This document shows positions 1-64,000 of a stretch of 64,000 nucleotides of DNA, one piece after another. The notes under the pieces are model-generated. The model saw nothing but the letters and a program-made list of their open reading frames with translations, was not told the DNA's origin and did no database searches. The position numbers and the translations under genes are program-made. Every line of letters starts with the position of its first letter. Within the stretch, counting starts at the first letter, position 1. Origin of the DNA: Lampris incognitus (lineage: Eukaryota; Chordata; Actinopteri; Lampriformes; Lampridae); contig NC_079212.1 in the NCBI RefSeq assembly GCF_029633865.1, positions 103,393,584-103,457,583 of the forward strand. Direction: 5' to 3'.

Positions 1-203
1 CTATGCTACTGTTGGTTGAAGGAGAAGGAGAGGGAGAAGGCATGTCCAGAGGCAGCGGGATAGGAGGAAGGGTAGGAGTATGGAGGTGAGAGTCAGAACT
101 TTGAATGTTGGCACTATGGCTGGTAAAGGGAGAGAGCTTGCCGAGGTATTGGAGAGAAGGAAGGTAGATATACTGTGTGCAAGATACCAGGTGGTAGGGG
201 AGT
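1..203 (+). mobile_element. 5' tip of an RTE-type LINE (endonuclease start)
   Basis: From position 79 the frame reads MEVRVRTLNVGTMAGKGREL followed by AEVLERRKVDILC, the start of the APE-like endonuclease of the RTE-type LINEs common in fish. The next motif (VQxTRW) is reached only after a frame change near 180. The piece ends where retroelement gag begins at about 203, so it is a truncated fragment. The purine-rich stretch 1-78 is probably the LINE 5' leader. A reverse-strand body of what looks like the same family lies at 29607-31325. Family placement is from memory of fish RTE proteins. Confidence 0.7.
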
Positions 204-3200
204 AAGCAGGCCCACCGCTCCCACAACGCGCATCACGCACATCACCACCCCCAGCGCCATCAACTTCGGCTAAGGAACCATGGGTTGCCCCGCCCGATAA
301 GTATGATGGAGATTTTGGACTTTGTCGCCCTTTTTTGATGCAGTGTGAGATTGTGTTTAACCAGCAGCCCCAGTCATATTCCACGGATGGAGCCAAAGTC
401 GCTTACATCATGGGTCTTCTCCGGGGAAGCGCCCTGGATTGGGCTACAGCGGTGTGGGAAATGTGGGCCTCCACTTCCTCATCCTACCCTGAGTTCACCA
501 CTGCTTTTCGCCAGGTTTTTGATCCTCCCGTGCGGGGAAAGGATGCGTCAAAAAGACTGATCTCTCTCCGCCAGGGTTCCCGCAGCGTCGTCGACTACTC
601 AGTTGAGTTCCGTACGCTATCAGTGGAGAGCGGATGGAACAACGAGTCCCTCCAGGCCGGGTTTTCCAACGGGCTAAGCGAATCCATAAAGGACGAATTG
701 GTTTCCTACCCCGAGCCTGGAGGGTTGGAGGAATTGGTTACCCTGGCCATTCGTGTGGACAACCGTCTCCGGGAGCTGAGGCGAGAGAGGACGTGCCGCT
801 TTCCTGGTCACAACAACTTACCACGGGCCACACCTCCAAACTCTGGGGGCCGAGCTCGCTCGACTGAGGTTGCCGTCCTCCGAGAAAGCCCGAGGCATGA
901 CTCTTCCCCAGCTTCGGAGCCGATGCAACTTGGCCGCTTCCGGCTCAACCCGGAGGAGCGTCAACGCCGCATCACCGAGAACAGCTGCTTGTATTGTGGT
1001 CAGCCTAGTCACTTTCTCGCCGCCTGCCCCCACCGTTCCGTCAAACTAGCAGGCTCACGAGAGAGGGGGAGGATCCTCGTGAGCCCAACTGTCTGTCCTC
1101 TGTCTCCTCGTCCACGTACCCAGTTGCAAGCTACCATCAGTTTTAAAGGTCAGTCCACTAAACTTTTGGCTTTAATTGACTCTGGAGCTGATGAAAGCTT
1201 TTTGGATGCAAGTGTTGTGAAGCAGCTAGGTCTTGCCATTGTGAGTCTGGACCAGCCTCTTGAAGCTAATGCCCTGGATGGACGTCTCCTGGCCCGGATA
1301 ACCTCTAAGACCGAGCCTGTGCGCCTCCTGTTGTCGGGAAACCATCAAGAGGAGTTAAGTTTTTTCGTTATCAATTCTCCCTTTGTTCCCATTATACTTG
1401 GTCATCCCTGGCTGGTTAAGCATAGTCCCCATATTGATTGGTCATCGGCCAGAATTTCAAGTTGGAGTCCTGTCTGTCATGCCATATGCCTCCAGTCTGC
1501 TCTGCCTCAGTCTGTCCCCTGTCAGGTGTCAAGCTCTGAGACCTCTGACCTGTCACTGGTGCCTCCAGAGTACCATAACCTCCAAGCCGTGTTCAACAAG
1601 CAGCAATCTCTCTCCCTGCCTCCTCATCGCCCCTATGATTGCGCTATTGACCTGCTGCCGGGCGCTCCCCTCCCCAGCAGCCGCCTATATAGCCTCTCCA
1701 AGCCTGAGCAGGAGTCCATGGAGAGATACATCAAGGACTGCTTGGCTGCTGGTCTTATTCGCCCATCATCATCACCCCTTGGTGCGGGGTTCTTTTTTGT
1801 GGCCAAGAAGGACAGACCCTCCGGCCGTGTATTGACTATAGAGGCCTAAATAACATCACAGTCAAGAATAAGTACCCTCTGCCCCTCATGACTTCCGCTT
1901 TTGATTCTCTCCAGGGAGCCACAGTGTTCACTAAACTAGACCTCCGCAATGCTTACCACCTGGTCCGGGTTCGAGACGGAGATGAATGGAAGACTGCCTT
2001 CAACACCCCCCTGGGGCATTTTGAATATCTGGTGATGCCGTTTGGTCTCACTAATGCCCCAGCTGTCTTCCAGAGTCTGGTCAATGACGTCCTACGTGAC
2101 ATGTTGGATCGTTTCGTTTTTGTTTACCTGGATGATATCCTGATTTTTTCCAGAGACCTGTCAGAGCATGTCATGCACGTCCGCCAAGTCCTTCAACGGC
2201 TTCTGGAGAACCGCCTTTTCGTAAAGGCAGAGAAGTGCGAGTTCCATGCCCCTTCAGTCACCTTCCTGGGCTACATCGTGGCCGATGGGCAGGTGAGAAT
2301 GGACCCCTCCAAGGTCAGAGCGGTTCTTGAGTGGCCAAGCCCGACCAGCCGTAAGCAGCTTCAGGGGTTCCTCGGGTTTGCCAACTTCTACAGACAGTTC
2401 ATCCGCAATTACAGCCACGTTGCGGCCCCAGTAACCGCTCTTACCTCCACCTCCAGACTGTTCCTGTGGACCCCTGTAGCAGAGGCAGCTTTCCAAGCCC
2501 TCAAGCACCGCTTCACCACAGCTCCTATCCTCATCCAGCCAGACCCAACCAAGCAGTTCGTTGTAGAAGTGGACGCCTCTGAGATTGGGGTGGGGGCGGT
2601 CCTTTCTCAGCGTTCCGGTGAGGATGGCAAGACACACCCCTGTGCCTTCCTGTCTCGCCGTCTCTCCCCAGCTGAAAGGAACTATGATGTGGGGAATCGT
2701 GAGCTCCTGGCAGTGAAATTGGCAATGGAGGAATGGCGACATTTTCTGGAGGGGTCTGAGCTTCCTTTTATAGTGTGGAATGACCATAAGAACCTGGAAT
2801 ACATCCAGTCAGCAAAGCGACTCACCGCACGCCAAGCCAGGTGGGCGCTCTTTTTTGGTCGCTTTAATTTTTCCTTGACGTACAGACCTGGCTCCAGGAA
2901 TGCCAAGCCCGATGCTCTGTCTCGTGTGCATGGGGAGGAGTCTGAGCCCAAGCTCCAACCTGACACCATCGTTCCCTCTACCTGTGTGGTTGCGGCTGCG
3001 GCTGTCACCTGGAACATTGAAAGGGAGGTCATGGCAGCACAACAGACTCAGCCTGACCAAGGTAATGGTCCCCCGGGGCGCTTGTTTGTTCCAGACGCTG
3101 TTAAATCTAGCGTGTTGCAGTGGGCTCACTCTTCCAAACTTACCTGCCATCCTGGAGTAACCCATACCCTAGCCTTCATCCGCAGGCGGTTCTGGTGGCC

Positions 3201-4791
3201 TTCCATGATGGAGGATACTGGGTCTTTTGTTTCTGCCTGTCCTGTTTGTGCCCAGAATAAGCCCTCCACTCGGGCCAGTTCCGGTCTGCTGCACCCCCTC
3301 CTGTTCCACACCGTCCCTGGTTGCATCTGCCCTTGGATTTCGTCTCTGGTCTGCCCGCCTCCGACGGTAACACCGTTGTACTGACTGTTGTTGATCGCTT
3401 CAGTAAATTTGTTCACTTTTTGCCCTTGTCTAGACTGCCTTCGGCCCGAGAGACTGCGGATCTGCTGGTCAGGGAGGTTTTCCGGGTCCACGGTCTCCCC
3501 CGTGATATCGTGTCTGACCGTGGCCCCCAGTTCACTTCTGCTGTCTGGAAGGCTTTCTGCTCTGCCATCGGTGCCACCGTCAGCCTGTCATCGGGGTTCC
3601 ATCCTCAGACCAACGGCCAGGCCGAGAGGGCCAACCAGGCATTGGAGACGGTTCTCCGCTGTCTGGTGTCTGCCAACCCATCCTCTTGGTCCTCACAACT
3701 TCCCTGGGTAGAATATGCCCATAACACCCTGCCATCGTCTGCCACTGGGTTGTCCCCTTTTCAATGCCTTTATGGCTATCAGCCTCCCCTTTTTCCTTCG
3801 CAAGAGGTAGACATTCCGGTTCCGTCTGTCCAGGCCCATGTCCGTCGGTGCCGTCGGACCTGGCGGCACGCCCGTGCCGCACTGCTCAGGACCTCCGGCC
3901 GTTACCAGCGCTTGGCGGATCGTCATCGCACCCCTGCTCCGGACTACTCTCCCGGTGACCAGGTATGGCTCTCTACCAAGGATCTACCCTTGAAATCGGA
4001 CGCTAAGAAACTGTCCCCCAGGTATATTGGTCCCTTTCCCATTGTCAAAGTCATTAACCCCTCGGTGGTCCGTCTGAAGCTGCCCCGCACTCTCCGAGTT
4101 CACCCTTCCTTCCATGTGTCCTGCCTCAAACCTGTCTCTACCAGCCCTCTAGTTCCTCCGGCCCCCCCGCCCCCACCTCCTTGTATGATCAACGATCATC
4201 CGGCTTACACCGTTCGTCGTCTCCTGGACTCTCGGTGCCGCGGTCGCGGTCTGCAGTATCTCGTGGACTGGGAGGGATATGGCCCGGAGGAGAGGTGTTG
4301 GGTCCCTCGTCGCCTGGTCCTGGACGCGAACCTCATCCAGGACTTCCACAGGACGCACCCTGACGGGTCTGTTAGGTCGCCCGGTGGCGCCCCTCGGAGG
4401 GGGGGTACTGTCACAGCCTCTCGCCCTTGACATCAAAGCGTTCGCCCTTGACACCTGCTGACCCCCCCTGTCACAGCCTCTCTCCCTTGACTTCAAAGCA
4501 ATCAGCCTCTCGCCCTTGACATCAAAGCGTTCGCCCCTGACACCAGCTGGTCATCAAAGCAGTCAGCCGCTCTCCCTCGACATCAAAGCGATCATCACCC
4601 TTAAAAAGCCTCCACTGTGGTCCAGTCTTCGCTGGAACGTCGCCTTTCATGGATTTCTGCCTGCCTGCCTGCCTACCTGCCACTGAGCCGACTCCTGCTC
4701 TACCCCTGAGATCGGCTACTTCAATAAAGACTTGATTCTTCCCTTACCTGGTTGTCCCGTCTGCTTTTGGGTTCTTTCCTGATACGTGACA
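204..4791 (+). mobile_element. Ty3/gypsy (chromodomain-bearing) LTR retroelement, broken fossil
   Basis: Parts in order, approximate: gag about 270-1060 with a CCHC knuckle near 980-1030; aspartic protease about 1130-1450 (LIDSGA motif); reverse transcriptase about 1700-2350 (YLDDIL motif); RNase H about 2480-2930; integrase about 3060-3900 with an HHCC head and DDE core; chromodomain about 4195-4340; then a G-rich polypurine tract and the 3' LTR at 4409-4791. Gene order and the chromodomain place it in the chromovirus branch of Ty3/gypsy. No 5' LTR is seen; the left end abuts a LINE fragment. The copy is broken, with about three breaks plus loss of its 5' end. Coding domains are still easy to read, suggesting moderate age. 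Confidence 0.93.
4409..4791 (+). repeat. 3' LTR of the gypsy element
   Basis: It begins TGTCAC just after a polypurine tract (4396-4408) and ends GTGACA, so the termini are the inverted TG...CA expected of an LTR. An AATAAA signal lies at 4723-4728. The first half holds four imperfect copies of a ~27-bp unit (CAGCCTCTCGCCCTTGACAT...) starting at 4414, 4474, 4503 and 4564, which may be an internal enhancer-like array. Confidence 0.85.
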
Positions 4792-5424
4792 GAAGTAGGC
4801 CAGGGACATACAACTACGTGCAGAATAGCTGCACGGTGTTAACTTCTCACTTAAAACAGATAGTTGTGTATGTATGTAAAACTAAGCTAGCGTGAAGGGG
4901 AAATTAGTGAATGCATTTATTGTGTGTGTTGTGGTTAAAAAAGGGGATAGGTCTACAGGCTGATAACAGGTTGGTTTGGCTGGTTAGCTGATAGCTACTT
5001 GGCTAATGGTGGCAGGTGTTTTGCTGGTGTGTACTGCAGTGTATCGGTTTGTGGTCTGCAAGTAACAGCATTGTCGTGAGCACTCTGTGTGCGGCCTGTT
5101 CGTATCATTTTCTGAGAATATAGTATGAGCTACCTCTTGTTGCAGGTTATGTTTTGTCGGTAAGGCTATTTGGTAGTAACAGTTACCTTCGATGTAATTT
5201 TGTAGAGTCTTGTCTCTTTGGTTAGCCTATTCTTGTGAGAATTTGATAACAATAACCATGACAACGTTCAACGTAGAGGACTTTTGTGGGAGTGATGTTG
5301 GGCGCAAGGAGTTGCGTAAGCTTAAAAAAAGATCTGCTTGCAGTAGCTCAATATTGTGAGGTAGACATCACTCCAGAGACTAAAAAGCAAGAGATTGTGA
5401 AGACCCTGATTTCCGTGTTACACC
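4792..5424 (+). other. Non-coding flank and start of an old gag region
   Basis: 4792-5257 shows no gene. From 5258 a short reading frame starts MTTFNVEDF, which resembles the N-terminus of gag-like proteins of a fish gypsy-type family. It belongs to the interrupted LTR element described next. The stretch ends with GTTACACC (5417-5424), the left target duplication of the P-type transposon. Confidence 0.5.
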
Positions 5425-5454
5425 CAGAGCCCTAGAAAGAGAGAGTTACGTCAA

Positions 5455-6187
5455 TGAGGGGTCAGAACGCGAGAGGGTCACGTGGTTCATGTAGCCGCCG
5501 AATAGTGCCAAACGAAGCTTGGCGGGTCATTTAAATGAACTGCTTAGCCGCGATTTCTAGTAACTACTAACCAATATTTTCAGATTTTTACATTTATATA
5601 TAGATATAGATATATTCCAACGTGACACATATTCTATGCGCATGTGTAGGAACATTGTTATTGCGATAATGTTTTTAGAATTGCTATAATTTCCTCTGAA
5701 AAGGAAGAATGTGGACAGTAAACTGGCTAACTTTACTTACGTTCTTAACTAGCAAACATTGCTTGACACTGTACTAAATTTCCTTGTTTGTAACATTACG
5801 TTGGTGGTTTTTAAAATTACTGACTTATTTTGAGTAACGTTAATCACATCCTTATCTATGTATATATGTAACTTTTCAGATGAGACATTTTTGAAGCCAG
5901 GAGAAAGAAGAAGCCTGTGTGATCCTTCTGAGTAGGAAACATGTTCAGATGTTTCAAGGACATTGTCTATGTTGTAACTTAGCTTTATTAATTTAAAGCA
6001 TGTAGGAAACTCTGCTGTGAAGTATAAAATATCTGTAAGTGATCAATCTGTAGTCCATACACAATAGCTGTTGCAAGATACTCCCAAGTTGCAATATGCT
6101 GTTGTGGAGGGGGAAAAAAAAATTAGAATCTTAAATATATATACACACACACATATATATATATATGTGTGTATGTGTGTGTGTGCA

Positions 6188-6219
<32 letters not shown>

Positions 6220-6989
6220 CGTGTGTGTGTGCGCACGTGTGTATATATATATATATTTGTATACATAGACAAGATAGACAGAGATATATCGATATAGATC
6301 TTTATTTCACAATATATATCCTTATTTCAGAAACTGAAACATTAAAACCACTAAATTAATGGAAAAAAGAAAGATAACCAAATTACATAAAGGTGCCAGG
6401 GTTATCAATAGTATGGTATATTAACAGTGGTACTTTATATGCAGTCCTCCAACACGCTATTAAAATAGTGAGAATTCTAATGGTTTCTTTGTCTTGTTTT
6501 GTATATTAATAGCATTATTGTAGTTTTAAATAGGAACTAGACAAACTGCACATCAATGACAGGCAATCCTTAGTCAGTCTGGGATTACATGAAGAGACAA
6601 AGGCAACTGACATGCCTAAATCCACAGAAGAACTGTGGCAACTTCTCCAAGATGCAGGAACAACCCACCGCCAAGTACTGTATGCAGGTGTACCGAGCAG
6701 AACTGCTGCTGTTTCAAAGGCAGAACATGCTCACACCAAATATTGATTTCATTTAGGTTTCTTCTGTTTAATCAACTTTGTATGAAGTCAACTGATAAAT
6801 TAAAACTATTGAGGCATTATTTTTGAGAGGATCCTCACATTACTTTCAGTGCCTAAAACTTTTGCACAATACTGTATGTTCCTATTTAAGCTTCTCAAGC
6901 GCTGATGAACTTAAAAATAAATATTGTGTTAATGTCAGTCTATCCTTTTTTCTTCATGTTGTTCGTTCTTGTACTCAGTCTCTTTTACC
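5455..6989. other. Left internal arm of the P-type element, with a TA/CA microsatellite
   Basis: I see no coding sequence here. 6134-6257 is a compound (TA)n/(CA)n/(TG)n microsatellite. The rest is AT-rich non-coding DNA and probably holds the promoter of the transposase gene. Confidence 0.6.
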
Positions 6990-7151
6990 ATGGTTGGCTG
7001 CGCTGCATGGGGCTGCTCCAATCGCTCTGAGAAAGGAGCGCACATGTATGGTTTCTCTGCTGACAGAGAGAGGAGAGACATATGGTTGGCCCGAGTAAGC
7101 AGAGAGAGTCTAACAATTGTTAGAGACTTCAACAATAAAAAAACTTTGTGA
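6990..7151 (+). pseudogene. THAP zinc-finger first exon of the P-type transposase
   Basis: The frame from ATG 6990 starts MVGCAAWGCSNRSEKG, followed by MYGFSADRERRDIWLARVSR. This is the N-terminal half of a C2CH THAP zinc finger (first Cys pair, then the aromatic/FP-like motif and Trp). The remaining zinc ligands are expected in the next exon, where EADQFTFNKSG and AVPTLF follow (8099 onward). The frame runs into a stop at 7149-7151 and no clean donor was fixed, so the exact exon end is uncertain. In P elements this domain binds the transposon ends. Confidence 0.75.
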
Positions 7152-7452
7152 GGTAATCAGCACAAACACATTGCACTTCTCCCTAGTCATCAACAACTTT
7201 AATAAATGTTTACTAAAATTTGACAGGTGGCTTCACCTTCTGATGCATCATCTTTCCTACAGCATTTATACAGGGTTCCCACTGTTATGAAAATTCTGGA
7301 AAAGTTATAGAATTTTTAATGACATTTTCTAGATCTTTTTTTGGAAACATGGAAAAAAATAAAATTATATTCAGGGAATTCATACGCTAAGCCAGGTTTG
7401 GGGATGAGAGCTGATGCTTACAGACTAGGACCACATTAACATCTATAAGAAG

Positions 7453-7538
7453 GATGACTGGCACTCAGATCATCTTAAATAGTCTTTTGGCTTGCACCAA
7501 ATGGAAGACTATTTAAGATAATCTGCGAGCTCCAGTTA
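7453..7538. other. Long imperfect hairpin inside the P-type element intron
   Basis: 7453-7487 and 7503-7538 are reverse complements over roughly 35 bp with a few mismatches. The cleanest part pairs ATCTTAAATAGTCTT (7472-7486) with AAGACTATTTAAGAT (7505-7519). The loop is about 15 bases. It could be a decayed MITE core or fold as a miRNA-precursor-like stem; nothing in the sequence shows that it is transcribed. Confidence 0.6.
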
Positions 7539-8098
7539 TCCCCTTTTTTGACCATAAAATTGCCTTTAAAGCTTTGGAAAAGTCACGGAAATTTTAAATA
7601 CATCTGAAATGTTCCCAGTTAACGTAATTTGTTGATCATTTCTTTCTTTACAAAACTGAATCAGCCAGTCAGAGGCATCATGGATATTGCAAATTTGTCT
7701 AGTTTCATTCCCTTTTCCCACCTTTTTTTTCTTCAAAAAATAGCTGTTATTGAATCAATCTCATGAGACATTAACTAGCCAAGTACTGCTAGCTTGTCAT
7801 TCCAGATGACTTATGAGAGTTTGGAATAAATCTCAAGGTTGGTCTTACACCATCACATTTATTATTCTTCAAATTGGAGCCCAAATGTTTCCATTACCAT
7901 AGCAGCTGGGGACACTCGTGGAACATTTGGGGAAAAGTTCTCAAAACGTTTTGGAATTTATTTTGGGAAAAGGAGTGGGAACTGTGTTTATATATTGCAG
8001 CAATTGTCTCGTGTTCCTGATTCACTTTGAGAAATCTAAAGAGTGGATATTCATCAAATACATTTGGCATTTAGAAAATTTTATCAATCCAATTTGCA

Positions 8099-9073
8099 GG
8101 CACACTTTGAGGCAGACCAGTTTACCTTCAACAAGAGTGGAAAGGTTAGGTTGAGATCAGATGCGGTCCCAACATTATTTGTGCATCGCCCTGAGGCCAA
8201 GAGAAGGAAGGCAGCAGCACATAGACACATTCCTCCTCCTCTGAATGTTGCTGCTATGACTGCTGACCACAGTTACAGTGCCAAAGCAGAAACAGGTTTG
8301 ATTAATGTAAACACATACTGGAAGCAATAATTCTAATTTTATAGTTAAATTAGTATTCATGGATTCTAAAGCAGTGCCATGTCTTCTATCATCAGCAGTT
8401 ATTGAGGAAGGCAGAGATGCAGAGAGAGAGAGAAGGGAGAAGGAGAGTGAGGACAGAGAGGAATTGGATGGCGATGAGATTTTGGGAGCTCAGACAGAAA
8501 CTTGTCATTTGGAAGACAATCAGCTCACAGCCAGTCCACCATCAACAGGTCAAACAAGTGAATCTGCAGTCAGTCACCAAGATCTGGAGAGGGAACTGAT
8601 TAAGCAAAAAAATACAGTAAGAAGAATGAAGGCAGCACTAAAAAAAATGAGGAAAGAAAAGGCAGCTCTCCACAAGAAAATTAATATCAGGGACAGAAAA
8701 TTAAAGAACATATTTTCAGAAGACCAAATTAAGGCACTGGGCAGGAAAAGCACCAATGAAATGGGGAAAAAAAACGATTAAGAGAGCACTGAAACTTCAT
8801 TTTGCCATGGGCCCAACAGGTTATAAGACCTTACAGGAAATGCACATACCACTGCCAGGGACAAGAACACTGCAAAAGAGAATGCAACATGTTAAATTTG
8901 AGCCCTCTAACTCCACCACAGCACTTTGCTGCTCCATGACCATCACTCCTGCTGTTCCACCAAACACTCCACCATCCTCTGCTTCTGCTGAGCCACCCAG
9001 TGCTCCAGCTGTGGTACATAAACCTCCTACTGTGCCACCCAGTGAACCACCTCCCAGTATTGTTTTTCCATAA
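8099..9073 (+). pseudogene. P-element-type transposase, middle exons (decayed)
   Basis: After a TTGCAG acceptor, 8099-8295 completes the THAP domain (HFEADQFTFNKSG, AVPTLF) and a basic linker. A further exon probably starts after TCAGCAG at 8398. It encodes an acidic segment, then a Lys/Arg/Glu-rich coiled coil (about 8580-8700) and FSEDQIKALGRKST. The continuation, TIKRALKLHF then GPTGYKTLQE and LPLPGTRTLQKR-like residues, is in another frame, so there is a frameshift in the A-run at about 8764-8773. This order matches THAP9/P transposases up to the region before the RNase H-like catalytic core. After KFEP (about 8907) similarity stops and Pro/Ser-rich repeat translation follows. Confidence 0.75.
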
Positions 9074-9910
9074 CCACTACTGCACCATCTAATGCTCCAC
9101 CTAAACAATTTATTTTATTTTTTTATATTTTTCTAACCCTAACCTATTGTTCTAACTGTACCACCTAGCATTCGACCATTCAGTACTGTGCTCTACAACC
9201 AAGCACTCTAGCTCTGCCCTCCTGCAGTGCCGCTCAATGTTCAACCACCATTAAACCACCTAGCACTCTACTCTTCAGTACTATGCCCTGCCACCCAGTA
9301 CTCCAGCTATGTCACCCAATGAACCACCACCCACTATTGCCTCTCCAAAACCCACACTCCGCCATCCAATGCTGAAGCTGCACAACGTAGCACTCCAACA
9401 CCTATTATTTAGCTTAACCACCTAGTGCTGTACTATTCCGTACACTGCTCTGACACCAAGTGCTCCAGCTCTGCCAGCGTTGAGGAGCCACTCAACGCTC
9501 CTCCACCTAGTACCGTTCTGACTTCCAGTGAACCACCACCCAGTACTGCTGCACCATGACCATCATTATCGATTCCAGCTAGCATTCTACCACCAAGCAC
9601 TCCAGCTCTGCCTTTCTGCTGTGGTACTCACTGTTCAACCACCCCTGCTCGACCACATCACACTCCTGTTCTCTGGCCCTGTGATCCACCACCTAGCACT
9701 ATTCTGTCACACACTCCACTACTCAATGCTGCTGTTCTGCCATCAGTGCTCCTACCTCATCACTCAGCATTCTTGCTACACCATCAAGCACTGTTGTTCT
9801 CCATGTACCAGGACCTCTCACTCAATAACCAACCAACAAATAATCTACCACCTTGTATTCCTGCTACAATACTGAAAACCAACATCACTAATGCTCCACC
9901 AGCAACTCAA
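8925..9910 (+). repeat. Degenerate CCACC/AGCACTCCAGCTCTGCC minisatellite
   Basis: Nearly 1 kb is built from loosely repeated 15-45-bp units such as CCACCCAGTACTGC, AGCACTCCAGCTCTGCC and GAACCACCACCCAGTA. In the transposase frame the first part reads as Pro/Ser/Ala-rich residues (PPNTPPSSASAEPPSAPA), but no frame stays open throughout. It lies where catalytic transposase sequence would be expected. Confidence 0.7.
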
Positions 9911-11169
9911 AGGGTAATTTTTAAAGTTTATAGTCTTAGAATTAAAGTCTTAAGAATGCTCAATTTGTCTTTAAACTTAATTTTTTTGTGTTTTGAATAC
10001 TGTGTAGGTCCTCCAGGGCAATGTCTCCTATGTGCTGGCTGAGGCCTCTAGCTGCCAGATGAACACTGAAAAGCTGCAAAAGACAACACATTTGAGGTAA
10101 CGTTAGACTACCACTACTACATCTTATGCCAAATAATAGCTAAACAAGGTATCACATCATCTTTCATAAATCTTATACCTAACATTTAAATACACTTGAA
10201 TAGCAACAAAATATGACTATTCTCAAAATGGTTAGCTTACATATAAAAATGTGTAAGATTTTAGCCAAAAAAAACCTCAATAGGTAATTGTTATTATCAA
10301 CTATTATCAACATCATCCACTTACCTCATCTGAGGCATAGTGTGGGGTTCTGAGTAAATATTCATCCACTTACATAACTTATGCACACCAACTTCAGTGG
10401 ATGAACAGTTACTTTTAATGCGGACAAGGAAACCTAAAAATACAAATAATAGCTGCAACGCTAACGTTATTCCTTACCCAAGTTCAGCTTATACTTATCT
10501 TACTGTATATCAGGTGGTAAATAGAATATACGGTCTTGTTTATCACAAAAAATGGTGGCTGATGATCACGATACGTCAATGTTATCTATGACCTGTCATA
10601 CTTGGTGGTTAAAATTACTGAATAACCACTAACACCCATCAAACTAAGAAGCTAACGCTTCGATTCAGACAAAACAATAACTGGTATTAGCATAACACGT
10701 TAGCACCCATTGTTAGAATAACATTACATTAGCTAATTATCCTTACTTAAACGAGACATTCGGTAAAATTAGGCTATAAAACGTCCTGCAATATCCTACT
10801 AGCTAAGTTATTGATGCCAGTTTCAATCATAGTTCAGCAATAGCAAAGGTAAGTTAATTAACTGTCGGCATTAGCCAAGTCAGCTTAGGAGTCTTTGCCA
10901 ACGTAACATTAAAACTAATATTTTGTTTGAAATTTACGAGCTATCACGCTTTAAATTACATCGTTAATTTGATTCAAATGTGCTTGTAAAATGGTTATCA
11001 TTAAAATGTCAACTGTAGCGTCTTACCTGTAAATTAACCTTTGATTAATGCGAGAAACATACCTTCGCCATAGAAATCCTATTGCTCCGGGTCGCACTGT
11101 TTGGAACTATCCGGGGCTCCCATGATCCGCCATTGCTGTTAAATAATTGGCCCATTAACGTCTACGGAG
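9911..11169. other. Right internal arm of the P-type element
   Basis: A possible small exon lies at about 10008-10096, between a TGTAG acceptor-like and an AG/GTAACG donor-like site. It reads VLQGNVSYVLAEASSCQMNT and could be a leftover transposase exon. The rest is AT-rich DNA in which I see no gene. Confidence 0.45.
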
Positions 11170-11316
11170 TTGACGTAACTCTCTTTCTAGGGCTCTGGTT
11201 ACGCCTAAAATATCCCGGGGGAGCCAAGATGGCGGCGTAGTGTTCGGTCTATTGCAGAACCCGCTCTGTCTTGAAAACTTTTTAAAAGCAACAAAACGAA
11301 CTTTCAGGATAAAAAA

Positions 11317-12057
11317 TTGAAGCCACATATGATGGCAAAAAATCTGGGCTCAGATAAGAGAAAAATTACGACTCTCACTTCTTCTCCATCCAAACGTTTT
11401 GGCAAGAGACAAAACATGGAAACCGACGCCGCAGAAAACATCATTGCTACGCTCAAGATGGCTATCAAAGAGCAAGGAGCTAGCATTGGGAAAAGTATCA
11501 GTGACCTGCAGGTTACTGTTAACTTTATTTCTGAAGATCTCGAGGAGCTGAAAGGAAAGTTGACGCCCACCGAAGCGAGAGTGAGTAAAGCAGAGGAAAA
11601 AATCCAAAATTTGGAAAGCAAGGTGCTGGAGCTGTCACGATACAAACGAAGATGGAATCTGCGACTTCACGGGCTAACTGAGGAAGAGGGAGAAGACGTT
11701 CGCAGAAAGGTAATTGAAATCTGCCAAAACATGGCTCCTGACCACCGAGAGAAATTCCCGGAGGTACTCGACTCAGTGCACAGGCTTGGGCAAAGACGTG
11801 AGTCTTCAGCGGCACCACTGCCCCGTGTAGTAATCATTCAATTCACTATGAGGCCTTTTCGAGACATTATCTGGAAGATGGCGAAACGATCCGACTATTT
11901 GACGACCAGGAAGCTGCGCTTTAAGGAAGACCTTTCTCCCGAGGACCGAGAGAGGCGCAACCTATTGTGGCCGCAGGTTGAGAAAGCACGAAAGGAGGGG
12001 AAGATTGCATACTTCGTGGGAGCCCGTGCGTTTGTGAACAGAAAGGAGATTCACTGA
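11317..12057 (+). CDS. L1 ORF1 protein (RNA-binding chaperone), open
   Basis: This is a 246-aa ORF. Residues about 40-108 are rich in heptad-like Leu/Ile/Glu patterns and should form the trimerising coiled coil. Residues about 110-190 start KRRWNLRLHGLTEEEGED, the RRM start of L1 ORF1p, and a basic C-terminal domain follows. In L1 biology ORF1p coats the element RNA. The first ATG (11317) was chosen; ATGs at 11329 and 11332 are also possible. It uses the same strand as ORF2 and lies about 175 bp before it. No internal stop is seen, unlike ORF2. Confidence 0.85.
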   Translation: MKPHMMAKNLGSDKRKITTLTSSPSKRFGKRQNMETDAAENIIATLKMAIKEQGASIGKSISDLQVTVNFISEDLEELKGKLTPTEARVSKAEEKIQNLESKVLELSRYKRRWNLRLHGLTEEEGEDVRRKVIEICQNMAPDHREKFPEVLDSVHRLGQRRESSAAPLPRVVIIQFTMRPFRDIIWKMAKRSDYLTTRKLRFKEDLSPEDRERRNLLWPQVEKARKEGKIAYFVGARAFVNRKEIH

Positions 12058-12232
12058 AGTGCCTTTCATCATGTAAGCTAATATGACTCAGGAGTTATTT
12101 TTCCTTATTCGTTTTCTAAATATACAATATGCTGTTGTTGCTAAAAACACTTATGTAATGACAGAGTAGTTCTGTTCTCTCTGTAATTTACACACTTTTT
12201 CTCAGGGTGAAAAGTTAGTTACACTCAAAATT

Positions 12233-15200
12233 TCATCTTTATCTTTTGTTTCTTTTAATGCTCGAGGATTAAGGGACAATACCAAAAGGAAAGCACTGCT
12301 ATTATATGCTAATAGCCTGAATACTGATTTTTGTTTGATACAAGAATCTCATTCTGAACCTAATGACATTAGATTCTGGAAATCCCAATGGGGAGATGAC
12401 TTGTGGATGTCTCATGGCACAAACCACTCAGCAGGAACTCTGACTTTGAAACACAAGTTTAAAGGGAAAGTTATCTCTTCACAGACAGATCCAAACGGTC
12501 ACTTTATTTTGTTGGTTATTTCATTTAATGACCAGGTATTTTTATTGGGAAACGTTTATGGTTATAACAACAAACAGGAGACTATTACCTTAATGCATTC
12601 AGTAAATGCAAAAATTGATTCTATAATAAGTAAATTTGCAGATCTAAAGATCATATTCGGAGGAGACTGGAATCATTCAATTAATGATATGTTAGATAGA
12701 TGGTCAAATAAAAGTAATACAAATAATAGTTATTTGTTAGATTTTATAAATGAAAGATCTGATTGATATTTGGAGGTATAAGAATCCTACAGTTAAAGAA
12801 TTTAAATGGAAGAACAGGTCAGGGTCATTACAGTCTCGTATTGACTATTGGTTGATTTCTGATCCATTATCTGAACATGTCTCTTCAGTTAAAATGTTGC
12901 CAACACCCTTGACGGATCATAAAACTATTTTTTTGGAGCTGTATATGTCTACTAGTCATCAAACTAAAAGAGTCAACTCATATTGGAAATTAAATAATTC
13001 TCTTTTATTGAATGAATCTTTGGTAAAGGAGATTAAAATAAAAATAGATGAATGCTGGGATAGGGCATGTGCTGAAAATATGTATGGCAAAAATTGGTAG
13101 TTCATGAAATTTGAATTAAGGTCCCTTACAATGAAAAGAGGAGCTGAAATAGTTAAAAACAGAAAAAAAGAAGAATCAGAAATGATCTCTGAAATTATTG
13201 CTTTATCATCACAGCCACTTGAAAATTTATCAGAGGATAACAAGAACAGACTTCAAATTCTACAATTAAAATTAGATAATCTATATATTCACAAGGCAAA
13301 ATGAGCCTTTGTGCGCTCTAGGAGGAGATGGCTTGAGGAAGGAGAGCAAAACTCCAGCTATTTCTTCAAATTAGAGAAACAACATAATACACATTGCAGC
13401 ATGACCAAACTCTGTTCAGATGATGTCATCACACAAGACCCTAAAAAGATTTCTGAGAAATGTGAACTATTTTATAAAGAATTATATAAGTCTAAACTGT
13501 CAACAAATGACATGGAAAGTTTCTTCAACTCTTTAGGTAATATTGAGAGCATCAGCAATGCTAATAAAGATTTGTGTGATGCCCCCATCACAACATTGGA
13601 TGTTGAGGATGCTATTGGAAAAATGAAACTCATTAAGAGTCCTGGGAATGACGGATTAACCTCAGAGTTATATAAATGTTTCTCCAAGGACTTATCACGC
13701 TTTTTACATAAAGTATATATAGAAAGCATTGCTAATGAAAAGCTCCCTCCTTCATTGTCTCAGGGGTTGATCACTTTGATTCCCAAACCGCAAAAAGACT
13801 ATTTGTTGTTAGATAATTGGAGACCTATTTCACTCTTGAACAATGACTACAAGATAATTGCTATGTGTTGAAAAGTACACTTAATGACATTATTGATGAA
13901 ACACAGTCTGGTTTCATGACTGGTAGACATATAACAAACAACATAAGACTGGTGATTGATATCTTGGATCATTCAGAATTAATTACAGATAACAGCTTCA
14001 TTCTTTTTTTAGATTTTTATAAAGCTTTTGATTCCATTGAACACAAATTCATATTTAAAGCACTTGACATTTTTGGTTTTGGGAATATGTTTAAAAAATC
14101 TGTCAAAACGTTATATGCAGGTGCAAATAGTTCAATCAAACTCCCATATGGCACTACTAAAAGATTTAACTTAAATCGTGGAATCCGTCAAGGTTGTCCG
14201 ATCTCGGCATATCTCTTCCTTCTTCCTATGCTATTACTCTCCATTCATTTCAAAAACGGTGATGTATTGGGTCTCTCTATTGTTGGCAGAACACTGTCTA
14301 TCATTCAACTTGCAGATGATACAACACTTTTTTTAAAGGATAAATTTCAAGTTAATAAAGCAATCAAAGTCATTAACTCTTTCTCAATGGCCTCCGGCCT
14401 TAAACTGAACATTTCAAAATGTGAGCTTCTTCCTGTTAATAGTTGCACGGATACTATTATTTCTGGGATCCCTGTGAAGCACAAGGTTAAATATCTTGGT
14501 ATTATAATTGAAAAAGACCAAAGCTCCAGACTATCTGAAAATTTTAATCCACTTATAGCTTCAGTCCAACAGAGGTTTAACCTTTGGCTTCAAAGAGATT
14601 TGTCTATTACTGGAAGATCCTTGGTAGCTAAAGTTGAAGGCCTCTCCAGACTTATATATGCAGCTATGGCACTTGATGTCTCAAAAGACATGCACTAAAA
14701 TTGATAGAATATTATTTGAATTTATCTGGAAAAAAAGAATACATTATATTAAGAAGAATGTCATGATAAATAAGTTATGTTCTGGTGGGATTAATTCTTT
14801 AGACTTCACCTCCTTAAACTCTTCTTTTAAAGTCAAATGGATCAAACTTTTCTTAAAAAATCCCAACTCAATCTGGAATTTTATTACTGCCCATATATTT
14901 AATTCACTTGGAGGAATGCATTTTCTCTTAAGGTGCAATTACAATATTTATAAATTACCGATAAAACTGTCCAACATTCACAGTCAACTTTTGTTATCCT
15001 GGTCAATGATGTACTCACACAATTTTTCTCCCCATAAATATTTCATTTGGAACAATCAAGATATTAGGTTTAAGAACAAATCTTTATATATTAAGAGATG
15101 GGTTGATAATAAAATTTTACTTGTTAGTCAATTACTGAATGACAATGGTCAGCTTTTCACTTATGAAGAATTTCTTTCTGTATATGGTTTCCCTGTTACA

Positions 15201-15950
15201 CCAAGAGAATATTCTATTGTATTTGATGCAATACCAGATGGAGTTAGAAGGTTATTGTTGTCTGCTCCTAAAGGTAAAAGTTGTACTATTCCAGGTTTAA
15301 CTCCTGAAGACATATATATTGGTAACTTGTGTCCTTTATTAAGTGATAAAGCCACTAATCAATGCGTTAGAAATATTATTCAGAGAGACATTGTTTCTAA
15401 ACCTGCAGCCATTTTCTACTGGAATAATATTTATAATGACATAGATTGGAGGAACACTTGGATTTTATCACGAAAATATTGTATTACAAATAAGGTACGA
15501 GAAGTTACATTTAAACTGCTTCACAGATGTTATCCAGTCAAGTCCCTTCTTGTAAAATACAAGATTAATATTGACACACTCTGTTCCTTTTGTGGCAATG
15601 TGGATGAAACCATATGTCATTTATTTTGGGATTGTACCTACTCTCAGGTTTTTTGGATTGATCTAAATAATCTCATAAATAACAAAATTGACTCTTATTG
15701 TAAACTGGACATCCAACATGTTTTATTTGGTCTGTCACAAAATGAGGAAATAAGTTCAGAAAAAATGTATATTATCAACCTTCTATTAATATTTGCTATA
15801 TTTCATATTCATTGTACCAAATTTGCACACCAGCGTCCAAACAGTGTATTCAAAGCACTTCTTTCATCCTATTTAGAATCTTTAAAAGAATGTATGAATC
15901 CTAAAGCCAGCAAAACCAGAAGACTATGTGAAGAATATAATTTAACTTAA
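12233..15950 (+). pseudogene. L1 ORF2 endonuclease-reverse transcriptase, broken
   Basis: The frame starts around SFVSFNARGLRDNTKRKALL, with an APE-type endonuclease to about 12940 (GGDWNHSIND, then SRIDYWLIS). Reverse transcriptase runs about 13590-14520: FLDFYKAFDS carries the first catalytic Asp and LADDTTLFL is the ADD box. The C-terminal region ends in a Cys/His motif, CSFCGNVDETICHLFWDC, near 15585-15640. Damage: frameshifts near 12755, 13865 and 14690; stops TAG at 13098-13100 and TGA at 13302-13304. The domain order fits the L1/Tx1 group; I cannot separate L1 proper from Tx1 by eye. Confidence 0.88.
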
Positions 15951-16813
15951 ATCCTGTATCTCGAGCTTTTTTATTTTATCTTTTCTTTTTTTTATGGATA
16001 TGTAAATTTTAATTTTGAAATAATATATATTTTTGTAACTACTTTTTGTCCTATTGTGATGTAATATTTTCTTGTTTATATGTTTTGTTAAAAAAAAAAA
16101 AACACCTAAAAGATCCCGTACAGGAAAGAGCAGAGCAGAGCAAGAGAGAGAGAGAGGGGGGGCTGTTTCAGCTTGAGTTAGCAAAGCTGACATTAGAGCA
16201 AGAGAAGCTTAGAGTGAACAACAGCGACTTACAACGTAAGCAAGAAGCTTGTTTTGATGTTTCCAGCTGTTTTAGACTCATGCCAAAGTTTAATCGGGAT
16301 GATGTGGGCTCATTTTTTGACGCTTTAGAGAAAATTGCCAAAGAGCTAGAATGTCCTGAGAATAGGTGGATGTTGCTTATCCAGAGTGTGCTTGAAGGGA
16401 GAGCTCAGGAAGCTTATGCGCCATTGGATGCTTCAGACAGTAGAGACTGTTACTGTGATGAAGGTGGTTTTGGCAGCCTATGAGGTGGTGCCAGAAGCCT
16501 ACCGACAGAAGTTCAGGTCTGTGCAGTGAAAATCAAGTGAAACTTTCCTTGATTTGGCTAGGCATTTGTCAGGCAGAGAAAATGTTATTGTGGACACCCT
16601 GTCAAGGGGATGTGCATATGGTTTGGTTATTTTTAAAAGTTTGGGAATACATTGTTGATAGTAATGTACATGAATCAATGGAATAAAAAAAAAACGGATT
16701 AGATAACAGTAGTGTTGATGTTGTTTTAAGAAACGAGAAAATGACTAATATAAAAACGATAAAAAAAACCGAATTGGTTGAAACCAGATTTTTTTTTTGT
16801 AAGGGCGGGGGGG

Positions 16814-17340
16814 TGTTAGAAGTGATATGGGGGTTATATTTGCCTTTTTCCCTTCTTCCTTTTCTTAGATACTTGGACTGGTTTTAATTGAGGAATGATT
16901 GGAGGCATGGTTAAGTAGTAAATGAATCAAGGAGTCCTGTGTGATTCTCCAGGATGTCAGGGACAGTAGCTCCAGGAAAGCAGCGGGACCGCATTTACAT
17001 AATGGATGTTTCGGACTATGGCGTTCCCAACGATCAAGATAGTAGGGGGAAGAGAGGAGTGGGTGACTGATTAACAGTGCTGTTAGGGACAGTATTGGGA
17101 GGGGTTAAATTTTGTTGGCCTTGGGAATGGGAGTGATGAACCTACCAAATGCCAAGGAGGACTCGTGCAGGAGGACCCACGGTGGCAGCGTCAGCAGGAG
17201 GTGGTTCAGTAAGAGCTAGGATTAGAGCTAAGCTTAAATTGGGATACAGTGGGTTTGTGGGAGTAGACATAGTGAAATCAGCAGGAGTTACAGTATACCA
17301 TAATTATCTTAAAGCAAGGAAAAGCATAGATGAGTAGAGT
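16814..17340 (+). repeat. Probable 3' LTR of the interrupted LTR element (fossil)
   Basis: It starts TGTTAGAAG directly after a G-rich tract (16803-16813) at the end of the gag/pol remnants. The right end is not clear, and no matching 5' LTR was found to fix it; 17340 is a guess. No long coding frame is present. Confidence 0.45.
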
Positions 17341-17493
17341 TATAGTAGAATTGATCTTGCATAAATTCGGAAGTCTGTGGCTGTGCCCCTCTCTCATTTT
17401 GCCCCTGTTCCCATTAATGTCAAGTACTTTTAATAGATATCAGGATATGTCACCTGATACAAATGTTGCCTAAATAGATGTCACACTCAAAGA

Positions 17494-17571
17494 TGGCTCA
17501 TTATTTGTACACTCAGAAACAAAACCAGTATCTGGCTCATTATTTGTACACCCAGAAACAAAACCAGTATC
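17494..17571. repeat. Two tandem 39-bp units
   Basis: 17494-17532 and 17533-17571 are direct copies starting TGGCTCATTATTTGTACAC and differing at one base (T/C). Only two units are present. Flanking 17341-17600 holds no gene. Confidence 0.9.
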
Positions 17572-17659
17572 TCTTCCGAATATTACCTATTTATTATTAA
17601 CTCATGCCAGCAAACCTAATACAGATGACAGCCAAGTCCTTCTGAAAACAGATTTTATT

Positions 17660-18065
17660 TCAATAAAAAAAAAAGAGTAAAAAACAAGACTTAAAAAAAA
17701 AATAACATGGTGATGGTGGTCAGATGGCTCAGGTCCTGGGCTGTACTGGTGGCATCTGGACACTGATGGCATCCTTCTCATCATATTCTTCATATATAGT
17801 ATAATTCTATTATCCTCTTTCAATGTTGTATTCTGTAAATTGTGTAAACACCATCCATTGCACGTTGTCTGTCTTGAGAGAGAGATCCCTCTTCTTGCTC
17901 TCCCTGAGGTTTCTTCTGATTTTTTTCTCTCCCTGTTAAAGGTTTTTTTTTTTTTAGGACGTTGTTCCTTATCTGAAGCGAGGGTCTAAGGACAGGATGT
18001 TGTGTTGCTGTAAACCCTGCTGAGGCAAATTTGGGCTATACAAATAAAATTGACTTGATTTGACT
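17660..18065 (+). mobile_element. Fish dispersed repeat with an L2-like 3' tail
   Basis: The block contains a sequence I recognise as repeated in many fish genomes (GTTGTCTGTCTTGAGAGAGA, then CCTGCTGAGGCAAATTTGGG). It ends ATACAAATAAAATTGACTTG, the type of 3' end used by L2-clade LINEs and SINEs that borrow their machinery. No coding sequence is present. Confidence 0.6.
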
Positions 18066-18803
18066 GTTGTAGCCTATACAACAGTGGAGATTCTTCATGG
18101 AAAATGTGGTGTGTGTGTGTGTGTACATGCGTGCGTGCGTGCATGCGTGCACATGTGCGAAATATGTGAAATTCAAACTGGTAAATAAAATAATGAAACT
18201 TGTTTTTAGTTTCGTTATTTTATTTTACCAGCTAATGGTGAAATTTAATCACAATTGTTTTATAATATCTAGTCTTGGAAAGTTCATCTTGAGGTCAGGA
18301 GGAATAGATATATTAAATATTTTTATGTTTTTCACCCATTGTATGACTTGCTCAGTCTAGCTGGAGCACAGTTAAAAGAAATACGTGTCATCAAATATTG
18401 CGGATTTTTTCTTCCATAATATTACGTCTGCAATTGTTGACACAAGCTTATTAGTCTAAAAATTCCCTGAATGTTTGTTAGTAAGATTTTTAACAGATTT
18501 AAAAAGACAAAAATTACATGACGTGAAAATGTTTGCCAGAGTAACGAGTTTGTTTCCCACTCTATTCATTATTGTACAGAAAAAAATCAATTCTATATGT
18601 TTGGCTCCTACAACAAATAAAGTTCAGGGAATTCTATGGCCATAACAATTTTTAAGAGAAAAACAAGAAAATTACATCGTGGCATGGACTTGCTCTTTTT
18701 AGGGTTTTATTCATACTTTCTTGTTCCTGACTCATGTCAATTGTAGTTGAGATATAAGCCCTTAGGAACCACAAATATACAAACCTTAAAACAAGCCTCG
18801 ATA
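18066..18803. other. 3' flank of OR1 with a microsatellite and poly(A) signal
   Basis: 18108-18158 is a GT/TGCG microsatellite. On the minus strand an AATAAA hexamer lies at 18711-18706, about 93 bp past the OR1 stop codon, a plausible polyadenylation signal. I see nothing else. Confidence 0.6.
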
Positions 18804-19880
18804 TTACCGGGGTGATTTAGGGGCTTGCAGTGGATCTACGTAACTTTTGATGCAAAACATGCTACACAGCAGGTAGTTTTTCAGGTGCTTCCGAAAAGTT
18901 TGGTCCCTTAAGCCGTAGACAATAGGACTGACAAACCTTGGGAGGATCTGGACGAAGATATAGAGAGCAAAGACCAAATTTCTATAATGTGCTGGATACA
19001 TATACAACAGAAACTGCTTTAACAAAGGGGCTATATAGGTAAGCGTACACAACAGTAGTTGAAAACCATGGAGTAAGATAGTATTCCTGGCCTTCTTAAT
19101 ATCTTTTGCAGCTGCTGTAGCAGCAAAAATTATGTGAAAGTATGTGTAGAGGATCGTTAGCCATACTATAACTAATAACACTATGTAGGATGCTTGTCGC
19201 TTCTTTATTATCCAGGAGTTATGGAACACCGTGTCCCTTTCACAGAAGATTCGAGAGTAGAAGGTCTCCAGAGGCTCTGTGACAAGTTTGAAAAGCAGAT
19301 CAGGTAAAACTGTGATAGCTCCTATGGCCCAGATCAAACCGATCAGAATGTGTGTTCTCTTCACTGTACAGAACTCGGCATGGTGAAGTGGGAAACAAAT
19401 GGCAATGTAGCACTCTACTGCCATGCTAGCTAGATTTAATGGAGTGTTGACAGTGGTGAGACTGGCAATGGAAAGAAGGAGGCAGCAGAAGGAGACATTG
19501 AGTGTGTAGAAGGTATAGCTAAGGATAAAGAGGGATATTGCCACCGTGAGCTGCATCATGTCATTGACCACCAAGTGGATGTATAGGATATAACGAGGGT
19601 TCACTTTAAGTATCTAGAAGAAAGGAAAAGGAAACAAAATAAGAGTTTGTAAGTAAGAAATTGCTTATCCATTTTCATCTCTCCTCTCACTTATCTCTCT
19701 ACCACCTAACTTTGTTTCATCTCTTACCTGATGTTTGTTGAAGATGTGAAGGAGAATACCATTGACATAGTTGATGGTGAGACTTAGTGTAAAAACAAGC
19801 ACATTCCTTGCCACGGCTGTGCTGAATGTGTCCCTGTACCTCACAGTCATTGAGGCATTACCACCAGATGAGTAATTCAT
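18804..19880 (-). CDS. OR1: odorant receptor 131-2-like, seven-TM GPCR, two coding exons
   Basis: Coding exons are 19880-19728 (51 codons) and 19613-18804 (269 codons plus stop), giving a 320-aa receptor. The 114-bp intron has GTAAGA and TTCTAG ends and falls in phase 0 after HIFNKHQ. The ATG at 19880 is the first one after a likely upstream acceptor at 19910. Exon one holds the N-terminus with an NXS site (GGNASM) and TM1. Exon two holds TM2-TM7: VNPRYILYIHLVVND, a TM3 end of [10 protein letters not shown] in place of the usual DRY box, [15 protein letters not shown] at TM6, and PIVYGLRDQTFR at TM7. These are signatures of teleost or131-type odorant receptors, plasma-membrane G-protein-coupled receptors of sensory neurons. 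No break is seen. OR2 is its closest relative here, about 84% by eye. Confidence 0.92.
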
Positions 19881-20793
19881 ATAGGCAGTGTCTGGATGCT
19901 CCAAATTTCCTTTACAAGAGACATGACTAAGTAAACATGGCTTTGCCAAATGAATTTAAGCTTTAGATGAAATCAATTCTGTCAGAAAGGAATAGTCTGT
20001 AATGTGATGTGAATGGGGAAAATTGAATCACTCCATATCCTGGAATGTGTAAATTCAAGCCCCTGAAATGTGTCAACGAAAAACTTTTTTTTTTTAACGA
20101 GTATATACTTACCATACATAACATTATGTCATTCGTTAAACAGGGCGGTTTTGTGGTATCCAACACCGTCCTTCAACCAGTGGATCCGAGTGCTGTGTTG
20201 CGAGCATCCTTCCTATGACATGACAGTGAACCTCAAGGGGTGCTGTTCTTCTGTGAACCTTTCACCTTCATACGGGAGAGGGCATGCAAAGACCAATATT
20301 TCCCAGAGGGAACAATGAAACCAAGTGCATCAGTTAAAAAATCTATTCAGATACAAACCAATTTAGCTCTTAAAATTGAATGGTTTGAGAATTACCTGGT
20401 GGCATTTTCAAACACACACTTAATTGACATCTCTTAGTAGTAAGCAAGTATATAGTAGTAATTATTAAGAAACTGACTGACATTAGAGATGTTAATAAAT
20501 TATTTTGTCTGTTTCAAAATACCATTCATTCCACTGTATAGTATCTAAATCTGGGACCAGCGTGAAAATGTAGTTCCGTCAAAGTTTGCTATTGGTGCAA
20601 GTTTAAAAAGCACAGCCAGATTTAAAAAGAAAATTAGAAAAAAATATCTAATAGCAGAAGTAATTTTCTCTTGAATATCTTTCTTTTATTATTTTTTCAT
20701 GTTCAGTTCAAAAGCGAAGCAGTAATAATCATTACTTTCAGTCCAGTAATGCAGTTATCAGTTTTTGTTGAGTGCCAGCACAGTTATCCTTAC

Positions 20794-20856
20794 CTCTGAT
20801 CAGAATTCCAAGTTCATATTGAGATGAGACAGGAATGTAAAGAGGACTTTATATAT
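20794..20856 (-). promoter_or_regulatory. OR1 promoter: TATA box and tiny leader exon
   Basis: On the minus strand ATATATAAAG at 20856-20847 is a good TATA box. A start about 25-30 bp downstream would give a leader exon of roughly 27 nt ending at 20794 before a GTAAGG donor. The intron to the coding exon would then be 19910-20793. OR2 has the same layout at 34832-34890, which supports the call. Confidence 0.65.
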
Positions 20857-20897
20857 CTAGTAAGTAGGTGGTGACGATAGTCCTAGGATACGCAGTT

Positions 20898-20899
<2 letters not shown>

Positions 20900-20953
<54 letters not shown>

Positions 20954-20992
20954 TACGTGCGTGCGTGTGTGCGCGCGCATGTGTGTGTGTGT
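20900..20992. repeat. (GT)n/(GTGC)n microsatellite
   Basis: A pure GT run followed by GTGC/GTAC and GTGT units, just upstream of the OR1 promoter. GT runs of this type can adopt Z-DNA. Confidence 0.95.
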
Positions 20993-21943
20993 TGACTTAT
21001 GTGTAGTTGTTCGGGTTTGTACATGCATGTTTGTCTTTTAGATGTTGTGTTGCCTCGAAACTGTTCCCACCTGCATACCAGGTAAAGGTGAGGTTTTCCT
21101 TCAGACAGCGTTAGAAAGAGTACTTTACTTTCACTCAGGTGAGTGAAAATGTTTACTTTACTGGAAAGTCTCTTCGGTGAAATCACACATAATAATATTA
21201 CTAGAGTAAAAGTCTAACTAACTCACACTCATGTTTAGCCACTAGTGGCAATTAAAGCATTGCACAGTGGTTCCCTAAAAACAAAAACAAAAAATCATGC
21301 CATTCCCCATCTGTGAAGTGGCTTTTTGGTCTGGGAGATGCCAAATATTTTGTGGTGTAAAATAGACAATAAACTCTCATTAGCTGTCAAAAAACAATTA
21401 ACAATCCTTTCATTGATATTCATCTGTGCAGTGTTCCTCTTTTTTAGTCTTTAGTTATAACATTCAGAAGTGCCACATTTAAATAAATCTTTATTATTAC
21501 AATAATACAAATTGACTAATTACTGGGTGAAAAGCTAGTTTGTGTTTGCTTTTATTTTCCTGTATCATATATATTTCAGTCAAAGTATGATTGCCAGTTA
21601 GTCATTTACAGAGATTTTTATAAGCATCAGCGCTGTATGTACATTAATGATTAGTGAGTTTAGTATTAGAGTTTAATAGCATACATTTTAATAGCTTCAA
21701 CTATTCCTGATCTAGAAACATGGAGGATAATCTTACCTCTAAAATGTTAGTCAGTTGGCTTTTGTAATGACATACTCCGATAGGATATAAGTGCAAGCAG
21801 AGTTGTTTCTTCGAAGTCTAGGCAGAAGTCAAGTGGAGAAAAGAGTTCAGTAACATGTAGATAAAGATAGCGATGGAAAAAACAAAAACAAACAATGGAC
21901 GGAACCATGAGGGAAGGTTAATGGTAAAAATGTCAAGCAAACA
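20993..21943. other. Intergenic, no gene seen
   Basis: AT-rich DNA without a credible open frame or repeat that I recognise. It separates the OR1 promoter from the transposon-rich block. Confidence 0.5.
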
Positions 21944-23126
21944 TTACCAATACTGCCTGAGGTGTTGTGAAACTGAGCGGAAGATATAGAGAGTTAGAAG
22001 AACATGATGAGCAGCCTGGGCCACAGGACGGCGTTGGCCTGGGGGCTGACCCTGAGGACGTGGAGCGGGTCTATCAGGATGGCAGAGGTGGAAATCCTGG
22101 ATCAAGTTGGGATCCAGGATGTCAGCCACTGTGACCCATCAATGATCCTCAGAGCGGAACCCTTCCCAGTCCACCAAGTACTGAAGCTGCCCCCATGATA
22201 TCTCTAGTTCAGGAGGGTCTCGACAGCATACGCATGTGCTCCATCAATGTCCGGGATGGGGGTTGACAGGTTGTTGTGAGGGACTGCATCAACCAAGGGA
22301 CCAGGATTCACAGACCTTAGGAGGGCAACATGAAAAGTAGGTCAGATGCGGCAATAATTAGGGAGTTGTAATTTGAAAGATACCTCATTGACCCTCTTGA
22401 GGACCTTGAAGGGTCCCATAAACTGTGGACTTAGCTTCGACAGGGCAGGCGGAGGTTGATATTTTTGGTGGCGAGGCAGACCCAATCCCCAGGCTGGTAA
22501 ACGGGAGCCTTACTGCGATGCCAGGCTGCTTGGTTCTTCTGGCGGCGGATGGCTCGCAGTAGTAAAATATGACCCTTGTTCTATACCTCCTTGGAACGAC
22601 GGGACCAGTCATCCACAGCAAGGACCTTGGTCTGGCTTGGGTTCCAGGAGACCCAGGGATGTTGGTAGCCAAAGACATACTAGAAGGGGGTCAGACCAGT
22701 AGAGGAGTGACAGGAGGAGTTCTGGGCAGACTCTGCCCAGGGAAGAAAACAGGCCCACTCAACCTGCTGCTCCTTACAGTAACTTTCAAGGAATCTCCCC
22801 AGCTCCTGGTTCGTGCTTTCCACTTGCCCATTCACTTGTGGTCTGTAGCTGGAGATAAAGCTCACTGTGACCCCCCAGCCTCTCCATGAAGGCATTCCAT
22901 ACCCGTGAGGGAAATTGGGGGCCACAGTCCAAGACGTTGTCCTCTGGGAGTCCATAGTGCTGGAAGACCTGTTTAAGCAGCACCTCCAAAACCTGGATGG
23001 CTGTGGGGAGACCAAAGGGAGGGAGAAACCAACAGGCCTTGGAAAATGTGTTCACAACCACCAACATGGTGGCATGACTTTCTGACAGGGAGACCTCAGA
23101 CAGTAAGAGCAGGTACCAGCTACTCA
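21944..23126 (-). mobile_element. Ty3/gypsy fragment (integrase to chromodomain), broken fossil
   Basis: Read on the minus strand, the integrase core lies at about 23120-22680 ([11 protein letters not shown] is a clear integrase motif), the integrase C-terminal region at about 22550-22400, and a chromodomain-like end at about 22190-21944. The element is a partial copy with many breaks, so it is fairly old. Its right side is cut off by an L2 LINE piece at 23127. A short stretch near 24480-24569 might be another scrap of the same element, but this is weak. Confidence 0.75.
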
Positions 23127-24470
23127 TCTACCATAGTTCTCAACACAGGAACACCGCAGGGTTGTTGCTGTAGTCCTTTACAGTATGTTCACACATATTG
23201 TGTTGCCAAATATAACAGCATAGCGAAATTCGCAGATGATACCACAGTAATTGGACTGGATAAATGACGACAATAAAGATGCCTATAGGAAGGAGTTGAG
23301 GGACCTATCTGTATGGCGTCAAGATAACATCTCCCTAAATGTTGAGAAGACAAAGTAGATAGTTGTTGATTTTTAGAAGTCTAAAACAGTTCAGACACCA
23401 GTTTGCATCAATGATATCCCTGTTGAAATTGTGAAGAACTTCAGGTTTTTAGGCATTCAGAAAAAAATTCTACAAAAACTCTGGTCAATTTCTATCAGAC
23501 GACCATAGAGAGCATCTTTACTGGAAGTATACTGGTGTGGTTTGGCAACCTGACTGAAAAGGACCACAAACAACTGAACAGGATAGTAAATGCGGTTTCA
23601 AAAATCATAGGAACAGCCCTGCCACAGCTTCAGGAAATGTATACCACTCCTTACAGAAGGAAGGCCCTAAGTATCATGGAGGACACCAGCCACCCAACAC
23701 ATGGTCTGCTCTCACTGCGTCCCTTAGGACAGCACTTTTTTTTTTTTGATTTTCCCTTTCTTTTTCTACCCAATCGTACTTGGCCAATTATCCTGTTTTC
23801 CAAGCCATCCCAGTCGCTGCTCCACCCCCTCTGCTGATCTGGGGAGGGCTGCAGACTACCACATGCCTCCTCTGATACATACATGTGCCAGTCGCTTCTT
23901 TTCACCTGACAGTGACAATATTCACCAGGGGGACGTAGTGTGTGGGAAGATCACGCTATTCCCCCCAGTTCCCCCTTCCCCTCGAACAGGCGCCCCGACC
24001 AACCAGAGATTGTGTTAATGCAGTGACCAGGGCACATACCCACATCTGGCTTCCCACCCGCAGACACAGCAAATTGTGTCTATAGGGATGCCCAACCAAG
24101 CCAGAGGTAACACCGGGATTCGAACTGGCGATCCCCATGTTGGTAGGCAACAGAATAGACCTTTACACCACCTGGATGCCCCAGGACATCGCTTACAGAG
24201 AATCAGAGCTTCGATCAGCCACCTCAAAGATAGTTTTTACCCCCAGGCGGTCAGAATAATGAACAGTATGTGCCTCACATAACTTTCATTGATTTATTGT
24301 ATTGTGGGATTTCTTATATATTATTTTTTATTATTTATTATCTCCTTATATATATAGTTTTAAGGGCTGAGAGACCCAGGGCATGTGCATTTCATTGCAT
24401 TTGAAGGTACATGGTACTTTTTATATGTATATGAAATTAAAGTGAAACTTGAATTTTAATTTGTAACTAA
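23127..24470 (+). mobile_element. L2-clade LINE, 3' half, split by a SINE
   Basis: Reverse transcriptase residues [14 protein letters not shown] and [13 protein letters not shown] (the ADD box) lie at 23130-23260, then NISLNVEKTK, FRFLGI and VWFGNLTEKDHKQLNRIV at about 23530-23590. All are typical of fish L2 (Maui-like) LINEs. Stops and frame changes are frequent. The coding end continues after the SINE (24183 onward, HLKDSFYPQAVRIMNSM), and the 3' end is near 24470 (ATTAAAGTGAAACTTGAA). It is 5'-truncated, as is usual for LINEs. Confidence 0.8.
23734..24182 (-). mobile_element. tRNA-derived SINE (family A) inside the L2 LINE
   Basis: On the minus strand it begins GGGGCATCCAGGTGGTGTAA and contains the B-box-like GTTCGAATCCCGG, so its head is tRNA-derived. 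It ends in the T-run seen at 23735-23747. Short flanking copies AGGACAGC (23726-23733) and AGGACATC (24183-24190) look like the target duplication. The same ~450-bp family occurs at 28704, 36208 and 43936. Confidence 0.82.
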
Positions 24471-24861
24471 GGAAAACTGGACAGGACTGGGATGGTGTTG
24501 TCAGAGCATGGCTAGGCATGACACACAAGAAACAGGGCTGGAGTGGCCAGAACTGGGAGCGGCCATGACAGTTTTAGTAAATTTATGTTTTAACAAAAGT
24601 TGTAGGTTAAATGAAATGAACACACCTTAAGCATTTGTGGATGGCAGCAGTATCCATGAAAACCTTCTGTTAATTGCTGTAGTGATGGCAAATGTAAAAA
24701 CAAATCACTGTTACTTTGTTGTTTTTTTTTTTCATGACAAAGTGTTTTGAATTTCAAATTGTCAGCACACAAAACATCATAAAAAACCCAGCAGCACAAT
24801 CCCCGAACAACACCAGACATAATAATATTAATAATAATAATGAAATAAGTAAAATGTGACT
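24471..24861. other. Spacer, possible LTR scrap, no gene
   Basis: 24480-24569 ends GCGGCCATGACA and may be a remnant of an LTR. The rest, to 24861, is AT-rich with an (AAT)n-like run at 24818-24842. I see no coding sequence. Confidence 0.35.
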
Positions 24862-25258
24862 ATCCATCCATTGTCTTAACTGCTTATCCTGCTCAAAGGG
24901 TTGCGGGGATGCTGGAGCCTATTCCAGCAGTCAATGGGCAGCAGGTGGGGAGACACCCTGGACAGGCTGCCAGGCCATCATATGGTGTGTGTGTACACAC
25001 ACACACACACACACACACCCCATTCATTCCTAGGGACAATTTAGTACGGCCAATTCACGTGACTTACATGTCTTTGGACTGTGGGAGGAAACCGGAGCCC
25101 CCGGAGGAAACCCACGCAGACATGGGGAGAACATGCATACTCCACACAGAGGACGACCCGGGATGACCCACCAAGGTTGGACTACCCCAGGGCTCGAACC
25201 CAGGACCTTTTTGCTGTGAGGCAACCACGCTAACCACTGCGCCACCGTGCCGCCTTCT
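24862..25258 (-). mobile_element. tRNA-derived SINE (family B)
   Basis: On the minus strand the head reads GGCGGCACGGTGGCGCAGTG then GTTAGC, with GGTTCGAGCCCTGG as B box. The body (TCCCCATGTCTGCGTGGGTT) is typical of this abundant fish repeat, and the tail ends in ATGGATGG-like repeats. A (CA)n run lies inside at about 24994-25018. A second copy at 26923-27290 is on the plus strand. Confidence 0.85.
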
Positions 25259-25349
25259 AACAAACTAACAAAACAAAGAAATAAGGTAAATCAAAATAGC
25301 AGCATTAACATATATGTAAATTTGTCAGATGTCGATAGTACCACTGTTA

Positions 25350-26860
25350 GATGTTCACTGATTCAAAGATACATCCTAGAATGCACTGGGACACATCATC
25401 AGTGATGTTTCCTGAGGTCATTGGGTGTTTCAGGTCTTTCAGTATTATACGCCCTCGCTCAGGCGACCCAGCCAGGGTTGATCAGGCTGTGGCTTGTGTC
25501 CCAGCAACACTGGCCCACAGATCCCTCCTTCTGATCCAAAGCCATCTTTAGGCCCTCAGTGCAGCCTCCATGGAAGACTTGATGGCTTTCCTTTTTGCAT
25601 CCCCAGTGATGCTAAGTAGAGTGTAGACCTTGCACAGTGAGCGGTCAGCAAAGCCGCTACACCACATTTTAATGGGTTCACAATGCGCCTTCCAGCCTCT
25701 CCCCCGGCATTGATCCACCAGCTCCTGGTACTTAGACCGCTTCTGTGCATTTACCTCCTCCATCCGGTCCTCCCAGTGAATCATCAGCTCTATAAGGAGC
25801 ACCTGTTTTGAAGAGGCTGATGATAGCACTACGTCTGGCCTCAACAAAGTTGTCATAACGTGGTCCAAGAGCCTGAGCTACCCCCCCCCCACAAGTCAAC
25901 TCACAGCTCCCGGTCTGATGCAGAGGTGAGGAGACCGGCTGCTGATTTGGGCTGTGACTGAGGCTGCTCACCAGCACTGACAGAGGCAATGTTCGTCTGT
26001 CTGCGGGCTTGGTTGTTGTTGGCCATAGCTTTGGAGATGGCCTCTGCAACTGTCTTCAGCACCTGGTTATGTCACCAGTGGTAATGGCCTTCCCCCAGGG
26101 CTGATGGGCAGCTGCTGAGGATGTGTTCGAATGAAACTTTTCCAGGGCACAGAGGACATGATGGAGAATCAATCTCACCCCAGAGATGGAGATTTGCTGG
26201 GCTAGGTAGAACATCGTACACAGCTTGTACCATGAAATTGATTTGCTGCGTTTCTGCCTGCCAGATATCTGCCCAGGATATCTTCCTCTCCAGTGCACCC
26301 TCCCACCTTGTCCATGCTCCCTGCTGCCGTATGCCCACAATTTTGCTGGTCCTTTCCTCCTCGACACCTGCCTGCACCTCCTTGCCACGGGCCTTATCAT
26401 AGTGAGGTTGTGGGATGGTTCCCAGCCCTGCCTGTCCAGTTGCCCCTGTGCCCATCAAAGCCCTGTGTCTCAGACAAGACAGTTGTCTTCCGGCCTTCCT
26501 GGGCTCTCCACTTCCTGCCTATCTGCACAATAATTCTTGCTGGTGCCACTCTAGAGTCCTTGGAGTCCCGATAGAGCAGTGCCTCTCTTGTGCAAGAAAC
26601 CCTGAACTCCTCATCGAGGCCTTTGATAGGGATCTGGAGTTTGTTGTTTCCCATACTGCAGTGCTAAGGCTGCACAACAGACCCAGACATCTCTGGAGGT
26701 AGCTGCTGATCTTCCTCTCCAAGGTAGGAGCATGTGGCCTGGGAATTGAAGCCAGTCAGGCATGCTGGGGACTGAGGCATGTCTTGCAGCGAGCATGGAG
26801 GTCGATGTCCATAATGTACCTGGCATTACAAGACAGACAGAGATGGACTCCGTGGGCAGA
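25350..26860 (-). mobile_element. LINE with a restriction-like endonuclease (R2/NeSL-type), C-terminal part
   Basis: Read on the minus strand: RVSCTREALLYRDSKDS and IGRKWRAQEG (about 26600-26500), QQGAWTRWEGALERKISWAD, then a CCHC-type motif CPLCPGKVSFEHILSSCP at about 26160-26105. After this comes a PD-(D/E)XK-like stretch, RPDVVL...VLLIELMIHWEDRMEE, at about 25830-25750, and MWCSGFADRSLCKVYTLLSI. This order, Cys/His motif then restriction-like endonuclease, is that of site-targeting LINEs (R2, R4, NeSL, HERO groups). I recognise near relatives in fish but cannot fix the clade. Stops and frameshifts are present and the reverse transcriptase core is missing. Confidence 0.75.
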
Positions 26861-26922
26861 ACACTGGAAAGGGAATTCTTTCTTCTTCACTTTCTTGCTA
26901 TTAGTTTTAGTTGTCTGCATTT

Positions 26923-27290
26923 GGGGCAGCATGATGGTGCAGTGGTTAGTACAGTCGCCTCACAGTGAGAAGGTCCTGGGTTCGAACCCTGGGGTTGTTC
27001 ATCTTGGGGGGGGTCATCCCAGTTTGTCTTCTATGTGGAGTTTGCATGTTCTCCCCATGTCTGCGTGGGTTTCCTCTGGGTGGTCCGGTTTCCTCCCACA
27101 GTCCGGAGACATGTAGGTCAGGTGAATCGGCCATACTAAATTATCCCTAGGTGTAAATGTGTTGGCCCTGTGATGGACTGGCAGCTTGTCCAGGGTGTCT
27201 CCCCACCTGCTGCCTAATGACTGCTGGGATAGGCACCAGCACCCCGCGACCCAAAGTAAGATAAGCGGTTTGGATAATGGAATGGATGGA
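26923..27290 (+). mobile_element. tRNA-derived SINE (family B) with 11-bp target duplication
   Basis: The head is GGGGCAGCATGATGGTGCAG then TGGTTAG, with B box GGTTCGAACCC and an end in AATGGATGGA. TGTCTGCATTT is repeated exactly at 26912-26922 and 27291-27301. The exact duplication points to a fairly recent insertion. Confidence 0.92.
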
Positions 27291-27301
27291 TGTCTGCATT
27301 T

Positions 27302-27639
27302 CTTCATACCTTGAAGAAAAAGAGGGCGCAGAGTTCAGGTCAAGCAGGGTTATACACAATCAATGTGGACCTGAGGGAGGCTTATGAAGAGCCCAAGGGC
27401 TCCAAAGGAAGTCTTCATGACTGTATGCATGAGAGATAAACTCAATAGCGACGGCTGTTAGAGGACAAAACCTATACGAAATAGAACAAATTGGAGGTCA
27501 GCGGTTTTGGGTTTATTGTTGGTGCAACTAACTATACAGCAACTCTTCACCCTAGCATTATTCAATTTGAATTGGCATGTTTAAAGTGTTTACACTGTAA
27601 GACTTCTATCCTATAACCCACATTATAACCCACTATAAC
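27302..27639. other. LINE-edge remnants, no gene
   Basis: The first ~110 bases may be further LINE debris. I recognise no domain. The stretch leads into the reverse transcriptase fragment from 27640. Confidence 0.35.
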
Positions 27640-29650
27640 CAGCTGAAATTTTGACGAACAGGCTTAAATCAACTCCCTTTAAGCTTAATTGAGGAACGAG
27701 AAAGAGCTGTCCCTTATTTCCCCTACTGTTTACCCTTGCTATTGAGCCACTGGCCATGGCAATCCATAAACACATCAATATAACATGCTCAAAAATAGGA
27801 GCTATAGAACACCGAATAGCCCTCTACGCAGATGACCTGATTCTGTTTTGCACCAATTTGAATCAAACTTTACCTACCTTACGTGACCTGATAGGTGCTC
27901 TTGGCGTCTTTTCAGGCTACAAAATAAATAAGGACAACTCTGTAATACCTTTTAGGGCAGAAAATGAAATGCTCAACCCTCCCATTTTAACTCTGTTTGT
28001 GGTGTCAAAACTAGGATTTACTTACCTGGGCATTAAAATCACCCCCACTATTAACGAAATTATCCCAGCTAACTACAACCCCCTCACACAGGCATTTACG
28101 CAGCTTATAAATAGGTGGCCAAAATCACCCATATCCTTGACTGGATGCAACATTTTAAAAATGACAATTTTACCTAAAGTTTTGTACCCCTCCCAATCAA
28201 TTCCCCTTTCCCCGCCATCTTCCTTTTTTCAATTGTTAAATAAAACCTTTTCAAGCGTTATTTGGAACAATAAACGTCCAAGACTTGCACTATGCTTGTT
28301 ACATTTGCCATATGATGGAGGTGGACTACAACTACCAAATCCTATATTGCATTTCTGAGCAGCTCAAATTAGAGCAGGTATGTTTTACTTTCTTAAGGAC
28401 CATCTACCGACATGGGTCACAATTGAATCCCAGTCAATTATAGTCCCTATAAATTTGTATAAGTACTCCGCAGATAAGAAAAGGTTAATTAAACAGACAA
28501 AAAAAAAAACCCTCCCTGAAAAACACAATAATGTTTTGGCACAGTGCTATCACACATTGGGTGAGACACAACACTTATCTCAATTTTTGCCAGTTTTTGG
28601 TAATGATAACTTTCGGCCAGGCAGAGCAGACCCTGGCTTTAAGCTCTGGTCTACCAAAGGTATAGCTAAGGTATTTTACCTTTTATAAAGGAAATACATT
28701 TATGGGGCGTCCAGGTAGCATAGCAGTCTATTTCGTTGCCTACCAACATGGGGATCGCCTGTTCATTCCCTGTGTTATGTCCAGCTCAGTTGGGTGTCCC
28801 TACAGACACAATTGGCCATGTCTGCAGGTGGGAAGCCAAATGTGGGTATGTGTCCTGGTCGCTGCACTAGCTCCTGCTCTGGTCAGTCGGGGTGCCTGTT
28901 CAGGGGGGAGGGAAAACAGGGGGGAATGGTGTGATCCTCCCACTTGTTATGTCCCCCGGACAAAACTCACTCTCAGGTGAAAATAAGCGGCTGGTGACTC
29001 CAGATGTATCGGAGGAGGCACTTGGTAGTCTCTAGCCCTCCCCGGATCGGCAGAGGGGGTGGAGCAGCGACTGGGACAGCTCAGAAGAGTGGGGTAACTG
29101 GCTGGATAAAATTGGGGAGAAAAAAAGGGGGGGAATCCGAAAAAAAACAAAAAAAACAAATGTGTTATTTGTAGAATTTCAAACCACATACAGCTTTCCT
29201 ACAAAGCACTTCTTCAAATATCTTCAGCTCCAAAGTTTTATTATATCAAAGCAGCACAACCATTTGTAGCTTCCCCCTCCATCTACCTTAGAAAACATCA
29301 CATTAAAACGTCTGGAAGACGGGGGGCACTTGACTTTACTATACAATATGTTTGTAAACAAGTGCAAAGAATCTTCAAACAATATTCTGCAGGTATGGAA
29401 AATAGATTTGAAAGAAAATGTAAGAGAGGAAGAATGGTCAGAGGCTTGCTCCTTAGTTTAAACCCAAATAGTAAACACACACTCCAGATTACTACAATAT
29501 GTAAATAGCTAAGCAGACAGTACATCACTTTGGCTAGGTTGTATCACTTTAATCCTAATATTCCTGATACATGCATTAAATGTAACCACTAGAAGAGGTC
29601 TCTGTTTCATTGTATGCGGGAGTGCCCGCAGATAATCTGCTTTTGGAAAA
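27640..29650 (+). mobile_element. L1/Tx1-like LINE ORF2 fragment, split by a SINE
   Basis: The stretch CPLFPLLFTLAIEPLAMAIH then ALYADDLILFC (about 27820-27850) is reverse transcriptase, including the YADD box. FTYLGIKITP and a long C-terminal region follow to 28690. After the SINE (28704-29148), remnants continue to about 29650 and end in a Cys/His-type LFHCMRECPQIICFWKK. In-frame stops occur (for example TGA at 28356-28358). The 5' half is absent. It is more decayed than the L1 at 11217-16104 and of a different subfamily. Confidence 0.8.
28704..29148 (+). mobile_element. tRNA-derived SINE (family A), complete-looking
   Basis: The head is GGGGCGTCCAGGTAGCATAG, with the family-A body (CACAATTGGCCATGTCTGCA, then GGATCGGCAGAGGGGGTGGA) and a G/A-rich tail near 29120-29148. 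It interrupts the LINE at 27640-29650. I could not find a clear target duplication. Confidence 0.82.
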
Positions 29651-31325
29651 AGTCATCTTCTGTCACACCAGCCACCTGCATGTCCTCCCTCACCACATCC
29701 ATAAACCTCCTCTTTGGCCCTCTTCTTTTCCTCTTCCCTGGCAGCTCCATATTCAGCACCCTTCTCCAAATATACTCAGAATCTCTCCTCTGCATATGTC
29801 CAAATCATCTCAATCTTGCCTCTCTTGCTTTGTCTCTAAACCGTCCAATCTGAGCCGTCCCTCTAATATATTTGTTCCTAATCTTGTCCGTCTTCATCGC
29901 GCCCAACAAAAATCTTAGAATCTTCAACTCTGCCACCTCCAGCTCCACCTTCTGTCTTTTTGTCAGTGCCGCCATCTCCAAAACCATACACCATAGCTGG
30001 TCTCACTACCATTTTGTAAACCTTCCTTTAACTCTTGCTGGTACCCTTCTGTCGCAAATCACTCCTGAAATTCTTCACCGCCCAATCTACCCTGCCTGCA
30101 CTCTCTTTTTAAGTTTCCTTTATTAATCCCCTTGGGGAAATTCAGTTACTGCAAATTAACCCATCCTAGCTGTGATCTGTGTAGCTGGGAGCAGTGGGCT
30201 GCCACCTTCGTGTTGTGCCCGTGGACCAACTCCAGTTCTTTTCCCATTGCCTTGGTCAGGGGGTCGGGCACAGACAGGAGTATAAATCCTAACATGCATG
30301 TTTCTTTTGATGGTGGGGGAAACCGAACCACCTGGAGAAAACCCACCGCAGACATGTGGAGAACATGCAAACTCCACACAGAGGACAACCAGGGATGACC
30401 ACCAAAGTTGGACAACCCCAGGGTTTGAACCCAGGACCTTCTTGCTGTGAGGTGACAGCACTTACCACTGGACCACCATGCCACCCAATTTATCTCTCTT
30501 CTGTACTCTGCTACTTTGAACAGTTAACCCCAAGTATTTTAACTCGTCCACCTTTGTCACTTCTACTCCTTGCATCCTCACCATTCCGCTGTCCTCCCTC
30601 TCGTTCATGCATATGTATTCCATCTTGCTCCTACTGACTTTAATTCCTCTTCTTCCTCAACCTGCACCCTACTCTTGCTACAGATCACAATGTCATCCGC
30701 GAACATCATAGTCCACGGAGACTCCTGCCTGTTCTCTTCCATCAATCAATCTGTCCATCACCATTGCAAACAGAAAGGGCTAGGAGCCGATCCTTGATGT
30801 AATCCCACCTCCACCTTGAAACTATCTGGTATTCCAACCACACATCTCACCACTGTCACACTGCCCTCATACATATCCTGCACTACTCTTACATATTTCT
30901 CAACCATTCGCGGCTTCCTCATACACCACACCTCTTCTCTTGGCACCCTGTCATATGCTTTATCTAAATCCACAAAGACACAATGCAATTCCTTTTGACC
31001 TTCTCTATACTTTTCCATCAACATTCTCAAAGCAAACATCACATCTGTAATACTCTTTTGTAGCATGAAGCTATGCTGCTGCTTGATAATCATCGCCTCT
31101 CCTCTTAACCTAGCTTCCACTACTCTTTCCCATATCTTCATTCTGTGGCTGATCAACTTTAGACCTCTGTTGTTACTACAGCTCTGCAATCAGTACCAGT
31201 TTGCTTCTTATCCACTCCTCAGACATCATCTGACTTTCCAAGATTGTGTTAAACAATCTAGTTAAAAAAAAATCCACTATCATCTCTCCCAAACACCTCC
31301 ATGCCTCCACTGGGATGCCAACTAA
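29607..31325 (-). mobile_element. RTE-type LINE, reverse transcriptase to C-terminus, split by a SINE
   Basis: On the minus strand: WKC/RCLGE-like start near 31310, [35 protein letters not shown] (first catalytic Asp, about 30970) and [13 protein letters not shown] (about 30800). An ADDIVICS-type box follows near 30690, and the C-terminal GKRKRRGPKRRFMDVVREDM lies at about 29730-29680. This is the same family as the endonuclease tip at the left end of the window. Many frameshifts and stops. A SINE sits at 30117-30486. The upstream half is missing. Confidence 0.82.
30117..30486 (-). mobile_element. SINE with family-B-like head and a different tail
   Basis: The minus-strand head is GGGTGGCATGGTGGTCCAGT, with B box GGTTCAAACCC, like family B. 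The 3' part differs: it ends in CCCCAAGGGGATTAATAAAG, a tail shared by other fish retroposons. It looks like a chimaeric or separate subfamily. It interrupts the RTE LINE. Confidence 0.72.
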
Positions 31326-31395
31326 CCTTAACCTAACCTGCCTTAGCCTGATCTAACCTCAACTTCTACCTAACCCTAACCTTAACACAATGCTC
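31316..31395. repeat. Degenerate TAACC-rich (telomere-like) repeat
   Basis: About 80 bp of irregular TAACCTTAACCTAACC and CTAACCCTAACCTTAACA units at the 5' edge of the RTE LINE. It is too irregular to be a true telomere array. Confidence 0.6.
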
Positions 31396-32948
31396 CCAAT
31401 ACTTAAGCTAACCTATTTGACAGCTAACCCACAGGGCTGAGGGAACATAGGGCTGACCCCCTTTCTTTTTTTTTTTCATTTAATGCTATGCTAACTATAG
31501 TTTATAGCCTACATATGCATTGATTGCCTGAATGCACACTCTGTTAATAGTAAGACTGCAAATTTCATGCATTTTCCTTAACTAATAATTGAACACATAA
31601 CTAACCATCAATAATCGATTAATCATAAATAATTAAGATACAAAATGGATGTATTTTTCTCAGTTTAAGTTTTATGTAAACAGTTCTAGCAGCCACTCAA
31701 ATGTCATTTTGAGTTCGTCACACTACATCCGGATTCTTTTTTTTTTTTGCTTATGGCAAAATGACTGAGATTGTTGGACCACCCTGTCCTCATATGTTGA
31801 ATTATGTATGTGCAAAACTTACTTAATTCAATTTTATATTTGCACACACGCACACAGGTTACAGACAACTAGACTAATTAAGTCAGTAGTTAATCACTTA
31901 CTAAAGAGGACAACATGTCACTTGTATTTTATATGTTCTAACAACTTACCTTGATTCTAAAATATGTTAACAGCCATGATGTGGATTTTGCATCATCTTT
32001 CTTCAGTAAATCTCTTTCCGATCAAAGGTAGGCCTAACCATGCTTATACTACAGCCTGAAAAAAAACTTATTTTTTATGTGCCCGGTTACATGGTAGCGC
32101 TCACTCTTTTTGTTTGTTTTCATCTTTAGAAAAGATATTTCATATCAGAAATGGATGCTTACATGAAAGTACAGGAAGAGAGACAGTGGTAGAAGTAAAG
32201 GACACTTGGACTGTAAACATGCAGAAATTGTGACATTAAATTATGCAAGTACATTTATTTATTTTTCAACTTCAAAACACACCAGAATTCATCTCAACAG
32301 ATAAAAGCATTAATGAATCTCTTCAAATGTAAAACTTACTAATAATAGGGTTTGATATATTTAGTTCATTTTTTGCACTTTACCATTGAGTAGAAATTTA
32401 GATGGACAAGGAATCCTGTATCTGGTTATCAAAATGAAGGCACACTGTTAAGATTTATATATTTTTTTTAACCCCCAGCGTATCTGGTGAATTACTCGTC
32501 TACCCTTTCGTGGGTTGCGTTACATTTGGCTTACTTCCTGTCTTGATCAGCGTATCATCAGAGACTGCAGTTTTCTGTTTTTCCTGCAGTTTTTCTTATA
32601 TAAAAAAAAACAATTTTATTGAGATGTTTTTTTTTGTGTGTGGAATTAAGCTTTTGTTGATGCAGGCTTATTAGCTAAAAATATTGACACTGAAAAGGTT
32701 GCTAGGATGAACGAAATAATTGTCACTGTGTTATACTATTTATCATTGTCCATAAATTTACATAAAAAAAATTTGGGTCTCTAGACAATTTCTGCCCCGA
32801 GAATATAAATATCCTAGAATTTGAAATATATATATGAGATGAACAAGAAATGATGTTTTGGAATTTGTCTTGCTCTTTTTTCCCCCCATTTCTTCACTTA
32901 TCCTGATAACTAATATTGCCAATATAAAGTGCCATAAACATCCAAATA
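31396..32948. other. Intergenic, no gene seen
   Basis: AT-rich DNA with several homopolymer A/T runs. No frame or repeat that I recognise. It is the 3' flank of OR2. Confidence 0.5.
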
Positions 32949-34037
32949 TTATATACAAGACACTGTATTATCAGAGTGTTTTTGAGCAGATTGAGGATTG
33001 ATTCTTTTGCTTACTGTACACAGTAGATGGTTTTTCAGATACCTCAAAAATATTTGGTCGCGTAAGCCATAGACAATAGAACTGACAAGCCTGGGGAGGA
33101 TCTGGACAAAGATGTAGAGGACAAAGATCAGATTGACATAATGTGCTGGATACATGCGCTGCAGAAATTGTCGTAACACAGGAGCTATATAGGTGAGCAT
33201 ACACAGCAGCAGCTGGAAACCATGGAGTAGGATGGTATTCCTGGCTTTCTTAGCATTTGTGGCAGCTGCTGTAGCAGCAAAGAGAATATGAAAGTATGTG
33301 TAGAAGATAATTAACCATACTAGAACCATCAGCAGTATGTAAGACACATCCCTCTTCTTTATTATCCAGGAGTTATGGAACACTGTGTCCTTTTCACAGA
33401 AGATTCGAGAGTAGAAGGTCTCCAGAGGCTCTGTGGCAAGTTTGAAAAGCAGATCAGGTAAAATTGTGATAGCTCCTATGGCCCAGATCAAACTGATCAG
33501 AATGTGTGTTCTCTTCACTGTGCAGAACTCAGCGTGATGAAGTGGGTAACAAATGGCAATGTAGCACTCTATTGCCATGCTAGCTAGATTTAATGGAGTG
33601 TTGACGGTGGTGAGGCTGGCAATGGAAACGAGGAGGCAGCAGAAGGAGACATTGAGTGTGTAGAAGATATAGCTAAGGACAAACAGGGCTATTGCCACCG
33701 TGAGCTGCATCATGTCATTGACCACCAAGTGGATGTATAGGATGTAACGAGGATTCATATAGAGTATCTAGAAGAAAGGAAAAAAGATTAATAGTTTGTG
33801 ACAGTAGAAAAAGTGTACCCATTTTCATCCCTTCTTTCACTGATCTGTTCATCACTTTTTAAACAATGTCAAAATATCTCTTACCTGATGTTTCTTGAAG
33901 ATGTGAAGGAGAGTACCATTGACATAGTTGATGATGAGGCTTAGTGTAAAAACAAGTACATTCTTTGCCACAGCTGTGCTGAATGTGTCCCTGTACCTCA
34001 CAGTCATTGAGACATTACCACCAGATGAGTAATTCAT
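32949..34037 (-). CDS. OR2: odorant receptor 131-2-like, seven-TM GPCR, two coding exons
   Basis: Coding exons are 34037-33885 (51 codons) and 33767-32949 (272 codons plus stop), 323 aa. The 117-bp intron has GTAAGA and TTCTAG ends and phase 0 after FKKHQ, exactly as in OR1. Exon one starts MNYSSGGNVSMTVRYRDTF (glycosylation site NVS) and covers TM1. Exon two has MNPRYILYIHLVVND (TM2), MAIECYIAICYPL at the end of TM3, [20 protein letters not shown] (TM6) and SIVYGLRDQIF (TM7). The C-terminal tail differs from OR1 after LLC. The frame is intact. It is a teleost or131-type odorant receptor; ligand unknown. Confidence 0.92.
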
Positions 34038-34831
34038 ATAGGCAGTCTCTGGATACTCCAAATTTCCTTTACAAGAGAAATGAATAAGTAAACAAACTGC
34101 TGAAACATAGTTCTGTCAAGTAAGGAAAAGCTTCTGATGAAAGCTTTCTTTATATTCAAAATCTTAATACAAGCCATCATTAAAAGTTGACACTGTTTAC
34201 TATATTCAAGTTTTAAAGATTGTTTGGACTTATTTACCTTTGACGTTATATCTTGGGCATTACAATAGAATTCATCAAAGCCAAACAACTGTTCTAAATG
34301 CATAATAAGCTTCCATTCCTAAGTATATTTTTGATATTAAGCAAACATTTCAGTTTTCTGAACGACCTTTTACAGTTTCTTGAGTGTGAGTGATTACGAA
34401 TGGGAGGGGGGGTCAATTCTGGAAATTACTGCCGTGAAATCATTGATTGCAAAAATCATAAAATATCCTTTATAGATTGATTCAGTTAGTGTATGGGCAA
34501 AAGTATAGACTTAGAGGTGCATTTGTCTAATTCGGTATATCGCACCGCTGTCTATTGCTGTTTGTTATCTGGTAAGTATGAACAAATCGAATTGCAAATA
34601 TGTTAACCAGGTTTGTTCACAGGTTTAAAAATTTAATGTTATTATTTAATGAGAATGTGAAAGATTTTCAGTGATAGGTGATTTTTTTTCCCCGTAAGCA
34701 GGACTGCGTTTTGTACAGATATCTTTTTAGTACACGCATTGATTTCAAAAGCCATGTAATACTACACCCTACACATAATAATAATGCACTAGTATACTAG
34801 TACAGCGTCAGAGTACATGGGTTATTCTTAC

Positions 34832-34890
34832 CTTACATCTAGAGTCCCAGCTCATTCTGATAAAGCAGTCAATGTGGCAACTTTATATAT
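34832..34890 (-). promoter_or_regulatory. OR2 promoter: TATA box and tiny leader exon
   Basis: Minus-strand ATATATAAAG at 34890-34881, identical to the OR1 box. The leader exon would start near 34855 and end at about 34832 at a doubled donor (GTAAGGTAAG, so the exact edge is uncertain by 5 bp). It would splice to an acceptor at 34067. The leader holds an ATG that opens a short upstream frame. Confidence 0.62.
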
Positions 34891-35368
34891 ACTTGGTTGA
34901 TGAGTGTGTGTGTGTGTGTGTGTGTGTTAACTCTGTCCCTTTCTTTCCCCCTCTCTCATTTTTTTTCCCTTGCTGCCTTTTTGCTCAGCCCATGGCTCCA
35001 GCTACAGTCCAGGCCCTCCCACTGCCCCTCTTGAAGAGGTTTGTCAATCGATGCACTTGTCAACTTAGCACGACACACATGATGTGCTTTAACATGATCT
35101 GGAGTGAGATTCTCTTATTGCTAATGTATGTGACTATGGTTGTTTATCAGGAATCAGAAACACTGTCATTTCATTTCAAGTACTTGCGTACATGAAATGA
35201 AATGAAATGAAATATTGTTTCCCCCAGCCCACAACAGTGCAACACAAAGACAAAAACATATCCAAAAACTACATGAACACATATATCCAAACTAACACAT
35301 GTATCCAAACTAAAAAAAAATAAATACTGTCCAGCAGAACGAATGCCAGCCGATGACTGTCGTAACTG
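34891..35368. other. 5' flank of OR2 with a GT microsatellite and GAAAT run
   Basis: 34902-34928 is (GT)n. 35190-35213 is a short GAAAT/ATGAA run flanked by similar sequence in inverse order. No gene seen. Confidence 0.5.
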
Positions 35369-35850
35369 CCAGCACAAACTGACTGCTAATAATCAGACAT
35401 TTACTGTGGTCAATTCAAGACAGCTTTCAGAGGTGGGTCAGAGGTCTAATCTGGTCTGTATATTTAAGCTGGTATTTCAGGCTAGCATGATCTGATTTAC
35501 TGGAGTCATACCTAATTTTAAAGCGCAGAGATTCTCCTCTTTAAAATGAGCATTGGCTTTCCATCCTAGCACAAACTGGATGCTAATAATGAGACAATTA
35601 TTGTGGTCAATATCAGACAGCTTCCAGAGGTGGGTCAGAGGTCAAATCTGGTCTCTATATTTAAGCTGGTATTTCAGGCTACCATGATCTGACTTACTGG
35701 AATCATACCTCATCTTAAAGCTTGTGTTCTCCTCTTTAAAAGGAGTATTGGCTTTCCATTCCAGCATAAACTGGATGCTGGATGCTAATAATGAGACATT
35801 TAGTGTGGTCAATATCAGACAGCTTCCAGAGGTCGGTCAGAGGTTAAACT
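35369..35850. repeat. Tandem repeat, unit about 196 bp, about 2.4 copies
   Basis: Units begin AGCACAAACTGACTGCTAAT (35371), AGCACAAACTGGATGCTAAT (35568) and AGCATAAACTGGATGC (35763), periods 197 and 195. Each contains CAGAGGTGGGTCAGAGGT and TTTAAGCTGGTATTTCAGGC. The units differ by a modest number of substitutions. The third is cut short near 35850. A small GGATGCT duplication lies in the third unit. Confidence 0.88.
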
Positions 35851-36207
35851 TATTTGACTTACAATGCTTAAAAATGCTGCTAATAGAATGATTTGCTTTT
35901 TTAAGCTACAGGACATGTTTAGGCGTGTCCAGGAATGTGTTTATTTAATTGTAACCTCATTAGAAATTACTTTTATACAAGTAGTTACATTTTGTCACAA
36001 CCTTACTCAGTCTGGGAGCCATCACCACTGATGACTAGGGCTAGCAGTTAGCTTAGCCTACCCCGCTTCCGCATTCTGTCAGACCGCCCTCAGTGTAACC
36101 TCTTCGGGTGCAGCACCGGGCAGGGCCATGGTCCCTGGGCCTGCAGGACGCCGCAGACCAAGCTGTCCCAGCCAATCCAGCACCAGCTCTCCCAGTCATC
36201 AAACTAA
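35851..36207. other. Spacer with a GC-rich island, no gene
   Basis: 36060-36190 is GC-rich next to the SINE fragment. No open frame or known domain seen. Confidence 0.4.
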
Positions 36208-36432
36208 TAGTGTGATCCTCCCACGTGCTACGTCCCCCTGGTGAAACTCCTCACTGTCGGGTGAAAAGGAGCAGCTCGTGACTCCACATATATCAGAAGA
36301 GGCATGTGGTAGTGTGCAGCTCCCCTCGGATCAGCAGAAGAGGTGGAGCAGCGACCAGGATGGCTTGGAAGAGTGGGGTAATTGGCCAGATACAATTGGG
36401 GAGAAAAAGGGGGAAAATTCCACACAAAAAAA
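36208..36432 (+). mobile_element. 3' half of a family-A SINE
   Basis: It starts GTGTGATCCTCCCACGTGCT and runs through GGAGCAGCGACCAGGATGGC to a G/A-rich tail, matching the second half of the copies at 28704 and 43936. The tRNA-like head is missing. Confidence 0.8.
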
Positions 36433-36739
36433 ATGTTTGTAAGTGATGCATTTATTAGTTGGCATGATCCATAGGAAATCAGCTTCACAACTGTTTTTCC
36501 CAGTTAACCTAAAAGCCCCCATTTCTCTTAATGTCAGTTGTCAGAGGAGGATTTTTATTTAGAAATGTGTGTTTTATCATGGTACCACACATTACTTAAG
36601 TACAATGAAAACACCTATTGAAAGCTAACATCAAAATTAAATCAGTAATTTCATGTGATATGTTAAAGTTCTCATAAAAGCAATATAAGTTTACATTTTA
36701 GGGCAATTAGTTAAAGCTCATGTAACACAGCATGACATA

Positions 36740-37345
36740 CAATCGGTGCAGAGAATAAGCATATCGACAACAAATTAAAATGGGATATCAACACCAACTC
36801 CAACATCAAAAAGGCACAAAAACGACTTTACTTCCTGATGCAACTTAGGAAGTAAAGGGTCAATGAAGAGCTAATGGTCCAATTTTACACCACCATCATC
36901 CAAAGCATCCTCACATCCTGCTTTACAGTCTGGTATGGATCATAAAAACCAAGCTCCAACGGACAGTGACAAAGGCCTCCAGAATCTTTGGACGTGACCT
37001 CCCCCCAGATATCTCTCTTCACCACCCACACAGACAACCAGGCTGGCAAGATCACCCAAATCAGCCAACTAATTCTTTAAACTCATGCCATCAGGAGGAG
37101 GCTATGGGCCATTCAGTTAACAAAAAAAAAAACACCTGTTGCAAAGAGATAGAACTCTCAACTCCATCCCCTCCAAACCATGGCCCCCCATACCCCTTAA
37201 TGACTATGTTATTGTTGTTGTGTGTGTCCTATGAGTATTTGCTGTATGTTTGGTATGCTAACATGGAGCTGCCATGCTGTACTGTGAATAAATACTGCCA
37301 ACCTGGATGTGTGGCAGTAAAGCTTCTTGAATCTTGAAGGTCATT
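36740..37345 (+). mobile_element. L2-clade LINE 3' remnant (copy A)
   Basis: Broken frames read KKAQKRLYFLMQLRK and FYTTIIQSILTSCFTVWYGS, then FTTHTDNQAGK-like, typical of the end of fish L2 ORF2. The 3' end is close to GTAAAGCTTCTTGAATCTTG (37318-37337). It is matched in copy B. Confidence 0.72.
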
Positions 37346-37607
37346 CAAGATAGTGTTATTTACTTGTTGAAAAAAAAAAATCCTGCCTGAGATTCAAAAG
37401 ATATTTCACTGGCAGGAAACTAGTGGTGATAGGCTAGACATTAGGCCTGGAGACATGGGGCTGTAATTTCCTTGGTAGTTTTCTAGATCAGCACAATTTG
37501 TTGATAATATTACCCACTGGGAGAAGGGTGACATTGGACTTTAGGGGATAAAAAAAAAAACACCAAACAAGGCTGTCATGGGATTGTATGTTCAGTGTTC
37601 CCTTTTC

Positions 37608-40600
37608 TTATAAAGGTCTCTTAAATATGGTTTGTGGATGAATGGTTATGGTTACTTTACATGTCAGATACCTCCTCAGATAACTCCTGAGCTTCTTGTC
37701 ACGTAAGCCATAGATAATCGGACTAATGGATCTTGGTAGAATCTGTATAATGATGTAGCAAGCAAAGAGGGAGTCCACATAGTTTTCTGGTGACCATTTC
37801 TTCAAAACTGGTGTGAACATGGGGCCTACATATATAGTCATACACAACAGCATTTGAAATCCGTGGAGAAGGATAGTATTCCTGGCCTTTTTAGCATCCT
37901 TTTTAGCTGCCTTGGCAGTGAATAGGATCCTGAAATATGTATAGAATAGGATGAACCAAACTATGACCAGAAACACGACATAGCAGGCATTCTTCTTCTT
38001 GGTGAGATGGGGACTAGGAAACACATTGTGCCGTAGACAGAAGACCTTGGAGTGAAAAAACTCCTGGGGTTCAATAGCCAGGGTGATGAAGAGATCAGGC
38101 AGTACAGAGGTCATGGAAGTCACCCAGATCAAAACGATAAGCAGGTATGTTCTTTTGACCGTACAGATCTGGGTGCAGTGGAGGGGGAGACAGATGGCAA
38201 TGTAGCACTCTACTGCCATGCAAGCCAGATTCAATGGGGTGTTTTCGGTGGTGAAAAGTGTGATTAGGACAATGGTGCAACAGAGGGACACATGGAGTGT
38301 GTACATGGTGTAACTGAGGATGAAAAGGAAGACTGTTAGCATCAGCTGGATCATATCATTGACCACCAGGTGGATGAACAGGATATAGCGAGGGTTCATG
38401 TTGAAGACCTGGAGGAAAGAAAGGAAAGGAAATGAGAGACAAGGGCTAGAAGGAGAGCTTAAATGACTAAATGAAAAATATTGAAGGGTGGATGGAGAAT
38501 ACAGCATAGATGGAAGAAGCTTGGTAAAGTGTGAGGAAGAGAGGGATTTCTTAAAGGAATGATTATTACTGAAAATGTACTTTCGGATATACTTTTTTCA
38601 GACCCCTTTAACCAACTTTGTAGCTGCATATTTATAAGAGTGCCATGTAAAGTATGGCTTAGAATTTTTCTTTTTTTTTATGGAGCACCTTTCCAGATCT
38701 CAAGGTGGCTTAACAATAATAAGTATCAATGCAACACAAACAGCAACAATCAGACATATTCAGAATATGGTGAGATAGAACGAGAGACGCAACACTGTAA
38801 GAAGAGATGAGTCTTTAAATTAGATTTCAAAGATAAATTGGGGCAATTTCACAGATGCTTTGTGGGAGTGAATGACAGTTTTAGGAGCCATGAAACAGAG
38901 CCCTGCCACCCATAGAAGACAATCTGAATGTGGGAATGGAGGGTAAACCAGCACTGGAGGACCCTGCTGTACTGGAAGGAACCTATGGATGAAAAAGTTC
39001 AGAAAAATACTGTGGGGCAAGACTATGTAGAGCTCTGTAGGTCAGGAGAAGAATTTTGTAATGAATACGGGATGAAACTGGTAATCAGTGGAGAGAAGTA
39101 AGGATGACGGTGATGAAAGCTGAGGGTTTGGTGTGTCATCTCCTCCTCCCTCTGCAATGGCCCATCTACTAGGCACTGGCCCCTGATCCCCATCATCACC
39201 TGTACTATTCCCACTCACAAAGAGCAATTTTATGTCCTTTAAATTTTCCTTTAAAGGACATACACTCACTAGCCACTTTATTAGGCACACCTGTCCAACT
39301 GCTCGTCAACGCAAATTTCTAATCAGCCAATCACATGGCAGCAACTCAATGCATTTAGGCATGTAGACATGGTCAAGACGATCTGCTGCAGTTCAAACCG
39401 AGCATCAGAATGGGGAAGAAAGGTGATTTAAGTCACTTTGAACGTGGCATGGTTGTTGGTGCCAGACGGGCTGGTCTGAGTATTTCAGAAACTGCTGATC
39501 TACTGGGATTTTCACACACAACCATCTCTAGGGTTTACAGAGAATGGTCCGAAAAAGAGAAAATATCCAGTGAGCGGCAGTTCTGTGGGCGAAAATGCCT
39601 TGTTGATGCCAGAGGTCAGAGGAGAATGGCCAGACTGGTTCGAGCTGATAGAAAGGCAACAGTAACTCAAATAACCACTCATTACAACCGAGGTATGCAG
39701 AAGAGCATCTCTGAACGCACAACACGTCGAACCTTGAGGCAGATGGGTTACAGCAGCAGAAGACCACACCGGGTGCCACTCCTCTCAGCTAAGAACAGGA
39801 AACTGAGGCTACAATTTGCACAGGCTCACCAAAATTGGACAATAGAAGATTGGAAAAACGTTGCCTGGTCTGATGAATCTCGATTTCTGCTGCGACATTC
39901 GGATGGTAGGGTCAGAATTTGGCGTCAACAACATGAAAGCATGGATCCATCCTGCCTTGTATCAACGGTTCAGGCTGGTGGTGGTGGTGTAATGGTGTGG
40001 GGGATATTTTCTTGGCACACTTTGGGCCCCTTAGTACCAATTGAGCATCGTGTCAACGCCACAGCCTACCTGAGTATTGTTGCTGACCATGTCCATCCCC
40101 TTTATGACCACAGTGTTCCCATCTTCTGATGGCTACTTCCAGCAGGATAACGCGCTGTGTCATAAAGCTCGAATCATCTCAGACTGGTTTCTTGAACATG
40201 ACAATGAGTTCACTGTAGTCAAATGGCCTCCACAGTCACCAGATCTCAATCCAATAGAGCACCTTTGGGATGTGGTGGACCGGGAGATTCGCATCATGGA
40301 TGTGCAGCCGACAAATCTGCAGCAACTGCGTGATGCTATCATGTCAATATGGACCAAACTCTCTGAGGAATGTTTCCAGTACCTTGTTGAATCTATGCCA
40401 CGAACGATTAAGGCAGTTCTGAAGGCAAAAGGGGGTCCAACCTGGTACTAGCAAGGTGTACCTAATAAAGTGGCCAGTGAGTGTATGTCCTTTGATTGTA
40501 TGATACTTCTTCCCATGTGTCGAGACTTTACCTCCCTTTTATGGTTCTGTCTATACTCCATTTATCTTAGCTTGTCTATCTTTATGCCAACAAGTAAATA

Positions 40601-41922
40601 ACTCTTGTTACATTCTTGGTTTCTGACTATTGCCTCTCCCTTGCTTTGGTTCGATTAACACTTTAATTAAACCACATCTGAATTTACATCCAGTGTCATG
40701 GAGGATTATTTACACAATTTTACCATTGACTGAACAAGAAGATTAAGTCAGGAAAGAATACCGGTTTCCTTCTATATAATTAAAAAAGACTTTTGTTTTA
40801 CAGCTGAAGCTGGTGAATCACTGTCATTTCCCCAGGCACTTGCTACAATACATGTTTGAATCGAGGCAGTGAAAAGCCCTGAAGGTGCTGACAGTTTCAG
40901 ACATGCATGTACTTACTATGAAAATGATGGAAATGCAATTTCATTGCCTATGAGAGGCTCTCTAAATGACTGGAACATCCTGACATTGAGTAACAAGTAT
41001 TATGCAAAGATTTATTTCTAAAGTGCATCTAAAAGTACTTAAGAAATCTAGTGGCATTCACCGATTATTTTTCTTCTAGATTTGTTCATTTGTCAGATCA
41101 AAATTTAAGAGTGGTGCAGATCTGTTGCACATGAATGAACACAAATAGCCCAGTTCCTCAGCTGTTTCTTTTGAGGAGTACAGGTGTTGTGTTGTGCAGG
41201 TACAAATGGGGGAAAATTGATAAAATGCACTTATCAAATACAGGTAGAACTTAACATACTGCACTTTTGAAACAATTTCCCCCATTAGACAATGACAAGA
41301 TTCAGAATTGGCACTCTTTATAGTATCTTTTTGATGTATTAACTATGCTTGAAGGTATTCAGATTGGAGTCATACATTTGACTTTCATGTAAGAACAATT
41401 TTGGGCTGTTTAGGGCATTTTGTGAATGTGACAGTGATTTCTTTTATGGGCTTCTTGTAAGTTGCAAGTAGGCAACTTTCTTCTAACACAATTTCTTTAT
41501 ATTTGGTGAAATTCCCATATATATGCATAGATTAGACGATATGAATTTTGTCAGGCAAACTCATACACACATGAAACTGGTATGGAGGGAAGGGTTACAG
41601 GAGAGAAGGAAAAAGCAGAGCGGGGGGGGGGCATTTTTTTAGGGATGCATGGCCTTGTACTAGTAACCAGTCTAGCCTCACAACGTTTCCTTCCCTTGAG
41701 TGCCTAACTCTCTTGCCAGCTGTTATCATTCCTGATTTGATAATGGAAATGACAAGAATGGAACAGGCAAACCTGGTGTTTACGGAAGGTGTGAATGAGG
41801 CTTGCATTGATGAAATTGATGGAGATGCCGATAGCCACAACGATTACATTCTTGGTCACAGCTTTGGTGTAGGAGTCCCGATAGTTCACAACCACAGTTA
41901 CATTAGTGGATGACACGTTCAT
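37608..41922 (-). CDS. OR3: odorant receptor 131-2-like, seven-TM GPCR, Tc1 element in its coding intron
   Basis: Coding exons are 41922-41773 (50 codons) and 38408-37608 (266 codons plus stop), 316 aa. The start is the first ATG after an acceptor at 41949. Exon one: [20 protein letters not shown], two glycosylation sites and TM1, ending FRKHQ at a GTTTGC donor. Exon two begins [11 protein letters not shown] after CCTCCAG. Motifs: [13 protein letters not shown] (TM3), [15 protein letters not shown] (TM6), [19 protein letters not shown] (TM7 and tail). The intron is 3,364 bp and holds a Tc1-like element (39263-40483) plus a dispersed repeat. About 22 residues differ from OR4 (about 93% identity by eye). 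The frame is intact. The long intron with an insertion could affect splicing; nothing in the sequence shows that it does. Confidence 0.9.
38660..39240. repeat. Dispersed repeat in the OR3 intron (also in the OR4 intron)
   Basis: The block begins near GGAGCACCTTTCCAGATCTC and includes CCACCCATAGAAGACAATCT and GAGCTCTGTAGGTCAGGAGA. It resembles a non-autonomous repeat spread in fish genomes (recalled, not searched). The equivalent stretch in copy B is about 56490-57060, so it predates the duplication. Confidence 0.45.
39263..40483 (+). mobile_element. Tc1/mariner transposon, DD36E (Incomer-like)
   Basis: Thirty-base inverted repeats, CACTCACTAGCCACTTTATT... at 39263-39292 and its complement at 40454-40483, differ at two positions. 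The TA target duplication lies at 39261-39262 and 40484-40485. The body is 1,221 bp and holds one transposase gene. Copy B of the duplication has no insertion at the equivalent place, so it came after the duplication, or the B copy was lost. The preserved ends and near-intact gene indicate a young copy. Confidence 0.95.
39410..40451 (+). pseudogene. Tc1-type transposase with one frameshift
   Basis: The protein starts [20 protein letters not shown], with a paired helix-turn-helix DNA-binding region (about residues 1-120: [20 protein letters not shown], then GRK). The catalytic residues are WSDESRF (first Asp, about 39870), [11 protein letters not shown] (second Asp, about 40145) and [11 protein letters not shown] (Glu, about 40256). 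Thirty-six residues separate the second Asp from the Glu, so this is DD36E, as in the family named Incomer, rather than the DD34E of classic Tc1. One extra base in the C-run at 40097-40100 shifts the frame; otherwise the 345-aa-class gene reads through to GGPTWY and stop. Confidence 0.92.
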
Positions 41923-43337
41923 CTTTTGGTGACTCAATGTATTAAAGTCTACAGTAAAACAAGAAAAAGAAGGGTTTTTTCCCCCAATAAATATTGAAAT
42001 AAGCATGAAACAAAATATTCAAAATATATGCAACCATATAGTTACTTTTGACATTTTGACCATTCATGCATCTCTTCTAAATCATCTACTTTACAATTTT
42101 TTTTTACATTTTTACGTGACCTTTACCCAGTAAGTCCCCTAAAGCTTCAGAATCTCTTTTGCAAGGATGACATGGCCCAGGTGGCAGCTTACAAACACAG
42201 TACAAATTGACTGACTCAATAAAAAAATTCAGTAATTTAGTGTCTTAATATCACATTTAATATTATACTGTTACGTCGATAAATTAAAATGTGCATATGC
42301 CATTTTGACAGTCATAGTTTTACACAATTTTTCATACTAACCTCTACTATATCTGTTAATATGATTTCATTTCCAAACCCCCCCCCCCCAAAACTAAATA
42401 ATGCATAAAGCACACTAAATGCTTCGTATGCACTGGTTTGATTACATAAAACATTTTGCAAGTGATTTACTAAACTTCAGAGATATTTTATCTTGCCAAG
42501 CTAGACAGCACTCATTAGTTTAACCCTCAGAGTTCCTGTATTCTACAACTGAGAGCTTTTTATTATGAGTGTTTTAAAAAGGACATTTCTGAAAACACCA
42601 AAATGGAATTTCCCACTAGGTACTTTGTAGAGGAATTATGGCCCTTTTTTTTTTCCTTTCCCAGTTGGAACAGTATACAGTATAGAGTTTGTGTACCAAA
42701 CACAAATTCCCCTGGCCTTGGTCGTGTGGCTAATAAAACAATCTAATCTAATTTATACATATGAGCACTTACCTCAAATGTCAGGTGGGGGAGTCAACAT
42801 AGCATAATAAAAACAAAAACACAGTAATTAGAACATGCGATTATAGCTATTATTGTAGCTTGTTGAAAGATTAAAGCATGAACATATTTCACGACAATTG
42901 TTCTTTCTACAACTGTACTTTGTGTGTTTAAAACTGTTAAAAATTGTCCTCGTGACTAGTGATAAAATATGTTAAAGACTGGGTGCAAGAGTGTTTTCAT
43001 TCTAAATTTAAAAAAAAAATCCCATCCAACATATCTTAGCTCAATAAAAATGTTTGAAAATTTACTCATTGCAAAAAAAAAAGAGCTCAGCAAACCAAAC
43101 TTAATAGAATTACTGTAGTGTTGGGATAATCAGCATGTGCACCACCACCGCCGCTGCACACCTAGGCAAGGAAACTCAAATACCAATATACAATACCAGT
43201 CAAATCAGGACAATATTTTTTACTCTTTAAAAAGCCATTCTGCACTACAGTCATTGCAGTGCTGCTGTCAGATCCACTCTGATGTACTTTGTATAGCAAT
43301 ATTGACTATGCATAAAATGCAGACAGTTGATACTTAC

Positions 43338-43408
43338 TTTGCAACAGCAATTAGATCAAGATGTTGATATGACCTGCCTGCAGATTTGAAGGCACGGCTC
43401 TATATGTA
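43338..43408 (-). promoter_or_regulatory. OR3 promoter and leader exon
   Basis: Minus-strand TACATATAGAG at 43408-43398 is a weak TATA-like box. A leader exon from about 43375 would end GTTGCAAA at 43338 before a strong GTAAGTATC donor. The acceptor (ACTGTAG) is at 41949, giving a 1,389-bp leader intron. The same elements are conserved in copy B. Confidence 0.6.
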
Positions 43409-43935
43409 CACAGGAGGACCATTACTAATCAACAGGAGGGGTGTGTTGTATTGATGTGCGCATGCATGCATATTGCCAGACAATGCATGTTTCTGTTTGT
43501 GTCTGTTAATGTTGATTAACTTCTCAATGAAGTACAAATTAAAGATTAACTAAACCCTAGACCATTTTTGCGAGCTTGCTGAAATCTATAGGGTAAAAAC
43601 CATGTAAATGTTAAAACATGCCAGGCTGGTCTTGGTGCTATGTGATGATAGCATAGCAGGATAAACATGGCTGCAGATAATGATACTGATAATTGCTCTT
43701 TTTGATTTAGGTTTAGCAGCACATCTGTTAGCTTTGACAGACAGAGCAGGCACTAACAATTGCCAATAGTATGCTGGGTTTTTTAGTACACCTACATCCA
43801 ACAGAGCGATTAATAATGTTATCTGCAGCTGTGTTTAAAACAGCAGTAAAAACATTTTTTGCTTTAACTTAATCAATATGAACTACATGTTGATTGTACA
43901 GTGTAATGACTATAGAATAATGACACCTTCGGCAT
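43409..43935. other. 5' flank of OR3, no gene
   Basis: The duplication ends near 43552. The remainder is AT-rich with no frame or repeat that I recognise. Confidence 0.5.
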
Positions 43936-44328
43936 TTAGATTAGTTTCCTACTCCGTTGCCTACCAACACAGGGATCGTCGATTCGAATCCCTATATTAC
44001 CTTCGGGCGACCCTGCGGACACAATTGGCCGTGTCTGTGGAGGGGAAGCCAGATGTGGGTATGTGTCCAGGTCGCTGCATTAGCGCCTCCTCTGGGCAGC
44101 AGGGGCGCCAGTTCGGGGGGGGGGGGACTGGGAGGAATAGTGTGATCCTCCTACGCGCTATGTCCCCCTGGCGAAACTCCTCACCATCGGGTGAAAAGAA
44201 GTGGCTGGTGACTCCACATGTATCGGTGGAAGAATGCGTTAGTCGGCAGCACCTCTATGGACAGGCAGAGGGGGTGGAGCAGCAACCGGGACAGCTCGGA
44301 AGAGTGGGATAATTGGCCGGATACAATT
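43936..44328 (+). mobile_element. tRNA-derived SINE (family A), worn head
   Basis: GTTGCCTACCAACACAGGGA then ATTCGAATCCC (B box), CACAATTGGCCGTGTCTGTG and GGCAGAGGGGGTGGAGCAGC match the family-A copies. The first ~20 bases of the head are degraded. The tail stops at GCCGGATACAATT, directly before the THAP-element sequence. Confidence 0.8.
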
Positions 44329-44499
44329 CACACTTCGCTAAGCCACGCCCCCGAAACGCAGACTGGCCAGTTGCAGCGCAGCATAGGACAGGCTCCGACA
44401 GAGGTCCAAAACTTCCCATGGCGGCGCTCCGTTGACTCCAATGCAAAAGTTTCAGATTTTCTTCATTTTCGAGCTGGTTTTGTGGACTTTTAGCTAGTT

Positions 44500-44699
44500 A
44501 TGGTTAAACGTTGTGCCTGGAGCACTTCTAATAGTGACACTCGTTACCTGGAGAGGTTAGAAGGAGATGTACGTTTTTCCCCTTTCCAAAACCAAAATCA
44601 AACCCTGAAAAGTGTAGGCTGTGGATAAAGCTATGCGGACGTCCTCAAATCCAGTTGAACCCATCAAAGATCAACAAGCACAGCTTTTTCTGCTCCAAG
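44500..44699 (+). pseudogene. THAP zinc-finger exon with frameshift
   Basis: ATG 44500 starts MVKRCAWSTSNSDTRYLERL. In another frame the domain goes on KPKSNPEKCRLWIKLCGRPQ and QLNPSKINKHSFFCSK to a GTAAGT donor at 44700. One base appears to be missing in the T-run near 44573-44577. The second Cys of the zinc finger is Ser here (AWSTS rather than AWGTC), so zinc binding would be impaired even in frame. Upstream, CCATGGCGGCGCTCCG looks like a promoter-proximal motif. Confidence 0.75.
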
Positions 44700-44960
44700 G
44701 TAAGTAATTACTTTTATTAACCGTAAAATAATGTTAAAGCTTAACGAACTTCGCAACATTAACTAAGGAGGTTGGATCTTGGCGAAGGGTCAATGGGGGG
44801 GGGGGGCATCCATATCCGATAAGCCTCGCATTCACTATGCAATTCTTTCTGCCACCGAGTATGATCTCTCGGGAAATTTAAAGCTCGATTTATGGCACAA
44901 AGGAAGGGCGTCAACCATTGCAATACTAAAATAGGGAGAGGATAATGATTTTGACACTTT

Positions 44961-45183
44961 CCATGGCGGCGCTCCGTTTACTCCGATGCAAAAGTTTCAG
45001 ATTTTCTTCAATTTCGAGTTGGTTTTTTGGACTTTTAGCTAGTTATGGTTAAACGTTGTGCCTGGGGCACTTGTAACAGTGACACTCGTTACTTAGCAAA
45101 ATTAACTAAGGGGGGGCTTAGGGGGGGCTTAGCGAAGGGTCAATTGGAGGAAAAAAATAAGTTCCGATAAGCCTCCCATTCAG
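44961..45183 (+). repeat. Second copy of the THAP promoter and start
   Basis: 44961-45094 repeats 44417-44552 (CCATGGCGGCGCTCCGTT through the start MVKRCAWGTCNSDTRYL), here with the intact Cys pair. 45130-45183 repeats 44778-44832 (GCGAAGGGTCAAT, then CCGATAAGCCTC). The sequence in between is shorter than in the first copy, so this copy lost the rest of the THAP exon. It is cut off by a gypsy scrap at 45184. Confidence 0.8.
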
Positions 45184-45770
45184 CTTGGTGAACACCGTGG
45201 CGTGAGTGAGTGGCTCGAACTTGGAACTCATAAGGGGGAGTGGATATTTATTTTTCACCGTGATGGCATTTAACTGTCGATAATCTATGCAAGGCCTCAG
45301 GCTGCCCTCCTTCTTTGCCACAAAAAAGAAGCCCGCTGCCACCGGGGAAGACGAGGGCCTAATGATTCCTGAGGCCAGGGACTCTGATATAATTGCGCAT
45401 AGACTCCTTCTCCGGGACGGAGAGGTTATACAGCCGACCGGTGGGAAGGGCGGCCCTGGGAAGGAGATCTATGGCGCAATCATAGGGACGGTGAGGGGGG
45501 AGAGAAAGTGCACTGTCCTTACTAAATACAGGGGCTAAATCGTGATATGGGAGGAACACGAGTGAGATCCATGGGAGGAGGCACGGGTCTGAGACCTCTG
45601 GACGGAGAGTGGGCGGAGCGAAGGCAGTTGGCATGACACGCAATGCTCCAACCCAAAATCCGCCCAGTAGACCAAGAGATGTGGGGATCGTGCCGTTCCA
45701 ACCACGGTCTTCCTAACACCAGGGGCGCTGTGGGGGCGTGCAAAACCAAAAAACGCATATAGTAAGGGAA
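45184..45770 (-). mobile_element. Ty3/gypsy fragment (protease end to RT start), broken fossil
   Basis: Minus strand: the end of the protease region (about 45750-45640), a linker, and the first part of reverse transcriptase ([12 protein letters not shown] and [15 protein letters not shown], about 45340-45260). It is related to the element at 204-4791 but is a separate copy. No LTR is seen. It is a fragment with a few breaks. Confidence 0.8.
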
Positions 45771-46149
45771 ATATATGAAAATCTGGGAACTAAATCCTTA
45801 CCAATAAATTTCTTCACCAATGTATTTGTAAGGGTGTGTAACAGCATGTATTAAAATGTTGAAATTCAACTCCCGTGGGAAACCTCGTAAAAAACTGTTC
45901 AAAGTTGGGGCACCCATAACCGATTTTCAAAAAATCGAAAATGTTTAATTTGGCCTTAAGTAACTTGTGAGGGGTCAAATTAGGGGTTTTTCACGATTCT
46001 GAGTTGATTGCAAGCATTAGTTTTTCACCCAAACCACTCCTTGGTGGAAAAGCGGCCACACCTACTTTTACATTTAAATTTTAAGTAGCTTTATTAGTTT
46101 ATTTCAATATCTTGCATAATACTTAGAGCAAATACTGATCCACTATATC

Positions 46150-49100
46150 AAATGCTTCAGGAGTCAATGTCTGAGTCTTCTCCAGACTTAACACCATCAT
46201 GAATACAATTCTTGCATGTAATGCCTTTACAAACTCCACATGCTGAGATGCATTTGACACCATTCTTCTTGCAGCTGCACCGCCGGTTGCTGCAATCTCC
46301 GTTACAATTACAGCTTGTGAACTGGAGTACCTCCTAGTTTTGGAACTGGCTTATCACCGTCAACACCTAATGTCCATCCATAGTCATTGGGGTCCAAAGA
46401 CATGCTCTGTAGAAGGATCCAGCCCCGGGTTTGTAGATAGGCACGGAGAGAATGCTGTGCAGCTGCACCCTCTGTTGGAGATAGAGTCTCTGGTTTGATC
46501 AGCCCAGCCGCCGCTTTCTGTGAGAACATGTATCGAATTGCACCCAAAGTAGTACCTGGTGCATGGTAAATGTACTGGAAGATCGCAGTACCAGCCTGAA
46601 TCACTGCATCCTTAGTAGCTTGTATGTCAAGGAAGATGTCCATGTGTTCATCAATGTACCCTGCACAAAACCTGCAAAAAATGCACTTTGAGTTTTTCAA
46701 ATAGAGTTGTTTTCCCATGGCCAGCGATTGCAGAAACCATATCACAACCAGTGAAGGCATGACAAAAGAGCAGGTAGTGTCTCTGTCTTTCAGAGAGAGC
46801 TTCTTGGATCCTTCTGATATCATAAGAGCCCTTCGATGTGGTTAAGAAGAGTGGATGGTTGGTGCTTGAGCTATGGTGCACCAGCATTACCAGCACATCT
46901 GCGTCTTCTGCCCGCACCTGAAAATAGAACAAGATATGCAAAGCGTGTTGAACTATGCAAAAACAGATAACAATTGTCAAGTTATTCAACAATGTGAATA
47001 CTCTTCTTTTTAAAGTAATCATAGCTGAAGAAAGTAAAATACCTACACAAATGTTACTGACCTCAACAGAGTGATCTGTAGCAGCAGACAATGCCTCTCT
47101 CACAATTGAAGTGTCAGCATCATTGTCACATTGCTCCACGGTGATGTGAAGTTTTCGGAATGTTGAAGAGAGGAGATGGATGAGCTCACTCTTGTTATGA
47201 GTGTTGTCCAAGAACTTTGCTCTTGGTGTCCAATGTATCATATCCGGTCAAATCTGGAGATCACAGCATGACTTCTTGGTACGCCGGATGTGGTCGTGAT
47301 CTTTTGGTGATCTGCTATTGCCATCAAAGACCACGATGATCTTCTGAGAGTGACGGCCAAGACACTGCATGTAGCTCAGGTAACTGTTGGCAATCTCCTG
47401 CCAAGTCTGACCTTGTTCCCATTTCACCATGTAGAGAAGCCATCCGCCATCAACCACCAGAGTGGAGCAGGGTTGGTTAGTGAGGTCAAGCGGATCAGTT
47501 AACTCCTTCAGGCTAGTCTTGGAAAAGCCTGCCTTGTTATCCTTGTTCATTTTCTGATCTTTGTTGTTGAACAGGGACAATGGGAAGGGAGTCGGCTCCT
47601 ACTCTAAGCTTGTCTCAACTGTCATATCCCGTTGGGCCAAAATGATGAGTCAAGGTGAATCTTCTTCTCGTTGACTTTGGGAATCTTTACTTCACCTCCA
47701 TGGTCGATGTCGCTGACCGTCCATCCAGCTTTATCTGAATCTCCCTCCCTACTTCAGCTGCTCTCTCTGCATTGACTGGGTCATCTCCTGTGCCTGTGAA
47801 TCCTGTTGAGAAAGACACAAGCAACTACTTGTCTTGATTGTGGTCGAAGGGGTTGTTCTCCTCAAACCATTTGAGGGCAAGTTCAATCGCTTCAGCATCT
47901 CGCTTCATCTGTGTTTTGGCAAGGTCTCTGTGGAGTGGACCATGTTCCTTGACACCTTCCTCCATGTGCTGGTTGACATTGGAGAAGTTTTTGAGAGTGA
48001 GCACCCAGCACTTGTTGCCAGAATCACTATTTCTCATCCTCCCTCTGCTCAGTCCACCTTCTGCTTGGCTGCCTTCATTAATGTCAGCTCAATACAGATG
48101 TCACACCAGGTGCCAGACCAATCATGGCTAGAGTAACGGGCAACGTGGTTCCCATGGGCAGTGAAACTTTCTAAGGTCTCCTTGTAAGCAGGCAAAGTTT
48201 CAAGTTGCTTCATGAATTAACAGTACAGCCGTGCGCCCTTGGCATATTGGTGATGCCCCGCAGCTGCAAATATTTCCAGCATCCTGGTAACAATGCAGGA
48301 CAGGTGCCCATTGTGATCTGCAAGCCGTTCAGTTCTGATGAAGATCTTGATGACATCTACCATGTAGTGGTACTGCACCCAGGGTGCAGGCGTTCTTCCT
48401 CCTTCGGCAAGTCTTTTAAAGGTTTCTTCAAACCTCTGTTCAAACACTGCAACTACTGGGTCTGTGTGTCTGGCTCCCATCTTCGCATCAGCTACCTTCT
48501 CCATGAAGGTCCTTCATCTGATCTATCCAGCTGATCTGGATAGATCAGCTGGATCAGCTCTAGTAGCCCAGAATCCTCCATGACATTACCCAAGGATCCA
48601 AGGTAGGACTTTAGCAGGTGAAATCCGCCCAACCGTGGAATGACGGGTAGATTTGCCTGCTTTATGATGTCCACATTCTTGAGCCAGATGGGGAGATCAA
48701 ACGTCACTATAGTGACTTTGTCTTCAGAGAGCTGCATGCACTCTTTGAGAGTGGTGAAGATGGTGTTGTGGTCATTAGGGTCACCTTCGATGACTGGGAG
48801 GAAGTCGATCTGCGTCCTTTGCTTGGTATCTGCATGGATACGCTTCATCCAGCCATTCCAGTTTGAGTGTGGGAACTCAGGATCCTGGGCTTTGATCACC
48901 CACCCTGCTGCCCAGAGTGTATCGCCAGCAGTGAGGAGTGGCTGGTCTTGTGTCATAGAGGAGGAGAGCTCAGCGATTGGAAGAAATGTGATGGTGTTTA
49001 TCCCTGTCTGTTTCCTGTTGGTGAATGGAAGAATCTTCACTTCAGCTTCCTTCAGGAGCTTAGCTTTGTCGAATGCCTTCAACTTCACCCTGTTGACAGC

Positions 49101-50758
49101 TGCTGTCGTCCACGGATCTGCCAAAGGTGGTGCCGGAGAGGTGACTTTGATCCAACCTATTGAATGAAAGGGAGTGTTTCCGTGAATAGAGACAATGTTT
49201 AAATCTGTATTGTCTCCAACAAAATAAGTGACTGTATTGTTTGTTTCCCCAACCTCCATGGAGATCACCTGGTCGTCACTCCATATTTCACTTTCACTGG
49301 CTGTCGTAACTGATAGATCCTCAAGTGCAGCATCAACCTCAACCTCATCATCTGTCTGATCATCAGTTTCTTCAATAATGGTAACAAGAGTGCCAGAAAT
49401 ATCAGAGATGACATCTCCGTTCCCATCATTAAGGAAGCAGTATTTGTAGTTTTGTGTCTCTGAGTATGACTCAGTGTATCCCAGCCGGTGTAACTTGTTG
49501 AGCATCCATTTTGACCCAAATCTATGATCCAGTTGTATGGCAAGCCCCATCTGGTATGGCAATACTCCTGACTGAGGCCGACAGGCCTTTATAAAGTACT
49601 TCCCCCAAACAGCTACTCTTTCGTCTGTCTTCACTATCGGTCTCAAGAACATCTGAAGGCTCTCAGGAACAAGTGCCAGCTGACTATGGATATCAGTCAT
49701 ACTGTGTGCAGTGGGGTATGACTTTGGATCTTGATCAATTGTGGCAATGTCGTTGCATATGAACTTTAGTGCAGTCTTTATGATCTGAGTCTTCTCATCT
49801 CCAAGCTCAAGATTAGCATGATGCTCTCGCAGAATGTTGCTGGTGTTATCTTTGAGGCAGAGCACAGCTGCCCTTCTCTCCTGTGATGTGAAATACAATG
49901 TGTCATGGTATTTCTCTTCGAGTTGCTTCTTTAGCCATTTCTTTGAATAAGAGAGGCTCTTATCTGGTGACTGGTCAAACTGCTGCAGCTTTCGTGGACT
50001 TGGTCAAGTGTCATCACCCCATGCTCAAGTTCTAAGTCTAACCATTCGCAGAGTTCATTAAAAACAGCCTCTCGCTCCTCATCCATTTTCTTCTGTCCTC
50101 TCTTCCTCTGTCCTCTATCTTCAGTCTCGGAGTAATGACTACCTGTTTCAAAAAGAACTTTGCAGCGCAAATGATACAGGGTTTCTTCTGCTACCAAGTC
50201 GTTGATCCCTTCCAGGCGCCCAATGACTTCAGTGCCCCAATCGTCCCTGCGACTCTGTGCTGTCTTCAGCAAGCTTGTCTTCAGTCTATCTGCAGTCAAA
50301 TTATCCGGCACTCTATATCTCTTTCTAGCAGCCTCTGGGTTATTTGTGTAGAGATGAGCGGGTTGGTTGCAAAGAATGCATACATTCTTGTACAGAAGTT
50401 GAACGGACCGTGAACTTGTAGAACTGCATGCAGTAGATGCACTGAACTCAGAGCAAGTGTGTCTTCTCTTCATCTTTGCTGACTCTTTCTCCGCCTTTGA
50501 TGCATGAGCTGACTTCGTGGTGACCTCGACAAACTTGTTGTAAAAATAATTTGTACACATTATGTGGTACCTAAGTCTTCCTACATTTTGAGCCTCCTTC
50601 ATACGCTCCAAAATTGTAGAATTTTCAACTGCTTCTGCATGTGCCACAAAAGTAGAGTAGCCTTTAGGAGTTGCCTGTGTGAGTCTCTGAGCTGGTGTCT
50701 CCAGGCCCTCACAGATGAAGCAATTGAGCATAGGTGGAGGAGTAATATCTTCATCCAT
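46150..50758 (-). pseudogene. Academ-like transposase/nuclease gene with one intron
   Basis: It starts [20 protein letters not shown] with paired Cys/His motifs ([17 protein letters not shown]). The central region (49898-48217) has [19 protein letters not shown] and [20 protein letters not shown]. The nuclease part matches the order of FEN1/XPG motifs: TLVVDGGWLLYM (about 47455), IVVFDGNSRSPK (about 47330), EQCDNDADTSIVREAL (about 47110), VRAEDADVLVML (about 46900) and LFCHAFTGCDMVSAIAGHGK (about 46740). A Cys-rich tail follows, CNCNGDCSNRRCSCKKNG then CGVCKGITCKNC. A clean intron, 46918-47060 (GTCAGT...TTTTCAG), sits before the fourth motif. At least five frameshifts (near 49975, 48490, 48040, 47245, 46680 and 46315) break the gene. 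Relatives are widespread in animals as uncharacterised proteins. Confidence 0.68.
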
Positions 50759-51069
50759 ACTGCTACACTATAATGTCCTACAAAGTAAAAAGGGTAGAAT
50801 ATAAGTTATATTATATGAAGTATTTAGTAGTAATATAAGCATTTTTGTGATATTAAAGACAACCTCTGTCATTTGCAGGAATAGCTTCTCTCTAATATAT
50901 TCTATTGAGGATGAAAATAGGAGATCAGCTTTACAGTAGCGTTAACTGCAAAAATCCTCTCTAAGACAATACACCACTGTAACCTAGCTAGATAGCTAAT
51001 GGGGCAGTCAGCTAGCATTTAAGAACATAAAATAGTCATCAGGTGCAGTTTGGGGTGTGTAATACACAC

Positions 51070-51202
51070 GTGGGAGTTGGCTAACTAACCATGTTACTTA
51101 CTGTTAGCCAGCTAACAAGTAAGCTAATGACAAATTTAGTGGGAGTTAACGTTAGATAGCTAACCATGTTATTTACTGTTAGCTAACTAACACGTAAGCT
51201 AA
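51070..51202. repeat. Two ~60-bp tandem units upstream of the Academ-like gene
   Basis: GTGGGAGTTGGCTAACTAAC (51070) and GTGGGAGTTAACGTTAGATA (51139) each lead into ACCATGTTA, TTACTGTTAGC and AAGCTAA; offset about 69 bp. The TTAGCTAACTAAC motif resembles that of the palindrome-rich stretch at 61020-61350. Confidence 0.7.
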
Positions 51203-51557
51203 GTTGACAACTTTTATGTTACTTATGCATATTATCAATGTAGTGACATGAAATATTTCAAGTTCTTAAAAAAAGATGTGGATAATACTTACGTTTCAGA
51301 AGTAGTTTGTTGTGTCCGTCAATGATCAACATAGAAGAAGGTTGCAAATGGCTTCAGCATGTCTGGCACTAGCTAACTCCAAACTTCCTCACTTTGAGTG
51401 CCAACCAACTACAACAACTACCACTAACCAATAATTAGGCCTATTTACCATGGCAAATAATAATAAAAAAGAAACTAATTAAGCAACTTTTTAATTTACA
51501 TGTACCCAGCAGTGGGAAGGGGGTGGGGGGTCTTGGGAGGGGGGCCTGTGATGATCA

Positions 51558-51757
51558 NNNNNNNNNNNNNNNNNNNNNNNNNNNNNNNNNNNNNNNNNNN
51601 NNNNNNNNNNNNNNNNNNNNNNNNNNNNNNNNNNNNNNNNNNNNNNNNNNNNNNNNNNNNNNNNNNNNNNNNNNNNNNNNNNNNNNNNNNNNNNNNNNNN
51701 NNNNNNNNNNNNNNNNNNNNNNNNNNNNNNNNNNNNNNNNNNNNNNNNNNNNNNNNN
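51558..51757. other. Assembly gap (200 N)
   Basis: Exactly 200 N, the size often used for gaps of unknown length. It falls between the Academ-like 5' flank and the DDE_Tnp_4 gene, so element boundaries there are hidden. Confidence 0.99.
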
Positions 51758-51759
51758 CA

Positions 51760-52271
51760 CAAGAGTGATACTAGACTGCACAGAGATCCGCATCGAGACA
51801 GCTAGTTCGAAGGTTTTGAACACCATGACATACTCCCATTATAAAAGTAACACTACACTGAAATCCCTAATTGGGATCACTCCCTCAGGGTCAGTTAGCC
51901 TGGTAAGTAATCTATACACAGGATGTATTTCTGATAAGGAGATAACTAAGAGGTCAGGTGTTCTGGACCTCTTAGAGTCAGGTAATGAGGTCATGGCCGA
52001 TAAGGGCTTCCTTATCAAAGACATGATCGATGAAATAGATGTAACACTTGTCATCCCTGCATTTTTAGGCACAAGTGGACAGTTTAGCTGTGATGAGCTC
52101 ACAGACACACAGAGTATTGCTGGCTTGAGAATACACGTCGAACGGTCAATAAGACGCATAAAGGAGTACCACATTTTTGATGGAGTCATACCCCTTTCAC
52201 TAAGCGGAACAGTCAACCAACTGTGGGCTGTGTGTGCTCTCCTAACAATTTTTCAGGGACCACTGTTTTAA
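51760..52271 (+). pseudogene. DDE_Tnp_4 (Harbinger/ISL2EU-type) transposase, C-terminal half
   Basis: The open frame comes straight out of the gap. VILDCTEIRIETASSK carries the first catalytic Asp, VMADKGFLIKDMID the second (about 51993), and AGLRIHVERSIRRIKEYHIF the Glu (about 52140). SHYKSNTTLKSLIGITPSGS and SLVSNLYTGCISDKEITKRS are also typical of DDE_Tnp_4. The reading frame has no internal stop and ends at TAA 52269-52271. The N-terminal half is missing from the assembly. It likely belongs with the THAP exon at 44500. Confidence 0.85.
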
Positions 52272-52815
52272 ACCTTTGTTAAATTCAGCTGACAAGAAAA
52301 TAGTGCACACAAACCTTAGATAGATTGAAACATATTTAACTTCATTTCAGTACAGTCCCATTTTTTAGCCCACACCTTGAGATGAGCAATCACTGTCTTA
52401 GTTTAGTAAACAATTGATGATTTGAGTTGGTAGTGAGTTCCAATTTATTGCTACAACAGAATGACAGTTGACCGAACATATTTTATTTTAAAATGAACCA
52501 ACAGTTTTGTTAAAGTTAAAGGACAAAGAATGAAAATATTGTCGATGGGACAATCTAATGTATAAATATTGAATGTACAGTATAAAAATGAAATGTATCT
52601 TATTTTTTATTTTATTGTGATTAAACAGCTTCTTTGAATACAGCCCTCTGTGTGCGTCTCTCCTCACTGGCACAGGAGAGGCAGAAAGTACTCGAAAAAG
52701 AAAAGATCCAGCTTGGTTTTCATATTGTGGTAAATGACGGTAGGTGCTCGAGGTTGGTAGTCCAAACCATGTTTGCTGCTGGCCCCGGCTGCATTGATTT
52801 CCGATTGAGTAAGAA
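52272..52815. other. 3' flank of the DDE_Tnp_4 gene, no gene
   Basis: AT-rich. I see no coding sequence. It ends near GGGGGCGTGGCTAA, the candidate terminal repeat. Confidence 0.5.
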
Positions 52816-52892
52816 GGGGGCGTGGCTAAACTCCCACCACTTGGTTTTTTTTAATCCAAGATGGCCGCGGCGTGAAATGGGCGTATTGATGT

Positions 52893-53535
52893 GATGTAAC
52901 TCATAACCCTCAATATGAAAATCAATATCTTTCTCTTGATTTAACCACGTCTCAGATAAGGCTATTAACTTAAATTTACTTTTTTTTAAAAATTTATTTC
53001 TGATTTCTCCCAATTTAGTGGCCAATCGATCCCTATTTTAATTCGAACACCCACCCTCGTACTGCATGCGTTCGCCAACTGCATCTCTCCGGCCGGCAGT
53101 CTCGAAGGAGACCGCCTCCCCACTTTCGTGACAAGGCGACTCCAGGCCGAACCATTTTTTTTCCCGACACACACAGAGACGCAGTCACGTGACGAACACA
53201 AGCCGACTCCGCCCCCCTCCCGAAGACAGCGTTGCCAATTATTGCTGCTTCATCGAGTCCGGCCATAGTCGGATCTGACGAGACCGGGGCGCGAACCCCA
53301 GTCCCCAGTGGGCAACTGCATCGACACAAAGCCGATGCTTATACCGCTACGCCACCGCGGACCCTTAAATTTACTTTTAAATGTTTTCAAATAATCAATG
53401 ATCTTAGTGAAGTTTGCGTAAAGACTTCGACAGTTGAAATGTATTAACGAAAATGTATTATTCAGCTCAACATCGTCATTAAATTGATCCTCAGAATAAT
53501 ATTTACAAGTGTCATTCATAAAATTAAACACATGG
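52893..53535 (-). mobile_element. LINE endonuclease N-terminus, split by a SINE
   Basis: Minus strand: LNNTFSLIHFNCRSLYANFT (about 53460) then, past the SINE, FKLIALSETWLNQEKDIDFH and GYELHHIN, the start of an APE-type LINE endonuclease. It stops at about 52893, where sequence of another origin begins. The clade is not clear. Confidence 0.72.
52985..53363 (-). mobile_element. tRNA-derived SINE (family C) with target duplication
   Basis: Minus-strand head GTCCGCGGTGGCGTAGCGGT (A box) and GGTTCGCGCCCCGGTC (B box), unlike families A and B. CTTAAATTTACTTTT occurs on both sides (52969-52983 and 53364-53378), a 15-bp target duplication. It lies within the LINE endonuclease piece. Confidence 0.85.
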
Positions 53536-53699
53536 CTCTGCGGATCGACATCTTATTCAAAGTAATACATTTTATGCTCAGAGTAGTCAGATCTTGAAAA
53601 GATTTGACGTCCGAGTGGTTCAGTTATGAGTTTTTATCAAAATAATTGTATGTCCCTGCAGGGGACACACTCCTTGGTCTAGACAATAAACTCTGTTTT

Positions 53700-54440
53700 G
53701 AAAACCCATCCATACCTTTTCAAGCCTTTGCTCTTTTGTGCTGATCTAGAGAATCCAGCGGTGTCTTTACGCATGACATCAGCTCCCTTGCTGGCGCTTC
53801 TGGCTCCTGGACCGGGGCGTCTACCAAGCCTGCGGCCTGCAGCGTGGACTCCAAGTCTGGCTCCCCAGCTGGAATCTCCATGTTAACACCATACTTATGT
53901 AGACCCTCTGCCACAGCCTGGAGGTTGTCAAACACCTTGATTTTTCCATCCTTCTCAAATATTTTCAATCTTGCAGGAAAACGTACACATGACTGATTTT
54001 TCTTTCTTGCAATTGTTTTCTTACTTGTCTGTATTTTGCACGCTCCATAAATATTTGGGTAGTGAAGTCTTCATCAAAAAATATGTTGTCGTTCACCCAA
54101 ATGTCCTTCTTTGCCCTGGCAGCCTGAAGCAACTTTTGCCTCATGTTGTAGTTTTGGAAGCGAATTACTATTGACCTGGGACGTTAGTTGTGCCCAGTCT
54201 TTGGCCCTGCCACCCGGTGTGCTCTTTCAATGCAGATTTCACCGTTAACATCCAGTTTCTCATGTATCAGGGTTTCCACAAACTCAACCATGTTACTTCC
54301 TTCACATTTTTCAGGCCCCGAATAAATCCTCAGAATGTACCTTTGGGCACGGCCTTCGAGATCCTCACATTTTGCTTCCAATTGTCGCTGTATGCACAGG
54401 CTGTGGCTAAGCACTTCGGTCATACTGATTTCATGGTGTG
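53700..54440 (-). mobile_element. L1 ORF1 remnant
   Basis: Minus strand: LCIQRQLEAKCEDLEGRAQR (coiled coil), YILRIYSGPEKCEGSNMVEF (RRM), ICIERAHRVAG, then IVIRFQNYNMRQKLLQAAR, WVNDNIFFDEDFTTQ and a basic C-terminal domain. This is the RRM plus C-terminal domain of an L1 ORF1 protein. There is a stop after the RRM (near 54184). No ORF2 follows, so it is a fragment, different in sequence from the ORF1 at 11317. 53540-53699 shows no gene. Confidence 0.8.
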
Positions 54441-54478
54441 AGGCTGTGGATAAGCACTTTGGTCATACTGATTTAATG
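54398..54478. repeat. 43-bp tandem duplication at the edge of duplication copy B
   Basis: AGGCTGTGGCTAAGCACTTC at 54398 and AGGCTGTGGATAAGCACTTT at 54441 start two units of about 38-43 bp. They straddle the junction between the L1 ORF1 remnant and duplication copy B, so the second unit may have arisen with the joining event. Confidence 0.75.
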
Positions 54479-54559
54479 TGACATGTTAAAGTTCTCATGG
54501 AAGCAATATGAATTTACATTTTAGGGCAATTAGTTAAAGCTCATGTAACACAGCATGAC

Positions 54560-55165
54560 ATACAACCGGTGCAGAGAATAAGCATATCGACAATAATTTA
54601 AAATGTGATATCAACACCAACTCCAACATCAAAAAGGCACAAAAATGACTTTACTTCCTGAGGCAGCTAAGGAAGTAAAGGGTCAGTAAACAGCTACTGG
54701 TCCAATTTTACACCACTATCATCCAAAGCATCCTCACATCCTGCTTTACAGTCTGGTATGGATCACAAAAACCAAGCTCCAACAGATAGTGAAAAAGGCC
54801 TCCAAAATCATTGGATGTGACTTTCCCCCACAGATATCCCTCTTCACCACCCACACAGACAACCAGGCTGGCAAGATCACCCAAATCAGCCAACTAATTC
54901 TTTAAACTCATACCATCAGGGAGAGGCTATGGGCCATTCAGTTAAAAAAACAAAAAAACCTGTTGCAGAGAGATAAGCACTCTCAACTCCATCCCCTCCA
55001 AACCATGGCCCCCCATACCCCTTAATGACTATGTTATTGTTGTTGTGTGTGTCCTATGAGTAAATGCTATATGTTTGGTATGCTAACATGGAGCTGCCAT
55101 GCCGTACTGTGAATAAATACCGCCAACCTGGATGTGTGGCAGTAAAGCTTCTTGAATCTTGAAGG
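54560..55165 (+). mobile_element. L2-clade LINE 3' remnant (copy B)
   Basis: The duplicate of 36740-37345, with the same end (GTAAAGCTTCTTGAATCTTG). Present before the duplication. Confidence 0.72.
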
Positions 55166-55431
55166 CCATTCAAGATAGTGTTATTTACTTGTTGAAGAAA
55201 AAAAAATCCTGCCTGGGATTTAAAGGATATTTCACTGGCAGGAAACTAGTAGTGATAGGCTAGACATTAGGCCTGGAGACATGGGGCTGTAATTTCCTTG
55301 GTAGTTTTCTAGATTAGCACAATTTGTTGATAATATTACCCACTGGGAGAAGGGTGACATTGGACTTTAGGGGATAAAAAAAAACACCAAACAAGGCTGT
55401 CATGGGATTGTATGTTCAGTGTTCCCTTTTC

Positions 55432-58400
55432 TTATAAAGGTCTCTTAAATATGGTTTGTGGATGAATGGTTATGGTTACTTTACATGTCAGATACCTCCT
55501 CAGATAACTCCTGAGCTTCTTGTCACGTAAGCCATAGATAATTGGACTAATGGATCTTGGTAGAATGTGTATAATGATGTAGCAAGCAAAGAGGGAGTCC
55601 ACATAATTTTCTGGTGACCATTTCTTCAAAGCTGGTTTTAACATGGGGCCTACATATGTAGTCATACACAACAGCATTTGAAATCCATGGAGAAGGATAG
55701 TATTCCTGGCCTTTTTAGCATCCTTGTTAGCTGCCCTGGCAGTGAATAGGATCCTGAAATATGTATAGAATAGGATGAACCAAACTATGACCAGAAACAC
55801 GACATAGCAGGCATTGTTCTTCTTGGTGAGATGGGGACTAGGAAACACATTGTGCCGTAGACAGAAGACCTTGGAGTGAAAAAACTCCCGAGGTTCAATA
55901 GCCAGGGTGACGAAGAGATCAGGCAGTACAGAGGTCATGGAAGTCACCCAGATCAAAACAATAAGCAGGTACGTTCTTTTGACCGTACAGATCTGGGTGC
56001 AGCGGAGAGGGAGACAGATGGCAATGTAGCACTCCACTGCCATGCAAGCCAGATTCAACGGGGTGTTTTCGGTGGTGAAAAGAGTGAAGAGAATGATGAT
56101 GCAACAGACGGACACATGGAGGGTGTACAGGGTGTAACTGATGATGAAAAGGAAGACTGTTAGCATCAGCTGGATCATATCGTTGATCACCAGGTGGATG
56201 AACAGGATATAGCGAGGGTTCATGTTGAAGACCTGGAGGAAAGAAAGGAAAGGGAGAAGAGACAAGGGCTAGAAGGAGAGCTTGAATGACTAAATGAAAA
56301 ATATTTAAGGGTGGATGGAGAATACAGCATAGATGGAAGAAGCTTGATAAAGTGTGAGGAAGAGAAGGGTTTCTTAAAGGAATGATTATTACTGAAAATG
56401 TACTTTCGGATATACTTTTTTCAAACCCCTTTAACCAACTTTGTAGATACATATTTATAAGTGCCATGTAAAGTATGGCTTAGATTTTTTTTTACATTTT
56501 TTTTTATGTAGCACCTTTCCATATCTCAAGGTGGCTTAACAATAATAAGTATCAATGTAACACAAACAGCAACAATCAGACATATTCAGAATATGGTGAG
56601 ATAGAACAAGAGAGGCAACACTGTAAGAAGAGATGGGTCTTTAAATTAGATTTCAAAGATAAATTGGGGCAATCTCACAGATGCTTTGTGGAAGTGAATG
56701 ACAAAGTTTTAGGAGCCATGAAACTGAGAGCCCTGCCACCCATAGAAGACAATCTGAATGTGGGGATGGAGAGTAAACCAGCACTGGAGGACCCTGCTGT
56801 ACTGGAAGGAACCTATGGATGAAAAAGTTCAGACAAATACTGTGGGGCAAGACTATGGAGGGCTTTTTAGGTCAGGAGAAGAGTTTGTAATAAATACAGG
56901 ATGAAACTGGTAATCAGTGGAGTGAAGTAAGGATGACGGTGAAGAAAGCTGAGGGTTTGGTGTGTCGTCTCCTCCTCCCTCTGCAATGGCCCATCTACTA
57001 GGCACTGGCCCCTGATCCCCATCATCACCTGCACTATTCCCATTCACAAGGAGCAATATTGTTTCCTTTATAGATTCCTGGTTTTCAATTTGTCATTGAT
57101 TTCATGATACTTCTTCCCATGTGTCGAGACTTTACCTCCCTTTTATGGTTCTGTCTATACTCCATTTATCCTAGCTTGGCTATCTTTATGCCAACAAGTA
57201 AATAACTCTGTTACATTCCTGGTTATGACTATTGCCTCTCCCTTGCTTTTGGTTCGATTAAAACTTTCATTAAACCACATCTGAATTTACATCCAGTGTC
57301 ATGGAGGATTATTTACACAATTTTACCATTGACTGAACAAGAACATTAAGTCGGGAAAGGTCATCGGTTTCCTTCTATATAATTAAAAAAGACCTTTGTT
57401 TTACAGCTGAAGCTGGTGAATCACTGTCATTTCCCCCAGGCACTTGCTACAATACATGTTTGAATCGATGCAGTGAAAAGCCCTGAAGTTGCTGACATTT
57501 TCAAACATGCATGTAGTTACTATGAAAATGATGGAAATGCAATTTCATTGCCTATGAGAGGCTCTCTAAATGACTGGGACATCCTAACATGGAGTAACAA
57601 GTATTATGTAAATAATTATTTCTAAAGTGCATCTAAAAGTACTTAAGAAATCTAGTGGCATTCACCGATTATTTTTCTTCAAGATTTGTTCATTTGTCAG
57701 ATCAAAATTTAAGAGTGGTGTAGATGTCTAGCATATGAATGAACACAAATAGCCCAGTTCCTCAGCTGTTTCTTTTGAGGAGTACAGGTGCTGTTTTGTG
57801 CAGGTACAAATGGGGGAAAATTGATAAAATGCACCTATCAAATACAGGTAGAAGTTAACATACTGCACTTTTGAAAAAATGTCCCCCATTAGACAGTGAC
57901 AAGATTCAGAATTGGCACTCTTTATATTATCTTTTTGATGTATTAACTATGCTTGAATTTATTCAAATTGGAGTCATACATTTGACTTTCATGTTAGAAC
58001 AATTTTGAGCTGTTTAGGGCATTTTGTGAATGCGACAGTGATTTCTTTTATGGGCTTCTTGTAAGAAGAACATTAAAGTTGCTGTAGGCAACTTTTTTTT
58101 AACACAATTTTGTTATATTTGTTGAAATTCCCATATATATGCATAGATAAGACGATATGAATTTTGTCAGGCAAACTCATGCACACATGAAACTGGTATG
58201 GAGGGAGGCATTACAGAGGAGAAGTAAGAAGCAGAGCGGGGGGGCATTTTTTTTAGGGATGCACGGCCTTGTACTAGTAACCAGTCTAGCCTCACAACGT
58301 TTCCTTCCCTTGAGTGCCTAACTCTCTTGCCAGCTGTTATCATTCCTGATTTGATAATGGAAACAACAAGAATGGAACAGGCAAACCTGGTGTTTACGGA

Positions 58401-58536
58401 AGGTGTGAATGAGGCTTGCACTGATGAAATTGATGGAGATGCCGATAGCCACGACGATTACATTCTTGGTCACAGCTATGGTGTAGGAGTCCCGATAGTT
58501 CACAACCACAGTTTCATTAGTGGATGACATGTTCAT
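55432..58536 (-). CDS. OR4: odorant receptor 131-2-like, seven-TM GPCR, duplicate of OR3
   Basis: Coding exons are 58536-58387 (50 codons) and 56232-55432 (266 codons plus stop), 316 aa. The 2,154-bp intron has GTTTGC and CCTCCAG ends in phase 0 after FRKHQ. The start is the first ATG after an acceptor at 58563. Exon one begins [20 protein letters not shown]. Exon two has [51 protein letters not shown] and [19 protein letters not shown]. The C-terminal 30 residues are identical to OR3. Changes gather at TM2-TM3 (around SVCCIIILFTLF) and in the loop after TM6 (GPMLKPALKKW), where ligand contact is plausible. The frame is intact; function as in OR3. Confidence 0.92.
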
Positions 58537-59124
58537 CTTTTGGTGACTCAATGTATTAAAGTCTACAGTAAAACAAGAAAAAGAAGGGTTTTTTTCCCAA
58601 TAAATATTGAAATAAGCATGAAACAAAATATTCAAAATAAATGCAACCATATAGTTAGTTTTGGCATTTTGACCGTTTAGGCATCTTATCTGAATCATCT
58701 ACTTTACAATTTTTTTAAAAAAACGCAGTGTTTTCATTCTAAATTTGAAAAAAAAATCCCATCCAACATATCTAAACTCAACAAAATTTTTTTAAAATGT
58801 TCTCATTGCAAAAAAACACAAAAAAACCAAGAGCTCAGCAACAAATGTTAATAGAATTACTGTCGTGTTGGGATAATCAGCATGTGCACCACCAATTAAG
58901 ACTATACAAACAGCCACTGCACACCTAGGCAAGGAAACTCAAAGAACAATATACAATACCAGTCAAATCAGGACAATATTTAAAACTATGATAAAATAAT
59001 TAATGTTTACTCTTTAAAAAGCCATTTTGCACTACAATCACTGCAGTGCTGCTGTCAGATACACTCTGATGTACTTTGTATAGCAATATTGACGATGCAT
59101 AAAATGCAGACAGTTGATACTTAC

Positions 59125-59195
59125 TTTGCAACAGCAATTAGATCAAGATGTTGATATGACCTGCCTGCAGATTTGAAGGCACGGCTCTATATGTA
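59125..59195 (-). promoter_or_regulatory. OR4 promoter and leader exon
   Basis: Same layout as OR3: weak TATA-like TACATATAGAG (59195-59185), leader exon ending GTTGCAAA at 59125, GTAAGTATC donor and an acceptor at 58563. The leader intron is 562 bp, against 1,389 bp in OR3. Confidence 0.6.
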
Positions 59196-59339
59196 CACAG
59201 GAGGACCATTACTAATTAACAGGAGGGATGTGTTGTATTGATGTGCGCATGCATGCATATTGTCAGACAATGCATGTTTCTGTTTGTGTCTGTTAATGTT
59301 GATTAACTTCTCAATGAAGTGCAAATTAAAGATTAACTA

Positions 59340-59524
59340 GAAAAATTATTTTCCATAGAAAAAGCGTGTGAATGCTGAGCTGCTGAAAGAAATCGCGAAA
59401 GCATTGTTGAAAATGGATAAATAGGAAAAGTCAGAAAGTCACTAGCCTACCTGAAATACCTGGAAACTGAAATGTGAAATGGCTGAATATTTTAAAAGTT
59501 TTAAAGGAGTAGTGATGAAGAGGA
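59340..59524. other. Spacer next to the duplication, no gene
   Basis: Degenerate sequence related to the repeats at 60000-60550 (TGAAATGTGAAATGGCTGAA). No coding sequence. Confidence 0.4.
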
Positions 59525-59870
59525 AGGTAGGAAGGAGGGTAAGAAGGTTATAGGAAGGTAGAATAGTAGGGAGGTTGTAGGAAGGAAGGAAGGAAGGAAG
59601 GAAGGTAGGAAGGTTGTAGGAAGGAAGACAAGGATGTAAGAAGGAAGGTAGGAAGCAGGGTAGGAAGGTAAAAAGGTTGTAGGAAGGATGGTAGGAAGCA
59701 AGGTAGGAAGGTTGCAGGAAGGAAGGAAGGAAGGTAGGAAGATTGTAGGAAGGTAGGAAGGCAGGAAGGTTGTGGGAAGGAAGGTAGGAAGGAAGGTAAG
59801 AAGGTTGTAGGAAGGAAGGTAGTAAGGTTGTAGGAAGGAAGGTAGGAAGGTTGAAGAGGGAGGAAGAGCA
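59525..59870. repeat. GGAAGGAAGGTAGGAAGGTTGTA minisatellite
   Basis: About 345 bp of (GGAA)n, GGTA and GGTTGTA blocks with irregular period of about 20-50 bp. On the minus strand it yields long Pro/Ser/Leu-rich open frames that are only repeat translations. Confidence 0.92.
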
Positions 59871-59999
59871 GTTAAGAAGTGGCAGAAGCTGATCAAATCT
59901 ACCAGGTGTTGAGAGTTGACAGTAATTAGGCTGGCAGTCGAGTTTCAAATTGACATGTGATGTCACAATAGGACTGAACATTCTAACAGGCAAAGTATA

Positions 60000-60550
60000 T
60001 GGCGGAATTGCTAAATGTTAGAGCTGAATTGTTCAAAAACTAAAATATTTTTTAAATCTGAATAGGATTCTGAAAGAGCTGAATGTCCTGAACTGTTTAA
60101 ACTTTAAATGGGGTTTCTAGCTCAAAAAACGAAGGAGGAGATACAGTTCAAATGTGATGAGGGTTTCAACCTTTCCCCATAGACTTCCATTGTTTTGAAA
60201 AAGTAGAAAAAGCTTAATATGTCTAAAAGTATAAAAGATTTTTAAAAAACCGAAATGTGAGCCTTAATGGGCTTAAAGAGATGAACATTTTGATACCTGA
60301 ATGGTTTCCGTGGCTAAAAGTACGGAGGAGTAAAAGAGGTGGCAAGGTTGCAAAAGTCCCCCTTTGACTCCCATTCAAAAAATGGCTGAAAAATGTTGAA
60401 TATTTCAAAAAGTTCAAAAGGTATGAAAAATCTGAAAGGGGAGCAACAATGTCCTTAACGAGTTGAACATGTTGATAGTTGAATGGTTTCAGTAGCTGGG
60501 ATGAGAACTACAGTGCCCAGCATGCTGTGTACGTAAGAGGAGGGGCACGC
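60000..60550. repeat. Degenerate tandem repeat, unit about 150-180 bp
   Basis: The motifs GAACATTTTGATACCTGAAT and GAACATGTTGATAGTTGAAT, each followed by GGTTTC then CGTGGCT or AGTAGCT, recur at about 60283 and 60466. A looser copy starts near 60080 (GAATGTCCTGAACTG). CCCATTCAAAAA/CTTCCATTGTTTTG blocks separate them. No coding sequence. Confidence 0.6.
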
Positions 60551-61019
60551 AACCAGCGATTAAAGTGGGCTCCCCGGATCCCGACACCGGCACTTCCCCT
60601 CCTCCCCCAAGTCAACCGGAGCTGAGATCCGGCACTCTGTAGACAGGAGTAATTTCAACCTTTTTGTCACAGTAAAATTTAAAACAAAAAACATGATGCA
60701 GCCAATTCACAAGCATTACAAAATAAATCGCAAATAAAGTCGTTTTTCTATTTTTATACTACTTTACTTTTTCTAAAAGTTTGAATGATATCGCGTCCTC
60801 ACGTGACCCGCACCTGCCTGCTGTCTGGCTTCACCAGACTTGACATCAAAAGAGACTGGCTTCGCACTCACGGGTCAGGGTCAGTTCACCGCACCAGGCA
60901 GACAAGACTCGAGAGAGCGTCAACCTGCTACCTGCACTATTATCTTGGATTGGGGGGCATAAAGAGTGAGTATCTTCAGTGTATTTCCAATAGTATTTCC
61001 AAAAGTTTTGTCTAGCTCT
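60551..61019. other. GC-richer spacer, no gene
   Basis: No credible coding frame. Part of it may be the 5' LTR of the gypsy element that follows; I could not fix an LTR start. Confidence 0.35.
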
Positions 61020-61350
61020 GCTGTGGTTTTCATTCAAGCAACTAACGTTAGCGAACGTAACGTTAGCTAGCTAGCTAACTAGCTATCTTCCACCCGGTAA
61101 CGTTGCTAGCTAGTTGCTGACGTTGCTGGCTAGTTGTTTGAATGCTGCTAGGCAAGCTAACTATCGGTAGCGTCCTGTAACGTTACCGCTAGCTAGCTAG
61201 TTATGTTTGTCCAACCTTAGCTCTGGCCATGCAATATTTTCATTCAAATAACTAACTAGCTAGCAAACGTTAGCTACCGGTAGCTATTATTAGCTAACAA
61301 TGCTAACGTCGGGACTACTGGACCAGTGGTTAGCTAGCCTAACGTTAGCT
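61020..61350. repeat. AACGTTAGCTAGCTA palindrome-rich tract
   Basis: AACGTTAGC, GCTAGCTAGC and CTAGCTAGTT are repeated many times in both orientations over ~330 bp (for example AACGTTAGCTAGCTAGCTA at 61059). The words AACGTT and GCTAGC are themselves palindromes. It lies just upstream of the gypsy element start. Confidence 0.85.
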
Positions 61351-61442
61351 AGCTACCTATCACTCCCGCACTTTTGCCCACCTCTCTAATACAGAGATCC
61401 CCCATTTACCAAATCCCACTTTAACCTCTGCACGCAACCATA

Positions 61443-64000
61443 TGTTTTAGCGCGGTTCTGTACTGGGGCATTCTGGGGATTGTCCGGGTCGGGGACTGGA
61501 AGCAGATGGCTGAATAAAGCACGTTATTAATCGCGACTCCCTTGCCTGTCGTTTATGCACATGACATGGTGTCAGAAGATCTTCGAATCCATTTACCTCA
61601 ATAATCGGGAACGGAGTTGGTCCGAGGAATGGCAAAATGTAATCCCCCCCGAGGCATTTGATTTCACGCAACCGGCGGCATGGCCGATTTGGATTCAGAG
61701 GTTTTCCCGGTTTCGACTAGCAACCAAGCTAAATGCGGAGGACGGTGAGATCCAAGTCAATTCCTTGATATACGCAATGGGGAAAGATGCAGAAGCTATT
61801 TTTAATTCATTTACGTTCGAAGAGGCTTCTCACGCTAACGATTATGACAGGGTGGTCAGTAAATTCAACGAGCATTTCGTACCACGGAGAAATGTAATCC
61901 ACGAACGTGCATGTTTTCACCAGCGCTCGCAGAGAGCTGGAGAGACTGTCGAGGCCTTTGTGAGGAGGAGTTTATATGATTTGGCAGAACACTGCGAGTT
62001 CGGGGCATTAAAGGAAGAGCAAATTCGTGATAGAGTTGTGATCGGAGTTGCTGACCGAGACGTGTCACAGAAGTTGCAGATGGAAGATGAGCTCACGCTA
62101 GGAAAAGCGGTGCAAATGGCCCGTCAGTTCGAACTGGTCAAACAGGAAAATGCGGAAGGAGTTACAGCTGAACTGAATGCAGTTAGCAAAGCACAGGGCG
62201 CCAATACCAACCGCGACCGCAGTAACGCTAGCAACCACTACAATAAGGGCAACGGAAACGCACAGCGGCCCAAAACAGCCTGCCCCCGATGTAATCGCGT
62301 GCACGGGCAGCAGCAGGAATGCCCTGCACGCAACAGGCGTTGCAGGAAATGCGACAAGTTGGGACATTTTGCTGCCGTATGCAAAACCAGAGACGTGAGG
62401 GAGGTCGTTTACCAGGATGATGCGTATGAAGGCGAAGCGGAAAGTGAAAGCCGCCCCTACTTCCTCAGTTGCATAGAGGGGATGGATTTTGAGAAAAAGT
62501 GGCAAGTGGAGTTACCGATCTGGGGCAAGTTGGTTAATTTTAAAATCGATACGGGGGCGGACATCACTACCATGTCACAGACTGCATATAGGTCACTGCC
62601 TGAACGGCCACCGCTGGTTAAAACATCAATCGACCTGAGAAGCCCAGGGGTAGCACTGCAGTGTGCGGGGAAATTTGTGGCGTGCACGGAGAGACGGGAG
62701 AAGATGCACAAAATTGGGATTTTTTTGATAAAAGGGCCAAATGCCAACAATCTATTGAGTCGCAGAGCTGCGTGTGAAATGGGCCTAGTTTTTAGAACAG
62801 ATCAGGTTAGCGAAGATGTTTTCGGGGACATTGGATTGCTTAATTGTGAACCTGTCATGATTGAGCTTAAGCCGAATATACAGCCTTATGCCCTCAGCAC
62901 GCCACGCAGGGTCCCTTTCCCTCTCATGCCAAAAGTGGACGACGAGCTGCAACGCATGCAGTCCTTGGGGATCATCACAGAAGTGACCGAGCCCACAGAG
63001 TGGTGCGCACCCATGGTGCCCGTAGTCAAAAAGAATGGCAAGATACGGATCTGTGTGGACCTAAAGCGGTTAAACCAGGCTGTTAAGTGCGAGCGGTTTA
63101 TGCTTCCCACGCTGGAGGACATTATGCCGAAGTTAGCAGGGGCAGGGGTTTTTACAACGCTAGACGCATCGTCTGGCTTCTGGCAAATTCCGCTAGATCC
63201 CAGATGTGTAAAACTAACCATTTTCATTACTCCCAGAGGCCGGTTCTGTTTCCAGCGGCTCCCGTTCGGCATCACATCGGCACCGGAGATCTTCCAGAGG
63301 GAAATGTGCATTCTGCTGAGAGACCACAGGGGCACGGTCGTCGTCATGGATGACATACTCGTGTACGGCAAGGACCAGGATGAGCACGATAGAAACTTGG
63401 AGGCAGTACTGCAGACAATCAAAACATCGGGGCTGAAGCTCAACCGGGAGAAATGCCGCTTCAGCAGGAGTGAGTTGCAATATTTCGGGCACATCATCAG
63501 CAAAGACGGCGTCAAACCAGATCCAGGCAAGGTGAAGGCCATCTCAGACATGCAGAGCCCCGAGAATGTCCCTCAGGTGAGACAGTGGCTGGGTATGGTA
63601 AATTATCTGGGGAGGTTTCTACCCGAACTGTCATCAGTGCTACACCCGGTGAGTGAGCTGCTGAAGAAAGACGCAGAGTGGCAGTGGGGGGAGCCCCAAC
63701 AGCAAGCCTTCACCAAGGTAAAAGCAATGTTGTCTTCCACTCCTGCCCTGGCATACTATGATGTAGCAAGGCCCACCATTGTGAGCGCAGACGCTAGTAG
63801 TTACGGGCTGGGGGCAGCACTGTTGCAGGTTCAGGGGGACAAAGTTCAGCCTGTTGCCTTCTGCTCCAGAACTCCCACAGATACAGAGAAGAGATACTCT
63901 CAGTTAGAGAAGGAATGCCTTGCAGGGGTGTGGGCCTGTGAGCGGTTTTCCCGTTATCTGTTAGGCTTAGCTGAGTTTAGCTTACAGACAGACCACAAGC
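61443..64000 (+). mobile_element. Ty3/gypsy LTR retroelement, 5' part, looks whole within the window
   Basis: The 5' LTR appears to end GCACATGACA at 61566 and is followed by TGGTGTCAGAAG, the form of a primer-binding site; its start is not settled. A single gag-pol frame follows to the window end. Parts: gag about 61600-62200, two CCHC-type motifs about 62280-62390, protease about 62535-62590 (IDTGAD), reverse transcriptase about 62930-63500 ([10 protein letters not shown] box), and an RNase H start about 63740-64000. No break is visible in the part seen; the integrase and 3' LTR would lie beyond the window. It resembles the Mag-like branch. It appears the youngest LTR element here. Confidence 0.88.

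Follow-up and report, generated by a model that had tools for sequence, protein, structure and literature searches.

A decayed DNA transposon copy in Lampris incognitus, probably of the nuclease-bearing branch of Academ

Layout of the element

The 64,000-nucleotide stretch of Lampris incognitus DNA that was analysed (hereafter, the window) contains one copy of a mobile element, the coding pieces of which run on the minus strand from 50758 to 46205 (Table 1). Comparison with genomic copies places the 3′ end of the element at 45760. The extent of 45771–51557 in the original prediction is therefore corrected at both edges: the 3′ end shifts to 45760, and at 51557 the sequence stops against an assembly gap (51558–51757), not at a terminus of the element. 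The visible part, which borders this gap, begins at position 323 of copy L130, 3 bp short of where the 5′ terminal repeat finishes, which means that approximately 320 bp of the element are missing; the 5′ terminal repeat, of about that length, has been lost either within the gap or beyond it. Gypsy homology starts at 45758, and a neighbouring Harbinger at 51762–52271 matches DDE_Tnp_4 at 3e-37.

The copy in the window is dead, with several frame changes and in-frame stops. At least five of the frame changes were classed as lesions, and a sixth, downstream of TGCD, might represent another intron. The structural features that had been read from this copy proved to be real. The two N-terminal Cys/His modules consist of CFIC (from 50722) with YHIMC downstream, and of CILC (from 50380) with YHLRC (from 50176). 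The intron, 144 nt from GT to AG, has a GC content of 29.9%, as against 46–47% in the flanking exons; L159, which represents a second lineage, has no insertion at this site and the same 22-residue spacing. The ten-Cys tail begins at 46315; when the window is translated in all six frames, its spacing pattern occurs only once, in the tail of the element itself. Across 26 copies, the tenth Cys position carries G in 11, C in 10, and S and a stop in one each, with 3 copies lacking coverage there.

Table 1. Coordinates of the element and its parts in the window
Feature	Position	Strand	Basis or remark
Visible part of the transposon copy	45760..51557	-	Alignment with 26 genomic copies
N-terminal coding piece, ATG 50758, two CxxC...YHxxC modules	49931..50758	-	Sequence
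Central region, an open piece of 503 aa containing TFDLPIW and RLGGFHLL, likely DDE core	48492..50003	-	Sequence, copy conservation
Piece with HDWSGTWCDICIE, likely last DDE-core acid	48055..48513	-	E codon 48090-48088; in-frame stop 48219-48217
Linker region	47689..48088	-	One in-frame stop, 47827-47825
FEN/PIN-like nuclease, first exon part	47062..47598	-	In-frame stop 47250-47248
Intron, GT-AG, phase 0	46918..47061	-	144 nt
FEN/PIN-like nuclease, second exon part	46680..46917	-	TGCD..AGHGK
Conserved C-terminal region ahead of the tail, different frame	46308..46690	-
Ten-Cys CXC-type tail	46205..46315	-
3′ terminal inverted repeat, ending ...CCCTTACTA	45760..46069	-	L130 comparison
TAT, expected 3-bp target-site duplication; 5′ counterpart out of view	45757..45759	-

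Copies, termini and target-site duplications

The L. incognitus genome (1.48 Gb) yielded 40 scored matches among 83 candidates, which rules out a single-copy host locus. Long copies, which have inverted repeats at their ends, measure 5.9–6.6 kb and code for a single long protein. Terminal inverted repeats were found in all nine copies tested, with 78–94% identity. In family B (three copies) they span 157–185 aligned bp from the first base, and in family A (six copies) 288–295 aligned bp from approximately base 31, the outer ends of family A being TAGTAAG inverted and the bases between being less similar. The element termini are TAGTG...CACTA. In the window, 45771–46069 matches the inverted 5′ end of L130 at 91% over 300 nt, and the outermost bases of the 3′ repeat (45760–45770) were placed by end comparison. 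A 37-nt inverted match between 51504–51468 and 46069–46104, equalled by 1 of 1,000 shuffles, was considered as the terminal repeat and rejected; the multi-copy data place it inside the element, with the true repeat outside it.

A 3-bp target-site duplication (TSD) flanks 18 of the 19 copies with both ends read, or 17 of 18 when L143 and L144, which have common flanks, are counted once; this count leaves out the 7 of 26 fetched copies for which the 5′ end was not read. The TSD sequences include TTC, CCA, CAT and GTA and are thus not confined to TWA. Collecting relatives to define termini and TSDs, the check proposed in the original prediction, identified a multi-copy mobile element with long terminal inverted repeats.

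Divergence in the nuclease exon averages 1.3% among 12 copies. Between families, the excess of differences at the third codon position (65/41/136, 19/21/62 and 10/11/30) is the mark of selection at the protein level. A deletion corresponding to L144 3732–5125, common to 8 of the 12 family B copies retrieved, removes TFD, GGFH and IEQ and retains the nuclease. This derivative, without the putative core, has nevertheless spread and presumably moved in trans.

The second lineage is approximately 35% identical to the element and colinear with it. A pattern search gave five hits, of which L154 and L158 belong to this lineage, and L155–L157 look like chance. Further searches confirmed no relatives; they covered viral contigs (queried with three pieces, namely central, C-terminal and nuclease, plus two motif patterns), the genomes of bacteria and archaea (a single motif pattern), phages (nuclease only) and plasmids (503-aa piece only).

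Conserved nuclease motifs

The minus strand encodes five FEN/XPG-like motifs, in the predicted order from 47457 to 46735: VVDGGW (47457–47440), VVFDG (47334–47320), CDNDADT (47130–47110), AEDADV (46911–46894) and TGCDMV (46752–46735). The acidic D codons lie at 47451–47449, 47325–47323, 47121–47119 and 47115–47113 in the first exon and at 46905–46903, 46899–46897 and 46743–46741 in the second. Each of these seven acids is conserved in either 26 or all 27 of the copies (two positions lack coverage in one copy), and all seven recur in L159, so that the FEN-type acids are conserved between lineages. FEN1/XPG 5′ nucleases, like the element, have five motifs in a fixed order, with seven acidic positions among them. 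The acids are spaced 42/68/2/22/2/52 in the element versus 53/72/2/19/2/61 in the archaeal FEN1 of L064, and the element has no significant overall sequence similarity to FEN1/XPG. With a tolerance of ±15 on the FEN spacing, the seven-acid pattern turns up in 5 of 5,000 shuffles, 4 of 391 unrelated ORFs and 78 of 98 archaeal FEN ORFs; at ±10 and ±12 the query itself fails. Agreement with the FEN motifs moderately exceeds chance.

Profile searches, also called for in the original prediction, returned no significant XPG/FEN match for the element pieces in Pfam (XPG_N reached E = 0.11 with one piece of the window copy), and no piece reaches a Pfam cut-off. NCBIfam gave no matches for the element, and the PDB gave weak unrelated matches only (best E 0.14), none with alignment A1. 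For the nuclease, the strongest Pfam hint comes from NYN_YacP (PF05991; E = 0.0018, residues 37–91 of the joined L159 pieces), which falls under the curated cut-off (18.7 versus 24.6 bits) and leaves the first and fifth motifs outside the match. We take NYN_YacP to belong to the same wider PIN/FEN fold group. In hhalign comparisons with archaeal FEN1, the window protein was beaten by 1 of 100 shuffles, and the score of the copy profile was reached by 25 of 300 shuffles, by 7 of 300 with L159 added and by 19 of 300 for L159 alone; neither extra copies nor the second lineage clearly separated the FEN profile score from those of shuffled sequences. An AlphaFold single-sequence model of the nuclease region (pLDDT 35.9) and a second such model (pLDDT 37.2) were unusable.

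A putative DDE core upstream of the nuclease

A conserved D...H...E region lies upstream, with the D codon of TFDLPIW at 48698–48696 and RLGGFHLL at 48635–48612. The D of TFD is kept in 14 of 14 covered copies, the H of GGFH in 14 of 15 and the E of IEQ in 16 of 16. The region is recognizable in L159 and L160, L159 having N for D. Its conserved residues suggest that it is likely to be a DDE core, in which the first catalytic D is not placed. The 503-aa piece has no Pfam DDE family match; its nearest Pfam match is ING (22.9 bits against a cut-off of 23.9, E = 0.00013).

Assignment to a superfamily

We consider the locus to be a cut-and-paste DNA transposon copy, now decayed, of the Academ superfamily, in its nuclease-bearing (AcademX-like) branch, with a probability of about 85%, the match being to the published description rather than to sequence. 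The AcademX lineage reportedly goes back to Kojima 2020. According to part of PMC10045372, AcademX carries a nuclease, which lies next to the transposase, as the FEN-like part lies next to the likely core in the element, and has TSDs of 3 or 4 bp, where those of the element are exactly 3 bp in 18 of 19 copies. The long terminal inverted repeats of the element likewise agree with AcademX. AcademH, of the same superfamily (PMC10045372, in part), has a helicase in place of the nuclease and TSDs of 9–10 bp, whereas the element has 3-bp TSDs and no helicase match in Pfam. The length range of Academ also fits, with a mean of 5565 bp for curated bivalve elements (PMC10294476, in part) against 5.9–6.6 kb for the long copies. 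Academ was already described in Repbase Reports 2010 (Kapitonov and Jurka 2010, as cited in the relevant part of PMC4455052), so Academ itself is not an undescribed group. The element is most likely a clean example of a known, little-studied kind of transposon, not a new kind.

It is unlikely that the element is instead a multi-copy DNA transposon of a non-Academ superfamily, such as EnSpm or Harbinger, with a resemblance to FEN that comes from another PIN/NYN nuclease. TSDs of 3 bp are not unique to Academ, being found in EnSpm and Harbinger as well, and NYN_YacP, not XPG, supplies the closest Pfam hint for the nuclease. However, TAGTG...CACTA is the reverse of CACTA-type ends, the TSDs extend beyond TWA, and the element pieces have no match to DDE_Tnp_4 of PIF/Harbinger, whereas the adjacent Harbinger does (3e-37). 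The presence of a fifth motif, TGCD, and of D.D in motif 4 points to a FEN-like rather than an NYN layout. There is next to no chance that the element is a domesticated host gene, a reading to which the protein-level selection would lend itself; the frame changes and stops of the window copy speak against it, and it is refuted for the window locus by the matches at 40 places, 18 of the 19 tested being flanked by TSDs. The element is a piece of mobile DNA and no gene of the host.

Role of the nuclease

The suggestion that the chemistry of transposition rests on a structure-specific nuclease finds no support: a separate upstream region looks like the DDE core, and a derivative that keeps the nuclease and lacks this region has spread. 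It is very improbable that the FEN-like nuclease is the main catalyst and that the D/H/E region has another role. Such an arrangement would agree with the missing Pfam DDE match on the 503-aa piece, with the unplaced first DDE acid and with the spread of the 8 of 12 family B copies that lost the D/H/E region and kept the nuclease, although action in trans explains the last point equally well. On the other hand, TFD, GGFH and IEQ are conserved within lineages and, bar one N, between them, and Academ is counted among the DDD/E superfamilies (PMC9587614, in part). Because a separate likely DDE core exists and the derivative loses this core while keeping the nuclease, the nuclease is probably accessory.

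With the nuclease as an accessory, the Cys/His modules would bind the element ends, a DDE-type RNase-H-like core would cut these ends and join them with a 3-bp stagger, the FEN/PIN-type metal nuclease would trim or nick strands at excision or integration intermediates, and the CXC tail would bind DNA. Academ nucleases are already named in the literature (PMC10045372, in part), and a limited search of partly available sources found no biochemical test of them, which is not a claim of absence. More tentatively, and with considerable doubt, the fused PIN/FEN-fold nuclease might perform essential strand processing (cleaving the second strand during excision or removing flaps during integration), thereby setting a stagger of 3 bp rather than 9–10 bp. 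If true, this would amount to a two-nuclease transposition mechanism, which, to our knowledge, has not yet been shown for any eukaryotic element. A low-divergence family in which both ends and TSDs are clear, and which includes a derivative that lost the putative core and keeps the nuclease, makes a flap-endonuclease-like role in DDE transposition directly testable.

Copy number and ends

The transposon on the minus strand of the window is mobile. When an 801-bp stretch of its nuclease region was searched against the Lampris incognitus genome (1.48 Gb), 83 candidates were returned, 40 of them scored matches: 16 at 95–100% identity (15 near full query length, the window included, and 1 partial) and 24 at 82–83%. 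Of the 39 non-window matches, 26 were retrieved, 14 belonging to family A and 12 to family B. The 5′ end was readable in 19 of these 26 (the count omits L128, L132, L136, L138, L140, L145 and L148), and 18 of the 19 have a target-site duplication (TSD) of exactly 3 bp; the sole exception is L139, in which the 3′ end motif is missing. Copies L143 and L144 have flanks in common (99% over 7.8 kb); scored as a single insertion, they bring the tally to 17 of 18. The 5′ termini are mostly TAGTAAGGG in family A and TAGTGAGGG in family B, and the 3′ end carries the inverse in each. Inverted terminal repeats were found in all nine copies tested, spanning 157–185 bp in three family B copies and, in six family A copies, 288–295 aligned bp that start near base 31; outside the aligned repeat of family A, TAGTAAG is common to both ends and the bases between differ. 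The original prediction had proposed collecting multi-copy relatives to define termini and TSDs, and the collection supplied both. The 3′ end of the window copy lies beside Gypsy sequence starting at 45758, and its 5′ terminal repeat is lost at an assembly gap (51558–51757).

Features of the window copy and its neighbours
Feature	Position	Strand	Basis or remark
Element 3′ end	45760	minus	comparison with copies; TAT adjoins
Intron, 144 nt, GT–AG	47061–46918	minus	sequence and GC content
In-frame stop	47250–47248	minus	window translation
In-frame stop	47827–47825	minus	window translation
In-frame stop	48219–48217	minus	window translation
Palindrome	48515–48551		16-nt arms, 94%, 5 nt apart
Gypsy element	206–4430	plus	chromodomain, long open frames
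7tm frames	18804–19613; 32949–33767		
Tandem array	35369–35848		197-bp unit, 2.4 copies
Duplicated stretches	36648–43552; 54471–59339		87–95% identity, bearing 7tm receptor genes
7tm gene	37608–38597		olfactory-receptor-like by Pfam; homologous frame at 55432–56268
Tc1-like transposase	39359–40129	plus	HTH_Tnp_Tc3_2
Decayed Gypsy relative	45172–45758		adjoins transposon 3′ end
Harbinger-type transposase fragment	51762–52271	plus	immediately past assembly gap; DDE_Tnp_4, E=3e-37

Coding pieces and decay of the window copy

Translation of the minus strand from 50758 to about 46160 gave a string of open pieces using all three frames. In protein order, two CxxC...YHxxC modules are followed by a long central region, a WSGTWCDICIE piece, the motif region and, last, a ten-Cys tail, in agreement with the predicted Cys/His modules and Cys-rich end. 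The five predicted FEN/XPG-type motifs (VVDGG, VVFDG, CDNDADT, AEDADV and TGCD..AGHGK) are all present, in the predicted order, in the nuclease region. The window copy is dead, as reflected by the three in-frame stops and at least five frame changes relative to copies with continuous frames; a sixth, 3′ of the TGCD motif, may be a second intron. The intron that had been predicted was recovered, with a GC content of 29.9% versus 46–47% in the flanking exons. Its length is the same in copy L130, and it is missing from the distant relative L159, in which the motif-3 and motif-4 acids stand 22 residues apart, the spacing of the spliced window protein. A short, near-perfect palindrome sits at one frame change within the central region, where L130 and L144 differ from the window copy, a difference that looks like a template-switch mutation. 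By codon position, L130 (family A) and L144 (family B) differ at 65/41/136 sites in one stretch of 1889 nt and at 19/21/62 in a second of 924 nt, which indicates that the element protein was under selection.

Likeness of the nuclease to FEN/XPG enzymes

Judged by its motifs, the nuclease is FEN/XPG-like, and the strongest evidence is the conservation of seven acids in L159. This locus (2282–6491), together with L160, represents a second, more distant Academ-like lineage in Lampris incognitus, colinear in L159 but broken. With about 35% identity, L159 retains all seven FEN acids (D18, D60, D128, D130, D152, D154 and D206 of the nuclease alignment, in which 50 columns are invariant). When five FEN blocks were placed in order on the window protein, the best-scoring arrangement coincided with the five named motifs. 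Among 1000 shuffles, 11 match or exceed its score, as do 15 of 391 unrelated archaeal ORFs. The full set of seven acids at FEN spacing ±15 is present in 78 of 98 FEN ORFs, against 4 of the 391 unrelated ORFs and 5 of 5000 shuffles, at a tolerance not set in advance; the window protein misses the pattern at ±10 and ±12.

In the proposed profile search against XPG/FEN families, support is weak. An HMMER profile built from 103 archaeal FEN1 ORFs ranked the window protein 3 of 2001 against shuffles, and in hhalign 1 of 100 shuffles scored above it. The profile of copies was reached by 25 of 300 shuffles, L159 alone by 19 of 300, and the two together by 7 of 300. Pfam returned XPG_N on one window piece (E=0.11), no XPG_N match for the spliced piece, and NYN_YacP on joined L159 pieces (E=0.0018, modest given 24 element pieces scanned, some repeated). 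NYN nucleases are part of the PIN/FEN group. The lowest E-value among the 24 pieces, ING on the central piece (0.00013, just below the cut-off), was taken as a coiled-coil-like chance match, and PDB searches yielded weak unrelated chains or no match. We conclude that the predicted nuclease belongs to the PIN/FEN group and is FEN-like by its fifth motif.

A putative DDE core and a core-less derivative

Conservation upstream of the nuclease was counted over 27 copies, those without a match at a position being left uncovered. TFD is kept in 14 of 14 covered copies, RLGGFH in 14 of 15 and IEQ in 16 of 16, and both L159 and L160 share these positions, except that L159 has a single N in place of D. 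Academ is counted among the DDD/E superfamilies (PMC9587614). On these two grounds, the region is read as a putative DDE core, its first D not yet placed, and the nuclease as an accessory that would trim or cut the second strand during transposition. The suggestion that transposition chemistry relies on a structure-specific nuclease is not supported.

In one nuclease exon, mean pairwise distances are 0.032 within family A (15 copies), 0.013 within family B (12 copies) and 0.118 between them. Eight of the 12 retrieved family B copies (L142, L145, L146 and L148–L152) have a deletion in common (L144 3732–5125), which takes out a 15-residue stretch and CIEQTLM; the putative DDE core is gone, while the nuclease motifs and end repeats stay. 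The central region is retained in the other four (L143, L144, L147 and L153). The core-deleted copies are an apparent non-autonomous subfamily and, since family B is young, probably spread on proteins from full copies.

Place among Academ elements

The Academ description is attributed to Repbase Reports 2010 (PMC4455052), and the elements are reported from zebrafish, medaka and stickleback (PMC4746887). TSDs are given as 9 or 10 bp for AcademH and 3 or 4 bp for AcademX, a difference tied to the encoded helicase or nuclease (PMC10045372). With a nuclease and 3-bp TSDs, the window element fits AcademX as described there, and is likely a new member, set in that branch by published descriptions and not by sequence. 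The system itself is not of a new kind; what makes it interesting is that the family is young, its ends are clear and one derivative lacks the core.
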